A program made the position numbers and the translations under genes. The notes under the pieces are model-generated. The model was not told where the DNA came from. It saw nothing but the letters and a program-made list of their open reading frames with translations, and made no database searches. This document shows positions 1 to 61,312 of a stretch of DNA of 61,312 nt, piece after piece (positions within the stretch are counted from its first letter, which is position 1; each line of letters starts with the position of its first letter). Source of the stretch: a virus; the IMG/VR virus record IMGVR_UViG_3300025093_000022, positions 1 through 61,312 of that record. One strand, given 5' to 3'.

Positions 1-1
1 A

Positions 2-178
2 AAAAAAGAAAAAGTTAAAGAACAACATCAAGGTAAATCCGTATATAAAATTAATATGGAGGAAGTTAATACTAAGTATGATATTATTAATGTTTTGAAT
101 TTATTTAATAATAGATTTACTTTTATATTAACAGATGAAGAAGCTGAAAAATTTAAACATTATTTAAAGAAGCAGTAA
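2..178 (+). CDS. Partial CDS, small unknown protein (5' end outside window)
   Basis: An open frame runs from the left edge to a TAA at 176-178 and encodes at least 58 residues. The stop overlaps the ATG of the next gene (TAATG), which supports translation and coupling. The tail contains FTFILTDEEAEKFKHYL. This resembles a strand-plus-helix motif (hydrophobic strand, then S/T-x-x-E-x-x-x-F) seen in the genes at 578, 846 and 1097, so it is probably another member of the same small family. No known domain is recognised and the function is unknown. The true start is outside the window. Confidence 0.6.
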   Translation, partial: KKEKVKEQHQGKSVYKINMEEVNTKYDIINVLNLFNNRFTFILTDEEAEKFKHYLKKQ

Positions 179-606
179 TGGCAGAAAAAGACGAAGAAGT
201 GTATACACATGCTAATGGCTTTAATTATAATGTTATTGAGCATGATGATTTAGAATTTAGATTATTTCACTCTATAGACAATGCTAGATTAGAGGGTGAG
301 GAATTTGCTGAATATAAGATAAGACAAAAATATGTTAAGAAATTCCTTAAAGAATCTAAAAAAGGTACGACTATATGGTATTCTAAGAATACAGCAACTA
401 TTACAGATTATAAGATTGCTGACTATCTTGTAGGATTAACTGCTACAACAGAAGATACTAATGAGGATAGTTTGAAGAAAGCTGTATATAATCTTAGAAA
501 TGCTGAAGAGTTAGCACTTAAAACTAATTTAGGTACTTATAATAAAAAGAAGGTTGAAGAAATAGTTAAGAAGCAAAATGAAGATAAAGAAAACAAAGAT
601 AAATAG
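178..606 (+). CDS. Hypothetical protein, 142 aa
   Basis: The ATG overlaps the previous stop (TAATG). The protein is highly charged and soluble, with no membrane segment. Its middle is rich in Lys and Glu, and its C-terminus, from about residue 105, is a helical, lysine-rich tail (EEIVKKQNEDKENKDK). It is not recognised from sequence. It sits in a tightly packed set of small genes leading into the terminase/portal module, so a role in packaging or late head assembly is possible but only inferred from position. Confidence 0.65.
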   Translation: MAEKDEEVYTHANGFNYNVIEHDDLEFRLFHSIDNARLEGEEFAEYKIRQKYVKKFLKESKKGTTIWYSKNTATITDYKIADYLVGLTATTEDTNEDSLKKAVYNLRNAEELALKTNLGTYNKKKVEEIVKKQNEDKENKDK

Positions 607-859
607 AGGTTATACAGATTTAGAAACTTTACAAGATGAAATCTTTAGGCTCCAGGCGGAAGATTATAGAGATGTTACAGATATAGAGCTTGAGGTGGAG
701 TTGTCTAAGGATGAGTACGCTAAATTCAGTAAAGACTTGGCTGCTTTTGTTGATGTATTTCAAAAATTACCAGAACAAGTTATTGATAATCCTCCAGCAG
801 TAAGAGAGTTTAACTTTACTGGTACAAAAGTAAAAGTAAGAGTAGATGAAGATAGGTAA
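578..859 (+). CDS. Small unknown protein, family paralogue A, 93 aa
   Basis: The ATG at 578 lies inside the end of the previous gene (29-base overlap), and there is no better start downstream. The protein has the pattern IELEVELSKDEYAKFSKDL around residues 37-55 and ends with a strand, FNFTGTKVKVRV. Both parts match the gene at 1097 (LTLKMTQAEYDSFSDDL and VFTGRLEFKIKI), so the two look like diverged duplicates. It has a mixed alpha/beta appearance, an acidic character and no Cys motif. Function is unknown. Confidence 0.6.
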   Translation: MKIKKTKINRGYTDLETLQDEIFRLQAEDYRDVTDIELEVELSKDEYAKFSKDLAAFVDVFQKLPEQVIDNPPAVREFNFTGTKVKVRVDEDR

Positions 860-1100
860 TAAACTAACTCAAGAAGAGTTTAACGATTTTAAGAAGGACT
901 ATAAGAAGTATACTTTTGGTGCTGACTATTACGTCTTTAATGATGATCTTAGATTTGAAAGAAAAGTAGATAGTGATATTCTTTATTGGGAACTTGTATC
1001 TACACATGAATCTAGAGTTAAAGATAGAGAAACAGGTCACCCTAATATACACAGACCTGAACAAAGAAAGTTTAAACGTTATTACGAAGGTAAGTCATGA
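846..1100 (+). CDS. Small unknown protein, family paralogue B, 84 aa
   Basis: It starts at an ATG overlapping the previous gene by 14 bases and ends in an ATGA overlap with the next. The N-terminus KLTQEEFNDFKKDYKKY matches the S/T-x-x-E-Y/F-x-x-F motif of its neighbours but lacks the preceding strand. A beta-rich middle (YYVFNDDLRFERKV) and a basic tail rich in Arg, Lys and His follow. It is a probable distant paralogue of the genes at 578 and 1097. Function is unknown. Confidence 0.55.
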   Translation: MKIGNKLTQEEFNDFKKDYKKYTFGADYYVFNDDLRFERKVDSDILYWELVSTHESRVKDRETGHPNIHRPEQRKFKRYYEGKS

Positions 1101-1381
1101 CACGAAGACGAAAAATAAAAGCTACTCTTAGATATGAGTATGATGGTAATCTGGAAAAGATGTATCATTTTATGATGCAACGTATTGGTTACGATACATT
1201 AACTTTAAAAATGACTCAAGCTGAATATGATAGCTTTTCAGATGATCTAGACTTTGATGATAGTAACGAAAGTTTTTATGGGTCACATTTTAGACCTACT
1301 ACAGATCAAACAGATAACTGTAACTTACAATGGGTATTTACAGGTAGATTAGAATTTAAAATTAAAATAATAACAGAATAA
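1097..1381 (+). CDS. Small unknown protein, family paralogue C, 94 aa
   Basis: It starts in the ATGA overlap with the previous stop and ends in a TAATGG overlap with the next gene. It opens with a basic patch (TRRRKIK), then has the family motif LTLKMTQAEYDSFSDDL near residues 35-51 and a closing strand WVFTGRLEFKIKI. The similarity to the gene at 578 in both motif and ending suggests tandem duplication. There is no recognisable catalytic motif. Function is unknown; it is probably a small binding protein. Confidence 0.6.
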   Translation: MTRRRKIKATLRYEYDGNLEKMYHFMMQRIGYDTLTLKMTQAEYDSFSDDLDFDDSNESFYGSHFRPTTDQTDNCNLQWVFTGRLEFKIKIITE

Positions 1382-1785
1382 TGGAGACAACAAAACCACA
1401 AGTAGTAAGTGATGCTGCAGAGAAGAGTGAAGCAGCTACAATTTTAAAAAACGAACAAACAACTCAGTTTGTAGGTAACGGCAGAGGACAGGTAGCTGAT
1501 GGTTATCCTCTTATTCCAGTAGGTAGTCAAATCTTCCTTAAGTGGAATTTGAAAGAAGATTCTAAAATTATTGTTCAAGATGATAAGGCTAGAAAACCTC
1601 TTAACAACTATTGGGAAGTAGTAGGTATTGGTGCTAAAGTTTCGACAGTTAATATTGGTGATAAAGTGATATTGACTATGAAAGCACAACCTATGTCGTT
1701 TGATACAGAGAACATGGATGATATCCCTAATACTAAGTATCATATTATCTATGAGTTTGATATCTCAGCAATTTGTGATTTTTAA
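1381..1785 (+). CDS. GroES-like (Cpn10-type) co-chaperonin, 134 aa
   Basis: After about 40 disordered residues the protein follows the Cpn10 fold order. There is an opening strand (IPVGSQIFLK, 45-54), a loop with SKIIVQ (61-66) in the place of the GroEL-binding mobile loop (host pattern GGIVL), then EVVGIGAKVSTVNIGDKVIL (79-98), equivalent to the GroES EVLAVG...VKVGDIVIF strands, and the closing strand YHIIYEFDISAI (120-131), equivalent to EVLIMSESDILAI. The family caps the host GroEL chamber; T4 gp31 and phage homologues of it do this to fold the capsid protein. Its location just before the packaging/head genes fits that role. The assignment rests on motif alignment by eye. The N-terminal extension is longer than in bacterial GroES. 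Confidence 0.7.
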   Translation: METTKPQVVSDAAEKSEAATILKNEQTTQFVGNGRGQVADGYPLIPVGSQIFLKWNLKEDSKIIVQDDKARKPLNNYWEVVGIGAKVSTVNIGDKVILTMKAQPMSFDTENMDDIPNTKYHIIYEFDISAICDF

Positions 1786-1787
1786 TT

Positions 1788-2342
1788 ATGAATTTATTTG
1801 AACTAAAAGATCATACTTTATCTTGGTTACCAGAGACATTATCTCTGAAACCATTTGAAGCTTTATGGAAAAGAGATAAAACAAAGAATAAGCTTACCGC
1901 TACAGGTGAGCTTTCTTTTATTTTCTTTTTTACTGATGGTAGAAGTGATTTTCACAATATCTTAGATGAAGACGAACGTACTAAAGAGATACTTGAACAA
2001 GTAGGGGGGTTACCTGAAAATTGGAAACCAGATGCTAAAGTTATGGCTGCCATTGATTTTTATAGAGAACGTAGTGAGACAGTTAGTAGTAGACTTCTTG
2101 AAGACGCAGAACATGCTGCTAAAAAGATATCTCAATTTTTGAGAAACGTTAATCTTTATGAGCGTGATGAAAAATCAGGCAGACCTGTATACAAACCTAA
2201 CGAAATTGTAACTGCTTTAAAGAGTATACCTACAGTAGTAGATGTACTACAAGAGACTAGAAAGAAAGTTCAAAAAGAGTTACAAGAAAAAGGTAATGCT
2301 AGAGGTTCTGTAGAAAAAGGTACATTTGAAGATGGTATATGA
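1788..2342 (+). CDS. Hypothetical protein upstream of TerL, candidate small terminase
   Basis: A 184-residue protein directly upstream of the terminase gene, where many tailed phages carry the small subunit. The first part is hydrophobic and aromatic (LSFIFFFTDGRSDFHNIL, residues 42-59), but it is too short and interrupted to be a convincing membrane segment. The second half is helical and charged, with several Glu/Lys heptad-like stretches (for example RKKVQKELQEKG). No clear helix-turn-helix is visible, so the small-terminase idea rests on position alone. Its TGA overlaps the ATG of a 41-codon gene. Confidence 0.5.
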   Translation: MNLFELKDHTLSWLPETLSLKPFEALWKRDKTKNKLTATGELSFIFFFTDGRSDFHNILDEDERTKEILEQVGGLPENWKPDAKVMAAIDFYRERSETVSSRLLEDAEHAAKKISQFLRNVNLYERDEKSGRPVYKPNEIVTALKSIPTVVDVLQETRKKVQKELQEKGNARGSVEKGTFEDGI

Positions 2343-2464
2343 AGAGGACTATTAAAAAAATTGAAAACTTTACTCCAAAACTTAAAACTAAAATTAGGAC
2401 TACAAATCCTTTTAGTTCTGGTATATCTATAAGAAAAGCTACTAGAAGTAATGATAACCAATAA
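2339..2464 (+). CDS. Small basic protein, 41 aa, bridging to terL
   Basis: An ATG at 2339 overlaps the previous stop (ATGA), and the frame runs to a TAA at 2462-2464, overlapping the start of terL by 14 bases. The product is strongly basic (about a dozen Lys/Arg, rich in Thr and Ile) and could bind nucleic acid. Overlaps on both sides and the absence of any other gene in this interval support it as a real gene. It could instead be a translational bridge that couples terL to the upstream cistron. No family recognised. Confidence 0.45.
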   Translation: MKRTIKKIENFTPKLKTKIRTTNPFSSGISIRKATRSNDNQ

Positions 2465-4685
2465 ATTCCAAACAAATATATCAGAAGAGTTATTATCTGG
2501 ACTAGATGCAGAACATAAAGAGATGTTCCATGAGTATCTAGAAAAGATACCTATGATTCAGCGTTTGGTTAAGCCGGATAGAAAATATGCTAAAGATCTA
2601 GACACAGATGATAAAGGTAGAATTATAGTTGATCTAGCTAATCCACACATACTAGAAGATATGGATTACTTTAGAGAAGCAGCTTTAACATTTCAAGAAA
2701 CTGGTAAATATACTAATCTATATCCTAATAGAAACCCACAATCTGAATATGCTAAGTTCTGGAAAGAGGAGAGAAGACGTTGTTTAGAGGGTTATGTTAG
2801 AGAGTCTGATGGTGAGTGGATATCTGGTTATAATTATTTCTATTGGAATTACGCACCTATTATGAAAGTTATTCAAGTTGGTGAAGAGTCAGCTGATGGT
2901 AAAGTTAGATCAGAACGTATACATGATTTTGCTAATCCTTGGGATAGTGATTATTGGTACTTTCATTATATTGAACAAGGTGAACAATCTGGTCAATATG
3001 GTAAAGTATTAAAAACAAGGGGTAGAGGATATTCTTTTAAAGCCGGTGGTATTATGGGTAGAAATGCTGTCCATATCAAAAGAAGTAAATCTTATGCAAT
3101 GGCCTTTGAAAAAGAGTATCTTAATAAAGATGGTCTATTTAATAAAGCAATTGATTCTTTAGATTGGAACGCTAGACATACACCATTCCCTAGATTAAGA
3201 CTTAAAGATTCAGGTGAAAAGATGCATCTGATTTTAGGTTATAAAGATAGTGAGTTAGGTATTGATGCAGGACAGCTATCTGAGCTTATAGGGGTAACAT
3301 TAAAAGATAATCCAGATAAAGCACGTGGTAAGAGGGGTAAGATTATATTATGGGAGGAAGATGGTGTCTTTCCTGGTCTTAAAAAAGCTTGGGGTGTAGC
3401 CCGAATGTCACTTGAAGATGGTCGTAATGTCTTTGGTTATATGTGTTCATTTGGTACTGGTGGTACAGAAGGCGCAGACTTTGAAGCGTCTGAAGAGTTC
3501 TTTTATCATCCGGATGGTTATAATATATTAGGTATTGAAAATGTATACGATATGAATCCATCTGGAACATGTGGTTATTTCATTGCTGAGTATATGAATA
3601 AGTCCAACTGTTATGATGAAAATGGTAATAGTGATGTAATAAAGGCTTTAGTTGAGATATTAGAGGATAGACAAAAAGTAAAGAAAGGTGCATCTGATCC
3701 TAACACTATTATACAGGAGATGGCCGATAGACCTATTACTCCACAAGAAGCAGTAATGCGTAGAGAAGGTAGTTTATTTCCTGTTTATGAATTAAAACAA
3801 AGATTAGGTGAAATTGTAGTTGATAATAAATTATTAGATTCTTCTTGGAAAGGTAAAATGATATCTAATAGTAATGGATTTGCTCATAAAGTTACTACTA
3901 CAGTTAAAGTAATAAATAAGTTTCCACACACAGAACAAAGACCGGGTGGTATTGAAATATTTGACCATCCTGTTACAGATGCTAATGGAGAAATACCTAG
4001 ATGGAGATATATAGCTGGATGTGACCCCGTTGATGATGATGGTTCTGGAACAAACTCATTATTATCTACTTTTATAATGAATACTCTTACCGGAGATATT
4101 GTAGCTGAATATACAGGTAGACCTCAAATAACAGATGATTATTTTGAACAACAAAGACAACTTTTATTATATTATAATGCTACAATGAATTATGAGAATA
4201 ATAAAAAGGGACTTTACGTTTACTACAAACATAAAAACAGCCTCCACCTTCTATGTGAAACCCCGGAGATCCTCCGTGACCAAATGAATATTACTATTAG
4301 TAAAGTAGGTAACAAACGTTTTGGTACACCTGCTAGTAAGTCAGTTAACGTATACGGCTTAGATCTTATTAAGAAATGGCTGTTAAGCGAATCTTTACAT
4401 CAACCTGAGACTAAAGATGATGAAGTAGTTGAAACAGTTCTTAATTTACATAGAATTAGATCTAAACCTTTATTAGAAGAATTAATTGGTTGGCATAGTG
4501 ATGGTAACTTTGACCGTGTATCAGCTTTAGGTATGTTAATGATTTATAGAGAAGATATTTATAAACTAATAACACAAAATAAAAACAACACTGTAGGAAC
4601 TGTAGAAAATGCTGACTTTTGGTTTAGACAGTTTCCCAACATGAAAAATAATATGAGCTATAATAGATACAAGTTTCCTAATTAA
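2451..4685 (+). CDS. terL: Terminase large subunit (ATPase + nuclease)
   Basis: The packaging motor, 744 residues. The N-terminal ATPase has a Walker A-like loop around 188-199 (KTRGRGYSFKAG), a Walker B at 297-305 (KIILWEEDG, catalytic Glu among 302-303) and a coupling motif SFGTGGT at 333-339. The C-terminal RNase H-like nuclease starts with IAGCDPVDDD (521-530), where Asp525 is the likely first metal ligand; a second acidic residue is in NYENNKKG. The family pumps DNA into the procapsid through the portal, which is encoded next. The C-terminal portion carries a short patch (4231-4284) with GC-rich codons unlike the rest of the gene. Identification as TerL is solid from motifs plus context. 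Confidence 0.9.
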   Translation: MITNKFQTNISEELLSGLDAEHKEMFHEYLEKIPMIQRLVKPDRKYAKDLDTDDKGRIIVDLANPHILEDMDYFREAALTFQETGKYTNLYPNRNPQSEYAKFWKEERRRCLEGYVRESDGEWISGYNYFYWNYAPIMKVIQVGEESADGKVRSERIHDFANPWDSDYWYFHYIEQGEQSGQYGKVLKTRGRGYSFKAGGIMGRNAVHIKRSKSYAMAFEKEYLNKDGLFNKAIDSLDWNARHTPFPRLRLKDSGEKMHLILGYKDSELGIDAGQLSELIGVTLKDNPDKARGKRGKIILWEEDGVFPGLKKAWGVARMSLEDGRNVFGYMCSFGTGGTEGADFEASEEFFYHPDGYNILGIENVYDMNPSGTCGYFIAEYMNKSNCYDENGNSDVIKALVEILEDRQKVKKGASDPNTIIQEMADRPITPQEAVMRREGSLFPVYELKQRLGEIVVDNKLLDSSWKGKMISNSNGFAHKVTTTVKVINKFPHTEQRPGGIEIFDHPVTDANGEIPRWRYIAGCDPVDDDGSGTNSLLSTFIMNTLTGDIVAEYTGRPQITDDYFEQQRQLLLYYNATMNYENNKKGLYVYYKHKNSLHLLCETPEILRDQMNITISKVGNKRFGTPASKSVNVYGLDLIKKWLLSESLHQPETKDDEVVETVLNLHRIRSKPLLEELIGWHSDGNFDRVSALGMLMIYREDIYKLITQNKNNTVGTVENADFWFRQFPNMKNNMSYNRYKFPN

Positions 4686-4737
4686 AAACTTGATAAATTA
4701 TATTATTTTTACAAATTATCTAGATTAAACAAACAAT

Positions 4738-7182
4738 ATGTCATATTTAAGTAATACTTCAGCAAATGGTTTTGCTACTTTTCCTAGCCAAAAGTTATCG
4801 GAAAAGAAAAAGACTAAAGAGTGGGTAAAGCGAACTATTAATGCTGCAGAAGACTTAGCTCTATTTAGAGATCCCCTTATCAGACAATCATATAGAAATA
4901 AACAAGTTAATTATGACTTGTATAACGATATATTAGATACTAAAGATATTGAAAGGGTATGTAATCCAATGGGACTAGAGTTAGGTGCTTTTCCAGCTAC
5001 TATGCAAAACTATCCATTAGTGTTACCTAAGATAGATGTACTAATTGGCGAAGAAAGAAAAAGACGTTTTGACTATCAAGTTAGAACTATTAATGATGAA
5101 GCAATTTCAACTGCTGAAAGAGAAAGAAAACAAGAACATAAAAAGTTTATTCTAGCTAAGATCTCTAAAGATGAAGAACCTAATAAAAATGAATTAAAAA
5201 GAGAGATTGAGCAATATCAAAGCTACATGAGTTATGAATGGCAAGATCAACTTTCTCGTAGAGCTAGACATATTGTTAATTACTTATACAAAAAGAACAA
5301 TCTAAAGGAAGTTTTCTCTAGAGGATTTGAAGATGTATTATTAGCTGGTGAAGAAATTTATTGCGTTGATATTGTATCTGGTGAACCTGTTCTTAGAAAA
5401 GTAAATCCACTTAATCTACATACATTAAGATCTGGAGAATCTCCGTGGATCAATGATGCTGATATTATTATTGAAGATGGTTATTACTCTCATGGTCAAA
5501 TTCTAGATGATTTTCATGAAGAACTTACTGATAGTCAAGTTAAATTAATTGAAAATAATTTTGCTACTGAGGGTAGTGAAGGTTTTATCAGTATTGGTGA
5601 AACTGAAGCTTCATTAATGTTGAGAGATACAGATCTTATTGATATTGAAGGTGATATTAGAAATCAATTTGGACATACATATGATTCTGAAGGTAATATC
5701 AGAGTTATGCGTGTTGTTTGGAAATCTAAACGTAAAGTTGGTAAACTTGAATACTTTGATGAAGATGGTAACAAGTTTGAAAAGATTGTAGACGAAAGAT
5801 ATAAAAAGAAACCTGGAGAAAATATTAAATGGGTTTGGATTAACGAGTGGTGGGAAGGTACTCGTATTGGTGGTGGTGGACTAGGTGGTGTAGATAAAAA
5901 AGCCATCTATGTTAAGATGAAAAAAAGACCTATCCAATTTAGAAGTATTCATAATTTATCTAGATGTCATTCTGGTTATGTAGGATTAGCTTATAATACA
6001 AACGTATCAAAAGCTAAATCTTTAATGGACCGAATGAAACCTTACCAATATCTATATAATGTTTTCATGTATAGAACAGAGCTTGCTTTCGCTAAGAGTA
6101 AAGGTAAGATTGGTAGACTAGATAAAGCAGAAATGCCTGATGGTTGGACACCTGAAATCTGGATGCATTACGCTGAGTTAAACGGTTGGTTAGTTGTTGA
6201 CTCTTTTAATGAGGCCAAGAAAGGGGCTGCTCAAGGTAAGTTGGCTGGACAAATGTCTGGTTCTGCAACAGCTATTGATTTAGAAATGGGTAACTATATA
6301 CAACAACATGTATTAATGTTACAGTTTATTGAACAACAACTAGGTCAAATTGCTGGTATTACTAAACAACGTGAAGGGCAAATTGAGTCTAGAGAAACTG
6401 TTAGAGGAGTAGAAAGATCTGTTTCTCAGTCTAATATTATTACAGAGAAGTATTTCGGTTTACATGATATGGTTAAAGTTAAAGCTTTAACTGCATTATT
6501 AGAAACAGCTAAAGTTGCCTGGAAAGGTAAAAAGAAAATATTGTCTTATGTAACAGACGAGTTTACAGAACAAACTTTTACTATTGAAGCAGATGATCCA
6601 GTTATGGATTGTGATGCTGGTGTAGTACTAACATCAGGTCAAAATGATGTAGAACTTATGCAGTCTCTTAAAGAGTTTGCACATGCAGGATTACAAAACG
6701 ATAAAATATCATTTAAAGAATTAATTGATATTTATATGAATCCATCTATTAATGCTACTAGAAGACGACTTGAAGGCGCTGAAGCTAAAAGAGAACAACA
6801 ATTACAAGAGCAACAAGAACAACAAGCTAAAATTAATGAAGCTAACATACAAGCTGCTAAAGAGAAAGATGCTTTAGATAAACAGCATGATATGAATAAG
6901 ATTGATAAAGAGTATGGCTACAAGATGCAAATTGAAGCTATGAAACAAGCAGCCAATTCAGATTTAGATAGAGATCAAGATGATGATGGTATTATTGATG
7001 AAATTGAATATGCTAGAGAGAATACTAAAATCAATATAGCTAAGTTAAAGGCAGAAAGTGATAAGCTAAAATTAGATAAACAACTACAACATGAACGTGT
7101 AGAAAATGCTAAAGATAGATCACATAAAGAAAAGATAGAGAGAATGAAACCTAAACCTACAGCTAATACAGGTAAAAAGTAA
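4738..7182 (+). CDS. Portal protein
   Basis: An 814-residue protein between TerL and the capsid gene, the usual place and size for the crAss-like portal. The N-terminal half is alpha/beta, with basic helices (for example EERKRRFDYQVR near 104-115). The region around ARHIVNYLYKKNNLKEVFSRGFEDVLLAGEEIY fits the portal wing/stem arrangement. The C-terminal ~150 residues are a Gln/Lys/Glu-rich coiled coil (QLQEQQEQQAKINEAN), which would form the long barrel inside the head. It forms the dodecameric DNA channel at one capsid vertex and docks the terminase. Assignment is by family pattern and synteny rather than by a single catalytic motif. Confidence 0.85.
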   Translation: MSYLSNTSANGFATFPSQKLSEKKKTKEWVKRTINAAEDLALFRDPLIRQSYRNKQVNYDLYNDILDTKDIERVCNPMGLELGAFPATMQNYPLVLPKIDVLIGEERKRRFDYQVRTINDEAISTAERERKQEHKKFILAKISKDEEPNKNELKREIEQYQSYMSYEWQDQLSRRARHIVNYLYKKNNLKEVFSRGFEDVLLAGEEIYCVDIVSGEPVLRKVNPLNLHTLRSGESPWINDADIIIEDGYYSHGQILDDFHEELTDSQVKLIENNFATEGSEGFISIGETEASLMLRDTDLIDIEGDIRNQFGHTYDSEGNIRVMRVVWKSKRKVGKLEYFDEDGNKFEKIVDERYKKKPGENIKWVWINEWWEGTRIGGGGLGGVDKKAIYVKMKKRPIQFRSIHNLSRCHSGYVGLAYNTNVSKAKSLMDRMKPYQYLYNVFMYRTELAFAKSKGKIGRLDKAEMPDGWTPEIWMHYAELNGWLVVDSFNEAKKGAAQGKLAGQMSGSATAIDLEMGNYIQQHVLMLQFIEQQLGQIAGITKQREGQIESRETVRGVERSVSQSNIITEKYFGLHDMVKVKALTALLETAKVAWKGKKKILSYVTDEFTEQTFTIEADDPVMDCDAGVVLTSGQNDVELMQSLKEFAHAGLQNDKISFKELIDIYMNPSINATRRRLEGAEAKREQQLQEQQEQQAKINEANIQAAKEKDALDKQHDMNKIDKEYGYKMQIEAMKQAANSDLDRDQDDDGIIDEIEYARENTKINIAKLKAESDKLKLDKQLQHERVENAKDRSHKEKIERMKPKPTANTGKK

Positions 7183-7273
7183 TAGCTATACATTTAGTTT
7201 CAAATATAATTTTTTTTATTATAATGTCTAAATTATTTTGTTAATTTGACATCAATTATTTAAAACAAACGTA

Positions 7274-8443
7274 ATGAATAAAGACGGAGACAACGATTTG
7301 TTTAAAGATATCAGCTTTGAAGACGATTTAATTATAGAAGGAGCTGAGACATCTTCAAACACTTCAAACGAACAAACGATAGAAGAAGCAAAAGACGGTA
7401 ATACTGATACTAGTGTGAATAGTAACGAAACTAGTGCTACCGCAGCCCAACCAAACGAGGATGGGTTAATTGAATTTGATGAACCTTCTACCACCGCAGA
7501 GTCGAGTAGTGATGCTTCTGCTAGTGAATCTAGTGATAGTGAAACTAGTGCTTCTTCTTCGTCTCCTTTTTCTTTTATCACTAACGCTCTCGGTGCTGAA
7601 GGCTTTATCGAAGTTAGTGATGATGAGTTAGATGGAGTTGAAGACCATGCAGAGTTTTTAAGAAATAAACTAAACGAAGCTATTGATAAAAAAGTTAAGT
7701 CTGGTTTAAGTGAAAGGAAACTTAAAGCTTTAGAGGCTTTTGAAAAAGGTGTTCCAATGGAAGACTATGTTAATAGTAATGCTAGAGAAACACAATATGC
7801 TAGTATTTCTGCCGAACAAATTGATGAAAATGTTCAACTGCAACAACAACTAATTGCAAGATCTCAACAAGCTAGAGGCTACTCTGAAGAAGAAATTCTA
7901 GATAATCTTAAAACTTACCAAGATGTAGGTGGGGATAAGATGAAAGAAAAAGCTCTTGCTGCTCAAAAACACTTGATAAGTATTGAACAAGATAACAGAG
8001 AGAAAATGTTAGAGCAAGCGGAAGCTGCTAAAAAAGCTCAAGAAGAACAAAGAAAAGATGAGCTTAATAACATTAAAGATTTTGTTACAAAACAAAAAGA
8101 AATTATTCCTGGTTTAGAATTAACAGATTCAACTAAGGATGATATTTATAAGATAATGACTACTCCAACTGGTCAAGATAAAAACGGTAACCCCGTTAAC
8201 GCTATAGGAGCAGTTAGAGATAAAGATCCAAATAGATTTAATATGTTAATGACATATTATTATCATTTAGGTCTGTTTGATGAGAAGCCTAACTTGAGTA
8301 AACTTGAAAAAGTTGCTGAAACAAAAGTATCAAAAGGGTTAGATAACCTTTTACAGGAAGGTACTAGTTTCATGACTCAAAGTGGAGGAACAAAAGATGC
8401 TAATCTAAGATCAGAAGATGATTTCGGATTAGACTTTATTTAA
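7274..8443 (+). CDS. Acidic scaffold-like protein upstream of MCP
   Basis: A 389-residue protein between portal and MCP. The first ~120 residues are acidic and very rich in Ser, Thr, Asp and Glu, so disordered; residues about 130-270 are helical and Gln/Glu/Lys-rich (EKMLEQAEAAKKAQEEQRK), a coiled coil. This composition and position are typical of phage scaffolding proteins, which line the procapsid and are then removed. Alternatively it may remain as an internal cargo protein, as crAss-like heads contain such proteins. There is no protease motif within it. A 91-base spacer separates it from the portal gene. Confidence 0.6.
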   Translation: MNKDGDNDLFKDISFEDDLIIEGAETSSNTSNEQTIEEAKDGNTDTSVNSNETSATAAQPNEDGLIEFDEPSTTAESSSDASASESSDSETSASSSSPFSFITNALGAEGFIEVSDDELDGVEDHAEFLRNKLNEAIDKKVKSGLSERKLKALEAFEKGVPMEDYVNSNARETQYASISAEQIDENVQLQQQLIARSQQARGYSEEEILDNLKTYQDVGGDKMKEKALAAQKHLISIEQDNREKMLEQAEAAKKAQEEQRKDELNNIKDFVTKQKEIIPGLELTDSTKDDIYKIMTTPTGQDKNGNPVNAIGAVRDKDPNRFNMLMTYYYHLGLFDEKPNLSKLEKVAETKVSKGLDNLLQEGTSFMTQSGGTKDANLRSEDDFGLDFI

Positions 8444-8471
8444 TTAGTAAACTATATAAAAATAAAATAAA

Positions 8472-9950
8472 ATGCCAAAAATTAGTCCGTTTCAAATGAC
8501 CGAAGCTAAGTCTTGGGCTGGATTGACAACTAAAAATCACTTGGGTTCTATTTTTCAAAGCGAGCCGCAAAAAGCTAGTAAACTACTTACTAGAATTGCA
8601 CAAACTAACTTTGGGCTAGACCTAGATACTTATTTAGATCAGTTCTCACCATTGTACTTAGATACTGATGATGACTTTACTTGGGACTTGGTAGGTTCTG
8701 GTAAAAAGAATGTACCTCTAGTTGAAGCTCGTATTAATGATACTGCTTTAGCTGCTACAGATACAGCTGGTTTAAACTTTACTGCTTTTGAACTTGTTTT
8801 CGCAGAGCAATGGTTTACTGACGAGCATGTAATCGTTGGTCACAAGAATGAGAAGTACCAACTTCAAATTCAATCAGATCCAGTTCCAGATGGATCATAT
8901 TGGGTATATACAGTTAAACTTTTAACTGGTGATCCAGATTTGTTTATGCCATATGAAGAGTTAACTGCCGGGACTAGATTCTCAAAAGACTTCTCTTTAG
9001 TTGAGCAAACTCTATCTAAAAAAGGTGGTGGAATTAACTTCACTTCTCCTTTCAAAATGAGAAACGCTTTCTCAATGATTCGTATGCAACATACGACTCC
9101 AGGTAACATGATTAACAGACCACTTATGACAGGTTGGGTTGGAGATCAAGGTAAAAAATATGCTACTTGGACTCAATATGAAGATTACGAGTTTGAAAGA
9201 CAATTTAGAGAAGAGAAAAACAAACTTGTTATGTTCTCAAGAGCTAACAAGAAAGATGATGGTTCTTATCAAAACACTGGTAAATCAGGTCACGTTAAGA
9301 AACAAGGAGCTGGTCTTCGTCAACAAATGGAAGCTGCTAATACAGTAGTTTATTCAACATTTGATATTGACTTCTTACTAGACACATTGTTAGAGCTTTC
9401 AGAAGGAAAACTTCCAACTGATAAGAGAGAGTTCGTAATGATGACTGGTGAAAGAGGAGCTGTTCAATTTCATGAAGCTATTGAGAACTATTCTCAATTG
9501 TTTACTAAAATGAATGACGGTTCAAGAATCTATGGTGCATCTTCAGATAATGGAGCTAAAATGCCTTTAGGTTACGGAGGTCAATTCGTTGAGTACATGG
9601 GACCACAGGGAATCAAAGTTACTCTTAAAGTTCATTCATTATATGATGATAGAGAGAGAAACAAGATTTATCACCCTGATGGTGGTGTAGCTGAATCGTA
9701 CAGATATGACATCATGGATGTTGGTACTTCTGACGGTGAGCCTAACATCAGAAAAGTATACGTTAAAGGTCAAGATGATATCATGGGATATGTACCAGGA
9801 TTTAGAGATCCATTCTCACCAACTGGTTCAAGAGCTAGAATCATGGCTGATCCAACTGACGGTTATACTATTCATAGAGGTTCAATTTGTGGTGTAATGG
9901 TGAAAGATCCATCTAGAACTGCAACGTTGTTACCTAATACTTTAGTGTAA
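8472..9950 (+). CDS. Major capsid protein (HK97 fold, crAss-like)
   Basis: A 492-residue protein with the length and overall pattern of crAss-like major capsid proteins: a short N-arm (MPKISPFQMTEAKSWAGL), an alpha/beta HK97-like core, and the conserved tail around GDQGKKYATWTQYEDYEFERQFREE. Codon use differs from its neighbours, with more TTC, AAC and TAC, as expected for the most highly expressed gene. The start is preceded by an A-rich leader (AAAATAAAATAAA) with no Shine-Dalgarno, as in Bacteroidota. A hairpin terminator follows directly (9971-10005). It forms the icosahedral shell. Confidence 0.88.
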   Translation: MPKISPFQMTEAKSWAGLTTKNHLGSIFQSEPQKASKLLTRIAQTNFGLDLDTYLDQFSPLYLDTDDDFTWDLVGSGKKNVPLVEARINDTALAATDTAGLNFTAFELVFAEQWFTDEHVIVGHKNEKYQLQIQSDPVPDGSYWVYTVKLLTGDPDLFMPYEELTAGTRFSKDFSLVEQTLSKKGGGINFTSPFKMRNAFSMIRMQHTTPGNMINRPLMTGWVGDQGKKYATWTQYEDYEFERQFREEKNKLVMFSRANKKDDGSYQNTGKSGHVKKQGAGLRQQMEAANTVVYSTFDIDFLLDTLLELSEGKLPTDKREFVMMTGERGAVQFHEAIENYSQLFTKMNDGSRIYGASSDNGAKMPLGYGGQFVEYMGPQGIKVTLKVHSLYDDRERNKIYHPDGGVAESYRYDIMDVGTSDGEPNIRKVYVKGQDDIMGYVPGFRDPFSPTGSRARIMADPTDGYTIHRGSICGVMVKDPSRTATLLPNTLV

Positions 9951-9970
9951 TATACTATCACACATAAATA

Positions 9971-10005
9971 AAGCTGGTGGGGTAGAAATATCCCGCCAGT
10001 TTATT
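9971..10005 (+). terminator. Hairpin terminator after MCP gene
   Basis: The sequence CTGGTGGGG - loop - TCCCGCCAG forms an 8-9 bp stem (one G-T wobble, one weak end pair), extended by A-T pairs, and is followed by TTTATT. It lies in the 67-base gap between the MCP gene and the next CDS. The U-tract is short, so it may be a partial terminator or an mRNA 3'-end stabiliser that keeps MCP transcripts abundant. Confidence 0.7.
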
Positions 10006-10017
10006 AAATAAATAAAA

Positions 10018-10890
10018 ATGACAGAAGAAGTAAAAAAAGAAGCTAAGACACCTTTTACGCTACCTAATAAAAAAGTAAAGGTTGTTCCAGTAAGAAGAAA
10101 AGGTGGTTGGTTAAATGATCTACATCCAGATCACGAAGCTAACTTTTTGGTAGCAAATGCAAAAATTAAATATGCTGCTCCGACAATTGGTAGAGGTAGG
10201 GTTGCAAACCCACTTACTCCAGAAGAGAGAGCTTATTTAGAAAAAGAGCTAGATGAAGATCTAAATCCATTGAAGAAAGATAATAACTTTTGGACAAAAA
10301 GATTTGCAGTTCTAGACAGAGGTATTAGAGTTTTAGATTTAACTAATCCATTGGATTATATAGATTATAAAATTTTACTAATGCAAAAAGATTTTATAGC
10401 TCCTTCAGGTGAAAAGAAATTCGCTAAAGGAACTTACAAGTTCTTCATTGATGATTTAGAATATGAAGATAGAACTAAGTTCAAAGCTGCTACAGCTAAA
10501 AAGGAAGCTTACAAGTTCTTTGGTAAATTAGAGGAAAAAGGCAAGACAGCTCTTGTTGACTTTCTTACAGTTTATTATAAACATAAACCAGGTAAGAGAG
10601 CTGATAGCTCAATGAGTCTTGAGAAACTAGTATCAACTATTGATGGTATCATTGATAATGATGTTGATGGTTTCTTACAAGTAGCTGCTGATGCTGAATA
10701 TGACAATAAAGTATTTATTACTAAAGCACTTAGATATAAAGCGATTCTAGTAGAAGAAGGTAAATATTACCTACCAGAAGGTGCATTAATTGCTTCTTCA
10801 CAATCTGATCTAGTAGCTTGGTTAAAAGATGGTAATAATAGCGAAGAGTATTTGCAGATTAAACTAAGAATACAAAACGCAGAACAATAG
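10018..10890 (+). CDS. Virion-associated protein downstream of MCP, 290 aa
   Basis: It starts with an acidic/basic disordered tail, then a basic segment (KKVKVVPVRRKGGW), then a mostly helical body. It is placed directly after the MCP terminator and 6 bases before the adaptor-like gene, in the head-completion cluster. Nothing in it suggests an enzyme; no membrane segment or Cys motif is present. By synteny it should be a structural or assembly protein of the head (for example internal or vertex protein), but I cannot assign it to a named family from sequence alone. Confidence 0.55.
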   Translation: MTEEVKKEAKTPFTLPNKKVKVVPVRRKGGWLNDLHPDHEANFLVANAKIKYAAPTIGRGRVANPLTPEERAYLEKELDEDLNPLKKDNNFWTKRFAVLDRGIRVLDLTNPLDYIDYKILLMQKDFIAPSGEKKFAKGTYKFFIDDLEYEDRTKFKAATAKKEAYKFFGKLEEKGKTALVDFLTVYYKHKPGKRADSSMSLEKLVSTIDGIIDNDVDGFLQVAADAEYDNKVFITKALRYKAILVEEGKYYLPEGALIASSQSDLVAWLKDGNNSEEYLQIKLRIQNAEQ

Positions 10891-10896
10891 ATATAG

Positions 10897-11613
10897 ATGA
10901 CTGCAAACGAAATGGCAGATGAGTTAGAAGTATTGTTTGATAAAATTACAAACAATGATTCTCCTGGATATGAAGACGCAGAACTTTCAACTGTTTTAAC
11001 AAAAGCACAAGAAAGATTTGTATTCCAAAATTATGCAGGAACTAACAAATTAAAAGAGGCTTTTGAAGAGACTGAAAAAAGAAGAAAAGATTTAAATGAG
11101 TTAGTTAGTAACTCTACTATCTCAACTTCTTCTTCAACTCAAACAGGAGCATTACCTAATGGTGTCTTTTATGATTTGCCAACTGACTTTATGTATGCTA
11201 TATCAGAACAAGTAACTATTAGTTCTACAGACACTTGTCATGACGGCAATAGAATAAAGGTTAAACCAATTACTCACGACTTATATGCTGAGAATGTTAG
11301 TAATCCTTTTAAAAAGCCTGACACTAGTTTAGCTTGGAGATTAGATTTCAGTAGATCAACTTCTGGAACAGATCCAAAAAGACATGAACTAATTACAGAT
11401 GGTAATTATACTATTACTAGTTATCATCTTAGATACTTAAGACAATTACCAAATATAGTAGTAGATAGAACTACTACAACAAACCAGGTAAACTGTATAC
11501 TTAATGAAACCACTCATAGACGTATCATTGATACTGCAGTAGAAATATTACTAGAGATTACAGTAGATGGAAGGTTACAAACCAACTTGATACTTAATCA
11601 AACAAACGAGTAA
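10897..11613 (+). CDS. Head-tail adaptor/ring-type protein
   Basis: A 238-residue protein. The N-terminal helices (ANEMADELEVLF and DAELSTVLTKAQERFV) resemble connector proteins that bind below the portal; a central beta region (GALPNGVFYDLPTDFMYAI, ITHDLYAEN) and a final helix follow. Proteins with this layout in crAss-like phages build the rings between portal and tail. The genes at 23641 and 24911 have a similar overall plan (helical start, then FYDLP/ELPCD-type strands), consistent with several stacked rings. No enzyme motif. The exact ring number cannot be assigned. Confidence 0.6.
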   Translation: MTANEMADELEVLFDKITNNDSPGYEDAELSTVLTKAQERFVFQNYAGTNKLKEAFEETEKRRKDLNELVSNSTISTSSSTQTGALPNGVFYDLPTDFMYAISEQVTISSTDTCHDGNRIKVKPITHDLYAENVSNPFKKPDTSLAWRLDFSRSTSGTDPKRHELITDGNYTITSYHLRYLRQLPNIVVDRTTTTNQVNCILNETTHRRIIDTAVEILLEITVDGRLQTNLILNQTNE

Positions 11614-11654
11614 ATTATAAATAAATATATTGTTTAATTAAATTTTAAAACAAC

Positions 11655-12935
11655 ATGCGAACGCAAAGAAACGTAGAACACCTTTTTATTGGTGGAACTG
11701 CAACAAAAACAACAGCGAATTATCCAAATTCAATGAACGCAGGTGAGATTGGTATCTTTACTCCAGAGGGAATTAGAGTTACTGAAGCAACAGCTGCTAC
11801 TATTGATGAGTTTGTAGTTGCTCTTGAAGATGCTAATGGGGTTGAGTATGTATCACCTGTATACAACAAAAACGACATTAAATCTGCAAAGAGAACTGTT
11901 TACGCTGCTGCTACTGCACAACTTGATTATTTAGGGTACAATGGAACTACTGGTTCAATTGACGCTATCAATAACAACTTGTACAAAATCAATATCCAAG
12001 TTCAAGAATTATTGAGAGCTAATACTGACGGTAGAAAAACTAAATTCGGAGTTTATAAGTCAGATTCATCTGCTACTCAAGCTGAGATTGCTATCGGTCT
12101 AGCTGGTTCATTAGTTAATAACTTTGATAGAGAGGCTGAAAAGTTTATCACTTTCAATGCTATTTGTAGTGATGCTCTTGATACTAACTACACAATGGAT
12201 GAAACTGTAACTGTAACTAATGGTTCAAAAGCAATTTCAATTGCAACTGACTACGATTATAATACAGGTACAGATTTAGCTGTAGGTGATTTTATTAGAA
12301 TTGCAGATACAGATACTACTGTAGCTCTTACTGATGATGTTTATAGAATTGAGACTATCAACTCTACTTCAGATATCAGATTGGATAGACCTTATCAAGG
12401 TACTTCTGGAACAAGAACTCACGGTAATAACTCTACACAAGCAATTACTGCTGCTGATGGAGCTGCTGCTGATTGGGGTATCTCAATGACAGGTGCTGCT
12501 CTTGACTTCGTAGCTGGTAAAGAAAACTATGAAGTTGTTAGATGGGAAACTCAAGTTGTTGATTTCGGAACTACAACTCAAAACTTTAAATCAACTGCTG
12601 CTTCTAGAGGTAACGGTACGATTAACGAAGTTGCTGAGTTAGAATGGTTCTTACAAGGTAACGAAGGTGAATACTACAGAGAAGGATTCTCTACAGTCCA
12701 CACTCCGAGATCATTAGTTGACTCATCAGTAACTGGTGGTGGATACGATATGACTACTATTACTTTTGATTCTGCTCACACAAATGCATTTCAAAATGTA
12801 ATCTCTCCAAGAGTATTAACTCTTGCGACTCCAGCAACTGCACCTAACTATGCAATTACTGGTACTTCAGATGACATTACAGATGTATTGGAAGTTTTAG
12901 CTTTCGGTTCAGCTAACGGTAACTTAGCACTGTAA
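11655..12935 (+). CDS. Abundant virion protein (auxiliary capsid or fibre-base candidate), 426 aa
   Basis: Predicted beta-rich, with many Thr, Asn, Asp and Gly and almost no Cys. The N-terminal part (NAGEIGIFTPEGIRV) and a middle part with repeated TVTNGSKAISI-type strands suggest a phage structural protein. Like MCP it uses TTC, AAC and TAC codons more than its neighbours, and it is followed by a strong terminator, both signs of high expression. This makes it a good candidate for a high-copy capsid-associated protein. Which one (decoration, auxiliary capsid or fibre base) is not visible from sequence. Confidence 0.55.
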   Translation: MRTQRNVEHLFIGGTATKTTANYPNSMNAGEIGIFTPEGIRVTEATAATIDEFVVALEDANGVEYVSPVYNKNDIKSAKRTVYAAATAQLDYLGYNGTTGSIDAINNNLYKINIQVQELLRANTDGRKTKFGVYKSDSSATQAEIAIGLAGSLVNNFDREAEKFITFNAICSDALDTNYTMDETVTVTNGSKAISIATDYDYNTGTDLAVGDFIRIADTDTTVALTDDVYRIETINSTSDIRLDRPYQGTSGTRTHGNNSTQAITAADGAAADWGISMTGAALDFVAGKENYEVVRWETQVVDFGTTTQNFKSTAASRGNGTINEVAELEWFLQGNEGEYYREGFSTVHTPRSLVDSSVTGGGYDMTTITFDSAHTNAFQNVISPRVLTLATPATAPNYAITGTSDDITDVLEVLAFGSANGNLAL

Positions 12936-12951
12936 TAGCTATATAACATTT

Positions 12952-12990
12952 AGTATGGTGGTGTGCTTAATTGTATACCACTATACTTTT
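12952..12990 (+). terminator. Strong rho-independent terminator
   Basis: AGTATGGTGG pairs with CCACTATACT (10 bp, one G-T wobble) around a 16-base loop and is followed by TTTTG. It closes the head module after the 426-aa virion protein gene; a TAnnTTTG element for the next gene begins four bases later. Confidence 0.8.
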
Positions 12991-13001
12991 GTTTATTTTT
13001 G
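12971..13001 (+). promoter_or_regulatory. Possible Bacteroidota-type promoter for the fibre cluster
   Basis: TTG at 12971-12973, a 20-base spacer and TATTTTTG at 12994-13001 fit the Bacteroidota consensus (TTTG, about 19-21 bases, TAnnTTTG). It lies 16 bases before the ATG at 13018. The -33 part falls within the loop of the terminator hairpin, a compact stop-and-restart arrangement. Only the pattern supports it, and AT-rich DNA gives chance hits. Confidence 0.35.
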
Positions 13002-13017
13002 TTTATAATCAGAAATT

Positions 13018-13581
13018 ATGGCTTTTTCTCCGACCTTAAAACTCTGTCAACCAAACTGTAAAACAATCACTTTTATAGACATTACTAATGTTTATAATGC
13101 AACTACTAATGATGATGGGTGGGGTGCTGCTAATAGTGTTACTGGAGCAACAGTAACTGCAGCTACAATTACAGTTAAAGATTCAGATGGCGATACAGTG
13201 TTTACTTATGATGTTTTATCTCAAATACCAGATCCTGTAACTGGTGACATAACATTTACTGATTATTCATATTCCTTAAGTGATGGTAGATATACTGTTA
13301 CTTATTCAATTACAGTAGGAGAAGCAGAAGATACTTATACTCATAATCAAACAGTTTTAATTACTTGTAATTTTGAATGTTGTATAAGTAAACAGTTAGC
13401 AAAGATTGCTAAAGCTTATTGTGAAGATCAATGTGATACTTCAACAATAGATGATTACCTTTTAATTGAAGGTTTACTGCATGCTTATAAGTCTGCAGAA
13501 ATGTGTGAGAAAGACACTATTAAAGATAATATTAAAGCAAGACTACAAAGGTTTTGCGATTACCAATGTGATGATTGTTAA
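13018..13581 (+). CDS. Fibre/decoration protein with Ig-like and Cys-rich helical domains
   Basis: 187 residues. The first ~115 residues look like an Ig-like beta sandwich (TVKDSDGDTVFTYDV, DGRYTVTYSITVG, typical of viral surface decorations). A Cys-rich helical domain follows from about 120 to the end, with CNFECC, YCEDQCD, MCEKD and CDYQCDDC, nine or more Cys. The same Cys-helix module forms most of the protein at 14219. In a cytoplasmic phage product these Cys may bind metal or form disulfides after release. Likely a capsid-surface or fibre component. Confidence 0.6.
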   Translation: MAFSPTLKLCQPNCKTITFIDITNVYNATTNDDGWGAANSVTGATVTAATITVKDSDGDTVFTYDVLSQIPDPVTGDITFTDYSYSLSDGRYTVTYSITVGEAEDTYTHNQTVLITCNFECCISKQLAKIAKAYCEDQCDTSTIDDYLLIEGLLHAYKSAEMCEKDTIKDNIKARLQRFCDYQCDDC

Positions 13582-13583
13582 TT

Positions 13584-14219
13584 ATGAGTTGTACAGATTG
13601 TGATGATAATAAAATTCCATTATCGTTAGCTACTGGTGCTGACGGTACAAATGGTGATGACGGTAACAGTATTTATGTAGCTTTTGCTACAGATGAAAAC
13701 GGTACTGGATTTACATATACACCTACAGATTTAACAGAGTACATCTCTTTTGTATCTAAAGTAGGTGATACAGTAACTCAACCTGAATTTACTACATGGA
13801 CTAAATTTCATGGTGAAGATGGTTTAGATGGTCAAGACGGTGCTGGTACTTCAGCTCCAGTTTGGAAAGATTTAATCCTTATGAATGGTTGGGTAGCTAA
13901 TTCTGGATTAGGAGGTAAAATTACTGTTACACCCCAATACTCAGTACATAATGGATTTATATATTTTAGAGGAGAGGGTGATGCTACTAATGCAACATCT
14001 GGATCATGTGCTATAACACCTTCAATAAGTGGAGTAGATGGAATACCTCCAAATCTTATAGTGTATACACAAGCGGTAGGATTTACTTCAGGCTCTGTGT
14101 TTTCTACTAAATATATAAAAGTGTCTTATACTGGAGGGGTTTATACTTTAGAGGTAGATGGAGATTACTCTGATTTTATTGACTTTGGATCTATTCCTCC
14201 TATATCAGTAACTAACTAA
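13584..14219 (+). CDS. Collagen-like fibre protein, 211 aa
   Basis: The ATG at 13584, two bases after the previous stop, is chosen over an in-frame upstream TTG. It begins with MSCTDCDD (a CxxC), then has two short collagen-like Gly-X-Y stretches: GADGTNGDDG near residues 16-25 and GEDGLDGQDGAG near 78-89. A beta-rich C-terminal domain follows (YSVHNGFIYFRGEGDA...). Gly-X-Y stretches make trimeric rods, so this is a trimeric fibre with a globular tip. It sits between two Cys-rich genes and ends in a TAATG overlap with the next. Confidence 0.65.
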   Translation: MSCTDCDDNKIPLSLATGADGTNGDDGNSIYVAFATDENGTGFTYTPTDLTEYISFVSKVGDTVTQPEFTTWTKFHGEDGLDGQDGAGTSAPVWKDLILMNGWVANSGLGGKITVTPQYSVHNGFIYFRGEGDATNATSGSCAITPSISGVDGIPPNLIVYTQAVGFTSGSVFSTKYIKVSYTGGVYTLEVDGDYSDFIDFGSIPPISVTN

Positions 14220-14509
14220 TGACTACAGATTTAGACAAACAAAAGATAGTTACAAAATACCAATGTAAATTGGCTTGTTTAGGTAATAGTGTTGCTACTA
14301 AATTATCTAAACATAAAATGTGTGATTTTAAAGATGAGATTAGAGATCTCAAATTCGCTAGAGCATTACTTTGGCGAATTACTGCTTATGATACAAGTGC
14401 AGGTACAGACGCAGGTAATGCGTTAGTTAACTGTTTAACTAAGACAGAATTATGTCAAATGTTAAATGCTTTATATTGCACTTTAGATAAGTATTGTGAT
14501 TGCGAATAA
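14219..14509 (+). CDS. Cys-rich helical small protein, 96 aa
   Basis: It starts in a TAATG overlap with the collagen-like gene. It contains CKLAC, MCDF, NCLTKTELC, YC and CDCE, an all-helical Cys-rich protein matching the C-terminal domain of the protein at 13018 (similar spacing of an opening CxxxC and a closing CDxxCDxC/CDCE). It is probably a stand-alone copy of that module, perhaps dimerising with it to hold the fibre complex together. No enzyme motif is visible. Confidence 0.55.
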   Translation: MTTDLDKQKIVTKYQCKLACLGNSVATKLSKHKMCDFKDEIRDLKFARALLWRITAYDTSAGTDAGNALVNCLTKTELCQMLNALYCTLDKYCDCE

Positions 14510-14543
14510 TTAAAATAAACATAAACTAAAAATTTAAAATAAA

Positions 14544-15125
14544 ATGGGAGTTACAGTTTTTACTGATGATGGTAACGGAATGACATTTTCAGGTGTACTT
14601 TTAGATGATGGAGATATCAAATTAAAAGGTTCTGGTAAACTATACTTAGATAATGATAATGATTCATATTTTGAAGCTAGTACTGATGATACTATTGATT
14701 TATATATAGCAGGTTCAAAAGACTTTGTTTTTAAATCAAATAATTTACAAGTACAAACAGCTTCATATATTACATCAGAAAGTGCTATTGCACAATGTTT
14801 TCACTTGTCTACACCAAATGCAGCTATGCAGTCTTTATCGGGGGCAGGTGCTATTGGTAATACTCAATATTACACAGCTTGGACAACTACTAGTACTGAT
14901 GCTGGTACTTTAGCTGACGCTGACGTTGTTGGACAACATAAAAAAATTCAAATGATTGTTGACGGAGGTGATGGTACTCTAACACCAACAACTTTAGTAG
15001 GAGGTACTACAATTACCTTTGCTGACGCTGGTGATACTGCAGAACTTATGTGGACAAATTCTGGTTGGAGAGTCCTTGCTCTTTATAATGTAACAGACGG
15101 GGCTACAGCACCAGTTTTAGCATAA
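14544..15125 (+). CDS. Beta-rich fibre/decoration protein, 193 aa
   Basis: The start follows an A-rich leader. The N-terminal half has a repeat-like strand pattern common in trimeric phage fibres (GSGKLYLDNDNDSYF, DTIDLYIAGSKDFVF). The C-terminal half is a beta domain (KKIQMIVDGGDGTLT, TTITFADAGDTAELMW, WRVLALYNV) resembling decoration-type domains found in marine phages. It has one Cys and no signal peptide. The role as a virion surface protein is inferred from composition and context. Confidence 0.5.
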   Translation: MGVTVFTDDGNGMTFSGVLLDDGDIKLKGSGKLYLDNDNDSYFEASTDDTIDLYIAGSKDFVFKSNNLQVQTASYITSESAIAQCFHLSTPNAAMQSLSGAGAIGNTQYYTAWTTTSTDAGTLADADVVGQHKKIQMIVDGGDGTLTPTTLVGGTTITFADAGDTAELMWTNSGWRVLALYNVTDGATAPVLA

Positions 15126-15155
15126 TAATTTTAACATAAATAAAACTATAATAAA

Positions 15156-15722
15156 ATGGCTATAGCAACAAAAGTAACTGCGAATAATCATTTACCTGGA
15201 GAAGGTGATGGTAGATTTGTAGTTTATTCAAAACAATTCAACGAACTTGTTGATGCGTTTTTAGAGATTGAAGGTACAGATGGTACTTTTACAATTGACA
15301 CAATTAATGAGTCTACTTCAGGGTCTGGAGTAACTGTTGATTCAGTATTACTTAAAGATGGTGGAGCTACCTTCACATCTATTAGTGGATATGGTACTGG
15401 TGCAGGTGGAACTGTAACTCAGCTTACATCTATTGCTACAGGAGTAACTCTTAGTAAAGCTTGTGGTGCTATTACTACAGTATCTAGTACATTAGCTGCT
15501 GGAGCAGAAGCTACATTTACAGTAACTAATACTGTTGTAGGCTCTACTGATACAGTAATCGCTAATCTACAATCTACATCTTCAGCAGGTACACCAGTTG
15601 TATTTGTTACAGCAGTAGCTGATGGATCTTTTGACATCACTATCGCTAACTTACATGCTTCAAATGCCCTAGACAATACGCTAGTTATTAACTTTGCGCT
15701 TGTTAATGGTGTAACAGCATAA
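15156..15722 (+). CDS. Beta-sandwich head/fibre protein, 188 aa
   Basis: After a ~90-residue N-terminal part, the C-terminal domain reads TGVTLSKACGAITTV...LAAGAEATFTVTNTVVGSTDTVI...GTPVVFVTAVADGSFDITIANLHAS...LVINFALV. This arrangement recurs as a terminal domain in many phage fibre and head-decoration proteins. The product is likely displayed on the particle. A strong terminator follows immediately, suggesting this transcript is made in bulk. Confidence 0.6.
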   Translation: MAIATKVTANNHLPGEGDGRFVVYSKQFNELVDAFLEIEGTDGTFTIDTINESTSGSGVTVDSVLLKDGGATFTSISGYGTGAGGTVTQLTSIATGVTLSKACGAITTVSSTLAAGAEATFTVTNTVVGSTDTVIANLQSTSSAGTPVVFVTAVADGSFDITIANLHASNALDNTLVINFALVNGVTA

Positions 15723-15737
15723 TTAATTTTAACTTTC

Positions 15738-15778
15738 AAGTCTACCTCATTTTTCGTATATTGGGGTAGACTTTTTTA
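15738..15778 (+). terminator. Strong rho-independent terminator
   Basis: AAGTCTACC and GGTAGACTT form a perfect 9-bp stem around an 18-base loop, followed by a run of six T. It separates the genes ending at 15722 from the one starting at 15790. Confidence 0.85.
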
Positions 15779-15789
15779 TAATTACTATT

Positions 15790-16068
15790 ATGGCAACTAA
15801 AAAAAATTACGATAGTGCTGCGGCAGAAGTTTTAGTTTCAAAATCATTACTTAACACTAAACCTTATTTTATTTCTGATACTAATGCACATTCAGATTTA
15901 AATGGTTATGCAATTCAAGCAATTGAAGATACAGTTATTTCTGCCATTAGCTCAAATGTACAAGGTAATGCTTTAGCAAGCGAGACTATTCTAGCTGGAC
16001 ATGTTTGGTATATGGATGTTTACTCTATAACTTTAACATCAGGGGCAGTATTTATTCATAGACGATAA
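15790..16068 (+). CDS. Small structural protein, 92 aa
   Basis: A short protein in the fibre cluster. The C-terminal half (IQAIEDTVISAISSN...LAGHVWYMDVYSITLTSGAVFIHRR) is predicted beta and resembles small phage decoration or fibre-cap proteins in Bacteroidota phages. No transmembrane segment. It is isolated by the upstream terminator and followed 12 bases later by the lectin-like gene, so the two may be co-expressed. Confidence 0.5.
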   Translation: MATKKNYDSAAAEVLVSKSLLNTKPYFISDTNAHSDLNGYAIQAIEDTVISAISSNVQGNALASETILAGHVWYMDVYSITLTSGAVFIHRR

Positions 16069-16080
16069 AATCAACCAACC

Positions 16081-16779
16081 ATGTTAGGTATAGCATTAGG
16101 TACGAGAGGTTCTAGTTCTGGGGGCGGAGGTAGTAATACTAGTTCGTTGTTTGTAACTGGACAAACTACTTCTTACACATCAGGAGATGATGGTGATAGA
16201 GAAAGAGACAGAGGTACAGATTTCTATAACCTAGATATTAATAATGGTTTTGATAATAATACTAAAAGATTTACTGGAACAACTGGAGGTTATTTTGATG
16301 AAGTGAACAACGTTTATTATGATGTAGATGATGTTTCTACTACAAGAGCTGGTGCATTTCCAAATGGTTTAATAATTGATTGGTCAGCTTGGGATCAAGT
16401 AAATAATAAAGTATTGTGTTTAGACTATAATTATTTACAAACTGGTACCAATACATCAATGATGAGTGGTGCTCCCTATACTAGAGGCAGTATAGCTGGA
16501 TTTTATGTAGCTAATATTCAAGAATTACATAATTTCTTTTTCTATAGTGGAAAATCTTATGGTTGGGGTACGCCTGCTTATTATAATTGGCCGCCACTAT
16601 CTTTTAATATTGGCTCACCTAGTACGACTTTTAGAGTTGCAAGTTCTACTTATTTTGGAACATCTCAAACTTATTGTATGGCTGGAACGACAAATTTAGC
16701 GGTTTCGATTTCGCATACTCAAAGTTACACGACTTTTCTAGTTAATTATTTAGACACTGTAACAGACTTAGGACTTTAA
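16081..16779 (+). CDS. Candidate receptor-binding protein with DUF1566/C-type-lectin-like C-terminus
   Basis: 232 residues. It has a short hydrophobic N-terminal peptide (MLGIALGTRG), a Gly/Ser linker (SSSGGGGS) and an acidic region. From about residue 135 there is a pattern of the DUF1566/FISUMP type: NIQELHNFFF, then Trp/Tyr-rich segments, SSTYFGTSQTYCMAG and a closing strand. In that superfamily the fold is C-type-lectin-like and often binds ligands at a cell surface, making this a candidate receptor-binding or adhesion tip. Recognition is by pattern only; a plain unknown fibre is the alternative. Confidence 0.45.
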   Translation: MLGIALGTRGSSSGGGGSNTSSLFVTGQTTSYTSGDDGDRERDRGTDFYNLDINNGFDNNTKRFTGTTGGYFDEVNNVYYDVDDVSTTRAGAFPNGLIIDWSAWDQVNNKVLCLDYNYLQTGTNTSMMSGAPYTRGSIAGFYVANIQELHNFFFYSGKSYGWGTPAYYNWPPLSFNIGSPSTTFRVASSTYFGTSQTYCMAGTTNLAVSISHTQSYTTFLVNYLDTVTDLGL

Positions 16780-16788
16780 TTATAGATT

Positions 16789-17037
16789 ATGGCAAATTAT
16801 AAATTTGAATGGTTAAATGGTGGGGCAGAAATAATAAACCCTACAATAACTATCAACCCTGATAATATTAGTATATTTCCATCTAATATGACGATAGATG
16901 TAGATATTCTATTAACTACTCCAAATGGAACTTCTTTTGGAGTTAGATTATTTGATATTCCAGTGGAGAATTTAAACTATGATGTTGGTACTTTACAAAC
17001 TAGAGTATTATCTAAATTAGAAAATTTTAAGGTTTAG
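16789..17037 (+). CDS. Small beta-rich protein, 82 aa
   Basis: Immediately after the lectin-like gene. The body is beta-rich (PTITINPDNISIFPSNMTIDVDILLTT) without Cys or membrane segments. It looks like a small fibre-associated or baseplate-type protein. It runs straight into the 46-codon gene at 17041 with only three bases between. Function is not recognised. Confidence 0.5.
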   Translation: MANYKFEWLNGGAEIINPTITINPDNISIFPSNMTIDVDILLTTPNGTSFGVRLFDIPVENLNYDVGTLQTRVLSKLENFKV

Positions 17038-17040
17038 ATT

Positions 17041-17181
17041 ATGAAACAAAGAAATATAGATAATCCATTAGATAGATTTAATGTAACTAAATCAAAAGTA
17101 ATTATTGAGCCAGGTAAAAAAGGTAAAGTAGTTAAATATAATTGGTTACAAAGATTAATAATTAAATTATTTAAATTATAA
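17041..17181 (+). CDS. Small basic protein, 46 aa
   Basis: The ATG is three bases after the previous stop and the gene ends in a TAATG overlap with the next micro-gene, the coupling style of this phage. The product is very basic (VIIEPGKKGKVVKYN, then WLQRLIIKLFKL). The last 12 residues could form an amphipathic helix that touches membrane or packs into a partner. No homologue recognised. Confidence 0.45.
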   Translation: MKQRNIDNPLDRFNVTKSKVIIEPGKKGKVVKYNWLQRLIIKLFKL

Positions 17182-17240
17182 TGATAGGTATAGGATTAAG
17201 TATTTTAAAACCCCCGGTAACACCACCTGTTACTCCATGA
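17181..17240 (+). CDS. Micro-ORF, 19 aa (MIGIGLSILKPPVTPPVTP)
   Basis: The ATG overlaps the previous stop (TAATG) and the frame ends at TGA 17238-17240, eight bases before the endolysin gene. Its first seven codons resemble the start of the gene at 16081 (MLGIALG versus MIGIGLS; 17 of 21 bases match). It may be a real short anchoring peptide or a remnant of a duplicated fibre gene whose body has been lost. The proline tail is unusual. Confidence 0.3.
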   Translation: MIGIGLSILKPPVTPPVTP

Positions 17241-17248
17241 TATAATAT

Positions 17249-17944
17249 ATGAATATAACACAAGAAGCAGAAGAACAAAGAAAAATGGCGATTGAAAAAT
17301 TAAATAACATACAAGCTGAATCTAAATACTTATATATTTTAGATCCAGGACACGGTGGTATGAAAAATGGTGTATATCAAACATCAGGTAAAAGATCTCC
17401 TATATGGGATGATGGTACTCAATATTTTGAAGGTGTTGGTAATAGGGAGGTTGCTAAAAAAGTAGGAGATAAACTAAAAGATTTAAAGATTGATTTTGCT
17501 TATACAGTAGAACCAACTGATGCTACAGATGTATCTCTAAAAGAAAGAGTTAAATGGGTAAACGAATTACCATATAAAAACGTTATATTAATATCACTAC
17601 ACTCCAATGGAGCTAGTGCTGAAGCTGCTCAAGGTTGGGAAATATATACATCACCTGGAGAAACTACGTCTGATAGAATAGCTACTGTTTTCTATAATAG
17701 ATTTCAAGATAAATTCTTAGATAGAAAATTTAGAAAAGATACAAGAGATGGTGATCCAGACAAAGAGGCTAATTTTTACATAATTAAAAAAACCGTATGT
17801 CCCGCAATTTTGTTAGAGAACTTCTTTCATACCAACGAATACGAGTGTAAAAATATCTTAATGACAGATGAAGGACAAAATAAAATTGTTGATGCTATTA
17901 TAGAATCTATTACCTTTATAGAATTAAATGGAATACCTAAATAA
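17249..17944 (+). CDS. N-acetylmuramoyl-L-alanine amidase (endolysin)
   Basis: An Amidase_3 family zinc amidase, 231 residues. LDPGHGG (31-37) gives the first zinc ligand His35, Glu61 in YFEGVGN is the second, His118 in ISLHSNG the third, and Glu190 in PAILLENFF is the catalytic residue. It cleaves the amide bond between muramic acid and the stem peptide. There is no signal peptide, so release through a holin is expected, and holin candidates follow directly. The first ~25 residues are an extra helix. It overlaps the next gene by one base (TAATG), starting a lysis operon. Confidence 0.88.
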   Translation: MNITQEAEEQRKMAIEKLNNIQAESKYLYILDPGHGGMKNGVYQTSGKRSPIWDDGTQYFEGVGNREVAKKVGDKLKDLKIDFAYTVEPTDATDVSLKERVKWVNELPYKNVILISLHSNGASAEAAQGWEIYTSPGETTSDRIATVFYNRFQDKFLDRKFRKDTRDGDPDKEANFYIIKKTVCPAILLENFFHTNEYECKNILMTDEGQNKIVDAIIESITFIELNGIPK

Positions 17945-18549
17945 TGCAATACGATTGGTCACATACAATTAAAAATTTAATCATAGTATTACTATTGTTA
18001 TTAGTAGTATTTAAATGTGGTGGCAGAGGTGAAGAACCCAATGACGTAGAAGTAGTAACTTATACTGATACCACATTTATAACTCATATTGATACAGTAA
18101 CTTTTATAAAAGATACTACTGTTACAAAGACGGTACTCTCGTATACATATGTAGAACGTGTTGCAAAAGATACTAGTAAAGCGTATACTTTTAAAACTCA
18201 TGTATCAGATAGTCTTATTTCAGGTGATATTACTACTAAAGTGAAGGTGAAAGACAGTGTAGCTACTTTAATTAACCAAAGTATTGCTTATCAACCACTT
18301 TTTCCTAAATATATTTACCAGACAGATAGTATCATTATTCACGATTCTACAGTAGTTACAAAATATAATACAAAGCCTAGATTATTACTAGGAGCTGACA
18401 TTGTATTTGGTAATTCTCAAAACAATGGAACAATAATACCAAAACTTGCACTAGAACTAAAAGATCAAACTGTCTTAGAAGGTGGTTATGATATTTTTAA
18501 TAATCAAATTGTTTTTGGTGCCAAATATAAATTTAAAAGAAAAAAGTAA
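17944..18549 (+). CDS. Membrane-anchored periplasmic protein, spanin-like candidate
   Basis: 201 residues. One strong transmembrane segment (LIIVLLLLLVVF, about 12-24) follows a short cytoplasmic start; KCGG right after is not a canonical lipobox. The periplasmic part is rich in Thr, Asp, Val and Lys (DTVTFIKDTTVTKT) and ends in alternating strands (LLLGADIVFGN, GGYDIFNNQIVFGAKYKFKRKK) that look like an outer-membrane-facing beta domain. Located between endolysin and holin, it best fits an i-spanin or u-spanin-type protein linking inner and outer membranes. No homology is claimed. Confidence 0.5.
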   Translation: MQYDWSHTIKNLIIVLLLLLVVFKCGGRGEEPNDVEVVTYTDTTFITHIDTVTFIKDTTVTKTVLSYTYVERVAKDTSKAYTFKTHVSDSLISGDITTKVKVKDSVATLINQSIAYQPLFPKYIYQTDSIIIHDSTVVTKYNTKPRLLLGADIVFGNSQNNGTIIPKLALELKDQTVLEGGYDIFNNQIVFGAKYKFKRKK

Positions 18550-18553
18550 TACA

Positions 18554-18793
18554 ATGGAATCAGTACTAAATACTCCAATGGGTGAAGCTGGAGGAATTAC
18601 AACCCTATTAGCTTCAGTCGGCTTTCAAGCCGCAAGTATGTTGGATTTAGCAAATATTAACCCTTATTTAACTTTCTTTACTACCGTTGGTGGTATAGTG
18701 TATTTGTGGTATAAAATTAAAAATGAACGTTTAAAAAATAAAGAACTTAAACGTAAACTAGAAAATGCCGACAGAGAAAATAAAAAAGGCTAA
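18554..18793 (+). CDS. Holin candidate, 79 aa, two membrane segments
   Basis: The start at 18554 (MESVLNTPMG), just after the previous stop, is preferred over an upstream in-frame ATG at 18482 that would overlap the spanin-like gene heavily. There are two hydrophobic segments: GITTLLASVGFQAASML (about 13-29) and YLTFFTTVGGIVYLWYKI (about 37-54). A charged C-terminal tail (KNKELKRKLENADRENKKG) follows. This matches class II holins, which permeabilise the inner membrane for the amidase. The gene overlaps the next by 29 bases. Confidence 0.55.
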   Translation: MESVLNTPMGEAGGITTLLASVGFQAASMLDLANINPYLTFFTTVGGIVYLWYKIKNERLKNKELKRKLENADRENKKG

Positions 18794-19109
18794 TGAAATA
18801 AGTTCTCTAATTACTGGTTGGGGGAAAATTCTATTTATAATAGGGTCAGCAATTGGTAGTGGGTTTTTATTATATTATCAAATACAAAATAATTCTACTA
18901 GTATACAAAATTTAGAGTTAAAGATAGATGATAATAATAAAGCCAACGAAAGAGAATTTGAAATAAACGAAGAACGTAGTAATAAACGATACGACAGAGC
19001 TATGAAAACAGGCGATATTCTTCTAAAGCAAAACGCTAAACAAAATGACTGGCTACTTGACTTAGATAAAAGAATATCTTATATTGAAGGAAATTTAAAA
19101 CATGAATAA
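18765..19109 (+). CDS. Membrane-anchored coiled-coil protein, 114 aa
   Basis: One membrane segment (ILFIIGSAIGSGFLLYYQI, about 22-40) followed by a charged helical region (QNLELKIDDNNKANEREFEINEERSNKRYD) ending in LDKRISYIEGN, a likely coiled coil. Such N-in, single-segment coiled-coil proteins next to holins are typical of Rz-like inner-membrane spanin subunits or antiholins. With another spanin-like gene at 17944, the two could form a two-component spanin; this is inference. It overlaps both neighbours. Confidence 0.5.
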   Translation: MPTEKIKKANEISSLITGWGKILFIIGSAIGSGFLLYYQIQNNSTSIQNLELKIDDNNKANEREFEINEERSNKRYDRAMKTGDILLKQNAKQNDWLLDLDKRISYIEGNLKHE

Positions 19110-19374
19110 TTGGTTTACAAATACTTGGGAATGGTTTAAATCATTCTTTGATGGTAAAACAGTAGCATCAATGATGAGATTACTTAACTTTTTAGCTGTA
19201 GTTAATGGTTTAGGAGTTATTTGGTATTGTGCTATTGCAGAATCTGAATATGCTCATTATGGTTTAGAACTTGTAATGATTGGTATATTTGGTAAAGGTT
19301 ATCAAGACTATAATAACTATCGTAGAGATAAAACTAAAAAAGATGGCGAGAATATACAGTCTGACATATCTTAA
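19102..19374 (+). CDS. Phage holin-like protein, 90 aa
   Basis: Begins MNNWFTNTWEWFKSFFDGKTVASMMRLLNFLAVV, a common opening of Bacteroidota phage holins: an aromatic amphipathic start, then a membrane segment (MRLLNFLAVVNGLGVIWYC, about 26-44) and a second weaker one (YGLELVMIGIFGKGYQ). The tail is charged. It is the third membrane protein of the lysis cassette; which of the candidates forms the lethal hole cannot be told from sequence. It overlaps the next gene by 32 bases. Confidence 0.6.
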   Translation: MNNWFTNTWEWFKSFFDGKTVASMMRLLNFLAVVNGLGVIWYCAIAESEYAHYGLELVMIGIFGKGYQDYNNYRRDKTKKDGENIQSDIS

Positions 19375-19618
19375 AGAGTTACATAGAAATAAAAAAGCTG
19401 AAAATGGTGTATTATATTACACTGATGAAAAAGTTTTTAAAGGTACTGATAAAGGTTATTTAGAAGATGTTACTGATATAAAGCTTTCTACTGAAGAAAC
19501 CAATAATTCTTTAGTTATTATAGAAGGTGATATTGAAGATAATAGTATTAGAATAACTAATTTAGAGAGCAATAAAGCTGATAAATGTCAGGCATTAGCT
19601 TGGTCAATTATATTTTAA
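19343..19618 (+). CDS. Small protein at start of second fibre cluster, 91 aa
   Basis: The start at 19343 (MARIYSLTYLKELHRN) is chosen; a longer in-frame start at 19280 would overlap the holin by about 95 bases. The N-terminus is basic, then acidic helices (STEETNNSLVIIEGDIEDNSIRITNLESNKADKC) that look like a short trimeric coiled-coil stalk. Probably a fibre-related protein. It abuts the next ATG with no spacer. Confidence 0.5.
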   Translation: MARIYSLTYLKELHRNKKAENGVLYYTDEKVFKGTDKGYLEDVTDIKLSTEETNNSLVIIEGDIEDNSIRITNLESNKADKCQALAWSIIF

Positions 19619-19999
19619 ATGGAAAAAGTTATATTAGATAGTGTTAATTATAATTTTGATGCTTCAGCTAAAACTATAACTTTTACTCAAAGTTATGGGA
19701 CTGTAGAATTAAATCATGTATTATTAATTACTAATGTTACAGATAACGTAATTATATATAACTTTGGATGTACTGGGTACGGCGGGTCAATGTCTGGTCT
19801 AACTTTAACTTTAGATTACGATACTACTAGTATGGCAGACACTGATGATTTGCAAGTAGTATTATATGTAGAGAGTACTGAAAATAGCTCTAATATGTTA
19901 AAAGAACTAGAGGTACAGTCTGAGACATTAAGTTGTCTACAAAACATATTAGAAGAATTAAAATTAAATAATAAATTAATTAAAGAAATTCTAAGATAA
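19619..19999 (+). CDS. Fibre-associated protein with C-terminal coiled coil, 126 aa
   Basis: It starts directly at the previous stop. The first ~85 residues are beta-rich (KTITFTQSYGTVELNHVLLITNV, GLTLTLDYDTTSMADTDDLQVVLYVES), resembling a small head-fibre domain; the rest (SNMLKELEVQSETLSCLQNILEELKLNNKLIKEIL) is a heptad-like helix suited to trimerisation. It ends in a TAATG overlap with the first of three paralogous fibre genes, suggesting it is their partner. Confidence 0.55.
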   Translation: MEKVILDSVNYNFDASAKTITFTQSYGTVELNHVLLITNVTDNVIIYNFGCTGYGGSMSGLTLTLDYDTTSMADTDDLQVVLYVESTENSSNMLKELEVQSETLSCLQNILEELKLNNKLIKEILR

Positions 20000-20586
20000 T
20001 GGCAGAATATAAAATAAAAGACGGTACTGGTACCGGGGAAATGGCCAAAGTAAATGGTGATAATAGATTATATACCCAAGCAGTTACTACTACCGAAAAT
20101 GATGATGCTAATAAAAAAGGTGCAGCATATAATATAAATACCGGAGTTATTACTCTTACGGATTCAGCAGATACTGCAGTAATGTATCTAAAAAATGATG
20201 AAGAAAAGACTCTTCATATTACAGCTATTGCCATAGGACTAGGTCCCTCAACAGGTGGTACTGGAGGTATACCTAAAATTACTGTAGTTAGAAATCCAGC
20301 TAGTGCTAGTTTTAGTACAGATGTTGATATTAAAAGTAATAGAAATTACGGCTCTCAAAATGCTTTAACAGATGTTACTGCTTACAAAGGAGCAACAGGG
20401 GCTACCCTAACGGGAGGAGAAGATCATCTAATTTTCTTTCAAACATCTAGTGGTAGATTATTTGCTGCTATTGATGAGATTTTACCTAAAGGTAGTAGTA
20501 TTGGAGTTAAAATTGACCCACAACCAAGTAATACGTCTCAAGATGTTTACGTGGCTCTTATTTGTCACCAAGAAATACTTGAATAA
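19999..20586 (+). CDS. Head/tail fibre paralogue 1, 195 aa
   Basis: It opens with a conserved leader MAEYKIKDGTGTGEMAKVNGDNRLYTQAV, shared in pattern with the next two genes (IKDGTGSQQEAHVDGFGRLHVFSV and KIIDGEGSKKRVG...GTGLKVYTFE). The body is beta-rich and ends with a strand series (GSSIGVKIDP...DVYVALICHQEILE); the ending resembles those of the neighbours (...VSVLEEL, ...VISYSEELE). Likely a trimeric virion fibre or decoration. Function in receptor binding is inferred. Confidence 0.6.
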   Translation: MAEYKIKDGTGTGEMAKVNGDNRLYTQAVTTTENDDANKKGAAYNINTGVITLTDSADTAVMYLKNDEEKTLHITAIAIGLGPSTGGTGGIPKITVVRNPASASFSTDVDIKSNRNYGSQNALTDVTAYKGATGATLTGGEDHLIFFQTSSGRLFAAIDEILPKGSSIGVKIDPQPSNTSQDVYVALICHQEILE

Positions 20587-20605
20587 TAAAAAATTATAAA
20601 AAATT

Positions 20606-21163
20606 ATGGAAACTACAATAAAAGATGGTACAGGTTCTCAACAAGAAGCACATGTTGATGGCTTTGGTAGATTACATGTTTTTTCAGTAACAGAACCAGA
20701 AGATAAACATATTGCTAGAGATGGTAAAACGTGGAGTTATTACTTTACTACCACTCCAGCAGGAGCCAATGATTATTTTTTCTATTTTGAAAATACTGGT
20801 GAAGAAATATATACTATCACAGACATTAGAATTATGTCTGCTTCTGCTGATACCATTAATGTGAATGGGGTTAGTGGAACACCTTCCTATACAGCTAGTG
20901 CAGATGTAGATGCTGTAAATAGAAATAGAGGATTAACTTCTATTTTACCTTCAGCTACTGCTAAAAAAGATACAGATACTACGGGACTAACCAATGATGG
21001 TACAATCTTTTTTATAAGATGCGATACTGCGAACGAAATGGAACATCTAAGAACATCTTCTAATATTCATATACCTAAAGGAGCAGCTATTGGATTACAA
21101 GCTGTTACAGGTACTGCTTTAATTACTTGTGTAGTATCAGTAAGTGTTCTCGAAGAACTTTAA
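20606..21163 (+). CDS. Head/tail fibre paralogue 2, 185 aa
   Basis: The second member of the KDGTG family. It shares the leader (IKDGTGSQQEAHVDGFGRLHV), a central strand block with NTGEEIYTITDIRI (parallel to NDEEKTLHITAIAI in paralogue 1), the late helix-strand IPKGAAIGLQAVTGTALITCVVSVSVLEEL, and the VDxxNRNRG / VDIKSNRNYG element. A clear tandem duplication. The product is likely displayed on the virion. Nothing suggests enzyme activity. Confidence 0.6.
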   Translation: METTIKDGTGSQQEAHVDGFGRLHVFSVTEPEDKHIARDGKTWSYYFTTTPAGANDYFFYFENTGEEIYTITDIRIMSASADTINVNGVSGTPSYTASADVDAVNRNRGLTSILPSATAKKDTDTTGLTNDGTIFFIRCDTANEMEHLRTSSNIHIPKGAAIGLQAVTGTALITCVVSVSVLEEL

Positions 21164-21167
21164 TTAA

Positions 21168-22262
21168 ATGGGACTAGAAACTAAAATAATAGATGGTGAA
21201 GGTTCCAAAAAAAGAGTAGGCTCTAAAACTACTGAAGAATTTGGTACTGGTTTAAAGGTATATACTTTTGAAGGTAATCCTCTTGGATTTCAAAGTGCTA
21301 CATTTATTAATGATACATACGGAGCAGCTTTAAATCAAGATGCTTCAGTAGGTGGTACACCTGACCAAGTACATAATGGGATTGATTCTGTTTTATGGAC
21401 AGCTGCAGCTACAGTTGGTACTTGGACTTTTAATTCTACAGCTCAAGCTAAAAGTGGTACTAATAGTATTGATGCTACAGCTACTGTAAATAATGATTTA
21501 GCAACAATATCTAAAGGGTCTTCTCTGACCATTGCTAATTATCAAGCTTTGACAGGTTGGATATACATAACCTCTTGGTCTACTAGCGGTACTAAAGATG
21601 TTCAAGTCGAAGGATATGTAGGAGCTACTGCAACTGTAGTAAGTTCAGTTTTAAATCTTAGTTCTTATATAGATACTACCTTATTTAATACTTGGCAAAA
21701 ATTTACAATACCCTTTGCAGATTTTTCTTTTACTTCAAGTACTTTGGACACAATTAGAATTAGAACAATTGATATTGGTGCCGGTGCGCCTCCTAATTAT
21801 TACTTAGATGATATTCAATTTGAAGAAACTGGAGGACCTATTATATTTACAGTAGGACCAGCCCCAGGTAAAAAGTGGAGAATAACTAGTTTAAATTACA
21901 TATTAGCTGATGCATATGCAGGTACTGTCACAAATGGAACAATGCCCTCTATACCATATACAGGTTTCTTAGGTGTAGGTAGTCTCACAAATGGTACCGT
22001 AATTAGAAGAATACAATACGGTGAAATAAGATTCTCAAATACTACAACAGATTTTATTGATTATATAAGTACTGCTGCTCCTAAAACTGTTATTAGCGGT
22101 AGTGACGGCACTAATACATGGGTACGTTTAGAAGCAAATTTTAAAGACCCTATTATATTTGATGGGGATAAGGGTGATAGATATGAATTAGTTATTAATG
22201 ATGATCTCTCTGGTTTGCTTTACTACAGAGCAGTCATTTCTTACTCAGAAGAACTAGAATAA
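21168..22262 (+). CDS. Fibre paralogue 3 with inserted jelly-roll (CBM-like) domain, 364 aa
   Basis: It has the family leader (ETKIIDGEGSKKRVG) and family ending (KGDRYELVINDDLSGLLYYRAVISYSEELE). Between them lies an extra ~150 residues (about 60-225) with strands such as SGTNSIDATATV, LTGWIYITSW, KDVQVEGYVGA, WQKFTIPFADF and NYYLDDIQFEE. This order is that of carbohydrate-binding jelly-roll modules. The insertion would give this copy a sugar-binding tip, attractive for recognising host capsular polysaccharide. Sugar binding is inferred from fold resemblance only. Confidence 0.6.
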   Translation: MGLETKIIDGEGSKKRVGSKTTEEFGTGLKVYTFEGNPLGFQSATFINDTYGAALNQDASVGGTPDQVHNGIDSVLWTAAATVGTWTFNSTAQAKSGTNSIDATATVNNDLATISKGSSLTIANYQALTGWIYITSWSTSGTKDVQVEGYVGATATVVSSVLNLSSYIDTTLFNTWQKFTIPFADFSFTSSTLDTIRIRTIDIGAGAPPNYYLDDIQFEETGGPIIFTVGPAPGKKWRITSLNYILADAYAGTVTNGTMPSIPYTGFLGVGSLTNGTVIRRIQYGEIRFSNTTTDFIDYISTAAPKTVISGSDGTNTWVRLEANFKDPIIFDGDKGDRYELVINDDLSGLLYYRAVISYSEELE

Positions 22263-22272
22263 AATATTAGTT

Positions 22273-22701
22273 ATGAAATTTTTATTATTGCTAATAGCCT
22301 TTATACCTACCACCATTTTAACGGTGATATGGTTGCCTATTAACATTTTTTATCATATATTTACATTTAAATGGAAAACAGGTTCTAAAAAAATAGGCCA
22401 ATATTTTTACCAAATGGCATTGTCCATAGATCAATTCGCTAACGTATCGTTACAAACCCCACTTAATTTTTTAATGATAAAAAGAGGTGTTTATGATTTT
22501 CATTTATTTGGAGATGAAGATGATACTATTTCTTATTGTATAGCAATGAACCAAGATAAAGATTCATTATCTAAATTTGGTAAATTTTGGGCATGGTTCT
22601 TAGATAAAGTTGATAGAGATCACTTATTAAAGACTATGAAAAATAAACGAAAAAGAGATTTAGAAGCCTGTAAGAGAATTAGTAAAATATACTTAAACTA
22701 A
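22273..22701 (+). CDS. Conserved-looking membrane protein, 142 aa
   Basis: The N-terminus is one or two membrane segments (MKFLLLLIAFIPTTILTVIWLPINIFYHIF, residues 1-30). A soluble part with YFYQMALSIDQFANVSLQTPLN and a basic tail (KNKRKRDLEACKR) follows. I have an impression of similar proteins in Bacteroidota phages but can name no function. Placement before the exonuclease and ring genes does not clarify it. It could act at the inner membrane during DNA entry or lysis. Confidence 0.5.
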   Translation: MKFLLLLIAFIPTTILTVIWLPINIFYHIFTFKWKTGSKKIGQYFYQMALSIDQFANVSLQTPLNFLMIKRGVYDFHLFGDEDDTISYCIAMNQDKDSLSKFGKFWAWFLDKVDRDHLLKTMKNKRKRDLEACKRISKIYLN

Positions 22702-22702
22702 T

Positions 22703-23641
22703 ATGGTAAGTAAGAAGATAGAAGTCCTTGTAGAGAAGTTTTTAAAAAACAGAGTTTATTTAACAAATGGCGCAGGGTTCCTGGCTAAGAAATGGAAAGT
22801 TTCAAGAGCCGAGATCTATGAAGCTAGAGACGAAGCTAAAAGAAGATTAAAAGCCGAGCAGGCTGTAAAATGCAAAAGATTGTTCTTTGATATTGAAACC
22901 TCTCCAAATGTATGTTACGTTTGGGAAACAGGTTGGAAGAAAACAGTTCCACATAACACTATCATACAAGAAAGACAAATTATGTGTATTTCTTATAAGT
23001 GGTGGGGTGAGGATAAAGTTCACAACATCTGGTGGAAAGATCAAGATGATAGAAACGTTCTAGAAGAATTTTTACCTATTATCTTTTCTGCTGATGAAGT
23101 AGTAGCTCATAATGGTGATAGATTTGATATACCTATGATGTTAGGTAGAGCAGCCTTCCACAGATTAAAAGCCCCTACTAAATATAGAACGTTTGATACA
23201 TATAAGAAGATTAAAGCTCAATTCAAATTAAATAGTTATTCATTAGACTATTGTACTAGATTCTTTAATGTACGTGGTAAAATGGAAACTGGTGGATTTG
23301 ACTTATGGAAAGATATCTTACAAGATAGAGATAAGAAAAGACGTAAAGAGGCTAAAGAAAAAATGATTGAGTATTGTAATAGAGATGTTATAGCAATGGA
23401 AGATCTTTATAACACTATTCAACCATACACTAAAGCAGTTACTAATATGTCTGTTTTGCAAGGCGAATCTAAATGGGGGTGTCCTTCATGTGGTTCACAA
23501 GATGTGTCATATGCTAAACCTGATGTAACACCAAGAGGTATTATACAAAGACATATGGAATGTGATACTTGTGGTAACTACTACCACATATCAAGTAAGA
23601 CTTATTTTACTTGCAAAGAATATAAAAAGATACATGAGTAA
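22703..23641 (+). CDS. DnaQ-like 3'-5' exonuclease with HTH and zinc ribbon
   Basis: 312 residues in three parts. Residues about 20-50 look like a small HTH (FLAKKWKVSRAEIYEARDEAKRR). The DEDD exonuclease has motif I FFDIETSP (Asp63, Glu65), motif II VVAHNGDRFDIPM (Asp142) and motif III YCNRDVIAMEDLY (Asp228). A C-terminal zinc ribbon has Cys260, Cys263, Cys287 and Cys290. It probably trims or proofreads DNA; the zinc ribbon and HTH suggest it binds a particular DNA. Its position inside the structural arm is odd and may mean late action (for example at packaging). It ends in a TAATG overlap. Confidence 0.75.
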   Translation: MVSKKIEVLVEKFLKNRVYLTNGAGFLAKKWKVSRAEIYEARDEAKRRLKAEQAVKCKRLFFDIETSPNVCYVWETGWKKTVPHNTIIQERQIMCISYKWWGEDKVHNIWWKDQDDRNVLEEFLPIIFSADEVVAHNGDRFDIPMMLGRAAFHRLKAPTKYRTFDTYKKIKAQFKLNSYSLDYCTRFFNVRGKMETGGFDLWKDILQDRDKKRRKEAKEKMIEYCNRDVIAMEDLYNTIQPYTKAVTNMSVLQGESKWGCPSCGSQDVSYAKPDVTPRGIIQRHMECDTCGNYYHISSKTYFTCKEYKKIHE

Positions 23642-24342
23642 TGGTTACTTTAAATGAATTAATTTACGATTTATGGGAGATTGTCAGACCAAATATATCT
23701 GATGATGACCCCTTTGATAAAAGACAATTTGCCTTCTGGATTAAAAACCAGAGGGCTTTATGGCTTAGAAACGAGTTAAATAAAAATCGTACTATAGATG
23801 ATAATGTAATTCAAGATTTAGGTTGTGTTGAACTTGAAGTAGCAGATCGTGCCGATTGTTGTGAACTATCAGCTGGATGTAAAATACTTAGAACCAAACT
23901 AACAATACCTAATACAATTGAGTTGCATAATAAAACTGGACTTACTAGAGTAGCTCCAATTGATAAATTATCAGTACCATTTAGTTTTGTAGACTATGAA
24001 AGAGCTATATGGTCTGGAAATGGTAGATACAATTCTAGTCAAATTTTTGCATTTTTGTTAAATGATAGAATTTATCTTTCATCTAAGTCAAATGAAAGTC
24101 TTAAATATATTACACATATTAATGTGAGAGGTGTATTTGAAGATCCGACTGAAGCTGCTGTTTTTAGTCATTGTGATAATACACCTTGTTATACAGACGA
24201 TAGTGCTTATCCAGTTAATAGTTGGATGATTGATTATATGAAAGAGGCTATCTTAAAGTTAAATGTAGGTATGGCTTTACAAGCTGTAAATGATACTACA
24301 AATAACGCTAAACCAGATAATACAAATGAACCACAGCAATAG
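23641..24342 (+). CDS. Ring/tail connector protein, 233 aa
   Basis: The protein begins with helices (TLNELIYDLWEIVRPNISDDDPFDKRQFAFWIKNQRALWLRNEL), as in ring proteins of crAss-like tails, followed by a Cys-containing insertion (RADCCELSAGCKIL) and beta strands (GRYNSSQIFAFLLNDRIYLSS). It shares the general plan of the adaptor-like protein at 10897 and of the gene at 24911. Together they probably build stacked rings between portal and the muzzle. The end overlaps the IHF-like gene by 17 bases. Confidence 0.65.
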   Translation: MVTLNELIYDLWEIVRPNISDDDPFDKRQFAFWIKNQRALWLRNELNKNRTIDDNVIQDLGCVELEVADRADCCELSAGCKILRTKLTIPNTIELHNKTGLTRVAPIDKLSVPFSFVDYERAIWSGNGRYNSSQIFAFLLNDRIYLSSKSNESLKYITHINVRGVFEDPTEAAVFSHCDNTPCYTDDSAYPVNSWMIDYMKEAILKLNVGMALQAVNDTTNNAKPDNTNEPQQ

Positions 24343-24901
24343 TTTAAATCCAGGTAGAAAACCTAATAGTAAAGGTAAGATACCAGTTCATGCTGGCTTA
24401 TCTGAGTTTTATAAGTTTTATAAAAATAGATATGCTGAGTCACCTCATGAAACAGTAGATTACCCCACCTATGCAAAGGTTATCAGAGCTATAAATAAGA
24501 GAATAGCGAAAGCTATTATTTATGAGGGCTTTGAATTAAGACTTCCTGGTAAACTAGGATACATTTCTATTATTAGAAAAAAACATAAATTAAAGACAAC
24601 AGAAGACGGAAGAGTTGATACTAGATATTTACCAGTAGATTTTCAAGCTACTAGAAAACTATGGAAAGAACTCTATCCAGATCTTACTTACGAAGAAATA
24701 TTAAAAATACCAAATAGAAAGAGAGTGTTTCAAAAGAACACTCACACTTCTGGTTTTATATTTAAATGGAATTACAATAAGTTTACATCAAATGCTGTAA
24801 ACAAATCTGTATACTTTTTTAAACCATCAAGAACAAATCAAAGAGAACTTGCTTCTTATATAAAATCAGAAGATTTTCAAAATCATTACTTTACAATATA
24901 A
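24326..24901 (+). CDS. IHF/HU-like protein, 191 aa
   Basis: The start at 24326 (MNHSNSLNPG) is preferred over an in-frame ATG at 24290 deeper in the previous gene. Residues about 48-84 fit the HU/IHF core: two helices (YAKVIRAINKRIAKAIIYEG), then the ELRLPGKLGYISIIRK strand, equivalent to VxLPGFGxFxVRxR. The rest is basic, with RNTxRDL-like extensions missing. crAss-like phages carry IHF-subunit genes at this spot between ring genes. It probably bends phage DNA or forms part of the particle neck; dimerisation with host HU is not shown. Confidence 0.65.
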   Translation: MNHSNSLNPGRKPNSKGKIPVHAGLSEFYKFYKNRYAESPHETVDYPTYAKVIRAINKRIAKAIIYEGFELRLPGKLGYISIIRKKHKLKTTEDGRVDTRYLPVDFQATRKLWKELYPDLTYEEILKIPNRKRVFQKNTHTSGFIFKWNYNKFTSNAVNKSVYFFKPSRTNQRELASYIKSEDFQNHYFTI

Positions 24902-24910
24902 ATATAAGTT

Positions 24911-25648
24911 ATGTACAATACAGGCAAACTAGTTAGTATAAAAAGAGTCGTTGAAAAAGTATATAGAGATTATCCTTTTACAGATATTCAATGGGCTGAT
25001 ATTATCGAGTGGATATCAGAGGGTATTAACTTATTAGGAGTAGCTCCTTCATATATTGATAAGGTTTCTAAAGAACTTACATTAGTTAATGGTAGAGCTG
25101 AGTTGCCTTGTGATATTATGTACATTAAAGGAGTAAGAGATTTTGAGACTCAAGAGGTATTAATTAGATCATTTGACCAGTTTCATTCATCTAATTATTT
25201 TAGATGTAGTGATGAACAAGTAGCTACACATGAAGATTATTGCCATCCTGTAAACACATATATAACAAACTCAAATTATATTTATACTAGCTATGATGAA
25301 GGTTCATTAGAAATATCCTATAAAGCTATGCCAACAGACGAAGATGGTTTGCCTATGATACCAGATGATGACAAATATATTAGAGCAATGGCTGCTTATG
25401 TAGCTGAACGAATTGTTACTAGACAATTTTATCAAGGTAAAGTAGCTGCTGGTATATTACAACATGTTGAGAGAGAAAGAGATTGGGCGTTTGGGTCTGC
25501 TAAAAATAAAATGGTTATTCCAGATGTTGACGGTATGGAAGCTTGGAAAAATGGTTTCTTAAGATTAATACCAAACTTTTCAGCACACTCAGCTTCATTT
25601 AAATTCCTATCACAACCATCTCAACAGAGAAATCATAACTCTTACTAA
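24911..25648 (+). CDS. Ring/tail stabilisation protein, 245 aa
   Basis: The N-terminus (VSIKRVVEKVYRDYPFTDIQWADIIEWISEGINLLGV) is a helical bundle of the kind seen in phage tail adaptors. A strand block (LVNGRAELPCDIMYIKGVRD) and the late segment SLEISYKAMPTDEDGLPMIPDDDKYIRAMAAYVAERIV follow. That last part (short beta hairpin, MIPD...I..A.A.YV..R) is typical of tail ring/connector proteins of crAss-like phages. Located directly before the large muzzle-like gene. Ring identity cannot be numbered from sequence. Confidence 0.7.
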   Translation: MYNTGKLVSIKRVVEKVYRDYPFTDIQWADIIEWISEGINLLGVAPSYIDKVSKELTLVNGRAELPCDIMYIKGVRDFETQEVLIRSFDQFHSSNYFRCSDEQVATHEDYCHPVNTYITNSNYIYTSYDEGSLEISYKAMPTDEDGLPMIPDDDKYIRAMAAYVAERIVTRQFYQGKVAAGILQHVERERDWAFGSAKNKMVIPDVDGMEAWKNGFLRLIPNFSAHSASFKFLSQPSQQRNHNSY

Positions 25649-25650
25649 TT

Positions 25651-28600
25651 ATGCAACATAAAGTAGGTTTTACAAAAGGTATTAATCAAGACCTAGCAAA
25701 AGACAAATACAGTAATCAAAATTACTTTACTGCTAATAATATAAAAGTTATTACTGGAGCCGGTATGTCCACTGGTTCTATTGAAAATGAAAAAGGTAAT
25801 AGTTTATTATTTCAATTCCCTACTGTAGGGGTTAGATATAAAGTTGCTAAAGGGGCTGCAGGTACTACTACTATTAACGGACAACTAGGTACTCTTCTAG
25901 GTAGTGAGACTATAGAGGAAGCTTATAATAAAATTATAGGTATTACGGGCGTACAAACATTAATTGATAACAGTCAACTATATATCTTTTATAATGATTT
26001 AGGAGTATTTATTCAAGTATTAGATACATCAGTTGCGGTAACTGGAAACGCTTACACAACTCAATCTGCAGCTACATCAGATATTTATATTTGTGGGTGG
26101 ACTAGATTAAATGAGTGGCTAATTGTATTTACTTCAGATAGTGAGACAAATGAACCGACCTCTGCTTTATGTCAAATATGGAAATTTAAATTTAAATCTG
26201 GCTCTAGAACTCAAATAGATGGTACACTTACTGCAACGCCTACAACATTAGAAACAACTGAACACCTTATATATAACGATAATCTTAATTACTCTACAGT
26301 AACTTACATTAGAGATGTTGTAGCTAATTATGAAACTAGTGCCAAAGGTAGAGTTTATTGGACAGATTATTTTAATGATGTTAGAGTAGCCAATGTATTA
26401 GATGATACATTAATGGAAACTAAACCTAATGATTTAAATCTAGTTGCTGAAGTTACATTCGGTAAGCCAATTATTACAGAGGTAGGTGACGGTAATTTAC
26501 CGTATGGGGCTACTTATCAATATTATTATAAATTACTAAGTTTAGATGGAAGAGAATCTATATTCTCACCAGGATCTGCTTTAATAGATGTTCAAGAGAA
26601 AAGATCTGACGATCCAGGTGTAGGTTATTTTGATTTAGATTCCTCGCCAGCAGGGTCTGGTAATGGCAAATCAGTTACAATAAATATTAATGACTTAGAT
26701 TCAGATTATGATGTTGTAGAGTTATATGCAGTTATCTACGAATCTTTAGATTCTCCTGTTATATATAAAGTAGATGATTACGCTATTTCTGGAGATAGTA
26801 TTACATTAGTACACTCTACTTTAGAGGGTAATATTAATATATCTAGAGCTGAGTTTATGGAAATAGGTACTCCATTTACATGTAAAACTTTAGAAGATAG
26901 GGATAAACAATTAGTAGCAGGTAATATTAAAGAAACTAAATTTGACCCTACATTTGATGCTAGAGCTTATAGATTTGACTCAGGTTCTACATTTGACCTA
27001 TTAGATTCTGAAGGTAATGTTGAGTATTCAGCTAAGACATCTTCTCAATATACAGATATAGCTGATGATGCTGACGCAGTTAATCCCACTAATGATGACA
27101 CTAACGCTACATATAATATAGACTCTGCTAATAAACAAATATATAAAGCAGATGGTTCTACTGTAGGAGGAGAAGGTCCCAACATATCTTATACCTTCGC
27201 TAGTGTTAATAAAGTAGGCTCCACAGGTTCTGACGCATTAAAAGACGATTCAGCTATTGATGAGGGTTATAATATAAATGACTCTAGGATTACTTGGTCT
27301 ATTGATAGTGGTATTGATAATTTAGATGGTACTAACATTGTGTTAGATCTAAATGGTGAGATGCGTAGCGAAAAATCAGTATTAGTTGATGCTAATTTTC
27401 AAGGCTACGCTAGGGGTGAGGTATATAGATTTGGTATAGTATTCTATTCTAAATCTGGACAACGTTCATATGTTAAATGGATAGGTGATATTAAAATGCC
27501 AGATCCATCTTACACTGATGGTACTAATGGTGATGACTATAGAATATCAGATGCAGCTAATCCAACTCATTGTGTTCCTGGGGATCAAACAGATACACAA
27601 ACGTATACATTTGATTTATATCCAGTATTTACTGTGGATATATCATCTATACAGTCAGATATTTCAGGTTTTGAAATAGTAAGAGTACAGCGAACTGCTC
27701 AAGATAGAACTAGACTAGGTACTGGTATTATACACAATTTAGTAGACTATGCTACAGGTGATGGTACTGCTTTAGGAGGGTCTGGACTACAAGCTAATTC
27801 TATATTAAGAACATATACTAACACTGCTGCTGGTAGTTTTTATGAAGGTAGTACTAATACAACTACAGCTTATACTAGTGCTGGTACTAGAGTTATTGGT
27901 TCTAAAGTAACCGTAGGTACAACCACTTATGGAGATAGTGCTACAGGTGGATCTGGAACTCCAAATACAACATTAATGTTACCAGATATACCTATCATGG
28001 TAGGTCATAGAAATTCTACATTTGGCGGAGTAACTGATACAGAGCTTAAGAGACTAAATGTATTTCATTCTCCATTAACAGAGTTTGATAATTATACTGG
28101 GTTTAAAGTACAAACTTCTACGGATTATATTAGAGAGTATGGTTACTATACAGTAAGTCCATTTATATATAATGATGATTTTCAAAATGGAAGTAAATCT
28201 TCTGCAGATTTTGATGATTTTGATATAGGTATATTATATAGAGCTAAACAATTTCATTCAGAGAGAAGTAATTCTAATACACCAAGATTCTTTGAATTAT
28301 CTGCCGGTAGAAAATTAGGTTTAGGGGAAGTTATATTTGATAGTACTGACGATTTATTAGATGATATTACTTTTCCAATTAGTATAACTAGTGGAGGCAA
28401 CACTCCAGATGTAGAAGCAATTAGTAATACATCTTTTACTTATTCAGATGGAGCAGCTGCTAAAATAGGAGTACCATTTGGTTTGGGGACTGCTAAATAC
28501 TTTTTAAATTTAAAGCAAACTGGCTCATGGACTTGGTCACAACCAGCTTCACAAATAAACTTTCATTCAGGATCTGTTGTTATAGGTAATAACTGGTCAG

Positions 28601-30372
28601 GGTATCATGACGATACTAATAACTTATATATGAAAGAGGTAGCTTATTGTAGACAAGTTACTAATCAATATGGAGGTTCATCATATGAAGCTAGAAGTAA
28701 AAATGAATACATTACTACAGGAGCTTACCAAATTATAGATAATGATTCCGCTACATCACAAACAGTAAGTGCTTTTGGTGGAGATGTTTATACTGTATCA
28801 TTTGATAATTTATACATGCGACCTTATCATACATGGCAGAGAGATGATGGTCACACACAAGTACCTTTTAAAGATGCAGGGTCTAAATTTTCAGTAGGTT
28901 TAGTTTATTGTGCTGAAACACCTATTAATACATCATGGAGAACTGGTGTTCATTTTGGTAACGAGAATGATGGAGACACCACTAATAGACATAGAGGTTC
29001 CCTTGATTCATCTGGACTATTAACTAAAGGTGAATTATCTAGCGGAGAATCTTTTGTGTTTGATGATAGGCATAACCAGGAAGATATTGTTAGAACAGAT
29101 TATATTGCTAAAGATTTTTTAGCTCAAGATGAAACAATTTTTCCTAATAGATTTAGAGTTTCTAGAACTAAACTAGATGGAGAGCTTGTAGATAACTGGA
29201 GATCTTTTCCTCCTAATCAATTAGATCATGTAGACGGCTCACTAGGAGAAATACATAAATTAATATCATATAAAGATCAATTAGTTTTCTTCCAAGATAG
29301 AGGTGTAGGTATTATACCTATTAACGAAAGGTCTTTAATTGAAGATGTTACTGGAGCTGAACTTGTACTAGGTGATGGAGATCTTATTGGTAAATATAGA
29401 TATCTAACCGAGACATCAGGTACCAAACACCAACATTCAGTAGTAGCTACTGATAAGGGTGTTTATTATTATGATTCATCACAACAAAAGATTTATGCAT
29501 TACAGGGTGAATCTTTAACCGAAGCTCTTGGACTACATGGTTTCTTTCACAGTGACATAAAAGAAATCTTAAGAGATTCTGATGAACTATATAAAGCTTC
29601 ACCAGTTGGTGTACATGGTGTATATGATAAAAAGAATGAAAGAGTGCTTTGGTCTTTCCTTGGAGCTAATACTATAAGAACTACGTCAAAAGATCAATCC
29701 GAGTATTATGAAGTAGGTGATATAGTATCCACTGCTTCTGGTTATTTACAATGTATTGTACAAGGACAATATCTACCTGACGCAGTTATAAGTTCTAACA
29801 ATTTTTTGTTATTGTCTAACTATACTCCAGGGTTTACTCTAGGCTACAGAGAAAGATTACAGGCTTTTGAATCATTCTATGACTTTAAACCTGGTAAGTT
29901 TTTAAACATAGATGACAAGCTCTTATCTATTGGTACTACTAGAGATAACGGGTATATACACGAAGAAGGTAACTACGGTGAGTTCTATGGAAACACATTC
30001 GATTCAGATATAACTTTGGTAGTTATGCCTAATCCAAATCTAATATCAATATTCAATAACTTAGAGTATTATAGTGAAGTAACTATTGATAAGGAAGATG
30101 TTGTAGGTGATACACTAGACGATATTATTTGTTGGAACGAACATCAAAATACTGGTCAGATCTCTCTAACCGTTGGCACTATTGCTAAGAGACGTATGAG
30201 AACTTGGCGACATAAACTTAAAAGAGACACATTAGGAACTACATTAAATTCTATTTCTAACCCTAGACTTAGAAACTATTACATCCTAATGAAACTATCT
30301 TTCACTAACGGATCTAACAAAAGACTAGTATTATCAGATGTTGTTATTAGCTATACGCCTACTAAAATGTAA
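25651..30372 (+). CDS. Large tail (muzzle-type) protein, 1573 aa
   Basis: A very long beta-rich virion protein that opens with GINQDLAKDKYSNQNYF, a start pattern typical of the tail stabilisation/muzzle protein of crAss-like phages. Long stretches of strands and Thr/Ser/Gly/Asp-rich loops continue through the protein; a central part (about 1090-1300) contains repeated strand motifs such as GVYYYDSSQQKIYALQG that could form a beta-propeller. No enzyme motif or membrane segment. It likely forms the tail barrel below the rings and closes the DNA channel. The exact fold can only be inferred. Confidence 0.75.
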   Translation: MQHKVGFTKGINQDLAKDKYSNQNYFTANNIKVITGAGMSTGSIENEKGNSLLFQFPTVGVRYKVAKGAAGTTTINGQLGTLLGSETIEEAYNKIIGITGVQTLIDNSQLYIFYNDLGVFIQVLDTSVAVTGNAYTTQSAATSDIYICGWTRLNEWLIVFTSDSETNEPTSALCQIWKFKFKSGSRTQIDGTLTATPTTLETTEHLIYNDNLNYSTVTYIRDVVANYETSAKGRVYWTDYFNDVRVANVLDDTLMETKPNDLNLVAEVTFGKPIITEVGDGNLPYGATYQYYYKLLSLDGRESIFSPGSALIDVQEKRSDDPGVGYFDLDSSPAGSGNGKSVTININDLDSDYDVVELYAVIYESLDSPVIYKVDDYAISGDSITLVHSTLEGNINISRAEFMEIGTPFTCKTLEDRDKQLVAGNIKETKFDPTFDARAYRFDSGSTFDLLDSEGNVEYSAKTSSQYTDIADDADAVNPTNDDTNATYNIDSANKQIYKADGSTVGGEGPNISYTFASVNKVGSTGSDALKDDSAIDEGYNINDSRITWSIDSGIDNLDGTNIVLDLNGEMRSEKSVLVDANFQGYARGEVYRFGIVFYSKSGQRSYVKWIGDIKMPDPSYTDGTNGDDYRISDAANPTHCVPGDQTDTQTYTFDLYPVFTVDISSIQSDISGFEIVRVQRTAQDRTRLGTGIIHNLVDYATGDGTALGGSGLQANSILRTYTNTAAGSFYEGSTNTTTAYTSAGTRVIGSKVTVGTTTYGDSATGGSGTPNTTLMLPDIPIMVGHRNSTFGGVTDTELKRLNVFHSPLTEFDNYTGFKVQTSTDYIREYGYYTVSPFIYNDDFQNGSKSSADFDDFDIGILYRAKQFHSERSNSNTPRFFELSAGRKLGLGEVIFDSTDDLLDDITFPISITSGGNTPDVEAISNTSFTYSDGAAAKIGVPFGLGTAKYFLNLKQTGSWTWSQPASQINFHSGSVVIGNNWSGYHDDTNNLYMKEVAYCRQVTNQYGGSSYEARSKNEYITTGAYQIIDNDSATSQTVSAFGGDVYTVSFDNLYMRPYHTWQRDDGHTQVPFKDAGSKFSVGLVYCAETPINTSWRTGVHFGNENDGDTTNRHRGSLDSSGLLTKGELSSGESFVFDDRHNQEDIVRTDYIAKDFLAQDETIFPNRFRVSRTKLDGELVDNWRSFPPNQLDHVDGSLGEIHKLISYKDQLVFFQDRGVGIIPINERSLIEDVTGAELVLGDGDLIGKYRYLTETSGTKHQHSVVATDKGVYYYDSSQQKIYALQGESLTEALGLHGFFHSDIKEILRDSDELYKASPVGVHGVYDKKNERVLWSFLGANTIRTTSKDQSEYYEVGDIVSTASGYLQCIVQGQYLPDAVISSNNFLLLSNYTPGFTLGYRERLQAFESFYDFKPGKFLNIDDKLLSIGTTRDNGYIHEEGNYGEFYGNTFDSDITLVVMPNPNLISIFNNLEYYSEVTIDKEDVVGDTLDDIICWNEHQNTGQISLTVGTIAKRRMRTWRHKLKRDTLGTTLNSISNPRLRNYYILMKLSFTNGSNKRLVLSDVVISYTPTKM

Positions 30373-30395
30373 AAGGGTAGCTAATAATTAATTGG

Positions 30396-30403
30396 TATAT
30401 TTG
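30396..30403 (+). promoter_or_regulatory. Possible -7 element (TATATTTG) for the cargo module
   Basis: TATATTTG lies in the 47-base gap before the 1027-aa gene, matching the Bacteroidota -7 pattern TAnnTTTG. No TTTG is found at the right distance upstream. The same octamer occurs at 33510 before the next cargo gene. Confidence 0.35.
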
Positions 30404-30419
30404 TCTATATTGTACAATT

Positions 30420-33400
30420 ATGCCTAAGAAGAAATCTAAAGCAGCTTCAACAAAAGCTCAAAAGTTTACAGATCATCAAGTTAAACCTAGACATGGTGTT
30501 AGGTTAAATGAAGATGGTTCTAAATCATCTCACTTAATGAGACGAGAGTATGTTAAAGATAGAGGTTGGGTTGCATTTCCTACATTATATCAAGATCAAA
30601 ACGGTGAATGGTTAGACCTTGGTAATCAGTATGGTGACGACTGGGAACCTATTCTAGACTATGCTACTAACACTGGTGAAGTATATGACTTCGGTGAAGA
30701 TATAGATGCAGCTATCAACTTTGCAGATAAAGGTTCTTGGAAACAACAATTTGCAGGAGGAGGTAAATTATTTGGTAGTGGTAAAATAGGAGATGCCTTT
30801 AAATTGTACGGTGATTATGCATTATCAACAGTAGGTCTTACTGATGTTATTGGAGATGACGCTTATAGAAATCAAGGTATGGCTGATGCTTCCAGAGTAG
30901 CAGAAAATTTTGGTAAAGGGGCTGGTAAAGTAGCTGCTAATTTATTACTACCTGGTGTGGGAGGTGCTTTAATGAACACTGCTCAAAATACTTTAGGTAA
31001 TATTGACGGTGAAGATTCAGAGAGAGCTAGAGTTGAACAGATGAGAGCTAACCCTGAAGCTTGGGGTAAATATGCTGGTACGATAGATCAAATGAGTGGA
31101 GCAATAGACCCTTTAGCTCAAGGTGCATCTTTAGCTGGTGAAGTAGGTTCAGTTGCTGCTGGTAACTTTATGCAACACGGCAATGTACTAGGTGATCTAT
31201 CTGGTATGAAAAATTCTTTTGGTCAAGGGCTATTTGGTAAATCAATGTCAACTACTGTTCCATCAGGAATAACAGGTAATATTCCAATGGGAAATATTAT
31301 GACTAAATCACCAGTTAATTTAATTAATACAGGACAAAGCGTACTTGACGCTAATCAAGGACAATCATTATTAGGACCAGATCCATTTGCAAATGAAATT
31401 GCGGTACCTGGTCTAGCTTATGGAGGAACTATGAAAAATAAAAAATATGCTAACGGCGGTCCAATTAAAATGGGTGAACAAGTAACACCAGGTTCTGCTA
31501 GACATAAAGAAATTTTAGAGTTAGAAAAACAAAATCAAGCTTATCAAGATAGAATAGCTCAATTGGCTCCTATGATTGAGAAGTATGGAGATCCTCAAAC
31601 TTATACTTCTGAACAAATTTCAGCAATGAGTCCAGCATTTGATCCAAGTACTGTACCTAGTGGTTCTAGTATTTTAGGATTTAATGTCAATCCAAATGAA
31701 GAAACAATGGGAGAATCTCCATTTTTTGCTTTTGCTCCTGAATCTGGAAAAGCTGAACAAGCTTATAATTTTTTCACAGCACCGACTCAACCAGACGCTG
31801 TACCGGAATATGATCTAATAGAAGATGATATTGATATGTCAATCTCTCCAGAAAAAGTATTTTCACCTATTCAAGGAGAAGTATTTTCACATGCTAGCGG
31901 TAATCCAGTTACTAGAGATATTGGATATACATATGGTTACGAAGGACAAAAACCTGAGTCAATAACAACAGTTAATCCATATACCAGAGAACAAATGTTC
32001 GGAGCTAATGACTCATTTACATCTGGATTTATGAATCAAGATTTTGGTTCTTTACCTGGTATGCAAGGCGTACCTATGGATAATGTTATGACTAACGATC
32101 AACTTAGAGAGCAAGCTATTCAAAACGAAATAGCTCGAAGAGGTGGTCGTACAGCTTTAGCATATGGTGGATCTTTAGATCAACTACCTGACGGGGGTAA
32201 GTTTATAGAATATCAAGGGCCATCTCATGACGGTGGGGGTATAGATGTTGATGCGTCTGGTGTACCTACTGCTGCTAGTGGTGTTGCAGAAGTTGAAGGT
32301 GGGGAGACTTTACATGACAATGGTATTGAAAACTATATCTTCTCTGATAGATTAGTTGTTAATCCTGGAGATAAAAAGAAAAAGACATTTGCTGATTTAT
32401 CTAAAAAGATTAACAATAAATATAAAAACACTGACGAAGATCCAATTGCTCAAAACACTAGAAAGCTAGAACTTGAAAATCTTAAAGTTCAACAAGAGAA
32501 TCTAAAACAAATGATGAGTGGTGGAACTGAAGATGATTTTGCTTGTGGTGGTAAGATGAAACATGCTGTTGGTGGTGGATTAGGTATTGATCCAATGAGT
32601 GAAAAAGTATATGGTAATCTTAATACAGCTTTAGCTGGATATAATCCACTATTACCTCCATCTGGAATAGATAACGCTTTAAGTATGTTATCAGCTTCCC
32701 CAATGGATAGATTACAAGCTACTACAAATCAATTTGATGTAGACTCTTCATTAGCTGCTAATTTAGCTGATAAAGGTGAGTACTTTGATAAACGTCAACG
32801 TAGTGGTAAATTAGAGAGTGGAGATGTAATGCCACAAAATCAAGCTAATGGATTACCACAAGATACTATTAACCCATTAGGTTACTTAGCATCTAACGTT
32901 GGTAATATTTATGATTTAGCACAAGCTTCTAAAGAAACTCCTAAAAATCAATTTGGTAGAATGACACCAGAGACTATTGATTTAGAAGCACAAAGAACAG
33001 AGCTTAAAAACCAAGCTGCTACATCAAGAGCTATCGCTAGAGAGAACGCTAGAAATGCTCCGTCTGCAGGTGGAGCTATGACTAATAGAGTTATCGCTAA
33101 CGCACTTATTAACTCTGGTCTTGGTTCACAACTATCACAAAGTTATATGACAGAAGCTAACCAAAATGCTGCTATCAAGAACCAAGCTAAACAAATCAAT
33201 TTACAAACTCAAATACAAGAAAAATTAGCTGACCAACAAGACTTAGCAATGAGAAAGTCAACTATCTCACAAGCTATGCACAACATTGGTATGAATACTC
33301 AAGGTTATGCTAGAGATCTTAAGTCAGCCAAAGTAGGTAACATCAACAATAAGATGTGGTTTGACATGGTGAAAGAAGGTAAATATGTAGACTACGCTTT

Positions 33401-33503
33401 CGATAATACTACAGGTACTTTTATCATGAAACTAAAAGATGGTAGAGTCATTACTAAAAAGGGTGATGAAATTACTGAAATTAAACCTGACAGTAAAGGA
33501 TAA
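30420..33503 (+). CDS. Cargo/ejection-type virion protein, 1027 aa
   Basis: No enzyme motif. It has a basic N-terminus (PKKKSKAASTKAQKF), Gly-rich hydrophobic segments (GKGAGKVAANLLLPGVGGALM, about 165-190) that could touch membrane, and four spaced Gly-Gly motifs (FAGGGKLF, AYGGTMK, AYGGSLD, ACGGKMK). Around residue 600, GPSHDGGGIDVDASGVP...EVEGGE is a phrase seen in Bacteroidota phage virion proteins. A Gln-rich helical C-terminus follows. Placed at the start of the giant cargo block, it is probably stored in the head or tail and ejected with the DNA. Confidence 0.6.
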   Translation: MPKKKSKAASTKAQKFTDHQVKPRHGVRLNEDGSKSSHLMRREYVKDRGWVAFPTLYQDQNGEWLDLGNQYGDDWEPILDYATNTGEVYDFGEDIDAAINFADKGSWKQQFAGGGKLFGSGKIGDAFKLYGDYALSTVGLTDVIGDDAYRNQGMADASRVAENFGKGAGKVAANLLLPGVGGALMNTAQNTLGNIDGEDSERARVEQMRANPEAWGKYAGTIDQMSGAIDPLAQGASLAGEVGSVAAGNFMQHGNVLGDLSGMKNSFGQGLFGKSMSTTVPSGITGNIPMGNIMTKSPVNLINTGQSVLDANQGQSLLGPDPFANEIAVPGLAYGGTMKNKKYANGGPIKMGEQVTPGSARHKEILELEKQNQAYQDRIAQLAPMIEKYGDPQTYTSEQISAMSPAFDPSTVPSGSSILGFNVNPNEETMGESPFFAFAPESGKAEQAYNFFTAPTQPDAVPEYDLIEDDIDMSISPEKVFSPIQGEVFSHASGNPVTRDIGYTYGYEGQKPESITTVNPYTREQMFGANDSFTSGFMNQDFGSLPGMQGVPMDNVMTNDQLREQAIQNEIARRGGRTALAYGGSLDQLPDGGKFIEYQGPSHDGGGIDVDASGVPTAASGVAEVEGGETLHDNGIENYIFSDRLVVNPGDKKKKTFADLSKKINNKYKNTDEDPIAQNTRKLELENLKVQQENLKQMMSGGTEDDFACGGKMKHAVGGGLGIDPMSEKVYGNLNTALAGYNPLLPPSGIDNALSMLSASPMDRLQATTNQFDVDSSLAANLADKGEYFDKRQRSGKLESGDVMPQNQANGLPQDTINPLGYLASNVGNIYDLAQASKETPKNQFGRMTPETIDLEAQRTELKNQAATSRAIARENARNAPSAGGAMTNRVIANALINSGLGSQLSQSYMTEANQNAAIKNQAKQINLQTQIQEKLADQQDLAMRKSTISQAMHNIGMNTQGYARDLKSAKVGNINNKMWFDMVKEGKYVDYAFDNTTGTFIMKLKDGRVITKKGDEITEIKPDSKG

Positions 33504-33509
33504 TTTTTC

Positions 33510-33517
33510 TATATTTG
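33510..33517 (+). promoter_or_regulatory. Possible -7 element (TATATTTG) before second cargo gene
   Basis: TATATTTG occurs seven bases after the stop of the previous gene and 12 bases before the ATG at 33530, in a 26-base gap. It matches the element at 30396. The upstream half of a promoter is not evident, so it may be weak, or may be read by a phage-specific factor. Confidence 0.3.
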
Positions 33518-33529
33518 TAAAAGACAATC

Positions 33530-36238
33530 ATGGCACTTAATAGATATTTTCGTAGAGGTCAATCTCAATATGCATCACAGTATGTACCATTGAAGATGCC
33601 TTTTCAATTAATGCAACAAAATCTAGCACAGAAAGATGCTCAGATTGATTCATTTAAAGCAGGTTTAAATATAGACCCACAAGTTACTGGAGAGTCTTCT
33701 CTTAATATGGGTAGATATGGTAAAGGATATTATTCAGATGATAGTACCATTTCAACATATGTACAAAACTCTGAAGATCTCTTATTAAGAGATAGAGAGA
33801 ACTCTCAAAAGTCAGCACAAAATTTACAAGGACAAGTAGACGCTATGTTATCTGATGACTTTATTATGAAGGCTGCATCTGGAGAAATTGCTGATGGTAT
33901 TATTAAATTAAATAGAGATTTAAAATTACATCAACAAAAAAATGCTGCTTACGAAGAAAGAAAAAAAGCTTTTACAGACATTTACAGTACGTTAGCTAAC
34001 AATAAAGATTGGGAAAAAGATCCTACTTTGAGATTTGCTTTAGATGAAGAAATAAGAAAAGCTGCTAATGACCCAACTGGTCAATATATTCCTAAGAATG
34101 TTGGTGTTGGAGAATACTTTGATAGAACAGCTTATATGTTACCTAAAGTTAATATGATTAAAGATAGTGGTAGTAAATCATACAATTTAAATGATCCTGA
34201 TTTAATTCAATGGTCTGAGTGGCATGGTGTTCCAGCTAGTAAGTATGCTGCATTTGTTAAAGATCTAATGGCTGATGAAGGTTCAGAACTTTATGCTGAT
34301 GTACAAAGAGAACTTAATGCAATGGTTCAAGCTGGACATTTAAAGTCAGGAGAAGATATGCAAAAAGCTAAAGCTAGTATTGAAAGAGGCTTAATTAAAA
34401 CTGCAGAAAATTTAGCTCATGGTAAATCTGATGAAGGTATATCATACAAACCACAAGATGTTAGAGAGAAAAATGCTGCAGATCAAATCCATACATTATT
34501 ATCTGCAGATAGTGATGTAGTACCAGCTAATACTATGTCAGGTAATGAAGTAAATTCAATTACTGGTAATTTAGGCGAGAAGAAAATTAAATACGAAGAA
34601 GTATTGGCTGACATATTCCCTGAAAGATTTATTGCTGAAAAAGGTGGTTTACAAGGGGCACTACAAGCATTTAAACATGCTCTGCCTGCGGATCTTGAAG
34701 CTTGGGGACTTACTAATATAGGTGGATATAATATTAAAACTATACAAGAAGGATATCGAAATACAAGTAGCGATTATGCTCATTGGAAAGCTCAATCTTT
34801 AGATATAGAAGATAGTTTCAGAACTGATACTGGTTATACAGATGAAACTGAAACTAAATATAATACATTAGAATATATTAAAAACAATCCACAAGAAGCT
34901 ACTAGATTTTTGTCGCAACTTGCTAAATATGAAAGAGGTGAGTTAAATGCTTTTGATAAAAGAAACTTGGAAAATGATCCAAGATTCTCAGAATTTACTT
35001 CACTAAAAACAACAGGTAATAAGGAAGACTCTCAATTTTATGTAGATATGTTATCTATGAACGCTGATGGTAATTTAGTAGGTCAGATTAGAAATGCTAC
35101 AACAACAGTAGATGATTTTTATTCAATTCAAATTAACCCTAAAACAGGAGAACCTATTAGTGATAGAGAGGTGTGGAATCCAAATAAAGTAAAAAATTAC
35201 TTTAATAGTATGGGACAAGACGTTCCGTTAGGATTAGATGTTAATAACCCAGTAGCTGTAAAAAGATATTTAAAAGAACATTCGTTTAAAGGCATCAATG
35301 AAATTTATTCTAAAAAGGAAAGTTATGATGATGCCTATAGTAACAACATTGTACAAACATATCAATCAGGTATAGTTACTCATCCAGGAGTAGTAGTTAA
35401 TTTAGATGATACTGAATTAGGATTTTTATTTAATGAAAATATTTCTAATCCAAATGATTCAGAGGTATACGATCAAAATGGTCAGATAATTAAAAATCCT
35501 AAAGTATCTAGATTTTTACATGCAGTAGTAGCAGAAAATGCTAAAAAAGCTCCAGGTAATTTACCTGTAACTATGACATCAAAAGGTGAGTGGTCTGCTA
35601 GTGGTATATCAACTCAACAAATTATGGGAGGATATGATCCAACTGACGCTGCTTCAATGGAAAAACTAGCTCAAGATTACGAAATGTATATGGGCGAAGA
35701 ATTAGATGGTGATACTGAAGAAAATTTGAAATCATTTATGGAGTCTTCTCAAGGGTTTACTATTAAATTTAAATCTACTTCTCCTAGCTTTAATAATCAA
35801 ATGTTTAATAAGATTACTGAATCTAATAGTCAGAAAGCTATGAATGGCGAGATTACTTCTCAAGATGTTTCAACTGAAGTTTCTATGAATAATAGATCTG
35901 CTATTAAACAATTAGAAAATGAATTGGGGGATGTTATTACTTATAATAATGGAGATACTCAATATAAAACAACAGCTCCAACTAATATAGTTATTAAAGT
36001 ACCTGTATATCAACAAGGTGGGGGATTAGTAGGTGAAAATAAATTTATAGTTACTAAAGTAGAAAGAGCTGAAAATGAAAGAGGAGAACCTATTAAAGAC
36101 TTTAATGGTAGATTTATTTATAACTATTATGTAGATGGTTTAACTGATGAAGATGGAAATCCAAAACCAATTCCAGCAAATACTACAGAAGGGTTTATTA
36201 ATCAAATAAGTAACCCAATACAAACGACACAATTTTAA
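33530..36238 (+). CDS. Cargo/ejection-type virion protein, 902 aa
   Basis: A long, mostly helical protein with a basic start (ALNRYFRRGQSQYASQYVPLKMPFQLM). Acidic and Gln/Asn/Lys-rich helices follow, without Cys clusters or membrane segments. It resembles the internal virion proteins of crAss-like phages by size, composition and location before the giant polymerase gene. Towards the C-terminus it is more beta-like (TNIVIKVPVYQQGGG, FIVTKVERAE). The function is probably structural storage or channel formation during DNA entry. No catalytic motif is visible. Confidence 0.55.
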   Translation: MALNRYFRRGQSQYASQYVPLKMPFQLMQQNLAQKDAQIDSFKAGLNIDPQVTGESSLNMGRYGKGYYSDDSTISTYVQNSEDLLLRDRENSQKSAQNLQGQVDAMLSDDFIMKAASGEIADGIIKLNRDLKLHQQKNAAYEERKKAFTDIYSTLANNKDWEKDPTLRFALDEEIRKAANDPTGQYIPKNVGVGEYFDRTAYMLPKVNMIKDSGSKSYNLNDPDLIQWSEWHGVPASKYAAFVKDLMADEGSELYADVQRELNAMVQAGHLKSGEDMQKAKASIERGLIKTAENLAHGKSDEGISYKPQDVREKNAADQIHTLLSADSDVVPANTMSGNEVNSITGNLGEKKIKYEEVLADIFPERFIAEKGGLQGALQAFKHALPADLEAWGLTNIGGYNIKTIQEGYRNTSSDYAHWKAQSLDIEDSFRTDTGYTDETETKYNTLEYIKNNPQEATRFLSQLAKYERGELNAFDKRNLENDPRFSEFTSLKTTGNKEDSQFYVDMLSMNADGNLVGQIRNATTTVDDFYSIQINPKTGEPISDREVWNPNKVKNYFNSMGQDVPLGLDVNNPVAVKRYLKEHSFKGINEIYSKKESYDDAYSNNIVQTYQSGIVTHPGVVVNLDDTELGFLFNENISNPNDSEVYDQNGQIIKNPKVSRFLHAVVAENAKKAPGNLPVTMTSKGEWSASGISTQQIMGGYDPTDAASMEKLAQDYEMYMGEELDGDTEENLKSFMESSQGFTIKFKSTSPSFNNQMFNKITESNSQKAMNGEITSQDVSTEVSMNNRSAIKQLENELGDVITYNNGDTQYKTTAPTNIVIKVPVYQQGGGLVGENKFIVTKVERAENERGEPIKDFNGRFIYNYYVDGLTDEDGNPKPIPANTTEGFINQISNPIQTTQF

Positions 36239-36247
36239 TCTTTTATT

Positions 36248-39200
36248 ATGCCTAAAGGAGATGATAAATTAAATCCTTTAAACAAGGATATAAAACAGTA
36301 CGATCAAGATTTAAATAGTACTATAGATATTTTTGCCAAACCTTCTGCACCTAAGTATACAGAGGGTATTGATATAAAATTGTCTGAATATGAAGAGGCT
36401 AAAAAAGCTGGAGCTGGTGACCTACTAACCCCAGAATCTTTTCTACAGAATAAAGAAGACTTTCAAAAAATAGCTACTGAGAAAGAAAGGTTATTAAATG
36501 ATAGTCGAGCTAGACAACAATCTTTAGGAGATAAAATAGGTAACGGTTTAGTTAAATTTGGTGGTAGAGTTTTTACATCTATCGCTGGTTCTACCATTGG
36601 TACATTACATGGATTATATGCCTGGGCAAGAGATGGTGAGTTTAAATCATTTTACGACAATGAATTTCAAGATGGTTTAGATGGTATTAATGATTATCTA
36701 TCTGAAGAGTTTCCTCATTATTATACTTCAAATAAAAATGATTGGGAGATCTCTAACTTTATATTTGACAAAGTTTTTGATGGATTAGGTTTCGCTGTAG
36801 GTGCTGTTGGGTCTTCTATGTTAGGAGGCGGAGCTACTAATGCTCTTACTAAGTCATTAGGTTGGTCTAAATACATGAAAGCTGGAGCAGTTAATAAATT
36901 AAATAAAACACTTCAGTCAACTACAGCTTCATCTGATGATGTATTAAAAGCTACAGAAAAATTTACTAGAGATATTAGAAGAATTGATAAAGCTAGTAAA
37001 ATTCCTCATACAATATCTAGTATGACTACTGGTGCTGTTTATGAATCAGGTGTTGAAGCTAGACATACTTTTGATGAGATAAAAGAAGATCTAATTAATT
37101 CATATAAGTTAGAATATGGGAAAGCTCCTACTGGACAACAACTAGAAGAGATAAATAAAATAGCTGGTGAATCTGCTAATGGAGTATTTGCAGCTAACAT
37201 GGCTGTAGTAGGTGGAAGTAATATTCTTCAATTTAGTAGACATTTAGGTTTAGATTTTAGTGATGCTAAAAAACTTTTTACTAATAAACGAATTGCTACA
37301 GAAACCGCTGAAGGCTTTACTAAAAAAGGTAGTTCAACTTTAAGAGGAGTTAAACAAGTATTATCTAAGCCTATTGTAGAGTCACAAGAAGAAATGATAC
37401 AATCAGTTATTTCTGGCACTGGTAAAGATTACGCTAAAAAGAAATATAATAATGACGGTAAAGCAGATTTAACAGATTTATTAAACTCATCCATTAAATC
37501 ATTTAAAAAAACATATTCTTCTAAAGAAGGTTGGGAAGAAGGTTTGATTGGTGCTATTGTTGGTTCTATTGGTGTATATAATGCTAATAAAGTTAAAAAA
37601 GGTTATGAGGGAAATAAACTACCTTCATTAGCTGTTATTGAATCATTTAAAGATTGGAGATCAGACGAAAACTTTAGAAACACTATGGTTGGATTTTTAA
37701 ATGAGACTGATGCTATTTCATCATTAACATCTTCAATTCAGCATATGTTGCAAGATGGTCAATATGAAAAAGCTAAAGAATCTGCTTTAATATTAAATAA
37801 TGTTAAAGCGTATAAAGATACTCAAGATGAACAATTCCATTCTTATGTAACAGCTCGTATTGATGCTGGTATGTCAGATCAAATTTATTCTGATTTAAAT
37901 AAATTAAGAAACATACCTTTAGAAGAGTTCAAAGAGACGTTTAGTATTCCAGCAGAAACTAAATATACTGAAGTAGATAAGTTAAAACAAATTGAATCAT
38001 TTGAGCGTAGGGCTAGAGATATTCAAGAGTCTACTGAATTTATTGAAAAGAATTACCCTAATCAAGAAGAGATTCATGATGCATTAATTTTCAACCATGC
38101 AATGTTGAAAAGAATTTCTGATAGAAAAGACAATATTTCTAGAGAGATTGAAGAGTTAACTGGTAATGCAGCTATTACTTTAAACGTTACAAATAAAGAA
38201 ACAGGAGTAAAAGCTACTGCTAAAGAGATATTTAAAGATGTAGATAAAAAGTATCAAGCTAACAAAAAAGCTTATACTGATTTATATAAAGATTATATTG
38301 ATCTAAGTGAGCGTGAAGATAAGATGTTAACTGAGTTTGTTGCATACACTACTGTACCAGAAGCAGCTAAAGCTTTAATTGACGAACTAGATGAAACCGA
38401 ACAAAAAAATGCGAAAGAGGCAAATAAAGGAAAACGCCAAAAGGAGAAAACAAAAGCTAAAGAGAAACAAGAGGCGAAAGTTGATTCTGCTAAAGCGGTA
38501 GCTAAAGCTGAAGAAGATGTCTTAGTTGAAAATCAAAGCGTAGTTGATGATATAGATGCTGCTCAAAACGAAGAAGAGTATACTATATTAGATCCTAACT
38601 TAAAAGATGCGTTAGAAAATGATAAAGAAGGTCGTCAAAAAATTATAGATGAAGTAAATAAACTTAAAAAAGATGAATCAGGTGTTGATCCTGGAACTCC
38701 AGAGTCAGCAAAGACTAAGCTTAAGAGAGATCAAAAAATAAACAAAAAGAGTGAAGATAGTAAAGTAGCTCCTAAAGATTATACTAAAGATTCAAAAACA
38801 AAAAAGAGTGCAGAAGAAAAAATTGCTAGGGCCAACAGAGGTGAGACAACAGAGGGCTTTGAAAATGAAGAGGTGCAAAAAGAGGCAACAGGCGTATACA
38901 GAGTTGGCAAACGTTTGGTTAATGCGTTCAACGCTATTGCTGTTCGTACCAGAAATTTTATAGACACACCATCAGGTATTAAAGAGTCTACTGATGAAAT
39001 TAAATCAGCAACTAGCCTAAGAATACTTGATCCTAAATTTATTAAAGCTAAAGATAAAGTTGAGATTAAGTTAAACAATGATCCTAATTTTATCTTTTAC
39101 AAACCAGACGGAACAGTTGATCCAGATAAACGAAATGAGATTGGTACTGATAATCAAATCATGGAAATTTATTTTGATGAAGAACTTGTTGGTTACTTAC

Positions 39201-42200
39201 ACGGTACAGATTATATTACTGAAAGAAGAGTTGTTCCTATTGTTGATGGGGCCGATAATATAAATAGAAACATTGAAGAGTTAGCTAAAGCTAGAAAAGA
39301 GATTAGAAAACATCTCCAAGATAACCCATCTTATTCAGTAAAAGTAGTTTCTAAAACTGCTGGTCAAATAAGAGTTAAAGCTAATGAGAAGTATGATGCT
39401 AAGTTAACTGATGTAGTACAAGATGATACTAGACCAGAATTACTTGTTATTAAAGATGGTACTATTTATCATAAAGATCAACCATTAGAAGATTCTCCAC
39501 TAGCAGATAAACTAGTATTTAATCCAGAAGATGTTTACACTTTAGAAGATTCATTTGCTGAAGAGTTTAATGGTGCAACAATGATTGCTGTACCTGGAGC
39601 TAATGGACAATATGTTGTTTCGTTAGTTAGAAATGGTTCTATTCAAGAGGCTGATGCTAAAGTTAAAGATACTGTATTAGAAGTATTAAATGCTTATGTA
39701 GCTAATGATACTGAAGCTTTAGCTGAGTTTGGTTTAGCTGATAGTAAAACAGGCGAAGTATATCCAGAGTTAGTTTCTGAATATATTAATAACTTTATTT
39801 ATACAACATCAGATGTAGATAGTCCACATTATATGTTCTTAGGGTTAAATTCTAAAGGAAACCCTCAAATAAGATTTACACATAAACCTGGGGAAAAACC
39901 AACAATACTTGAAGGTAATACAGAGGCACCAGAATACAAATTTCTTGAAGAGAGAATTGATGGTTCATTAATATCTACTAACCTTAGATCACTTAATGAT
40001 AATGTACAACTTACTTTAACCGGTGGGGAAAAAATATCTTACAAAGATTTCATCTATGATAATCTATATGCAAACTTTGTAGGTGAAAAGATTCCAGGTA
40101 CTAATGTAATGTCTTATACAGACAACCCTATTATACTTTTAGATTTAGGTAATCCATTAGATATGACATCTAAACCTAAAGCTAAAAAGAAAGATAGACC
40201 ATCTGAAGGACCACTATTAGATTCGGCTATTGATAAGAAAAAAGATTCTAAAAAAACAGTATCTAAAGATAACCCACTTCTTAAATCTAACTTTAAAAGA
40301 GGTAAGAAATCTCCAAAGAGAGATTACAATCCAGAAGATTTATTTAAAAGTCTTAATCCAATTGTAGATGCTGCTACAGGTAGTTTAGTAATGTCACAAG
40401 ATACTATTGATATTACTATGTCACTAACTAATACTGTTTACGATATTATTAGTTCAGAAGAAAAGATTTCTGTTAGTGAAGCATTTAAACAATTAGAAGC
40501 CGCACTAGTAGAGTTTAGAGATATGTACGAGAGTCATGGCGATACTGCAGGTGAAAATGCAGTTGAGACAGTTCTTAATAATATGGACTCTTTCAAATTA
40601 TTAGTATCTCAAAAACTTAGAGTTCTTGGTTATAATATTAAAGGTGGTAAAATGTCAGAGATCTTTTTTGAATCTAATAGACAAGAAGCTTTTGACCAAG
40701 CTGAAGAAGAAACTTTATATGGAGATACTCCAGATATTACAAAGTCATTTAATGAAGACGCTATCTTTACAGATAACCCATTAAATAAACTATCTGCTCA
40801 AATCAAAATGAAGTTAGCTACTATTCCAAATGAAGAAGCTAACGTTCTAGGTATGGATAGTTACTATGAGATGGAAACTGTTTACAATGCTTTATTAGAA
40901 ACTTTATCAGATAAACCTGATATGTCTATCAGCCAAATGATAGAAGTTCTTAAATCTAAAGCTGTAGAAAAACCATATCTACTTTATGTTATTAATAACA
41001 TACTAGAAAATCCAGAGATAGATCAAAGTGTTAAATATGCGTTTAACTCTCACTTTAAAATGTCTTACTTAGAGAAAGAGTTAGTTAAAGCTGATAGTGA
41101 AAATGATATAAGAGTAATTGAATCAAATAGAGTTTCACTTACTAATTTAATTTTTGAAACTTGGCTTAATAGAGGTAAACTTCAGAACTTATTAACTGCA
41201 TCTGCAGAAGGAACACAAGTTGTTAATAAAGATTACGTCACTGAAGTAGTTGATCCTTTATGGGAAACAGCTAAAGAAACTAAATCAGTTGAAGATACTC
41301 ACGCTTATTTACAAGCAGTTGGTATAGATATTTCTTTAGATGCTTTAAGAGAGATGGAAAGTAATTCTAAAAATTTAGAAGGGTTTAAAAGAACTACTTG
41401 GAAACAATTGTTTACTCATAAAAATAGAGGTGTCTTTAGAAAGATTAGAGAGGCATTAGATGCTGAATTACCAGACAATGTTCATCCGTTTAAAAATGAA
41501 GGTTATATTAAAAAGATTGCTGGAGTTCAAGCTAAATACGCTAGTGACATAGCAACCAAATCTTATCGTGATGTAGAAGGTAAATCAAACTATAGTTATG
41601 TATTACCAACTTGGATTACTGATAGATTTAGTAGACTTAAAAATAATAAAGGTCTTATTAATAAATTACAAAAGATTCCTTTTCTAGAAAGATCTTGGTA
41701 TTTAACAATGCTAAAGACAGATGAAAAGTTTAGAGAAGTTTTTGATTTAAAAGTAATAGACTCTATTAAGTTTAAAGGAAGAGATGGTCAAAAGTTTAAT
41801 AAGCTTACTAAAAAAGAACAACTAATTGCTCAGATTGGTTTCTTTGCAAATAGTAATCAAGGTAAACCTGGTAAAAGAATTGGTAAGTTCTTTGTTTCTA
41901 AATCAGATAAGAGTAACGTACATGTACTTACAGCTCTTAGACATAACACAACTAGTACTCCAGAACAGATCAGAGATAACAAATGGTCTGAAGAAGATAA
42001 AAGACAAATACTAGATAATATTATTGGTAGTGAGTATTCTAGAATTAAAGACGCTCAAGAGAGAAGAGATGCTGGTGTAAACTTTGGTGACATTAAAGGA
42101 TATAATCCATTTATATTTTACACATTCCCGGAGTTAAATGATCTAGATTCTATTAAAGATGAAGATGGTAATCTATTAGACTTTGAAGATGCTAGAGATA

Positions 42201-45200
42201 CTATGTGGAAAGCTATTTCTCAACCTCAAGAAGACGGAACTCCATCTACATTAAAACAAATACATACTTCAACAAAAGCTGAACTTGAGAAATACGGTAT
42301 CATTGAAAATAACAAACTAAAATATGTAGATAGAGTTTATAAAGGACAAAATCGTACAGGTAATGTAGACTACTTTATAAGAGATTATACTCTTAACTAC
42401 ATGATAGCTACGTTTAACTATTCTCAATTATTTCAAAGTGATGTAGCGTTTGCTGCTAAAAAGAATAAAGGAGTAGATGTTGCTTATGCTAATATGTTTA
42501 AACGTCTAGCTAAAGATATGGCTCCGGCTGTAAGAAGTGCTACATCTGTATCTGCAGATTATAATCATTATAATCAAATAGTATTAGCAGATGCTTTTAA
42601 CTCATCTAATAATATAGATCAGCTTAGAGAAATGTTCCCAGATTTAGTTCCTGATTATTCAGGTATAGAGGGAACAGATGCTCAAGAGGTAACACTATTA
42701 TCTGAACATATTAATGTTATGTATCATCATGGTAAAATTACTGATGAGCAATATAATAAGTTTTATCCTAAAGCTGTTAAAGGTGAGTATTACACACCTG
42801 CTGAACTTGAAGAACTTATTGATATAATTAAAAATGCACACAAACCAGTATATGTTACTAATAAATATATGCCGGAATATGGTGCAGAAGTTCCAGTTTA
42901 TTTAAAATCATCATCTTTCCCATTAGTACCACAATTAGTTGAAGGTACTGCTTTTGAAACATTAGAGAGATTGATGAGAACTAACACTAGAAAGATTGGT
43001 AATAAAAATATGCCAATGCCTATTCATAGAGCTATCTTTGAATCAGGAGCTAAACTAGGAGCTTTCAAAACAATTGATGCTTGGAATAAAGCCACTAATC
43101 CAGAAGGAGACTTTATTACTTATAAAGATAAAGCTATTACTGATGGTACTTTTAATGAAGAGGCTATCAAAGAAGCTCTTAAAAATAATAACTACTTAAC
43201 ATTAGATAGAGCTGGTTTTGGTATTCAGCAAGATGTTCCATTTGATGAATCTAAAGATAAAATTCCAGAAGGTTCACAGTTAATGAAACTTATTCAAACT
43301 GGTATTGAAGATCCTACTGTAGTTGAAGAGTTTAATCAATTACATATTGATATAACAGAAAAAGCTTTTCAAAATCTATTAGATGAATTAGGTGCTACAG
43401 ATAATGGAGATGGTACTTATTCTGGATTAGATCTTAAAAAATTAAGAACACTTCTTAAAGAAGAACTCATTGATAGAGGTTCTTATACAGAAAATGATTT
43501 AGTAGCTTTAGATATTCAAGAAGATGGTAAAGGTAATTTACAATTTTCTACACCACTATGGGCTACTCCTAAATCAGTGCAGTTTGAATCATTACTTAAC
43601 TCTATAATTAATAAGAGAGTTATTAAACAAAAGATGCCTGGTAAATCTTATGTACTAGCTACAGAAGAAGGTTGGCAAGGGTTTACTTCTGATATTGAAA
43701 GAATTACTAGCGGTCTTAAAGGAACTAAATATAATCCTAAAACTGGACTTAAACCACAACGTATTGGTTATCTTAATGAAGAGACTAATGAAAAACAAGA
43801 GAGAGAATATATTTTAAACCTCATTAAAAAGGAAAAAGATATTTCTAAACTTTCGGAGGAAAAAATTTCTGAATTAATAAAAACTAAAGCTAAAAAATTA
43901 GGTTTTAAAGAAGTTGTATTCCCTGCTCAAGTATTAATGACTAAAGGTAAGTGGAATCAAAAACAAATGGTTGGGTATCGTATTCCAACTCAGGGATTAA
44001 ATTCAATGTCTGCTATGGAGGTAGTAGGTTACTTGCCTGATTATATGGCTGACCTTATTATAGCTCCAAAAGATTTCGTTACTCAAATGGGATCTGACTT
44101 TGATATTGATAAACTATATGTACATAGATGGCACGAAACTAGAGCTGGTAGAAAAGTTTCTAAACAATCAGTACAAACTGGTTGGGAATATTATTTAGAG
44201 TCTAGAGAGAAACAAGAGTTTCAAGCTGAAAGTCAAGTTAAACAATTAGCTAAAGTAACAGCGTTCCTGAACAATACTTTTGATAAAGTAGATCTTGAAG
44301 TTTCTGAAGAAGATGTTAGAGAGATATATGATAAAGTTGTTACTAAAACTTTAACTGAAGAAGATTATAAAGCTCTCCATGAGAAAAAACAAAAACAAAA
44401 TCGTATCATGGATATTTATTGGGAAACACTTACCAATAAAAATAATCTTAAAGATGTATTAAAGCCGTTAGACTTTGGTAATCTGCCAGAGGTTGTTAAG
44501 AATATCAAAGCTTCTAAACAACACCACCCTCTATCGCCTATCAGACAAATTAATAACTATCAAAATGGAAATGCCGGTAAGTTTGGGGTATCAGTTACCT
44601 CACTAGCTTCTACCACTAATGCACTTTTACAGGTAGTTAAAAATGTTATTACTTTAAAAACATTTACTGGTAAAGCATATACTCCAGTTAAGTTTAAGTT
44701 TAAAATTAATGGTGAGGTTATAGAAGTAAGTGATCTTAATGGGGAGATGACTCTAGATGGTTCTATGAAAAAGATTGATGTAATATCTGCATTTCAGTCT
44801 GCGTCAGTAGATAATATTAAAGAGCTACTTATTAAAATCATTAATTATAATAAGCATACACATGATGCATTTTTAACATTATCTTATTTAGGTTTAGATG
44901 ATAAGTATATCTCATATTTATTAGCTCAACCTATTATTAAAAAGTATGTTGAAAATAGAGAAGCTTTATCTGGAGGCTTTACAGATATTAATGTTTCTGA
45001 AATTGAAGATGAAGCTTACCGAATGACATTTGAAGAGTTTGGTACTACTAATCCAGTTACTAACTGGAATAAAGCGTTTAGTGAAAAAGCATTAATTACT
45101 GCTTTAAATAATCCTGAAAATTTAGAAAATCAACAAATACTATTAGAGAAGTTTAAAAGACTTTCTGAATCAGGTAAAGAGATTAATGATTTAATCAGAG

Positions 45201-48200
45201 CTTTACAACCTGGTACATCTGGTGTTGGTAAAAATAGAATATCTGCTAATCTTAAACAAGCTAAAGTTGAGGACTTGTTAAATAGTCAAACAATTACTGG
45301 TATAGATGAAATGTTTGGTGATGTTGAAAGATTACAAAACGGAGAGATTAACTTAACTCCTAAAACTATTGCAGGTCAAGGTTACGAGATACTTAAAAGA
45401 TCTAATAACTTATTTAATTCATTATTCTCAATCAATAGTGTAGCTATGAAATTAGCTCAAGCTGTTGCTAATAATAATGATGTTAATGTTAAAGGATTTA
45501 CTGAAAAACAATTAACTCAATTAAGTAAGTTTGTTAAGAGTTATGTATTCAGCGATAAATCTAATATGTATAGTGATGAAACTGCTGTAGCATATAGAAA
45601 TAGATTAATGTTAGGTGAAAACTCTTTAGCTCATAGAGTAGAGAAGTTTAAACAATCTAATCCTAGAAATCCATTATCTCTAGCCATTAGAACGAACATC
45701 AGTAAAATTGAAGGAGTTCCTTCGACTGTTTATTATAATGCATCATCTGCTGAAAGAGGTGATGAGATGAAATACACTATTGCTATTTTACAATTATTAA
45801 ATAGTGAAGTAGCTGATGAAGTAGAGTTAGGAGAAGATCTTATTGCTTATACTTATTTAACAGGTGGTAATCAAGATGCTAAGTCTTTGTTAAAACTTTT
45901 ACCTAATACTTATTTACACTTGGTAAATTTCGGTAAAGATGTGGAAAGTTCTTCGCAGAAGATCGTGAAGGGGGAGGTTGAGATGTACCCTGTAATGAAA
46001 CAGTTGTTTCAACATTTTCCTTACCTGGCTAAGAGTGTGAGTTTAGACGAAGCTGGTACGTTAGAAGAAAATGGTAAACTTATTGTAAATACAAAACAAC
46101 CTAGATTCATTAGTATATCTTTAGATAGAGAAAGTAAACCAGTTGTTTATGAAAAAACTACAGAAAAATCAATAGATGGTATAGTTTACAAACCACTTAA
46201 TCATTTAGGTACTTATGAGTATAGTGAAACTGAATATAATGCTAAAGATCTTTCATCAGTATTAGCTGAAAATAATGTTGGTGAAGATGTTGTTGTTGTA
46301 GAAAGCCAAACTCCACCTAAAAAAGATGAGTCTATTTTAGATCCTAATGTAGCTAACGTAGCTAAGAAAGTAAACCAAACTGCTACTAGATATAGATTAG
46401 GAGAGAAAAATACTAAAGCTGTACTAGATGCTATATCTAATGCTGGTATAAGTGAAGAGAATAAAGCATTAGCTAAATCATTAGCTAGTGCAATTGGTAA
46501 TGTTCCTATTATTCAAACTGAATTACCGCCATATGCTGATGGTATTTATCAAGAAGAGAACAATGCTATTTTAATTAACAATAATCTAAAAGATCCAGTT
46601 GAGTTTGAGAGAGTAGTTTTGCACGAAGCTATGCATGCAGTACTAGCTAATGTAATTAAAAACCCAACCACTAAACAACAGAAAGAGATTATTGATTCGT
46701 TAGAAGCAGTGTTAAAAGTTGCTCAAAAAAATGAATCAGCTTTTAGTTTTAAAAATGGACTTAAAGATTTAGACGAGTTTATTTCTGAATTAATGACTGA
46801 TGTAACATTCCAAAGAGAACTAGCTACATTAGACTTTAATAAAGATATAAACTTACTACAAAGAATCTGGAAATTAATTTCAGATATCTTATCAGAAGTA
46901 ACTGGTGATGTAGTAACTCAAAGTTCTATTGAAGCAGTTGGTGAGCTAATTAAATCTACCTCTCCAACAGTAGTATCTGTTAGTGAATCTACTAATGAGT
47001 TAATAAAAGAGGCTGTTAGTTATAAAGATGTTCCAATTGTTGATTCTACTGATATAATTAATGCGGAAGGTAAAAAGGGTGCTGCTCAATACGATAGAAC
47101 TAATAATAGAATTTTAGTTGATAGATCTTTACTTAAACAAAAGTTTTCAGAACAAGCTTGGACTAATCCAAGAGATTTGATAGAGTCTATTGATGGAGTT
47201 GAAGTAACTTCTACTATGACACCAATGATGGCAGATCAGTTTTTATCTTATAAACAATTTGAAGATTTTGTTATTGCTCATGAATTTGAACATTCTAAAT
47301 ACACTAGAGAAATGCATGAGGCATTAACTTCAGATACCACTAAAGGTCAATATGAAGATGAGATTAATCGTAGAGCATTAGAGTCTTTAGGAATACCGTT
47401 TAAACCAATGCCTAAAAAGGTAACAAAAACTGAAGCTCCTGTAGAAAGCAGTCCTATTGTTTTGAATAAAGAACAACAAGCTGCTGTAGATAATACTGTA
47501 GACTTTATTAAAAATGGTAATCCAAACGAATACTATGTTATAGAGGGTAAAGCTGGTACTGGTAAAACTACTATTGCTGAAAAGATAGCTAAAGAGTTTC
47601 CAGGACAAATTATTAAGTTAGCTGCTTTATCACATAAAGCTAAAGGAGTAATTAGTAAAAAGTTTTCTAAAGCTAAAATACCAGCTACTTCACATAGTAT
47701 TGCTGGTTTATTAGGAATGACATTAGATTTATCTTCAGGTAAATTTAAAGTTGATAGAAACAGATATACACCACCTCCAATAGGTGAAGCAGATATTATA
47801 ATAATTGATGAAGCATCTATGGTTAATGAAGAGGCTTTAGAAATGATTATGCAAGGTAAATCAGCTAAAGCTAAAGTTGTTTTCTTGGGAGATATAGGAC
47901 AATTAAAACCTATTAGATCTGTTAGTAATCCATATTATAAAACAAAGAAACATTTACTAGATAAAAAATCTCCTGTATTTGAATCTACTAATAAGTCTAT
48001 GCTGACTGAAAGAGTTAGACAAGGAGAAGAATCACCTATCTTACCTTATGCTGATAACTATTGGGAAAATTCACAAATTGAAAAACCAGTATTAAATCCA
48101 ACATCACATAAAGAATCTATCTATAGTGATAAAGGTAATTTAGTATTTGCTAATGAATTTAGTGAAATTGAAAAAGAAGTTCTATCTAAATTTAAAGAGG

Positions 48201-49528
48201 CAGTTAAAACTAATAATCCTAATTTAATTAAGATAGTAGCTTATAGAAATAATGCTAAAGCTAGTTACAATAAAAAAGTACATGACGCTGTATTTGGAAA
48301 AGATGCTGCTCAATTTAATGAGGGAGAGATTATTATCTTTAATGATAACTATAAAGATTTGAAAATTCCTAATTCAACTGAAGCCGTAGTTAGTTCTGTG
48401 GATAATAAAGTACACAAACACAATAGAAGTGATATAAGATATAGATATATATCTGTTAAATTTGGAAATAGAACTGAAGTTATTCCAGTTGTAATATCTG
48501 AAGACAAACAAAAATATAAAGATTACTTAAATGTCTTAGCCAAAGAAAAGAGATGGCCTTTATTTTATAAAATTAAAGAAAACTTTGCCGATATTGATTA
48601 CGCATATGCTATTACATCTCATAAATCACAAGGTTCAACTTATGAAACTGTAATAGTAGATGCTAAAGATATCAAAGGAGTTTCTAAAATTGATAATGCT
48701 GAAAAATCAGAGAGTATTTATACTGCATTAACTAGAGCTAGTAATACAGCAATAGTTCTTGAAGGTGGTGCAAAAGCAACTGCAGGTACTACATTATACT
48801 CTGAAGAGTCATCTACTCCTCCAGACTTAGGTAAGGTACCAATTTTTGATCCTGAAACTGGAACACAACTTTTTTCACCTAGTAGAAAAGCAGCTCCTGC
48901 TGTAGCTAAAGTGTTTAAAGATAATTCAGAACTTAGTATGTTAGGAACTGCTACTCAATACCAAGATTATTTAGCAACGGTATTTCCTAGTAGTAAAGTT
49001 CCTGGAATTGTTTATCATGGAACTATAAATAAAAACATACCTTCAGAAGGATTTATTGGTAAAACTATGTTCTTCACAAAAGACCATAAAACAGCCGCTA
49101 GATATGCTGCTCAAAAAGATTCAGCTAAGTATGATATTTATTTAGAAGATTTCCAAAATGGTAAAATCTCTGAAAATGATTTATCTCCATATGTAGTACC
49201 AGCATTAGTTAATATTACTAATCCATTTATAGAAACATCTTCTAAAACATATTTAGAAAATGCTAAAACTATAAATAGAATTTCAGATATTAATGATGGT
49301 TTTGTAGCTAGTTCTGTAAAAGATACTAAAGGTATTGAAGATCAGATAGCTGTTTTTGATAGTGCTAATATTCATATATTAGGATCACAAGCTGACGTAA
49401 ATATGTTTAGAGAATATCTACAAAATGAAAACCTTCTAAATGAGAGTTTTGATAACCCATCAAAAAATAGTATTTTTAAAGAATCTTCTACTAAAGATGT
49501 AGATGAACATAAAAAACAATGTAAGTAA
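36248..49528 (+). CDS. Giant polyvalent virion protein: virion RNA polymerase, two HExxH motifs, SF1 helicase, ART-like domain (4426 aa)
   Basis: One uninterrupted 13.3-kb frame. Order: hydrophobic Gly-rich segments at about 100-125, 175-205, 300-320 and 430-455; a charged linker at 710-880; a beta-rich region at 890-1300; a basic linker near 1310-1370; the crAss-like virion RNA polymerase, with RIPTQGLNSMSAMEVV then SDFDIDK (catalytic Asp2617, 2619, 2621), the single-chain two-barrel type related to QDE-1; HEAMH at 3459-3463; HEFEH at 3678-3682; an SF1 helicase with Walker A GKAGTGKTT (3767) and DEAS (3854), then SHKSQGST and YTALTRA; and an ADP-ribosyltransferase-like end with YHGT (4256-4259). 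The polymerase would transcribe early genes after ejection. The fused activities are inferred from motifs. It couples to the next gene by TAATG. Confidence 0.85.
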   Translation: MPKGDDKLNPLNKDIKQYDQDLNSTIDIFAKPSAPKYTEGIDIKLSEYEEAKKAGAGDLLTPESFLQNKEDFQKIATEKERLLNDSRARQQSLGDKIGNGLVKFGGRVFTSIAGSTIGTLHGLYAWARDGEFKSFYDNEFQDGLDGINDYLSEEFPHYYTSNKNDWEISNFIFDKVFDGLGFAVGAVGSSMLGGGATNALTKSLGWSKYMKAGAVNKLNKTLQSTTASSDDVLKATEKFTRDIRRIDKASKIPHTISSMTTGAVYESGVEARHTFDEIKEDLINSYKLEYGKAPTGQQLEEINKIAGESANGVFAANMAVVGGSNILQFSRHLGLDFSDAKKLFTNKRIATETAEGFTKKGSSTLRGVKQVLSKPIVESQEEMIQSVISGTGKDYAKKKYNNDGKADLTDLLNSSIKSFKKTYSSKEGWEEGLIGAIVGSIGVYNANKVKKGYEGNKLPSLAVIESFKDWRSDENFRNTMVGFLNETDAISSLTSSIQHMLQDGQYEKAKESALILNNVKAYKDTQDEQFHSYVTARIDAGMSDQIYSDLNKLRNIPLEEFKETFSIPAETKYTEVDKLKQIESFERRARDIQESTEFIEKNYPNQEEIHDALIFNHAMLKRISDRKDNISREIEELTGNAAITLNVTNKETGVKATAKEIFKDVDKKYQANKKAYTDLYKDYIDLSEREDKMLTEFVAYTTVPEAAKALIDELDETEQKNAKEANKGKRQKEKTKAKEKQEAKVDSAKAVAKAEEDVLVENQSVVDDIDAAQNEEEYTILDPNLKDALENDKEGRQKIIDEVNKLKKDESGVDPGTPESAKTKLKRDQKINKKSEDSKVAPKDYTKDSKTKKSAEEKIARANRGETTEGFENEEVQKEATGVYRVGKRLVNAFNAIAVRTRNFIDTPSGIKESTDEIKSATSLRILDPKFIKAKDKVEIKLNNDPNFIFYKPDGTVDPDKRNEIGTDNQIMEIYFDEELVGYLHGTDYITERRVVPIVDGADNINRNIEELAKARKEIRKHLQDNPSYSVKVVSKTAGQIRVKANEKYDAKLTDVVQDDTRPELLVIKDGTIYHKDQPLEDSPLADKLVFNPEDVYTLEDSFAEEFNGATMIAVPGANGQYVVSLVRNGSIQEADAKVKDTVLEVLNAYVANDTEALAEFGLADSKTGEVYPELVSEYINNFIYTTSDVDSPHYMFLGLNSKGNPQIRFTHKPGEKPTILEGNTEAPEYKFLEERIDGSLISTNLRSLNDNVQLTLTGGEKISYKDFIYDNLYANFVGEKIPGTNVMSYTDNPIILLDLGNPLDMTSKPKAKKKDRPSEGPLLDSAIDKKKDSKKTVSKDNPLLKSNFKRGKKSPKRDYNPEDLFKSLNPIVDAATGSLVMSQDTIDITMSLTNTVYDIISSEEKISVSEAFKQLEAALVEFRDMYESHGDTAGENAVETVLNNMDSFKLLVSQKLRVLGYNIKGGKMSEIFFESNRQEAFDQAEEETLYGDTPDITKSFNEDAIFTDNPLNKLSAQIKMKLATIPNEEANVLGMDSYYEMETVYNALLETLSDKPDMSISQMIEVLKSKAVEKPYLLYVINNILENPEIDQSVKYAFNSHFKMSYLEKELVKADSENDIRVIESNRVSLTNLIFETWLNRGKLQNLLTASAEGTQVVNKDYVTEVVDPLWETAKETKSVEDTHAYLQAVGIDISLDALREMESNSKNLEGFKRTTWKQLFTHKNRGVFRKIREALDAELPDNVHPFKNEGYIKKIAGVQAKYASDIATKSYRDVEGKSNYSYVLPTWITDRFSRLKNNKGLINKLQKIPFLERSWYLTMLKTDEKFREVFDLKVIDSIKFKGRDGQKFNKLTKKEQLIAQIGFFANSNQGKPGKRIGKFFVSKSDKSNVHVLTALRHNTTSTPEQIRDNKWSEEDKRQILDNIIGSEYSRIKDAQERRDAGVNFGDIKGYNPFIFYTFPELNDLDSIKDEDGNLLDFEDARDTMWKAISQPQEDGTPSTLKQIHTSTKAELEKYGIIENNKLKYVDRVYKGQNRTGNVDYFIRDYTLNYMIATFNYSQLFQSDVAFAAKKNKGVDVAYANMFKRLAKDMAPAVRSATSVSADYNHYNQIVLADAFNSSNNIDQLREMFPDLVPDYSGIEGTDAQEVTLLSEHINVMYHHGKITDEQYNKFYPKAVKGEYYTPAELEELIDIIKNAHKPVYVTNKYMPEYGAEVPVYLKSSSFPLVPQLVEGTAFETLERLMRTNTRKIGNKNMPMPIHRAIFESGAKLGAFKTIDAWNKATNPEGDFITYKDKAITDGTFNEEAIKEALKNNNYLTLDRAGFGIQQDVPFDESKDKIPEGSQLMKLIQTGIEDPTVVEEFNQLHIDITEKAFQNLLDELGATDNGDGTYSGLDLKKLRTLLKEELIDRGSYTENDLVALDIQEDGKGNLQFSTPLWATPKSVQFESLLNSIINKRVIKQKMPGKSYVLATEEGWQGFTSDIERITSGLKGTKYNPKTGLKPQRIGYLNEETNEKQEREYILNLIKKEKDISKLSEEKISELIKTKAKKLGFKEVVFPAQVLMTKGKWNQKQMVGYRIPTQGLNSMSAMEVVGYLPDYMADLIIAPKDFVTQMGSDFDIDKLYVHRWHETRAGRKVSKQSVQTGWEYYLESREKQEFQAESQVKQLAKVTAFLNNTFDKVDLEVSEEDVREIYDKVVTKTLTEEDYKALHEKKQKQNRIMDIYWETLTNKNNLKDVLKPLDFGNLPEVVKNIKASKQHHPLSPIRQINNYQNGNAGKFGVSVTSLASTTNALLQVVKNVITLKTFTGKAYTPVKFKFKINGEVIEVSDLNGEMTLDGSMKKIDVISAFQSASVDNIKELLIKIINYNKHTHDAFLTLSYLGLDDKYISYLLAQPIIKKYVENREALSGGFTDINVSEIEDEAYRMTFEEFGTTNPVTNWNKAFSEKALITALNNPENLENQQILLEKFKRLSESGKEINDLIRALQPGTSGVGKNRISANLKQAKVEDLLNSQTITGIDEMFGDVERLQNGEINLTPKTIAGQGYEILKRSNNLFNSLFSINSVAMKLAQAVANNNDVNVKGFTEKQLTQLSKFVKSYVFSDKSNMYSDETAVAYRNRLMLGENSLAHRVEKFKQSNPRNPLSLAIRTNISKIEGVPSTVYYNASSAERGDEMKYTIAILQLLNSEVADEVELGEDLIAYTYLTGGNQDAKSLLKLLPNTYLHLVNFGKDVESSSQKIVKGEVEMYPVMKQLFQHFPYLAKSVSLDEAGTLEENGKLIVNTKQPRFISISLDRESKPVVYEKTTEKSIDGIVYKPLNHLGTYEYSETEYNAKDLSSVLAENNVGEDVVVVESQTPPKKDESILDPNVANVAKKVNQTATRYRLGEKNTKAVLDAISNAGISEENKALAKSLASAIGNVPIIQTELPPYADGIYQEENNAILINNNLKDPVEFERVVLHEAMHAVLANVIKNPTTKQQKEIIDSLEAVLKVAQKNESAFSFKNGLKDLDEFISELMTDVTFQRELATLDFNKDINLLQRIWKLISDILSEVTGDVVTQSSIEAVGELIKSTSPTVVSVSESTNELIKEAVSYKDVPIVDSTDIINAEGKKGAAQYDRTNNRILVDRSLLKQKFSEQAWTNPRDLIESIDGVEVTSTMTPMMADQFLSYKQFEDFVIAHEFEHSKYTREMHEALTSDTTKGQYEDEINRRALESLGIPFKPMPKKVTKTEAPVESSPIVLNKEQQAAVDNTVDFIKNGNPNEYYVIEGKAGTGKTTIAEKIAKEFPGQIIKLAALSHKAKGVISKKFSKAKIPATSHSIAGLLGMTLDLSSGKFKVDRNRYTPPPIGEADIIIIDEASMVNEEALEMIMQGKSAKAKVVFLGDIGQLKPIRSVSNPYYKTKKHLLDKKSPVFESTNKSMLTERVRQGEESPILPYADNYWENSQIEKPVLNPTSHKESIYSDKGNLVFANEFSEIEKEVLSKFKEAVKTNNPNLIKIVAYRNNAKASYNKKVHDAVFGKDAAQFNEGEIIIFNDNYKDLKIPNSTEAVVSSVDNKVHKHNRSDIRYRYISVKFGNRTEVIPVVISEDKQKYKDYLNVLAKEKRWPLFYKIKENFADIDYAYAITSHKSQGSTYETVIVDAKDIKGVSKIDNAEKSESIYTALTRASNTAIVLEGGAKATAGTTLYSEESSTPPDLGKVPIFDPETGTQLFSPSRKAAPAVAKVFKDNSELSMLGTATQYQDYLATVFPSSKVPGIVYHGTINKNIPSEGFIGKTMFFTKDHKTAARYAAQKDSAKYDIYLEDFQNGKISENDLSPYVVPALVNITNPFIETSSKTYLENAKTINRISDINDGFVASSVKDTKGIEDQIAVFDSANIHILGSQADVNMFREYLQNENLLNESFDNPSKNSIFKESSTKDVDEHKKQCK

Positions 49529-52500
49529 TGGCGAAGTGTCCTAATAAAAATAGTAGTTTATATAAACGTTTATCAAACCAATTTTCTGAAGATAATATCT
49601 TTAGAATTTGGGATGCTATAACTACACCAGAGTTTGATGCTTGGTATGGTAATAACACTAGAGATAAAGATGGTATGCCTTTTATTAATAAGTATTTTCA
49701 AATACAAAATGATAAAGGTCAAGTAGGTAATTTATTACAAGATACAGTCAAACTAACATCTGTTACTGAAGTAGAAAAACTATTATCTGCTCAAAAGACC
49801 GAAGGCATATCTTTATATAAAGGTAGATACTATGTATCTAAAAATAAAAAGATGCAAGGGGAAAATATGGTTAAATTACTTAACCGTTATTATCCTGGTC
49901 TTTTAGAGAGAACCTCTTATTTCACTGCATCACAAGCTATTGGTGTTAGTGATCCGTCTCTACCTACGACTTACCTTACAATTAATAATGTATTTACTGC
50001 TCAAGGTAGAATACTTTATTCTCCATCTAGAAGTACTTTATTAGAGGCTCCTGAATCTGAAACAGGTGAAATGGAATATCTAATAAATAGATTAGATGAA
50101 TATAAAGAGAGAGTTCATGACCAATTAATAAATGCTAAAGAAGAAGCGAAACAAACTAAAGATTACCGTAAAGTAGAAAGTTTAACAAATAAACAAGATG
50201 AATTAGAACTAGCTATTGATGAATTAAAAATAGATCAAACAGTTCAAAATATATCTAAAATTGCTAATATTAATTTAGATTATGTAGAAAAACTTTTAGA
50301 GAAGAAAGACACTATTAGTATTACAGAGCTTAATGAAATTAATGATATCTTAGGTTTCTATGAACATCTAGATTCTACTGAAAAATCTAAACATCCTGTA
50401 TCTTTTTTAACTAAATCTGATTTTGTTAAGAGAAACACTGTTAAGATAGATGCTCAAGGTAATGAGACTATTGAAAAAGATTATCCAGAATCTACTAAAA
50501 AAATACAAGGTATAGCCTTAACAGCCAGAAATCTTAGAGAAGATTACAACGTTCTTATTAAAGAAGCAGTTACTAAGTATTATAATGAAACATACGAGAA
50601 AAATAAAACTATTGAAGAATTATTTGAAAATATAAAAGATATTACAGCTTCAGCTAAAATGACTAGAGATGCTGCTAGTGTTAATAACTCTTTACTTAGT
50701 TTATTACACTCTGTTAATAATGATGCATCTAGAGTAGCTAATGCTAAAACCACCCAAGATCAAAAAGAAAGAGAAGAAATGCTTGAGACATTAGAAAAAA
50801 GTTCACCTTCTTCTTTGTATAAAAGATTGGGTAGAAAAAAGTTTATGCAAATGTTTTGGCAAAAAGATGATAAAGGTAATAATACTGGTGGATTAATTAA
50901 TGAATATTCTCATAAATATAAAAAAGTAAAGGGTAGATTGTTTAACAAGATGTTTTATTCTGATTCTGTGGAAGAGGTTAAAGCTGCTAAAGAAGAATTT
51001 AATGCTACTCACGAATTTGTTAATTATTTCTTAGTAGAAAATAAAGATGGAACTATAAATGAAGAGGCTACTGCTATTGCTAAAGAGAAAGAGTTTAATA
51101 GATTAGCTGAAATTTTTGATAAAGATAGAGTCAAAGAAATTATAGATGAAATGCACATTGAGTTTAAAAACTTTAGGACTAGACGAGAAGATGCTTATGC
51201 TGAAATAGACTCATTAGAAATTACAAATAATGCTAAAATTGCAAAAAAAGAGCGTTGGTATTATCGTAACCATCCTACTATAAGTATTAATGACATTAGA
51301 GATGGAAATGTTCGTATAGATAAATTTGGAAATATGATTAAATTTAATTCTGAATTTGTTAGAGCTATTCCTTTAAAAATAAATAGAGGTGGAGAGCAAA
51401 CTAATTTTTATGATAGTGCTTTTGAAGCAATAAAAAAAGATGCTACAGCTTATGAGTATTATAAATACGTAAATGGTACTATTAAAAAACTTTTAGCCTT
51501 CTATCCAAAATCACATCTAGATGCAAAAGGTATACATGAAGGATTTATACCAACTCTCAAAAAAAGCTTATTACAACAATTTATGCAAGACGGTATGGGG
51601 TTATCTTTGTCCAAAATGCATGAAACTGCTAGAAGATGGTTTAGTATAAAAACTTATTCTAAATCTTACGATCATATAGACGTATCAACTGGTCAAGTAA
51701 AAGATTCATTAAATATTAGAATGTTATCTCCAAATTATAAATATGTAGATGGTGGAGAAGTAATAGATACTTCAGATATTGTAACTGATTTAGATGAAAT
51801 TTTAAATCAATTTATACCTGTTACTAATATGTATAGATATAAATCTAAATTAGAAGCTACTCATAATATGATTTTAAACTCCATTGACCAAATGCAAGGA
51901 GTACAACAAACACCAACTGGAGTTAATCTTACTGGGGGCTTAGAAGGAGCTGATATTGTAGACAATTTAAACCATTTAAAAGAGTTAGCTAGATTTCTTA
52001 ATGAAATTTATTATGAAAAACAAGAAAAAGACGTTGCTAGTAAACAAAAAGTTTTAAGTAAAGAGGAGAAAAAACAAAAAGATAATTTAGAAGAAAAAAT
52101 AGATGAACTTAAAAAGAAATTAATAGACGAAAGAGATACATTAACTCAAGAACAACAAGAGGGTATTAGAAATTCTATTGAGGGGATAAAAAGAAAATTA
52201 TCCGATTTAGGTACAAATGTTTCTAGTACCAAATCAATAAAATCAATCTTAAAATATTTTCAATTAGTTTCACAAGGTTGGAATTTGAGTTCAGCTAGTA
52301 TAGAGCTTGTTTATGGATTTGCATCTAATAATATGCATGCAGCTGGTGGAATTGAATATACAACTAAACAAATATCAGCTGCTTATAAAATAGCAATGGC
52401 GGCTACTATGCCTGGAGCTAACACTAAAACTATTAGAAAGTTCCTTTCATTAATTGAAAAGTTTGATGTTATTGGTGAGGTTGCTGAAAACGAAAGAAAT

Positions 52501-53541
52501 AGCGCACATCATTCTCGTAAATCTAAGTTTAGTGCAAAGAAAGCTTTAGCTCCATACGAAATGATGAGAAGGGCGGATATGGTTTCTAAAGGGTCGGTGA
52601 TGATTGCTATGATGATGAATACTAATCTTGAAGGTAATCCATTACAAGAGGGTGAAACTTCTTTATGGGAAGCTTTCAATGAAGATGGCGAGATCAAGGA
52701 AGACTATGCTGAACATAAAGAGACTTGGGAACCTATAGATGCTAATAAGTCTTTAAGATTTGCTACTAAAATAGCTCAAGTCAATAAAAGAAATCATGGT
52801 AACTACGATCCTAATTCTCAAATTATGGCTAACTCTACCGCTTTAGGGAAAGCGTTACTTCAATTTAGACGTTGGATGTTAGAGGGGTTTGCTACTAGAT
52901 TTGAAAAACAAGATTATAATGATAATTTACAAAGACTAGTTAAAGGTCGTTATAGAACTTACGGTACTCTAGTTACTCAATTAGGAGGTGGAAATATTGT
53001 TAAAGGATCTGTTAAAACTACTTCGCTAATGTTTAAGGCATTGCTGCATAATTTTGCCTTTAGAAATATGTCTGACGAACAATTAAAAGCAGCTGGGGTA
53101 GAAGGTGCTGAGTTTTCTGAAGCTGACCTAGAAAACATTAGAAAAAATGCTTCAGGTCTTAAGTGGTTGATAATAGTATTTAGTGCTTTAGGAATGATAA
53201 AAGCTGCTCTAGATGATGATGAAGATAATATTGGTGTAGTAAATTTCTTGCTAAATCAAGGTGGTCGTCTACAACAGGATTTAAATTTCTACGCTAATCC
53301 GTCAACAATGGGAGATATCACTAAAAATATCGTTCCAGCATTTAAACTATTTGATCGTGCAAGTTCTTGGCTTGAAGCTATGAAAAATACGGTATTAGAT
53401 TTAGACCCTGAATATTCAACAGTTTATGAGAGGGGGGATTTTAAAGGTAGTAGTAAATTACTTATAAAATCTGGTGAGATGTTACCTGGTACTTCAACTG
53501 TTATTAGAACAATGAGAAATGCCGCTAAACTATACGATTAA
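49528..53541 (+). CDS. Large cargo/ejection protein with KCPNKNS start, 1337 aa
   Basis: It starts MAKCPNKNSSLYKRLSNQF, an opening recurrent in crAss-like giant virion proteins, in a TAATG overlap with the polymerase gene. Most of the protein is helical and charged, with coiled-coil stretches (about 180-240 and 830-890: DNLEEKIDELKKKLIDERD). Near residue 1108 is LGKALLQFRRWMLEGF, and near 1211 a hydrophobic segment LKWLIIVFSALGMIKAAL. It is probably co-packaged and co-ejected with the polymerase protein. No catalytic motif. It ends 13 bases before the convergent terminator. Confidence 0.65.
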   Translation: MAKCPNKNSSLYKRLSNQFSEDNIFRIWDAITTPEFDAWYGNNTRDKDGMPFINKYFQIQNDKGQVGNLLQDTVKLTSVTEVEKLLSAQKTEGISLYKGRYYVSKNKKMQGENMVKLLNRYYPGLLERTSYFTASQAIGVSDPSLPTTYLTINNVFTAQGRILYSPSRSTLLEAPESETGEMEYLINRLDEYKERVHDQLINAKEEAKQTKDYRKVESLTNKQDELELAIDELKIDQTVQNISKIANINLDYVEKLLEKKDTISITELNEINDILGFYEHLDSTEKSKHPVSFLTKSDFVKRNTVKIDAQGNETIEKDYPESTKKIQGIALTARNLREDYNVLIKEAVTKYYNETYEKNKTIEELFENIKDITASAKMTRDAASVNNSLLSLLHSVNNDASRVANAKTTQDQKEREEMLETLEKSSPSSLYKRLGRKKFMQMFWQKDDKGNNTGGLINEYSHKYKKVKGRLFNKMFYSDSVEEVKAAKEEFNATHEFVNYFLVENKDGTINEEATAIAKEKEFNRLAEIFDKDRVKEIIDEMHIEFKNFRTRREDAYAEIDSLEITNNAKIAKKERWYYRNHPTISINDIRDGNVRIDKFGNMIKFNSEFVRAIPLKINRGGEQTNFYDSAFEAIKKDATAYEYYKYVNGTIKKLLAFYPKSHLDAKGIHEGFIPTLKKSLLQQFMQDGMGLSLSKMHETARRWFSIKTYSKSYDHIDVSTGQVKDSLNIRMLSPNYKYVDGGEVIDTSDIVTDLDEILNQFIPVTNMYRYKSKLEATHNMILNSIDQMQGVQQTPTGVNLTGGLEGADIVDNLNHLKELARFLNEIYYEKQEKDVASKQKVLSKEEKKQKDNLEEKIDELKKKLIDERDTLTQEQQEGIRNSIEGIKRKLSDLGTNVSSTKSIKSILKYFQLVSQGWNLSSASIELVYGFASNNMHAAGGIEYTTKQISAAYKIAMAATMPGANTKTIRKFLSLIEKFDVIGEVAENERNSAHHSRKSKFSAKKALAPYEMMRRADMVSKGSVMIAMMMNTNLEGNPLQEGETSLWEAFNEDGEIKEDYAEHKETWEPIDANKSLRFATKIAQVNKRNHGNYDPNSQIMANSTALGKALLQFRRWMLEGFATRFEKQDYNDNLQRLVKGRYRTYGTLVTQLGGGNIVKGSVKTTSLMFKALLHNFAFRNMSDEQLKAAGVEGAEFSEADLENIRKNASGLKWLIIVFSALGMIKAALDDDEDNIGVVNFLLNQGGRLQQDLNFYANPSTMGDITKNIVPAFKLFDRASSWLEAMKNTVLDLDPEYSTVYERGDFKGSSKLLIKSGEMLPGTSTVIRTMRNAAKLYD

Positions 53542-53553
53542 CGGTAGGTAAAA

Positions 53554-53579
53554 AGGGGCAACCAGCCCCTCTTTTTTTT
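53554..53579. terminator. Bidirectional terminator between convergent arms
   Basis: AGGGGC and GCCCCT form a perfect 6-bp GC-rich stem with a 5-base loop. A T-run follows on the + strand and an A-rich stretch precedes (a T-run on the - strand), so it can stop transcription from both arms. It lies in the 36-base gap between the structural arm and the early arm. Confidence 0.85.
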
Positions 53580-54384
53580 ATTTTAATGTTGGAAATTTCT
53601 CTTTACCTTTATCCCATCTGATATATTTAACTTCTTCAACACCACTTCTAAAGTGATTCCAAGTTTTAAAGATTAAAGCTAATCTATGAGTTTGTTTAAG
53701 TTTAGTTGTATTAACATATTTATCGTCAAACAACTTTCTTCTTAAGAAATCAATTGGACTTTTAGGTGCAACATCTAATCCAGTACATAATTTATTCCAA
53801 AATGTTTCAGAATCTGTAACACTTCTTTCATGTGTTAAGTACATTAATCCTGCAATTTGTGAAGGAGACATTACTCTATTAAATCTTTTATAAAGTTCTT
53901 CAGCTTTTACTGCAAATTCAGATATTTCTGGATGTTCATTATAATAATTTAAAATATCAGTATTTGAAGGCTTTGTTGCTCCTGAATCACCTCTACTTCT
54001 GTCACCACTTTTAATATTCATAATAAGTCTAGTAGCTGCAGATGTAGTTTGGTAATGTGGAATACCTTCTATTGAAAAAATATCTCCAGCTGATCTAGAT
54101 TTACCGGTATCCATAACTTTAAAAGCTTCTTCGTCAACACCTTTAATAACTAAAAACTGTTGTTCTTTTTCAGATTTAACAACTGCGCTTAATCTATGTT
54201 GTCCGTCTAATAAAGCACCTGATTCACTTAGCCTAATAGGTTGTGCATCAAACAACCAATTACCAACAGTCATTTCTTTAGCTAAAAAGTTAACATGACT
54301 TTCTGATAATCTACGATTATTAGGATTACGCTTAAGCATTTCTTTAGCTATTTCTGGAGTAATCACTCTAATTTCTGGTTTCAT
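53578..54384 (-). CDS. ParB/DGQHR-domain protein, 268 aa
   Basis: The N-terminal third matches the ParB-like/DGQHR fold: NRRLSESHVNFLAKEMTVGNW (about 23-43), then IRLSESGALLDGQHRLSAVV with DGQHR at 60-64. In this superfamily the Arg and the Gly-rich loop bind nucleotide; ParB members are CTPases, others act as nucleases or modifiers. The C-terminal part is helical and could hold a DNA-binding region (SPSQIAGLMYLTHERS). It is the last gene of the early arm and is separated from the others by a terminator hairpin. Its biological role (partition, regulation or antidefence) is not apparent. Confidence 0.6.
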   Translation of the reverse strand: MKPEIRVITPEIAKEMLKRNPNNRRLSESHVNFLAKEMTVGNWLFDAQPIRLSESGALLDGQHRLSAVVKSEKEQQFLVIKGVDEEAFKVMDTGKSRSAGDIFSIEGIPHYQTTSAATRLIMNIKSGDRSRGDSGATKPSNTDILNYYNEHPEISEFAVKAEELYKRFNRVMSPSQIAGLMYLTHERSVTDSETFWNKLCTGLDVAPKSPIDFLRRKLFDDKYVNTTKLKQTHRLALIFKTWNHFRSGVEEVKYIRWDKGKEKFPTLK

Positions 54385-54410
54385 ATATTTATTTAAGTTT
54401 AGTAAAAAAT

Positions 54411-54449
54411 AAAACCCCCAAAGCTTTTTACAGCTTTATAGGGGGGTTT
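54411..54449 (-). terminator. Hairpin terminator within the early arm
   Basis: On the - strand AAACCCCCC pairs with GGGGGTTTT, with a further AAAGC/GCTTT inner stem, followed by TATTTTTT. It stops transcription of the operon after the gene at 54468. The distal ParB-like gene then needs readthrough or its own start; I see no clear promoter in the 27 bases remaining. Confidence 0.8.
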
Positions 54450-54467
54450 CTGTCATCAATCATCAAT

Positions 54468-54776
54468 CTATGTATTCTTGATGTCTTTAATTCTTTTATA
54501 AGCAGCATGCCACTCATCTTCATCATCAAATATCACAAAACGTTTAATACCCACTTCAATTTGATCTTCTTCGTTTTTTCTGAAGATTAGTTCTATTTCA
54601 AACCCTTCAGCCAGATCTGTTGTATGAGTAGGTGCAAATAAATATGGAAAATTAATCTGATTATCTAATGTTAAATCTTCAGTATCAATTTCAGCATATA
54701 TTTGTTTAATTGCGGTATTTAATTGTTCTTGAGTTAACGGTATGTTTCTTATATCTCTAGTATCTATTTCTGTCAT
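54468..54776 (-). CDS. Hypothetical acidic protein, 102 aa
   Basis: An acidic protein: Asp and Glu-rich throughout, with a beta pattern in the middle (GFEIELIFRKNEEDQIEVGIKRFVIFDDEDEW) and a helical end. No domain recognised. It follows the DUF932-like gene with a one-base gap and precedes the hairpin terminator. The acidic profile would suit a DNA mimic or a small partner of the DUF932 protein, but this is a guess. Confidence 0.5.
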   Translation of the reverse strand: MTEIDTRDIRNIPLTQEQLNTAIKQIYAEIDTEDLTLDNQINFPYLFAPTHTTDLAEGFEIELIFRKNEEDQIEVGIKRFVIFDDEDEWHAAYKRIKDIKNT

Positions 54777-54777
54777 A

Positions 54778-55485
54778 TTAAAAACTATCTACAAAAAATT
54801 TATTATTAATATGCTCTGTAACTTGTTTGTGTTGTTTAAAATATAGACTAGGATGTGATTTTCTTTCTATTGAGTCTGTAAAGATGTTATAGATATTCCA
54901 TAGATTATTTTTATCTACTTTATAATCATAAGTAGGATTATTATACTCTTTTCTAAAGAAAGTCAATTGTTCAGTTCTAAGAATATCATCCTGGATAAAT
55001 AATTCACCAATTAATTCATTAAGAACGTCTTGTGAAATATCTATACCTTTCATGTCATTCCTAAGAGTAACAGTCTTTTCAAAATTATCTACAGATTTAT
55101 TAATAGCGTCACTGATAAATACATTTAAATCATAGTCACTAGTACCAGTATGTTTTCTTTTAAATGTATGTTCACCATTAACCATACCATTAGAACAAAT
55201 AAATACACTAGCTCCAACTGCAAACTTAACACTTAAAGATTTATCGTATGAATTTTGAAATGCGATCATACATCCAATATCATCATCTTTTAAATTAAGT
55301 GTATATTTACCAGTTACTTTATGAAAGTCTTTATCATGTTGATATGATCTATCAGTAATATATAAACCATTATCTTCACACATATCCTCAATTCTAGTAA
55401 TTATACTACTATGAGAAGTAGGTGTATAGGTCTTTGTTCTAGCAGGTACCTCTGCTTCAATTATCTCTTTTTCAATTTCTAACAT
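54778..55485 (-). CDS. DUF932-like phage protein, 235 aa
   Basis: The central segment QNSYDKSLSVKFAVGASVFICSNGM (about 77-101) matches the core of DUF932/plasmid- and phage-encoded proteins, where a N-S-x-D-x-S-x-S strand is followed by a V-C-S-N-G/M strand. Family members are common in phages, plasmids and integrative elements; no biochemical role is settled. Here it lies in an operon with replication-type genes. The protein is predicted alpha/beta without metal or nucleotide motifs that I can see. Confidence 0.55.
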   Translation of the reverse strand: MLEIEKEIIEAEVPARTKTYTPTSHSSIITRIEDMCEDNGLYITDRSYQHDKDFHKVTGKYTLNLKDDDIGCMIAFQNSYDKSLSVKFAVGASVFICSNGMVNGEHTFKRKHTGTSDYDLNVFISDAINKSVDNFEKTVTLRNDMKGIDISQDVLNELIGELFIQDDILRTEQLTFFRKEYNNPTYDYKVDKNNLWNIYNIFTDSIERKSHPSLYFKQHKQVTEHINNKFFVDSF

Positions 55486-55488
55486 AAA

Positions 55489-56094
55489 TTATTTCTCTTT
55501 TAAAATATTTTTAATAGTAGATACACCAACATTATATAATTCAGCAAGTTCAAGTTGAGTTAACTTTCCTCTATTATAATAATATTTTATATTTTGTTTT
55601 TTAGTTTCTTTAAGCTCAGTAATAGTCTCAGCTATTCCTTTACGTTGTCTAATTCTATGAACTTTTTCAACTGATATACCATAAAATTCAGCAACATCCT
55701 TAGATTTTATACCCTTTTTAATCATAAAACCTATAGTATCTCTTTCAAAATTAGTAAGCTCTTTTTTATAATAAATAGGATCTTTTCTACATACTCTTTC
55801 ATTAAAATAAGAAAGTGCTTTCATAAACATTCTATCATTACTCTCTAAAAACTCTCTATATTTTCGTAAACCGTGAGTTATTGTTGCATGATTTCTACCT
55901 CCATATCTAGCTCCTATTTTACCAAGAGTCATAGCTGTAGTTGTATGTAAATATTCAAAACAAAGATATCTAGCAATAGCTGCTGCTGCAGACCCTCTAG
56001 TAGCTCTCGCCCCGTCTCCTTTATCTCCATATAAATCTTCTAAAGTAATATCAACAGCATCACAAGCTATTTGTTCAAAACTCCAATCTATCAT
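55489..56094 (-). CDS. DnaA domain IV-like protein with two C-terminal HTHs, 201 aa
   Basis: Residues about 1-85 look like the DNA-binding domain IV of DnaA, including the signature GGRNHATITHG (65-75; host form GGRDHSTVLHA). The AAA+ ATPase and the N-terminal DnaA domains are absent. Two further HTH units follow: IKSKDVAEFYGISVEKVHRIRQR (about 130-152) and LTQLELAELYNVGVSTIKNIL (about 178-198). It probably recognises DnaA-box-like sites as a replication or transcription regulator, possibly competing with the host DnaA. It overlaps the next upstream gene by four bases. Confidence in the DnaA part is good, in the role modest. Confidence 0.75.
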   Translation of the reverse strand: MIDWSFEQIACDAVDITLEDLYGDKGDGARATRGSAAAAIARYLCFEYLHTTTAMTLGKIGARYGGRNHATITHGLRKYREFLESNDRMFMKALSYFNERVCRKDPIYYKKELTNFERDTIGFMIKKGIKSKDVAEFYGISVEKVHRIRQRKGIAETITELKETKKQNIKYYYNRGKLTQLELAELYNVGVSTIKNILKEK

Positions 56095-56318
56095 AAATCT
56101 TTTATTTTATATTTAAACCAATATAAACCTTGATATGTAGTTTTTAATTTATACATCCAACCCTCTCCTTCTGGTATTGGTTCATTTATAACTTCAGCTT
56201 CATGTCTATATCTAAATCCTAATATTTTAAAATACCAGGGCATAAATTTTATGTTGTAGCTTATTATATCTCCAGATTCAAAATCTTTTTTATTAAATTT
56301 TAAATTGTAAAATTTCAT
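56091..56318 (-). CDS. Hypothetical protein, 75 aa
   Basis: A small protein with aromatic, basic strands (MPWYFKILGFRYRHEAEVI, GEGWMYKLKTTYQGLYWFKYKIKD). There is no membrane segment, although aromatic content is high. It overlaps genes on both sides (4 bases each), as is typical for this operon. Not recognised. Possibly a small beta-barrel binding protein. Confidence 0.5.
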   Translation of the reverse strand: MKFYNLKFNKKDFESGDIISYNIKFMPWYFKILGFRYRHEAEVINEPIPEGEGWMYKLKTTYQGLYWFKYKIKDL

Positions 56319-56728
56319 ATATCTAACATTTTCATTAATTTTTTTAACTCTGATTTGTTTTTAATGTTACCTTGAAACACAAATTCACTGTTCCAATTAT
56401 AAATCTGTATAAACCAGAAACCATCTTCTAAATTATCATGTAAATACATTTGAAATTCATTATTTTTATCTCTATGATTATAAATAAAACAACTCATTGC
56501 AAACTTTTCACCATCTACCCAACCCAAACTCTTTATATCTTCTTGGTCTAGGTGTTTGACTCTCATTGATTTTAAGCCTATTTCCTGAATACCTCTTGCA
56601 GTATCAGCGAATCCATAGGTTTGTTTTCTCCATGTAGTATCTACAAGGTTATCATGTATGTCTTCTATTTCATACTCAAACCCAACATGGAACTCTTCTA
56701 TCTCTGGTGTGTAATACTTATCTTCCAT
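56315..56728 (-). CDS. Hypothetical protein, YTPEIEEFHVGFEYE type, 137 aa
   Basis: It begins MEDKYYTPEIEEFHVGFEYEIED, an opening seen in small proteins of Bacteroidota phages, then alternates strands and short helices (FQMYLHDNLEDGFWFIQIYNWNSEFVFQGNIKNKSEL). The end (KSELKKLMKMLDI) is helical. I cannot name a function. It overlaps the fucosyltransferase-like gene by 11 bases. Confidence 0.5.
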   Translation of the reverse strand: MEDKYYTPEIEEFHVGFEYEIEDIHDNLVDTTWRKQTYGFADTARGIQEIGLKSMRVKHLDQEDIKSLGWVDGEKFAMSCFIYNHRDKNNEFQMYLHDNLEDGFWFIQIYNWNSEFVFQGNIKNKSELKKLMKMLDI

Positions 56729-57308
56729 TATGTATTTTATTTAATTCAATAACTACTCTAGCAAATCCGCCTGCTTTAGGGGTTGCTATTAAATTTTCGG
56801 CTAAACTTAATTGAATAAGATCTATATCAACATCTTCATTTGAATATATTAGTACATCTCTATCAATTTTATCTATAAAGTCTTCTAATAGTTTAAAATT
56901 ATGTTCTTCTTTTTCAATAGACCAAGCTCTACCTGGAAAATGCATAGCTGTTACTATAACTATAGTTTTACTAGAATCATATTTGTTAATTTCATTTAAA
57001 TAAAAGTCAACATTACCTTGATTATCTAATCCTCTAACAATAGTCTCATCTCCTGTTCTAACATGAACTAAAACATGATTATTATCAAATAACTCTAATC
57101 TTTTAGATCTTTCTATTATTATCTTATAAAGAACTTCCAAATCAAATTTATCATGAGGAGTTTTAAAATACTCTTTCATAATACTATCTTTAAATTTAGA
57201 ATCACTTAATAATTCTTTGACTGTAAAATAGTCATCTGGAAAATTTAATAAATCATGTATTCTATAAACAGAATTGCCTTTTAGAATTTTTATATCACTT
57301 CTTCTCAT
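56718..57308 (-). CDS. Fucosyltransferase-like (GT-B type) protein, 196 aa
   Basis: The segment NHVLVHVRTGDETIV (about 77-91) resembles motif I of alpha-1,2-fucosyltransferases and related families (HxRRGDY). The later DVLIYSNEDVDIDLIQLSLAENLIATPKAGGFARVVIEL fits the closing nucleotide-sugar part: a YSND-like strand followed by a N-L-I-A-T-P-K-x-G-G-F loop. The enzyme class transfers a sugar to glycans or proteins. In a phage it might alter the host surface or modify phage molecules. The protein is shorter than the usual ~300 residues, so activity is uncertain; alternatively a non-enzymatic relative. Confidence 0.45.
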   Translation of the reverse strand: MRRSDIKILKGNSVYRIHDLLNFPDDYFTVKELLSDSKFKDSIMKEYFKTPHDKFDLEVLYKIIIERSKRLELFDNNHVLVHVRTGDETIVRGLDNQGNVDFYLNEINKYDSSKTIVIVTAMHFPGRAWSIEKEEHNFKLLEDFIDKIDRDVLIYSNEDVDIDLIQLSLAENLIATPKAGGFARVVIELNKIHNGR

Positions 57309-57492
57309 AATTAGTAATTAATCGTTCTAAATACCACTTAGCCTTTTTAAGATCTTCAATTCCATTTTTATTCTTATATCTAGAAACATATTTAACGATA
57401 TTTCCTTGATAAAAATCTAACTCCATAGAATCTATTAAATCTATAGGTTGAATATCTTTACCTTTATAATGCTTTGGATTTATTTTATTCAT
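57295..57492 (-). CDS. DUF3310 protein, 65 aa
   Basis: INPKHYKGKDIQPIDLIDSMELDFYQGNIVKYVSRYKNKNG with DLKKAKWYLERLI covers the complete DUF3310 pattern: an NP.HY.g...I..ID...... .f..GN..KY..Ry..K...DL.Ka..YL..l core. The family occurs throughout phages; the nucleotide kinase gp1.7 of T7 belongs to it. It may act on nucleotides in replication. It overlaps both neighbours in the operon. Confidence 0.8.
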   Translation of the reverse strand: MNKINPKHYKGKDIQPIDLIDSMELDFYQGNIVKYVSRYKNKNGIEDLKKAKWYLERLITNYEKK

Positions 57493-57782
57493 ATTTTATA
57501 ATTCTTTAAAAACAAAAGAAGGCCGGCCGGAGACAGACAGAGGGGGGGTGAGGGGTATCTTTCAAACCACACATCTAATTTTTCCATAAATTTATTTAGA
57601 TCTATATCATATTCTTTTTTAGGATCAAACTTTCCATTAGAAGCTTTTAACAGTTGCTCGTAATATTTTTTAGCCTTTTCTTGCTTAAAAATATAAGATG
57701 TAGTTTCTGATTTAGATTTTTCTTTAAAAGTTTTACTATGATGTTTTAATAAATCATCTATTGTTAAATTAACTTTCTTCAT
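57489..57782 (-). CDS. Hypothetical protein with GC-rich C-terminal extension, 97 aa
   Basis: The first ~75 residues are ordinary for this operon: basic and helical, with IDDLLKHHSKTF, then FKQEKAKKYYEQLLKA. The last ~22 (RYPSPPLCLSPAGLLLFLKN) come from a short GC-rich, C-rich stretch (57519-57556) unlike any other DNA here; a poly-C run of seven is inside. The sequence may have been inserted there, or the true gene may end differently after a frameshift. The original gene length cannot be told. Function unknown. Confidence 0.5.
   Translation of the reverse strand: MKKVNLTIDDLLKHHSKTFKEKSKSETTSYIFKQEKAKKYYEQLLKASNGKFDPKKEYDIDLNKFMEKLDVWFERYPSPPLCLSPAGLLLFLKNYKI
57519..57556. repeat. GC-rich low-complexity island
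   Basis: About 38 bases starting GAGGCCGGCCGG-like (57519-57530), then AGACAGACAGA and a run of seven G followed by TGAGGGG. The surrounding DNA is strongly AT-rich. It lies within the 3' end of the CDS at 57489. See the finding on this island. Confidence 0.6.
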
Positions 57783-57990
57783 ACCCTTTTAAATTATGTT
57801 TAAACTTTGGGTAACCTTTCCAAACTCCTTCACCATCTTCATCTGTAGTACCATACCAAAAATTTAAAGTCTGCTTAAAAATATAAACTGTGGTAGGTTT
57901 TCCAAAACTAACTAGCTCTAAAGTACCAATGTATCTGCCCTCATATTTTATATAATCTATAAAATCATCTAACTTTATACTTTTATTCAT
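57769..57990 (-). CDS. Hypothetical protein, 73 aa
   Basis: It starts MNKSIKLDDFIDYIKYEGRY, then strands (IGTLELVSFGKPTTVYIFKQTLNFWYG). The end (DEDGEGVWKGYPKFKHNLKGYEES) is charged. The C-terminus overlaps the next gene's start by 14 bases. The YIFKQ phrase recurs in the protein at 57489. Not recognised as a family. Confidence 0.45.
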   Translation of the reverse strand: MNKSIKLDDFIDYIKYEGRYIGTLELVSFGKPTTVYIFKQTLNFWYGTTDEDGEGVWKGYPKFKHNLKGYEES

Positions 57991-58402
57991 CTTTCAATTT
58001 ATTAATTTCATCAATAGTTAAAGCTCTAGTTATTTTACCATCTACAATTTCATATCCTTCAATACCAAAAAGTATTTGAGTTTTAACACCTTTCTCAATA
58101 ATTTCATCATCTATTTCATCATCTATTTCTCCCCACTCTAAACTTTCTTCTATAGTAGCTGGTTTACTATAAATATCACTTGATCTAGTAGCGTATGTAT
58201 AAGTTTCCCATTTAAACTCTTTATCTACAGGAACAGCATCCCACATATCTTTAAGCATTTTCTCCATCTTTTCAGATGTTAGCTTATCAGCTTTATATAC
58301 AGTAGAACTTTTTTCCATTTGAGCTAATATTCCATCACCTGTTTTTATAGAATCGTCATCCTCTATCTCAAGTCTTTTTGACTTAATCTTTTTCTTCTTC
58401 AT
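57983..58402 (-). CDS. Hypothetical acidic/basic protein, 139 aa
   Basis: The N-terminus is strongly basic (KKKKIKSKRLEIEDDD), the rest acidic with a tandem EIDDEIDDEI repeat made by a 12-base duplication in the DNA (58105-58129). The final third is alpha/beta. The start ATG lies within the tail of the small gene at 58383-58544 (20-base overlap). Not recognised; small regulators with such charge patterns are common in early operons. Confidence 0.5.
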   Translation of the reverse strand: MKKKKIKSKRLEIEDDDSIKTGDGILAQMEKSSTVYKADKLTSEKMEKMLKDMWDAVPVDKEFKWETYTYATRSSDIYSKPATIEESLEWGEIDDEIDDEIIEKGVKTQILFGIEGYEIVDGKITRALTIDEINKLKDE

Positions 58403-58544
58403 CTATACCTAAATTAAAATTTTTATCTCCCTTTTTTATAACAATGGGCTTTTTTAGTAAACTAGGATTAGCTTTACCATTTCTGTCATAAAATATAAAA
58501 CCTAGAAAGTAAGTATCCCCTTTTTTAAAGCCTATTTTACTCAT
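58383..58544 (-). CDS. Small protein, 53 aa
   Basis: ATG at 58542-58544 (- strand) overlapping the end of the uracil-DNA glycosylase gene by 8 bases; stop at 58383-58385, overlapping the next gene by 20. The product is MSKIGFKKGDTYFLGFIFYD..., with a beta-like start, a basic middle (SLLKKPIVIKKGDKN) and an acidic end (GIDEEEKD). It fills the only gap in this part of the operon and uses the operon's overlap style, supporting it as a real gene. No family is recognised. Confidence 0.55.
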   Translation of the reverse strand: MSKIGFKKGDTYFLGFIFYDRNGKANPSLLKKPIVIKKGDKNFNLGIDEEEKD

Positions 58545-59325
58545 TTTCTTCATCTTTAGGTGGTATTATTTCTATTTTATCATGTTCCATAAATAATGGG
58601 TTAGGCATTAAAGTAACTTTAGTCTCCCCATATTGTAGTGTCTGGAATCCATTTAACCAATTAATAGGTAATTTTAGATATTCATTACACTTACTAAAAG
58701 GTTTAGTACCAAAGAAGTTCTTACAACTAAATGGACTAGGATGTGCTGATTCTATAAATTTATGAGTAGGATTATTTAAATACTTCTTATATGATTTAGC
58801 ATGATTACCCCAAAGAATAAACACTAAATCATCTTTAGTATTTAAAGTTTTCATTACTTGTTTAGTAAATCCATTCCAATAATAAGCATGAGAACCAGGT
58901 TGCCCTTTAGTTACAGTCAAAGCTGTATTTAAAAGTAAAACACCTTGATCTACCCAATGTTGTAAAGTATAGTCAAAGCCTTCAACAGAACCTATATCGC
59001 TTTCTAACTCTTTAAAAATATTTTTTAGACTAGGTTGAACTCTATACCCTCCATCACAAGCAAATGCTCTACCAAGAGCTGCAGGTGTGTTATCATAGTA
59101 AGAGTTATGGTATGGATCTTGCCCAATAATCACAACTCTTACATCTGATAACGGTGTTTCATCAAAAACTCTAAATATATTTTCTTTTAAAGGATATACC
59201 TCACTAGTTTTTCTATCTTCAACTATTTTTTTATTTAATTGTTTAAATTCATCAGATTGAAAATAAGGCCATAAAGCATTAGCCCAATCTAATTGCATTA
59301 AACTTTGTAGTTTAGCTTTTGTCAT
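58537..59325 (-). CDS. ung: Uracil-DNA glycosylase (family 1)
   Basis: A full family 1 enzyme, 262 residues: the water-activating motif GQDPYH (68-73, catalytic Asp70), the uracil-pocket segments QPSLKNIFKEL and VLLLNTALTV, and the leucine-loop motif HPSPFS (195-200). It removes uracil from DNA by cleaving the N-glycosidic bond. The C-terminus extends ~35 residues beyond the core (TKVTLMPNPLFMEHDKIEIIPPKDEENE), which is unusual. crAss-like phages often encode UDG. It lies in the replication operon, where it may limit uracil in AT-rich phage DNA. Confidence 0.93.
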   Translation of the reverse strand: MTKAKLQSLMQLDWANALWPYFQSDEFKQLNKKIVEDRKTSEVYPLKENIFRVFDETPLSDVRVVIIGQDPYHNSYYDNTPAALGRAFACDGGYRVQPSLKNIFKELESDIGSVEGFDYTLQHWVDQGVLLLNTALTVTKGQPGSHAYYWNGFTKQVMKTLNTKDDLVFILWGNHAKSYKKYLNNPTHKFIESAHPSPFSCKNFFGTKPFSKCNEYLKLPINWLNGFQTLQYGETKVTLMPNPLFMEHDKIEIIPPKDEENE

Positions 59326-59714
59326 ATTAAATGATTTTCTAACAAATATTCTTTAACTTTATCCCAATCAACATAAGGTCTATCTAATAAATTTTTTGGG
59401 TAAATTAGTGGACATCCTAATGCCGCATCATCAATATATAATTGACCATATGCCTTCGGAGAAGTTGTCCAAGTATGTTGTTCTGGATTTTTTTGAATAC
59501 CATATAGCTCTATATCATTAGTATCAAACCAATTTACAGCGTCACCTAATTCAGAACCATCTCTCATTGTAAATAAAATAAGATCATGTCCATTTTCTAT
59601 TAATTTTTTTAATATAGGAACTGCTCCAATATCTTCACCAACTTTAGGATATTTATGTTTTACACAAGTACCATCAAAATCAACACATATTTTTAATCTA
59701 TTTCCTGTTTTCAT
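59322..59714 (-). CDS. HAD-superfamily phosphatase, 130 aa
   Basis: HAD motif I ICVDFDGTCV (about 9-18; nucleophile Asp, acid Asp two later), motif II region LILFTMRDG (Thr), and late acidic motif YIDDAALGCPL. This short cap-less type occurs in phages and Bacteroidota and may remove phosphates from nucleotides or sugar phosphates. Its operon partners are nucleotide/DNA enzymes (UDG, DUF3310), suggesting nucleotide metabolism. Four-base overlap with UDG gene (ATGA). The substrate cannot be read from sequence. Confidence 0.7.
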   Translation of the reverse strand: MKTGNRLKICVDFDGTCVKHKYPKVGEDIGAVPILKKLIENGHDLILFTMRDGSELGDAVNWFDTNDIELYGIQKNPEQHTWTTSPKAYGQLYIDDAALGCPLIYPKNLLDRPYVDWDKVKEYLLENHLI

Positions 59715-59715
59715 A

Positions 59716-59961
59716 TTAAATTAATTTTTCTACTATTTCACATAACCATTTTTCCAATTCTTTATAGTTGTTACTACCTTCAACATATTCACATTGTAAT
59801 CCACCGAAATATCTATATTGATCTTTATATTCATCTTTACAAATACTATTTGATTTAGTATAAGAAAACATAAAAGATTTTCCAGTAATCATTATAGTAT
59901 CTTCTCCTAACTTATTTATAGTATAGTTTTTAAGTATCTCTTTCTTTTTCATATCATACAT
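59716..59961 (-). CDS. Hypothetical protein, 81 aa
   Basis: The start MYDMKKKEIL overlaps the PrimPol gene by 8 bases; a second in-frame ATG at residue 4 would avoid the overlap. The body has strands (NYTINKLGEDTIMITGKSFMFSYT) and two Cys far apart, ending in a helix (YKELEKWLCEIVEKLI). No domain recognised. It lies between the HAD phosphatase and primase-polymerase-like genes. Confidence 0.5.
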   Translation of the reverse strand: MYDMKKKEILKNYTINKLGEDTIMITGKSFMFSYTKSNSICKDEYKDQYRYFGGLQCEYVEGSNNYKELEKWLCEIVEKLI

Positions 59962-60385
59962 AACTAAAATGTTTCTCTAACCATTTATTTAATTTAGTAG
60001 AGGATTCTTTAACTAGATGTATACATTCTCTAACATCTGTTTTAGGATACCAAACTACATAACCTTTATGAGTTCTAAGATCAATACCTTTACCGGAAGT
60101 TTTATTAGCTAGTACTTTATTGCCGGTATATTTTAACCAGTAATGCATACCATTGTTTTTAGTTTTATAATTAAAAGTAGAATCTAATTCTTCTATTATA
60201 TCATCAGGAATATTATCAAAACCATCAGTATCACCATGCCTATCGACATCTATTACAACATATCCTTTAGAAGGAGTAACGGCCAGAGAAAATCCCTCTG
60301 GCACATTACCCTTAAAATATGTTTCATCTGGCAACATCCCCCACTTAATAATAGGACGTTTGCCTTTAAGTAGGAAACTTTTCAT
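59954..60385 (-). CDS. Minimal primase-polymerase (PrimPol, AEP) domain protein, 143 aa
   Basis: All three archaeo-eukaryotic primase marks of the bifunctional primase/polymerase N domain are visible: DxD in VVIDVDRHGD (about 43-52), the NNGMHYWLKY segment with its His (about 77-86), and the aspartate strand GIDLRTHKGYVVWYP (about 100-114). This is normally the front part of a larger primase-helicase; here it stands alone at 143 residues. It could prime phage DNA synthesis, with a helicase encoded elsewhere. The key residues look intact, so it need not be a remnant. It starts 3 bases downstream of the previous gene. Confidence 0.7.
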   Translation of the reverse strand: MKSFLLKGKRPIIKWGMLPDETYFKGNVPEGFSLAVTPSKGYVVIDVDRHGDTDGFDNIPDDIIEELDSTFNYKTKNNGMHYWLKYTGNKVLANKTSGKGIDLRTHKGYVVWYPKTDVRECIHLVKESSTKLNKWLEKHFSYV

Positions 60386-60388
60386 ATT

Positions 60389-60739
60389 TTAAAATTTATA
60401 CATTTTTTTAGCTTCAGAAGTTCTCCAATAATTACCGTAATTATTATTATAAGCATAATTTAAAACTCTTTCTAACTCTTCTACATACGCTTTTCTATAA
60501 CCAGTAGTTTTAGCTGGTCTTCTAATAAAAGATTTATCTACTGCTATATTTAAATCTTCATAACTAAATTCAAAAGCAGGATCGCTATTTTCTTTTTGAA
60601 TTTCTTCTTCTAAGTAAATAGCGAAGCCACATAAAGCTACACAAGCCCCATTAAGCCCACTTCCACTATCGTTAAAGTTCAACCCATTATCTATTACAAA
60701 CTTTGTTAGTGTCTGTATTCCTTGTTCTTTACTCTTCAT
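60389..60739 (-). CDS. Hypothetical protein, 116 aa
   Basis: Helical in the main, with an amphipathic central segment (GACVALCGFAIYLEEEIQKEN) that is not long enough for a membrane anchor. Near the end YRKAYVEELERVLNYAYNNNYGNYW contains many Tyr and Asn. No domain recognised. Same operon, 3-base gap to the PrimPol gene. Confidence 0.5.
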   Translation of the reverse strand: MKSKEQGIQTLTKFVIDNGLNFNDSGSGLNGACVALCGFAIYLEEEIQKENSDPAFEFSYEDLNIAVDKSFIRRPAKTTGYRKAYVEELERVLNYAYNNNYGNYWRTSEAKKMYKF

Positions 60740-60748
60740 ATCAATATT

Positions 60749-60961
60749 TTAAATATCTGAATAAGGATTGTCTTTCACCCATTCAGCCAAGAATTTTTCT
60801 AATTCACCTGGTTCTAAACCAAGTTCTTCAAATTTATCTTTACTACCAATTCTACTCCAAGTTTCTCTAATGTTTTTTAATTCACCTGGAGACAAGTTTT
60901 CTGGATTTTGTAAAGAGTTCAACAAATCATCTATTGTTGGTTTTTTAACTTTTACTGCCAT
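60749..60961 (-). CDS. Small protein with duplicated PGEL motif, 70 aa
   Basis: A helical acidic protein that contains two copies of a short motif: SPGELKNIRETW and EPGELEKFLAEW (each PGEL, then a helix ending in Trp, about 30 residues apart). This suggests an internal duplication or two equivalent binding helices. Starts MAVKVKKPTIDDLL. One base separates it from the stop of the next upstream gene. Function unknown. Confidence 0.5.
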   Translation of the reverse strand: MAVKVKKPTIDDLLNSLQNPENLSPGELKNIRETWSRIGSKDKFEELGLEPGELEKFLAEWVKDNPYSDI

Positions 60962-60962
60962 A

Positions 60963-61312
60963 TTATATTTCTTTAATTTTCACTTTTAACAATTCTAATT
61001 GTTCATCAGTAATTTCATGTGTTTCTAACCACAATTCACAAAGTTGCTTAACAATTAAAGTATTTCTTTGAGTAACTTTTAATTTTTCATTAAAGTTATC
61101 CGAATTGAAAATACTATGATAGTCTTGTAATCTTTGTATTAACTCTATATACTTTTGAACTAACGCATCTGTATTATATCCTCTTCTGTGATATTTAAAA
61201 CATCTTTCTAACTGTCTTAGTATTCTACTAATTTGCCAAATCTCATTACTATAGAAAACAGTATTCCATTTGTTCCAAGTAGCAACTTTTTTACCTTTAT
61301 TTTCAGATAAGT
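60963..61312 (-). CDS. Partial CDS at right edge, helical protein (start outside window)
   Basis: An open frame runs from the right edge to a TAA at 60963-60965 and codes for at least 115 residues. Contents include KVATWNKWNTVFYSNEIWQISRILRQLERCFKYHRRGYN, then LVQKYIELIQRLQDYH and ...KQLCELWLETHEITDEQLELLKVKIKEI. It is helical and basic in the middle. No domain recognised. One-base gap to the next gene, so it belongs to the same operon. Confidence 0.6.
   Translation of the reverse strand, partial: LSENKGKKVATWNKWNTVFYSNEIWQISRILRQLERCFKYHRRGYNTDALVQKYIELIQRLQDYHSIFNSDNFNEKLKVTQRNTLIVKQLCELWLETHEITDEQLELLKVKIKEI

Follow-up and report, generated by a model that had tools for sequence, protein, structure and literature searches.

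The window, a linear viral record of 61,312 bp, has no exact direct repeat of at least 30 bases at its ends, and the record is therefore probably a fragment. Its TerL, portal and MCP match phrog_6681, phrog_6547 and phrog_11589 with E-values of 1e-109 to 1e-130, and these matches, like the homologies of the cargo genes, fit a crAss-type phage. TerL, portal and MCP are followed by tail genes and then by the genes for a muzzle/stabilisation protein, a C1 homologue, a probable C2, a giant protein and a 1337-aa protein (Table 1), so that the giant lies behind the tail and cargo genes, where a Crassvirales virion RNAP is expected. Its reading frame has 4426 codons up to a TAA, none of them a stop, which upholds the earlier description of an uninterrupted frame of 13.3 kb, and the 4700-aa protein of IMG/VR contig L004 aligns with it along most of the chain. 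That this is a real gene and no chance frame is confirmed by contig L003, which matches residues 1-3240 at 47% identity. In this close relative, an apparent frameshift (L003 13350-13720), either real or a sequencing error, splits the giant between the RNAP and the zincin into products of 3203 and 311 aa. A pattern search of viral contigs with the whole protein gave no match.

Table 1. Coordinates of cargo genes, domains and cysteine codons in the window
Feature	Position	Strand	Basis or remark
Muzzle/stabilisation protein	25651-30372		homologous to phi14:2 g071
Cargo protein C1 homologue (crAss_CARG1)	30420..33503	+	PF25725, 8e-10
Probable cargo protein C2, zero Cys	33530..36238	+	identity from position alone
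Giant cargo protein, 4426 aa	36248..49528	+	cargo modules 1 and 2 fused, C-terminal cassette added
N-terminal region like crAss001 gp47 (virion RNAP-associated cargo protein)	36401..37693	+	tblastn, hmmsearch
RNA polymerase region	42338..45946	+	homologous to phi14:2 gp66 (6vr4)
DFDID catalytic motif, residues 2617-2621	44096..44110	+	within GSDFDIDK, 2615-2622
Zincin domain 1, residues 3430-3541 (HEAMH 3459-3463, E3510/F3511)	46535..46870	+	invariant residues, profiles
Second HExxH segment, zincin candidate, residues 3578-3713 (HEFEH 3678-3682, EINRRALE 3705-3712)	46979..47386	+	motif
SF1B Dda/RecD2-like helicase, residues 3735-4175	47450..48772	+	profile matches, motifs
ART-PolyVal-like domain, residues 4240-4383 (YHGT 4256, RYA 4285-4287, EDQIAVFD 4364)	48965..49396	+	PF18760
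Conserved C-terminal tail, ending DVDEHKKQCK	49430..49525	+	same type in L003, L004, L011, L078 and phi14:2 gp66
Sole Cys codon of giant, residue 4425 of 4426	49520..49522	+	sequence
Module 3 cargo protein, 1337 aa	49528..53541	+	position of phi14:2 gp65 / crAss001 gp49
Sole Cys codon of module 3 protein, residue 4 (MAKC)	49537..49539	+	sequence

Residues 83-603 of the giant match crAss001 gp47 (3e-29 by tblastn, with a match also by hmmsearch). Gly-rich hydrophobic segments are present in the N-terminal part, as the first-pass annotation had reported, but the membrane passage that it ascribed to them finds little support, the Kyte-Doolittle peak being just 1.25 against a usual transmembrane threshold of about 1.6. 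Residues 2039-3085 are homologous to phi14:2 gp66 (6vr4_A, E=1e-29 by phmmer) and include the DxDxD metal motif of the Crassvirales-type virion RNAP. The polymerase matches 6vr4 and none of the N4 chains, and is thus not an N4-like (T7-like single-subunit) enzyme. A tblastn search with the RNAP region matched 132 records, most of them crAss-like. The phi14:2 enzyme is packaged in virions and is active as an RNAP (PMC10136315), and phi14:2 gp65-gp67 are annotated as virion proteins by MS. Given this annotation, the gp66 match with its DFDID motif, the gp47 match and the C1 neighbour, the sequence identifies the giant almost certainly as a crAss-type cargo polymerase. In two relatives, cr116_1 (L097 11119-21984) and cr108_1 (L099 9235-20825), the RNAP gene is split at the DxDxD motif, with a 215-aa ORF between the parts in cr116_1, and these interruptions are likely introns.

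There are exactly two HExxH motifs in the giant, and the earlier proposal that both are protease-like holds for the first. H3459, E3460, H3463 and E3510 (of an EF pair) are invariant in 21 sequences, as in zincin metallopeptidases, and the domain matches phrog_1233 (3e-6) and phrog_2206 (virion RNA polymerase; 3e-5). In the PDB, its profile finds the ejection proteins 9sfn_G (2e-8) and tetrameric gp48 (8vb2_A; 2e-7), with marginal values (0.04-0.06) for the N4 virion RNAP, consistent with a likely but weak relationship to the N4 zincin. The second segment matched no family and had no homologue among the phages and viral contigs searched. Its alignment to the zincin 1 edge strand is weak (hhalign probability 12.6) and its AlphaFold model, made without homologues, has a pLDDT of 41, so that beyond the motif there is little fold support for a second zincin. 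Zincins are present in 47 of the 79 RNAP ORFs from viral contigs. A zincin in the cargo block was known before, since the existing annotation of Carjivirus gp45 gives it as a fusion to a zincin protease. One zincin superfamily beside the unrelated injected polymerases of N4 and crAss-like phages, and in ejection proteins, points to a general role in injected cargo. The zincin 1 family also occurs in proteins of 2000-4000 aa in which a crAss RNAP was not detected (L014-L077); the three that were scanned carry LPD38 or ART-PolyVal, and the group probably belongs to other phages, as polyvalent proteins that are injected.

Downstream, the helicase has a Walker A motif (GKAGTGKT, 3767), a Walker B motif (IIIDEAS, 3851) and the C-terminal motifs SHKSQGS (4124) and YTALTRA (4158) of an SF1B Dda/RecD2-like enzyme. 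It matches the Dda-like phrog_325 at 1.9e-79 and Pfam AAA_30 and UvrD_C_2, with a match to RecD2 (1e-21) that falls under that profile's cutoff. A Dda-like helicase is found in the same ORF in 11 of the 79 RNAP ORFs from viral contigs. The region that follows matches ART-PolyVal (PF18760) at 1.5e-4 with 23 bits, below the curated cutoff of 31.2 bits, and is for this reason named only ART-like; its AlphaFold model, again made without homologues, has a pLDDT of 33. A homologue (5e-4) occurs in crAss phage cr10_1, in the ORF after the giant and beside zincin-like segments. This unannotated cr10_1 ORF (L079 26368-29985) starts MKIICPN and has one ART-like and two zincin-like segments. The combination of a second HExxH with an ART-like domain was seen only in the window's giant. 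The L011 giant ends directly after its zincin, and the layouts of L004, L011 and phi14:2 indicate that accessory domains occupy a variable slot between the zincin and the conserved tail.

The earlier claim of a single chain carrying RNA polymerase, helicase, protease-like and ART-like domains is thus borne out as a fusion, through the 6vr4 and Dda matches, with the ART assignment falling short of its curated cutoff. Its size, which had been thought exceptional, is not: RNAP ORFs in named crAss-like phages range from 4070 to 4946 aa (Fpv3 4287, FPSV-S29 4419, cr10_1 4460, cr56_1 4461, cr118_1 4946), metagenomic ORFs reach 5209 aa, or 5647 aa in one that is open at its 5′-end, and such proteins are reviewed as reaching ~6000 aa (PMC10136315). 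With comparable or larger relatives, size was rejected as a novelty. Like the giant, Fpv3 gp32 and its FPSV-S29 counterpart are single ORFs with an RNAP, then an HExxH, and one penultimate cysteine, and the next protein starts MAC, but helicase and ART were not detected in them. L004 shares the RNAP, zincin, Dda-like helicase and KKQC tail, with a following protein that begins MAKICPNKN, and lacks the second HExxH and the ART. In phi14:2, gp67-gp66-gp65 have the homologous DFDID RNAP, the same cargo position, a zincin (in gp65) and facing-end cysteines at both breaks; these are three genes rather than two, and a helicase, second HExxH and ART were not found in them by the profiles used.

With RNAP, zincin, helicase and ART-like domain in one chain beside virion genes, the giant is best read, as had been suggested, as a polyvalent packaged protein, a reading supported by its gp47-like N-terminus, its position in the cargo block, the crAss_CARG1 neighbour and the ejection-protein zincin. 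By analogy with its homologues, it would be packaged and transferred into the host. Polyvalent proteins as described in the available text of Iyer et al. 2017 (PMC5512222) likewise combine many enzymatic domains around a zincin hub, with ARTs and a late-gene neighbourhood; the RNAPs in that text are N4-type, fused to zincins and at times to ARTs, whereas a crAss-type RNAP or Dda-like SF1B helicase is not named there. The coliphage N4 virion RNAP (gp50, 3500 aa) is also an injected, cysteine-depleted polymerase followed by a zincin, but it is a T7-like single chain without a helicase. The N4-type and crAss-type polymerases are unrelated, yet their extensions are alike. RNAP plus zincin is common and a helicase recurs; the surprise lies in the cysteines at the facing ends of successive cargo proteins.

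From the composition of the other proteins in the window, about 35 cysteines would be expected in the giant and about 10.5 in the module 3 protein. Each has one, in the giant at the penultimate residue, a position unremarked in the first-pass annotation, and in module 3 at residue 4; the N-terminal CPNKN motif of module 3 is common to L003, L004 and L011. Cysteine depletion and the placement of the remaining residues at facing ends are evident from the sequences of named phages as well. In phi14:2, gp67 has one cysteine (the last residue), gp66 two (residues 3 and 2179 of 2180) and gp65 one (residue 3). In crAss001, they are at residue 2339 of 2341 in gp47, at 5, 1334 and 2404 of 2412 in gp50 and at 5 in gp49. 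The three-part pattern recurs, in some cases with extra internal cysteines, in DAC17, cr128_1, cr106_1, cr116_1 and Dulem virus 41, and it persists in crAss001 and the first four of these with the gp47-like gene on the opposite strand. Where gp47 and RNAP are fused (Fpv3, FPSV-S29, cr56_1, cr52_1, cr1_1, cr4_1, cr10_1, cr109_1, cr118_1 and cr108_1), the cysteines are only at the RNAP/gp49 break, and where RNAP and gp49 are fused (Carjivirus, crAss002, cr3_1, cr110_1, cr127_1, cr271_1 and Rudgehvirus), only at the gp47/RNAP break. In all, 24 named genomes agree with this rule, two of them (crAss002 and cr110_1) given an internal MSC start. The annotated starts of crAss002_33 (L092 13624) and cr110_1 gp40 (L095 14017) seem too early, and an internal MSC fits all their relatives. 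The cysteine of the upstream protein is 7-10 residues from the C-terminal end in crAss001, cr128_1 and cr10_1, and the giants of some Suoliviridae and TAG-recoded phages have 5-25 cysteines.

The rule was then applied to 80 RNAP loci from viral contigs fetched after it had been formed, leaving out L100, L101 and L108, whose contigs had already been used. They contain 43 breaks on the downstream side of the RNAP, which fall into 33 clusters when grouped at 60% core identity. An upstream cysteine lies in the last 4 residues in 41 of the 43, where uniform placement predicts 0.175, and a downstream cysteine in the first 7 residues in all 43; in giants with a single cysteine it is terminal in 12 of 12. 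The two exceptions, L172 and L179, are both TAG-recoded giants. In a control of 245 ORFs, used in place of 14 neighbour pairs, a cysteine falls within the last 4 residues of 5.3% and within the first 7 of 3.7%. In L133, L143, L154 and L163, small inserted genes stand between the RNAP and the next module, whose N-terminus still carries a cysteine. At the upstream break, cysteines at the RNAP N-terminus and at the C-terminus of the preceding protein are both present in 24 cases and both absent in 16, with 1 and 0 discordant (Fisher 1.6e-10), the single discordant case being an unrelated ORF 1.2 kb away. Among outer C-termini, 1 of 54 has a cysteine, and that one is near the end of its locus. Four fused ORFs (L103, L117, L120 and L126; 4799, 4933, 5005 and 5065 aa) have none, as do two overlapping frames in L102, and the rule is broken by a 577-aa ORF fragment (L199). 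A second set of data not seen before, taken from genome assemblies, added 15 breaks that agree. These counts take clusters as roughly independent, and shared ancestry inflates their nominal significance; the persistence of the pattern across wide divergence argues for constraint. A small-sample accident was rejected on the two unseen sets. A contig of 4.8 Mb from Chitinophaga sp. YR573 (L195) has a cysteine-free crAss-type RNAP ORF of 5485 aa, which suggests an integrated crAss-like prophage.

These features are best explained, with reasonable confidence, by a modular crAss cargo chain with head-to-tail cysteine joins. The giant would represent two of three large cargo modules in one chain, a gp47-like leader with RNAP plus the zincin, helicase and ART-like domains, packaged in the head and driven unfolded through the tail, N-terminus first, to refold in the host. 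There, the polymerase would start early transcription, the helicase may assist on the DNA as it enters, and host proteins may be modified by the ART. End-to-end joining would keep the delivery of successive cargo proteins ordered and complete, fused modules being joined by the peptide bond and separate genes by a disulfide from the near-C-terminal cysteine of the upstream protein to the near-N-terminal cysteine of the downstream protein, here C4425 of the giant to C4 of the 1337-aa protein, with release in the reducing host cytoplasm. Judged from the sequences, such a link between facing cargo ends is probable. Extended to Crassvirales, we infer, with some caution but as the better bet, that up to three cargo proteins of very large size travel as one covalent string, linked C- to N-terminus by single disulfides that are interchangeable in evolution with fusion and released by redox after passage through the tail. 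Against a disulfide stand the reducing cytoplasm of infected cells and the anaerobic life of gut hosts, as do the giants with 5-25 cysteines and the exceptions L172, L179 and L199. In crAss001, MS places gp47, gp49 and gp50 among the virion cargo proteins, the cargo is thought to exit partly unfolded, with an N-to-C direction proposed for gp45, and other inter-subunit disulfides are present in the virion (PMC10172136). The literature searched, to which the crAss RNAP structure paper did not belong, contained no description of, or biochemical evidence for, a disulfide linking cargo proteins.

The pattern could also be that of an ordinary crAss-type polyvalent vRNAP that lost its cysteines solely because of the oxidising periplasm, the terminal ones being tolerated or having another use, for instance in tagging the protein for packaging or in linking homodimers. 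N4-like vRNAPs are cysteine-free, which has been ascribed to their route through the tail and across an oxidising periplasm (PMC2784036, PMC3915230, PMC3715699), N4 gp50 having 0 cysteines in 3500 residues, and a terminal tag would likewise occupy a flexible end. Tolerance, however, fails to explain cysteines at both facing ends of nearly all breaks and none at outer ends or in several fused forms, and nothing about a tag or a homodimer would tie it to a neighbouring module. As this N4-type account leaves the facing-end cysteines unexplained, we consider it unlikely, and a head-to-tail disulfide is the simplest account. Nor do the cysteines at breaks appear to be non-functional fossils of gene splitting, for example through loss of an intein, or side products of start and stop sequences that overlap. 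Introns and inteins are abundant in crAss-like phages (PMC7886860) and adjacent genes in many genomes overlap or nearly meet (here 49520-49540), but the pattern is kept where modules are on opposite strands and across the inserted genes of the four loci above, and it outlasts the divergence of most of the sequence, making such an origin very improbable.

Proteolytic maturation had also been thought plausible, with the giant a polyprotein whose own zincin cuts polymerase, helicase and ART parts from each other during assembly. A zincin with an intact HExxH...E does sit between polymerase and helicase, and PMC5512222 reports that P1 DdrB undergoes processing ahead of its packaging and proposes autoprocessing for polyvalent proteins. 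The same paper has the N4 vRNAP, with a comparable zincin, packaged uncut, and for this reason cutting before packaging is doubtful. In L011 the zincin sits at the very C-terminus, and in phi14:2 it belongs to another module, gp65, which leaves nothing, or different parts, for a cut to release. In the giant, cleavage would detach the C-terminal cysteine from the modules that lead the chain. The conservation of that far C-terminal cysteine is most easily understood if the chain is intact at packaging, and the polyprotein reading is, in our view, improbable.

Moving proteins of several hundred kDa down a narrow tail, in correct order and number, is a problem that crAss-like phages share with N4. 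A disulfide between cargo modules, if it exists, would explain the free interchange of gene fusion and fission and the near-absence of cysteine in cargo proteins, and the joined ends predicted by the cysteine rule are directly and cheaply testable in cultured crAss001, DAC15/17, phi14:2 and Fpv3. Single terminal cysteines are also found in neighbouring cargo proteins, at residue 856 of 857 in Carjivirus gp47 (L091 2697-5270) and at residue 5 in Fpv3 gp30 (L007 3075-4871), which suggests that the hooked series may exceed three modules in some phages.
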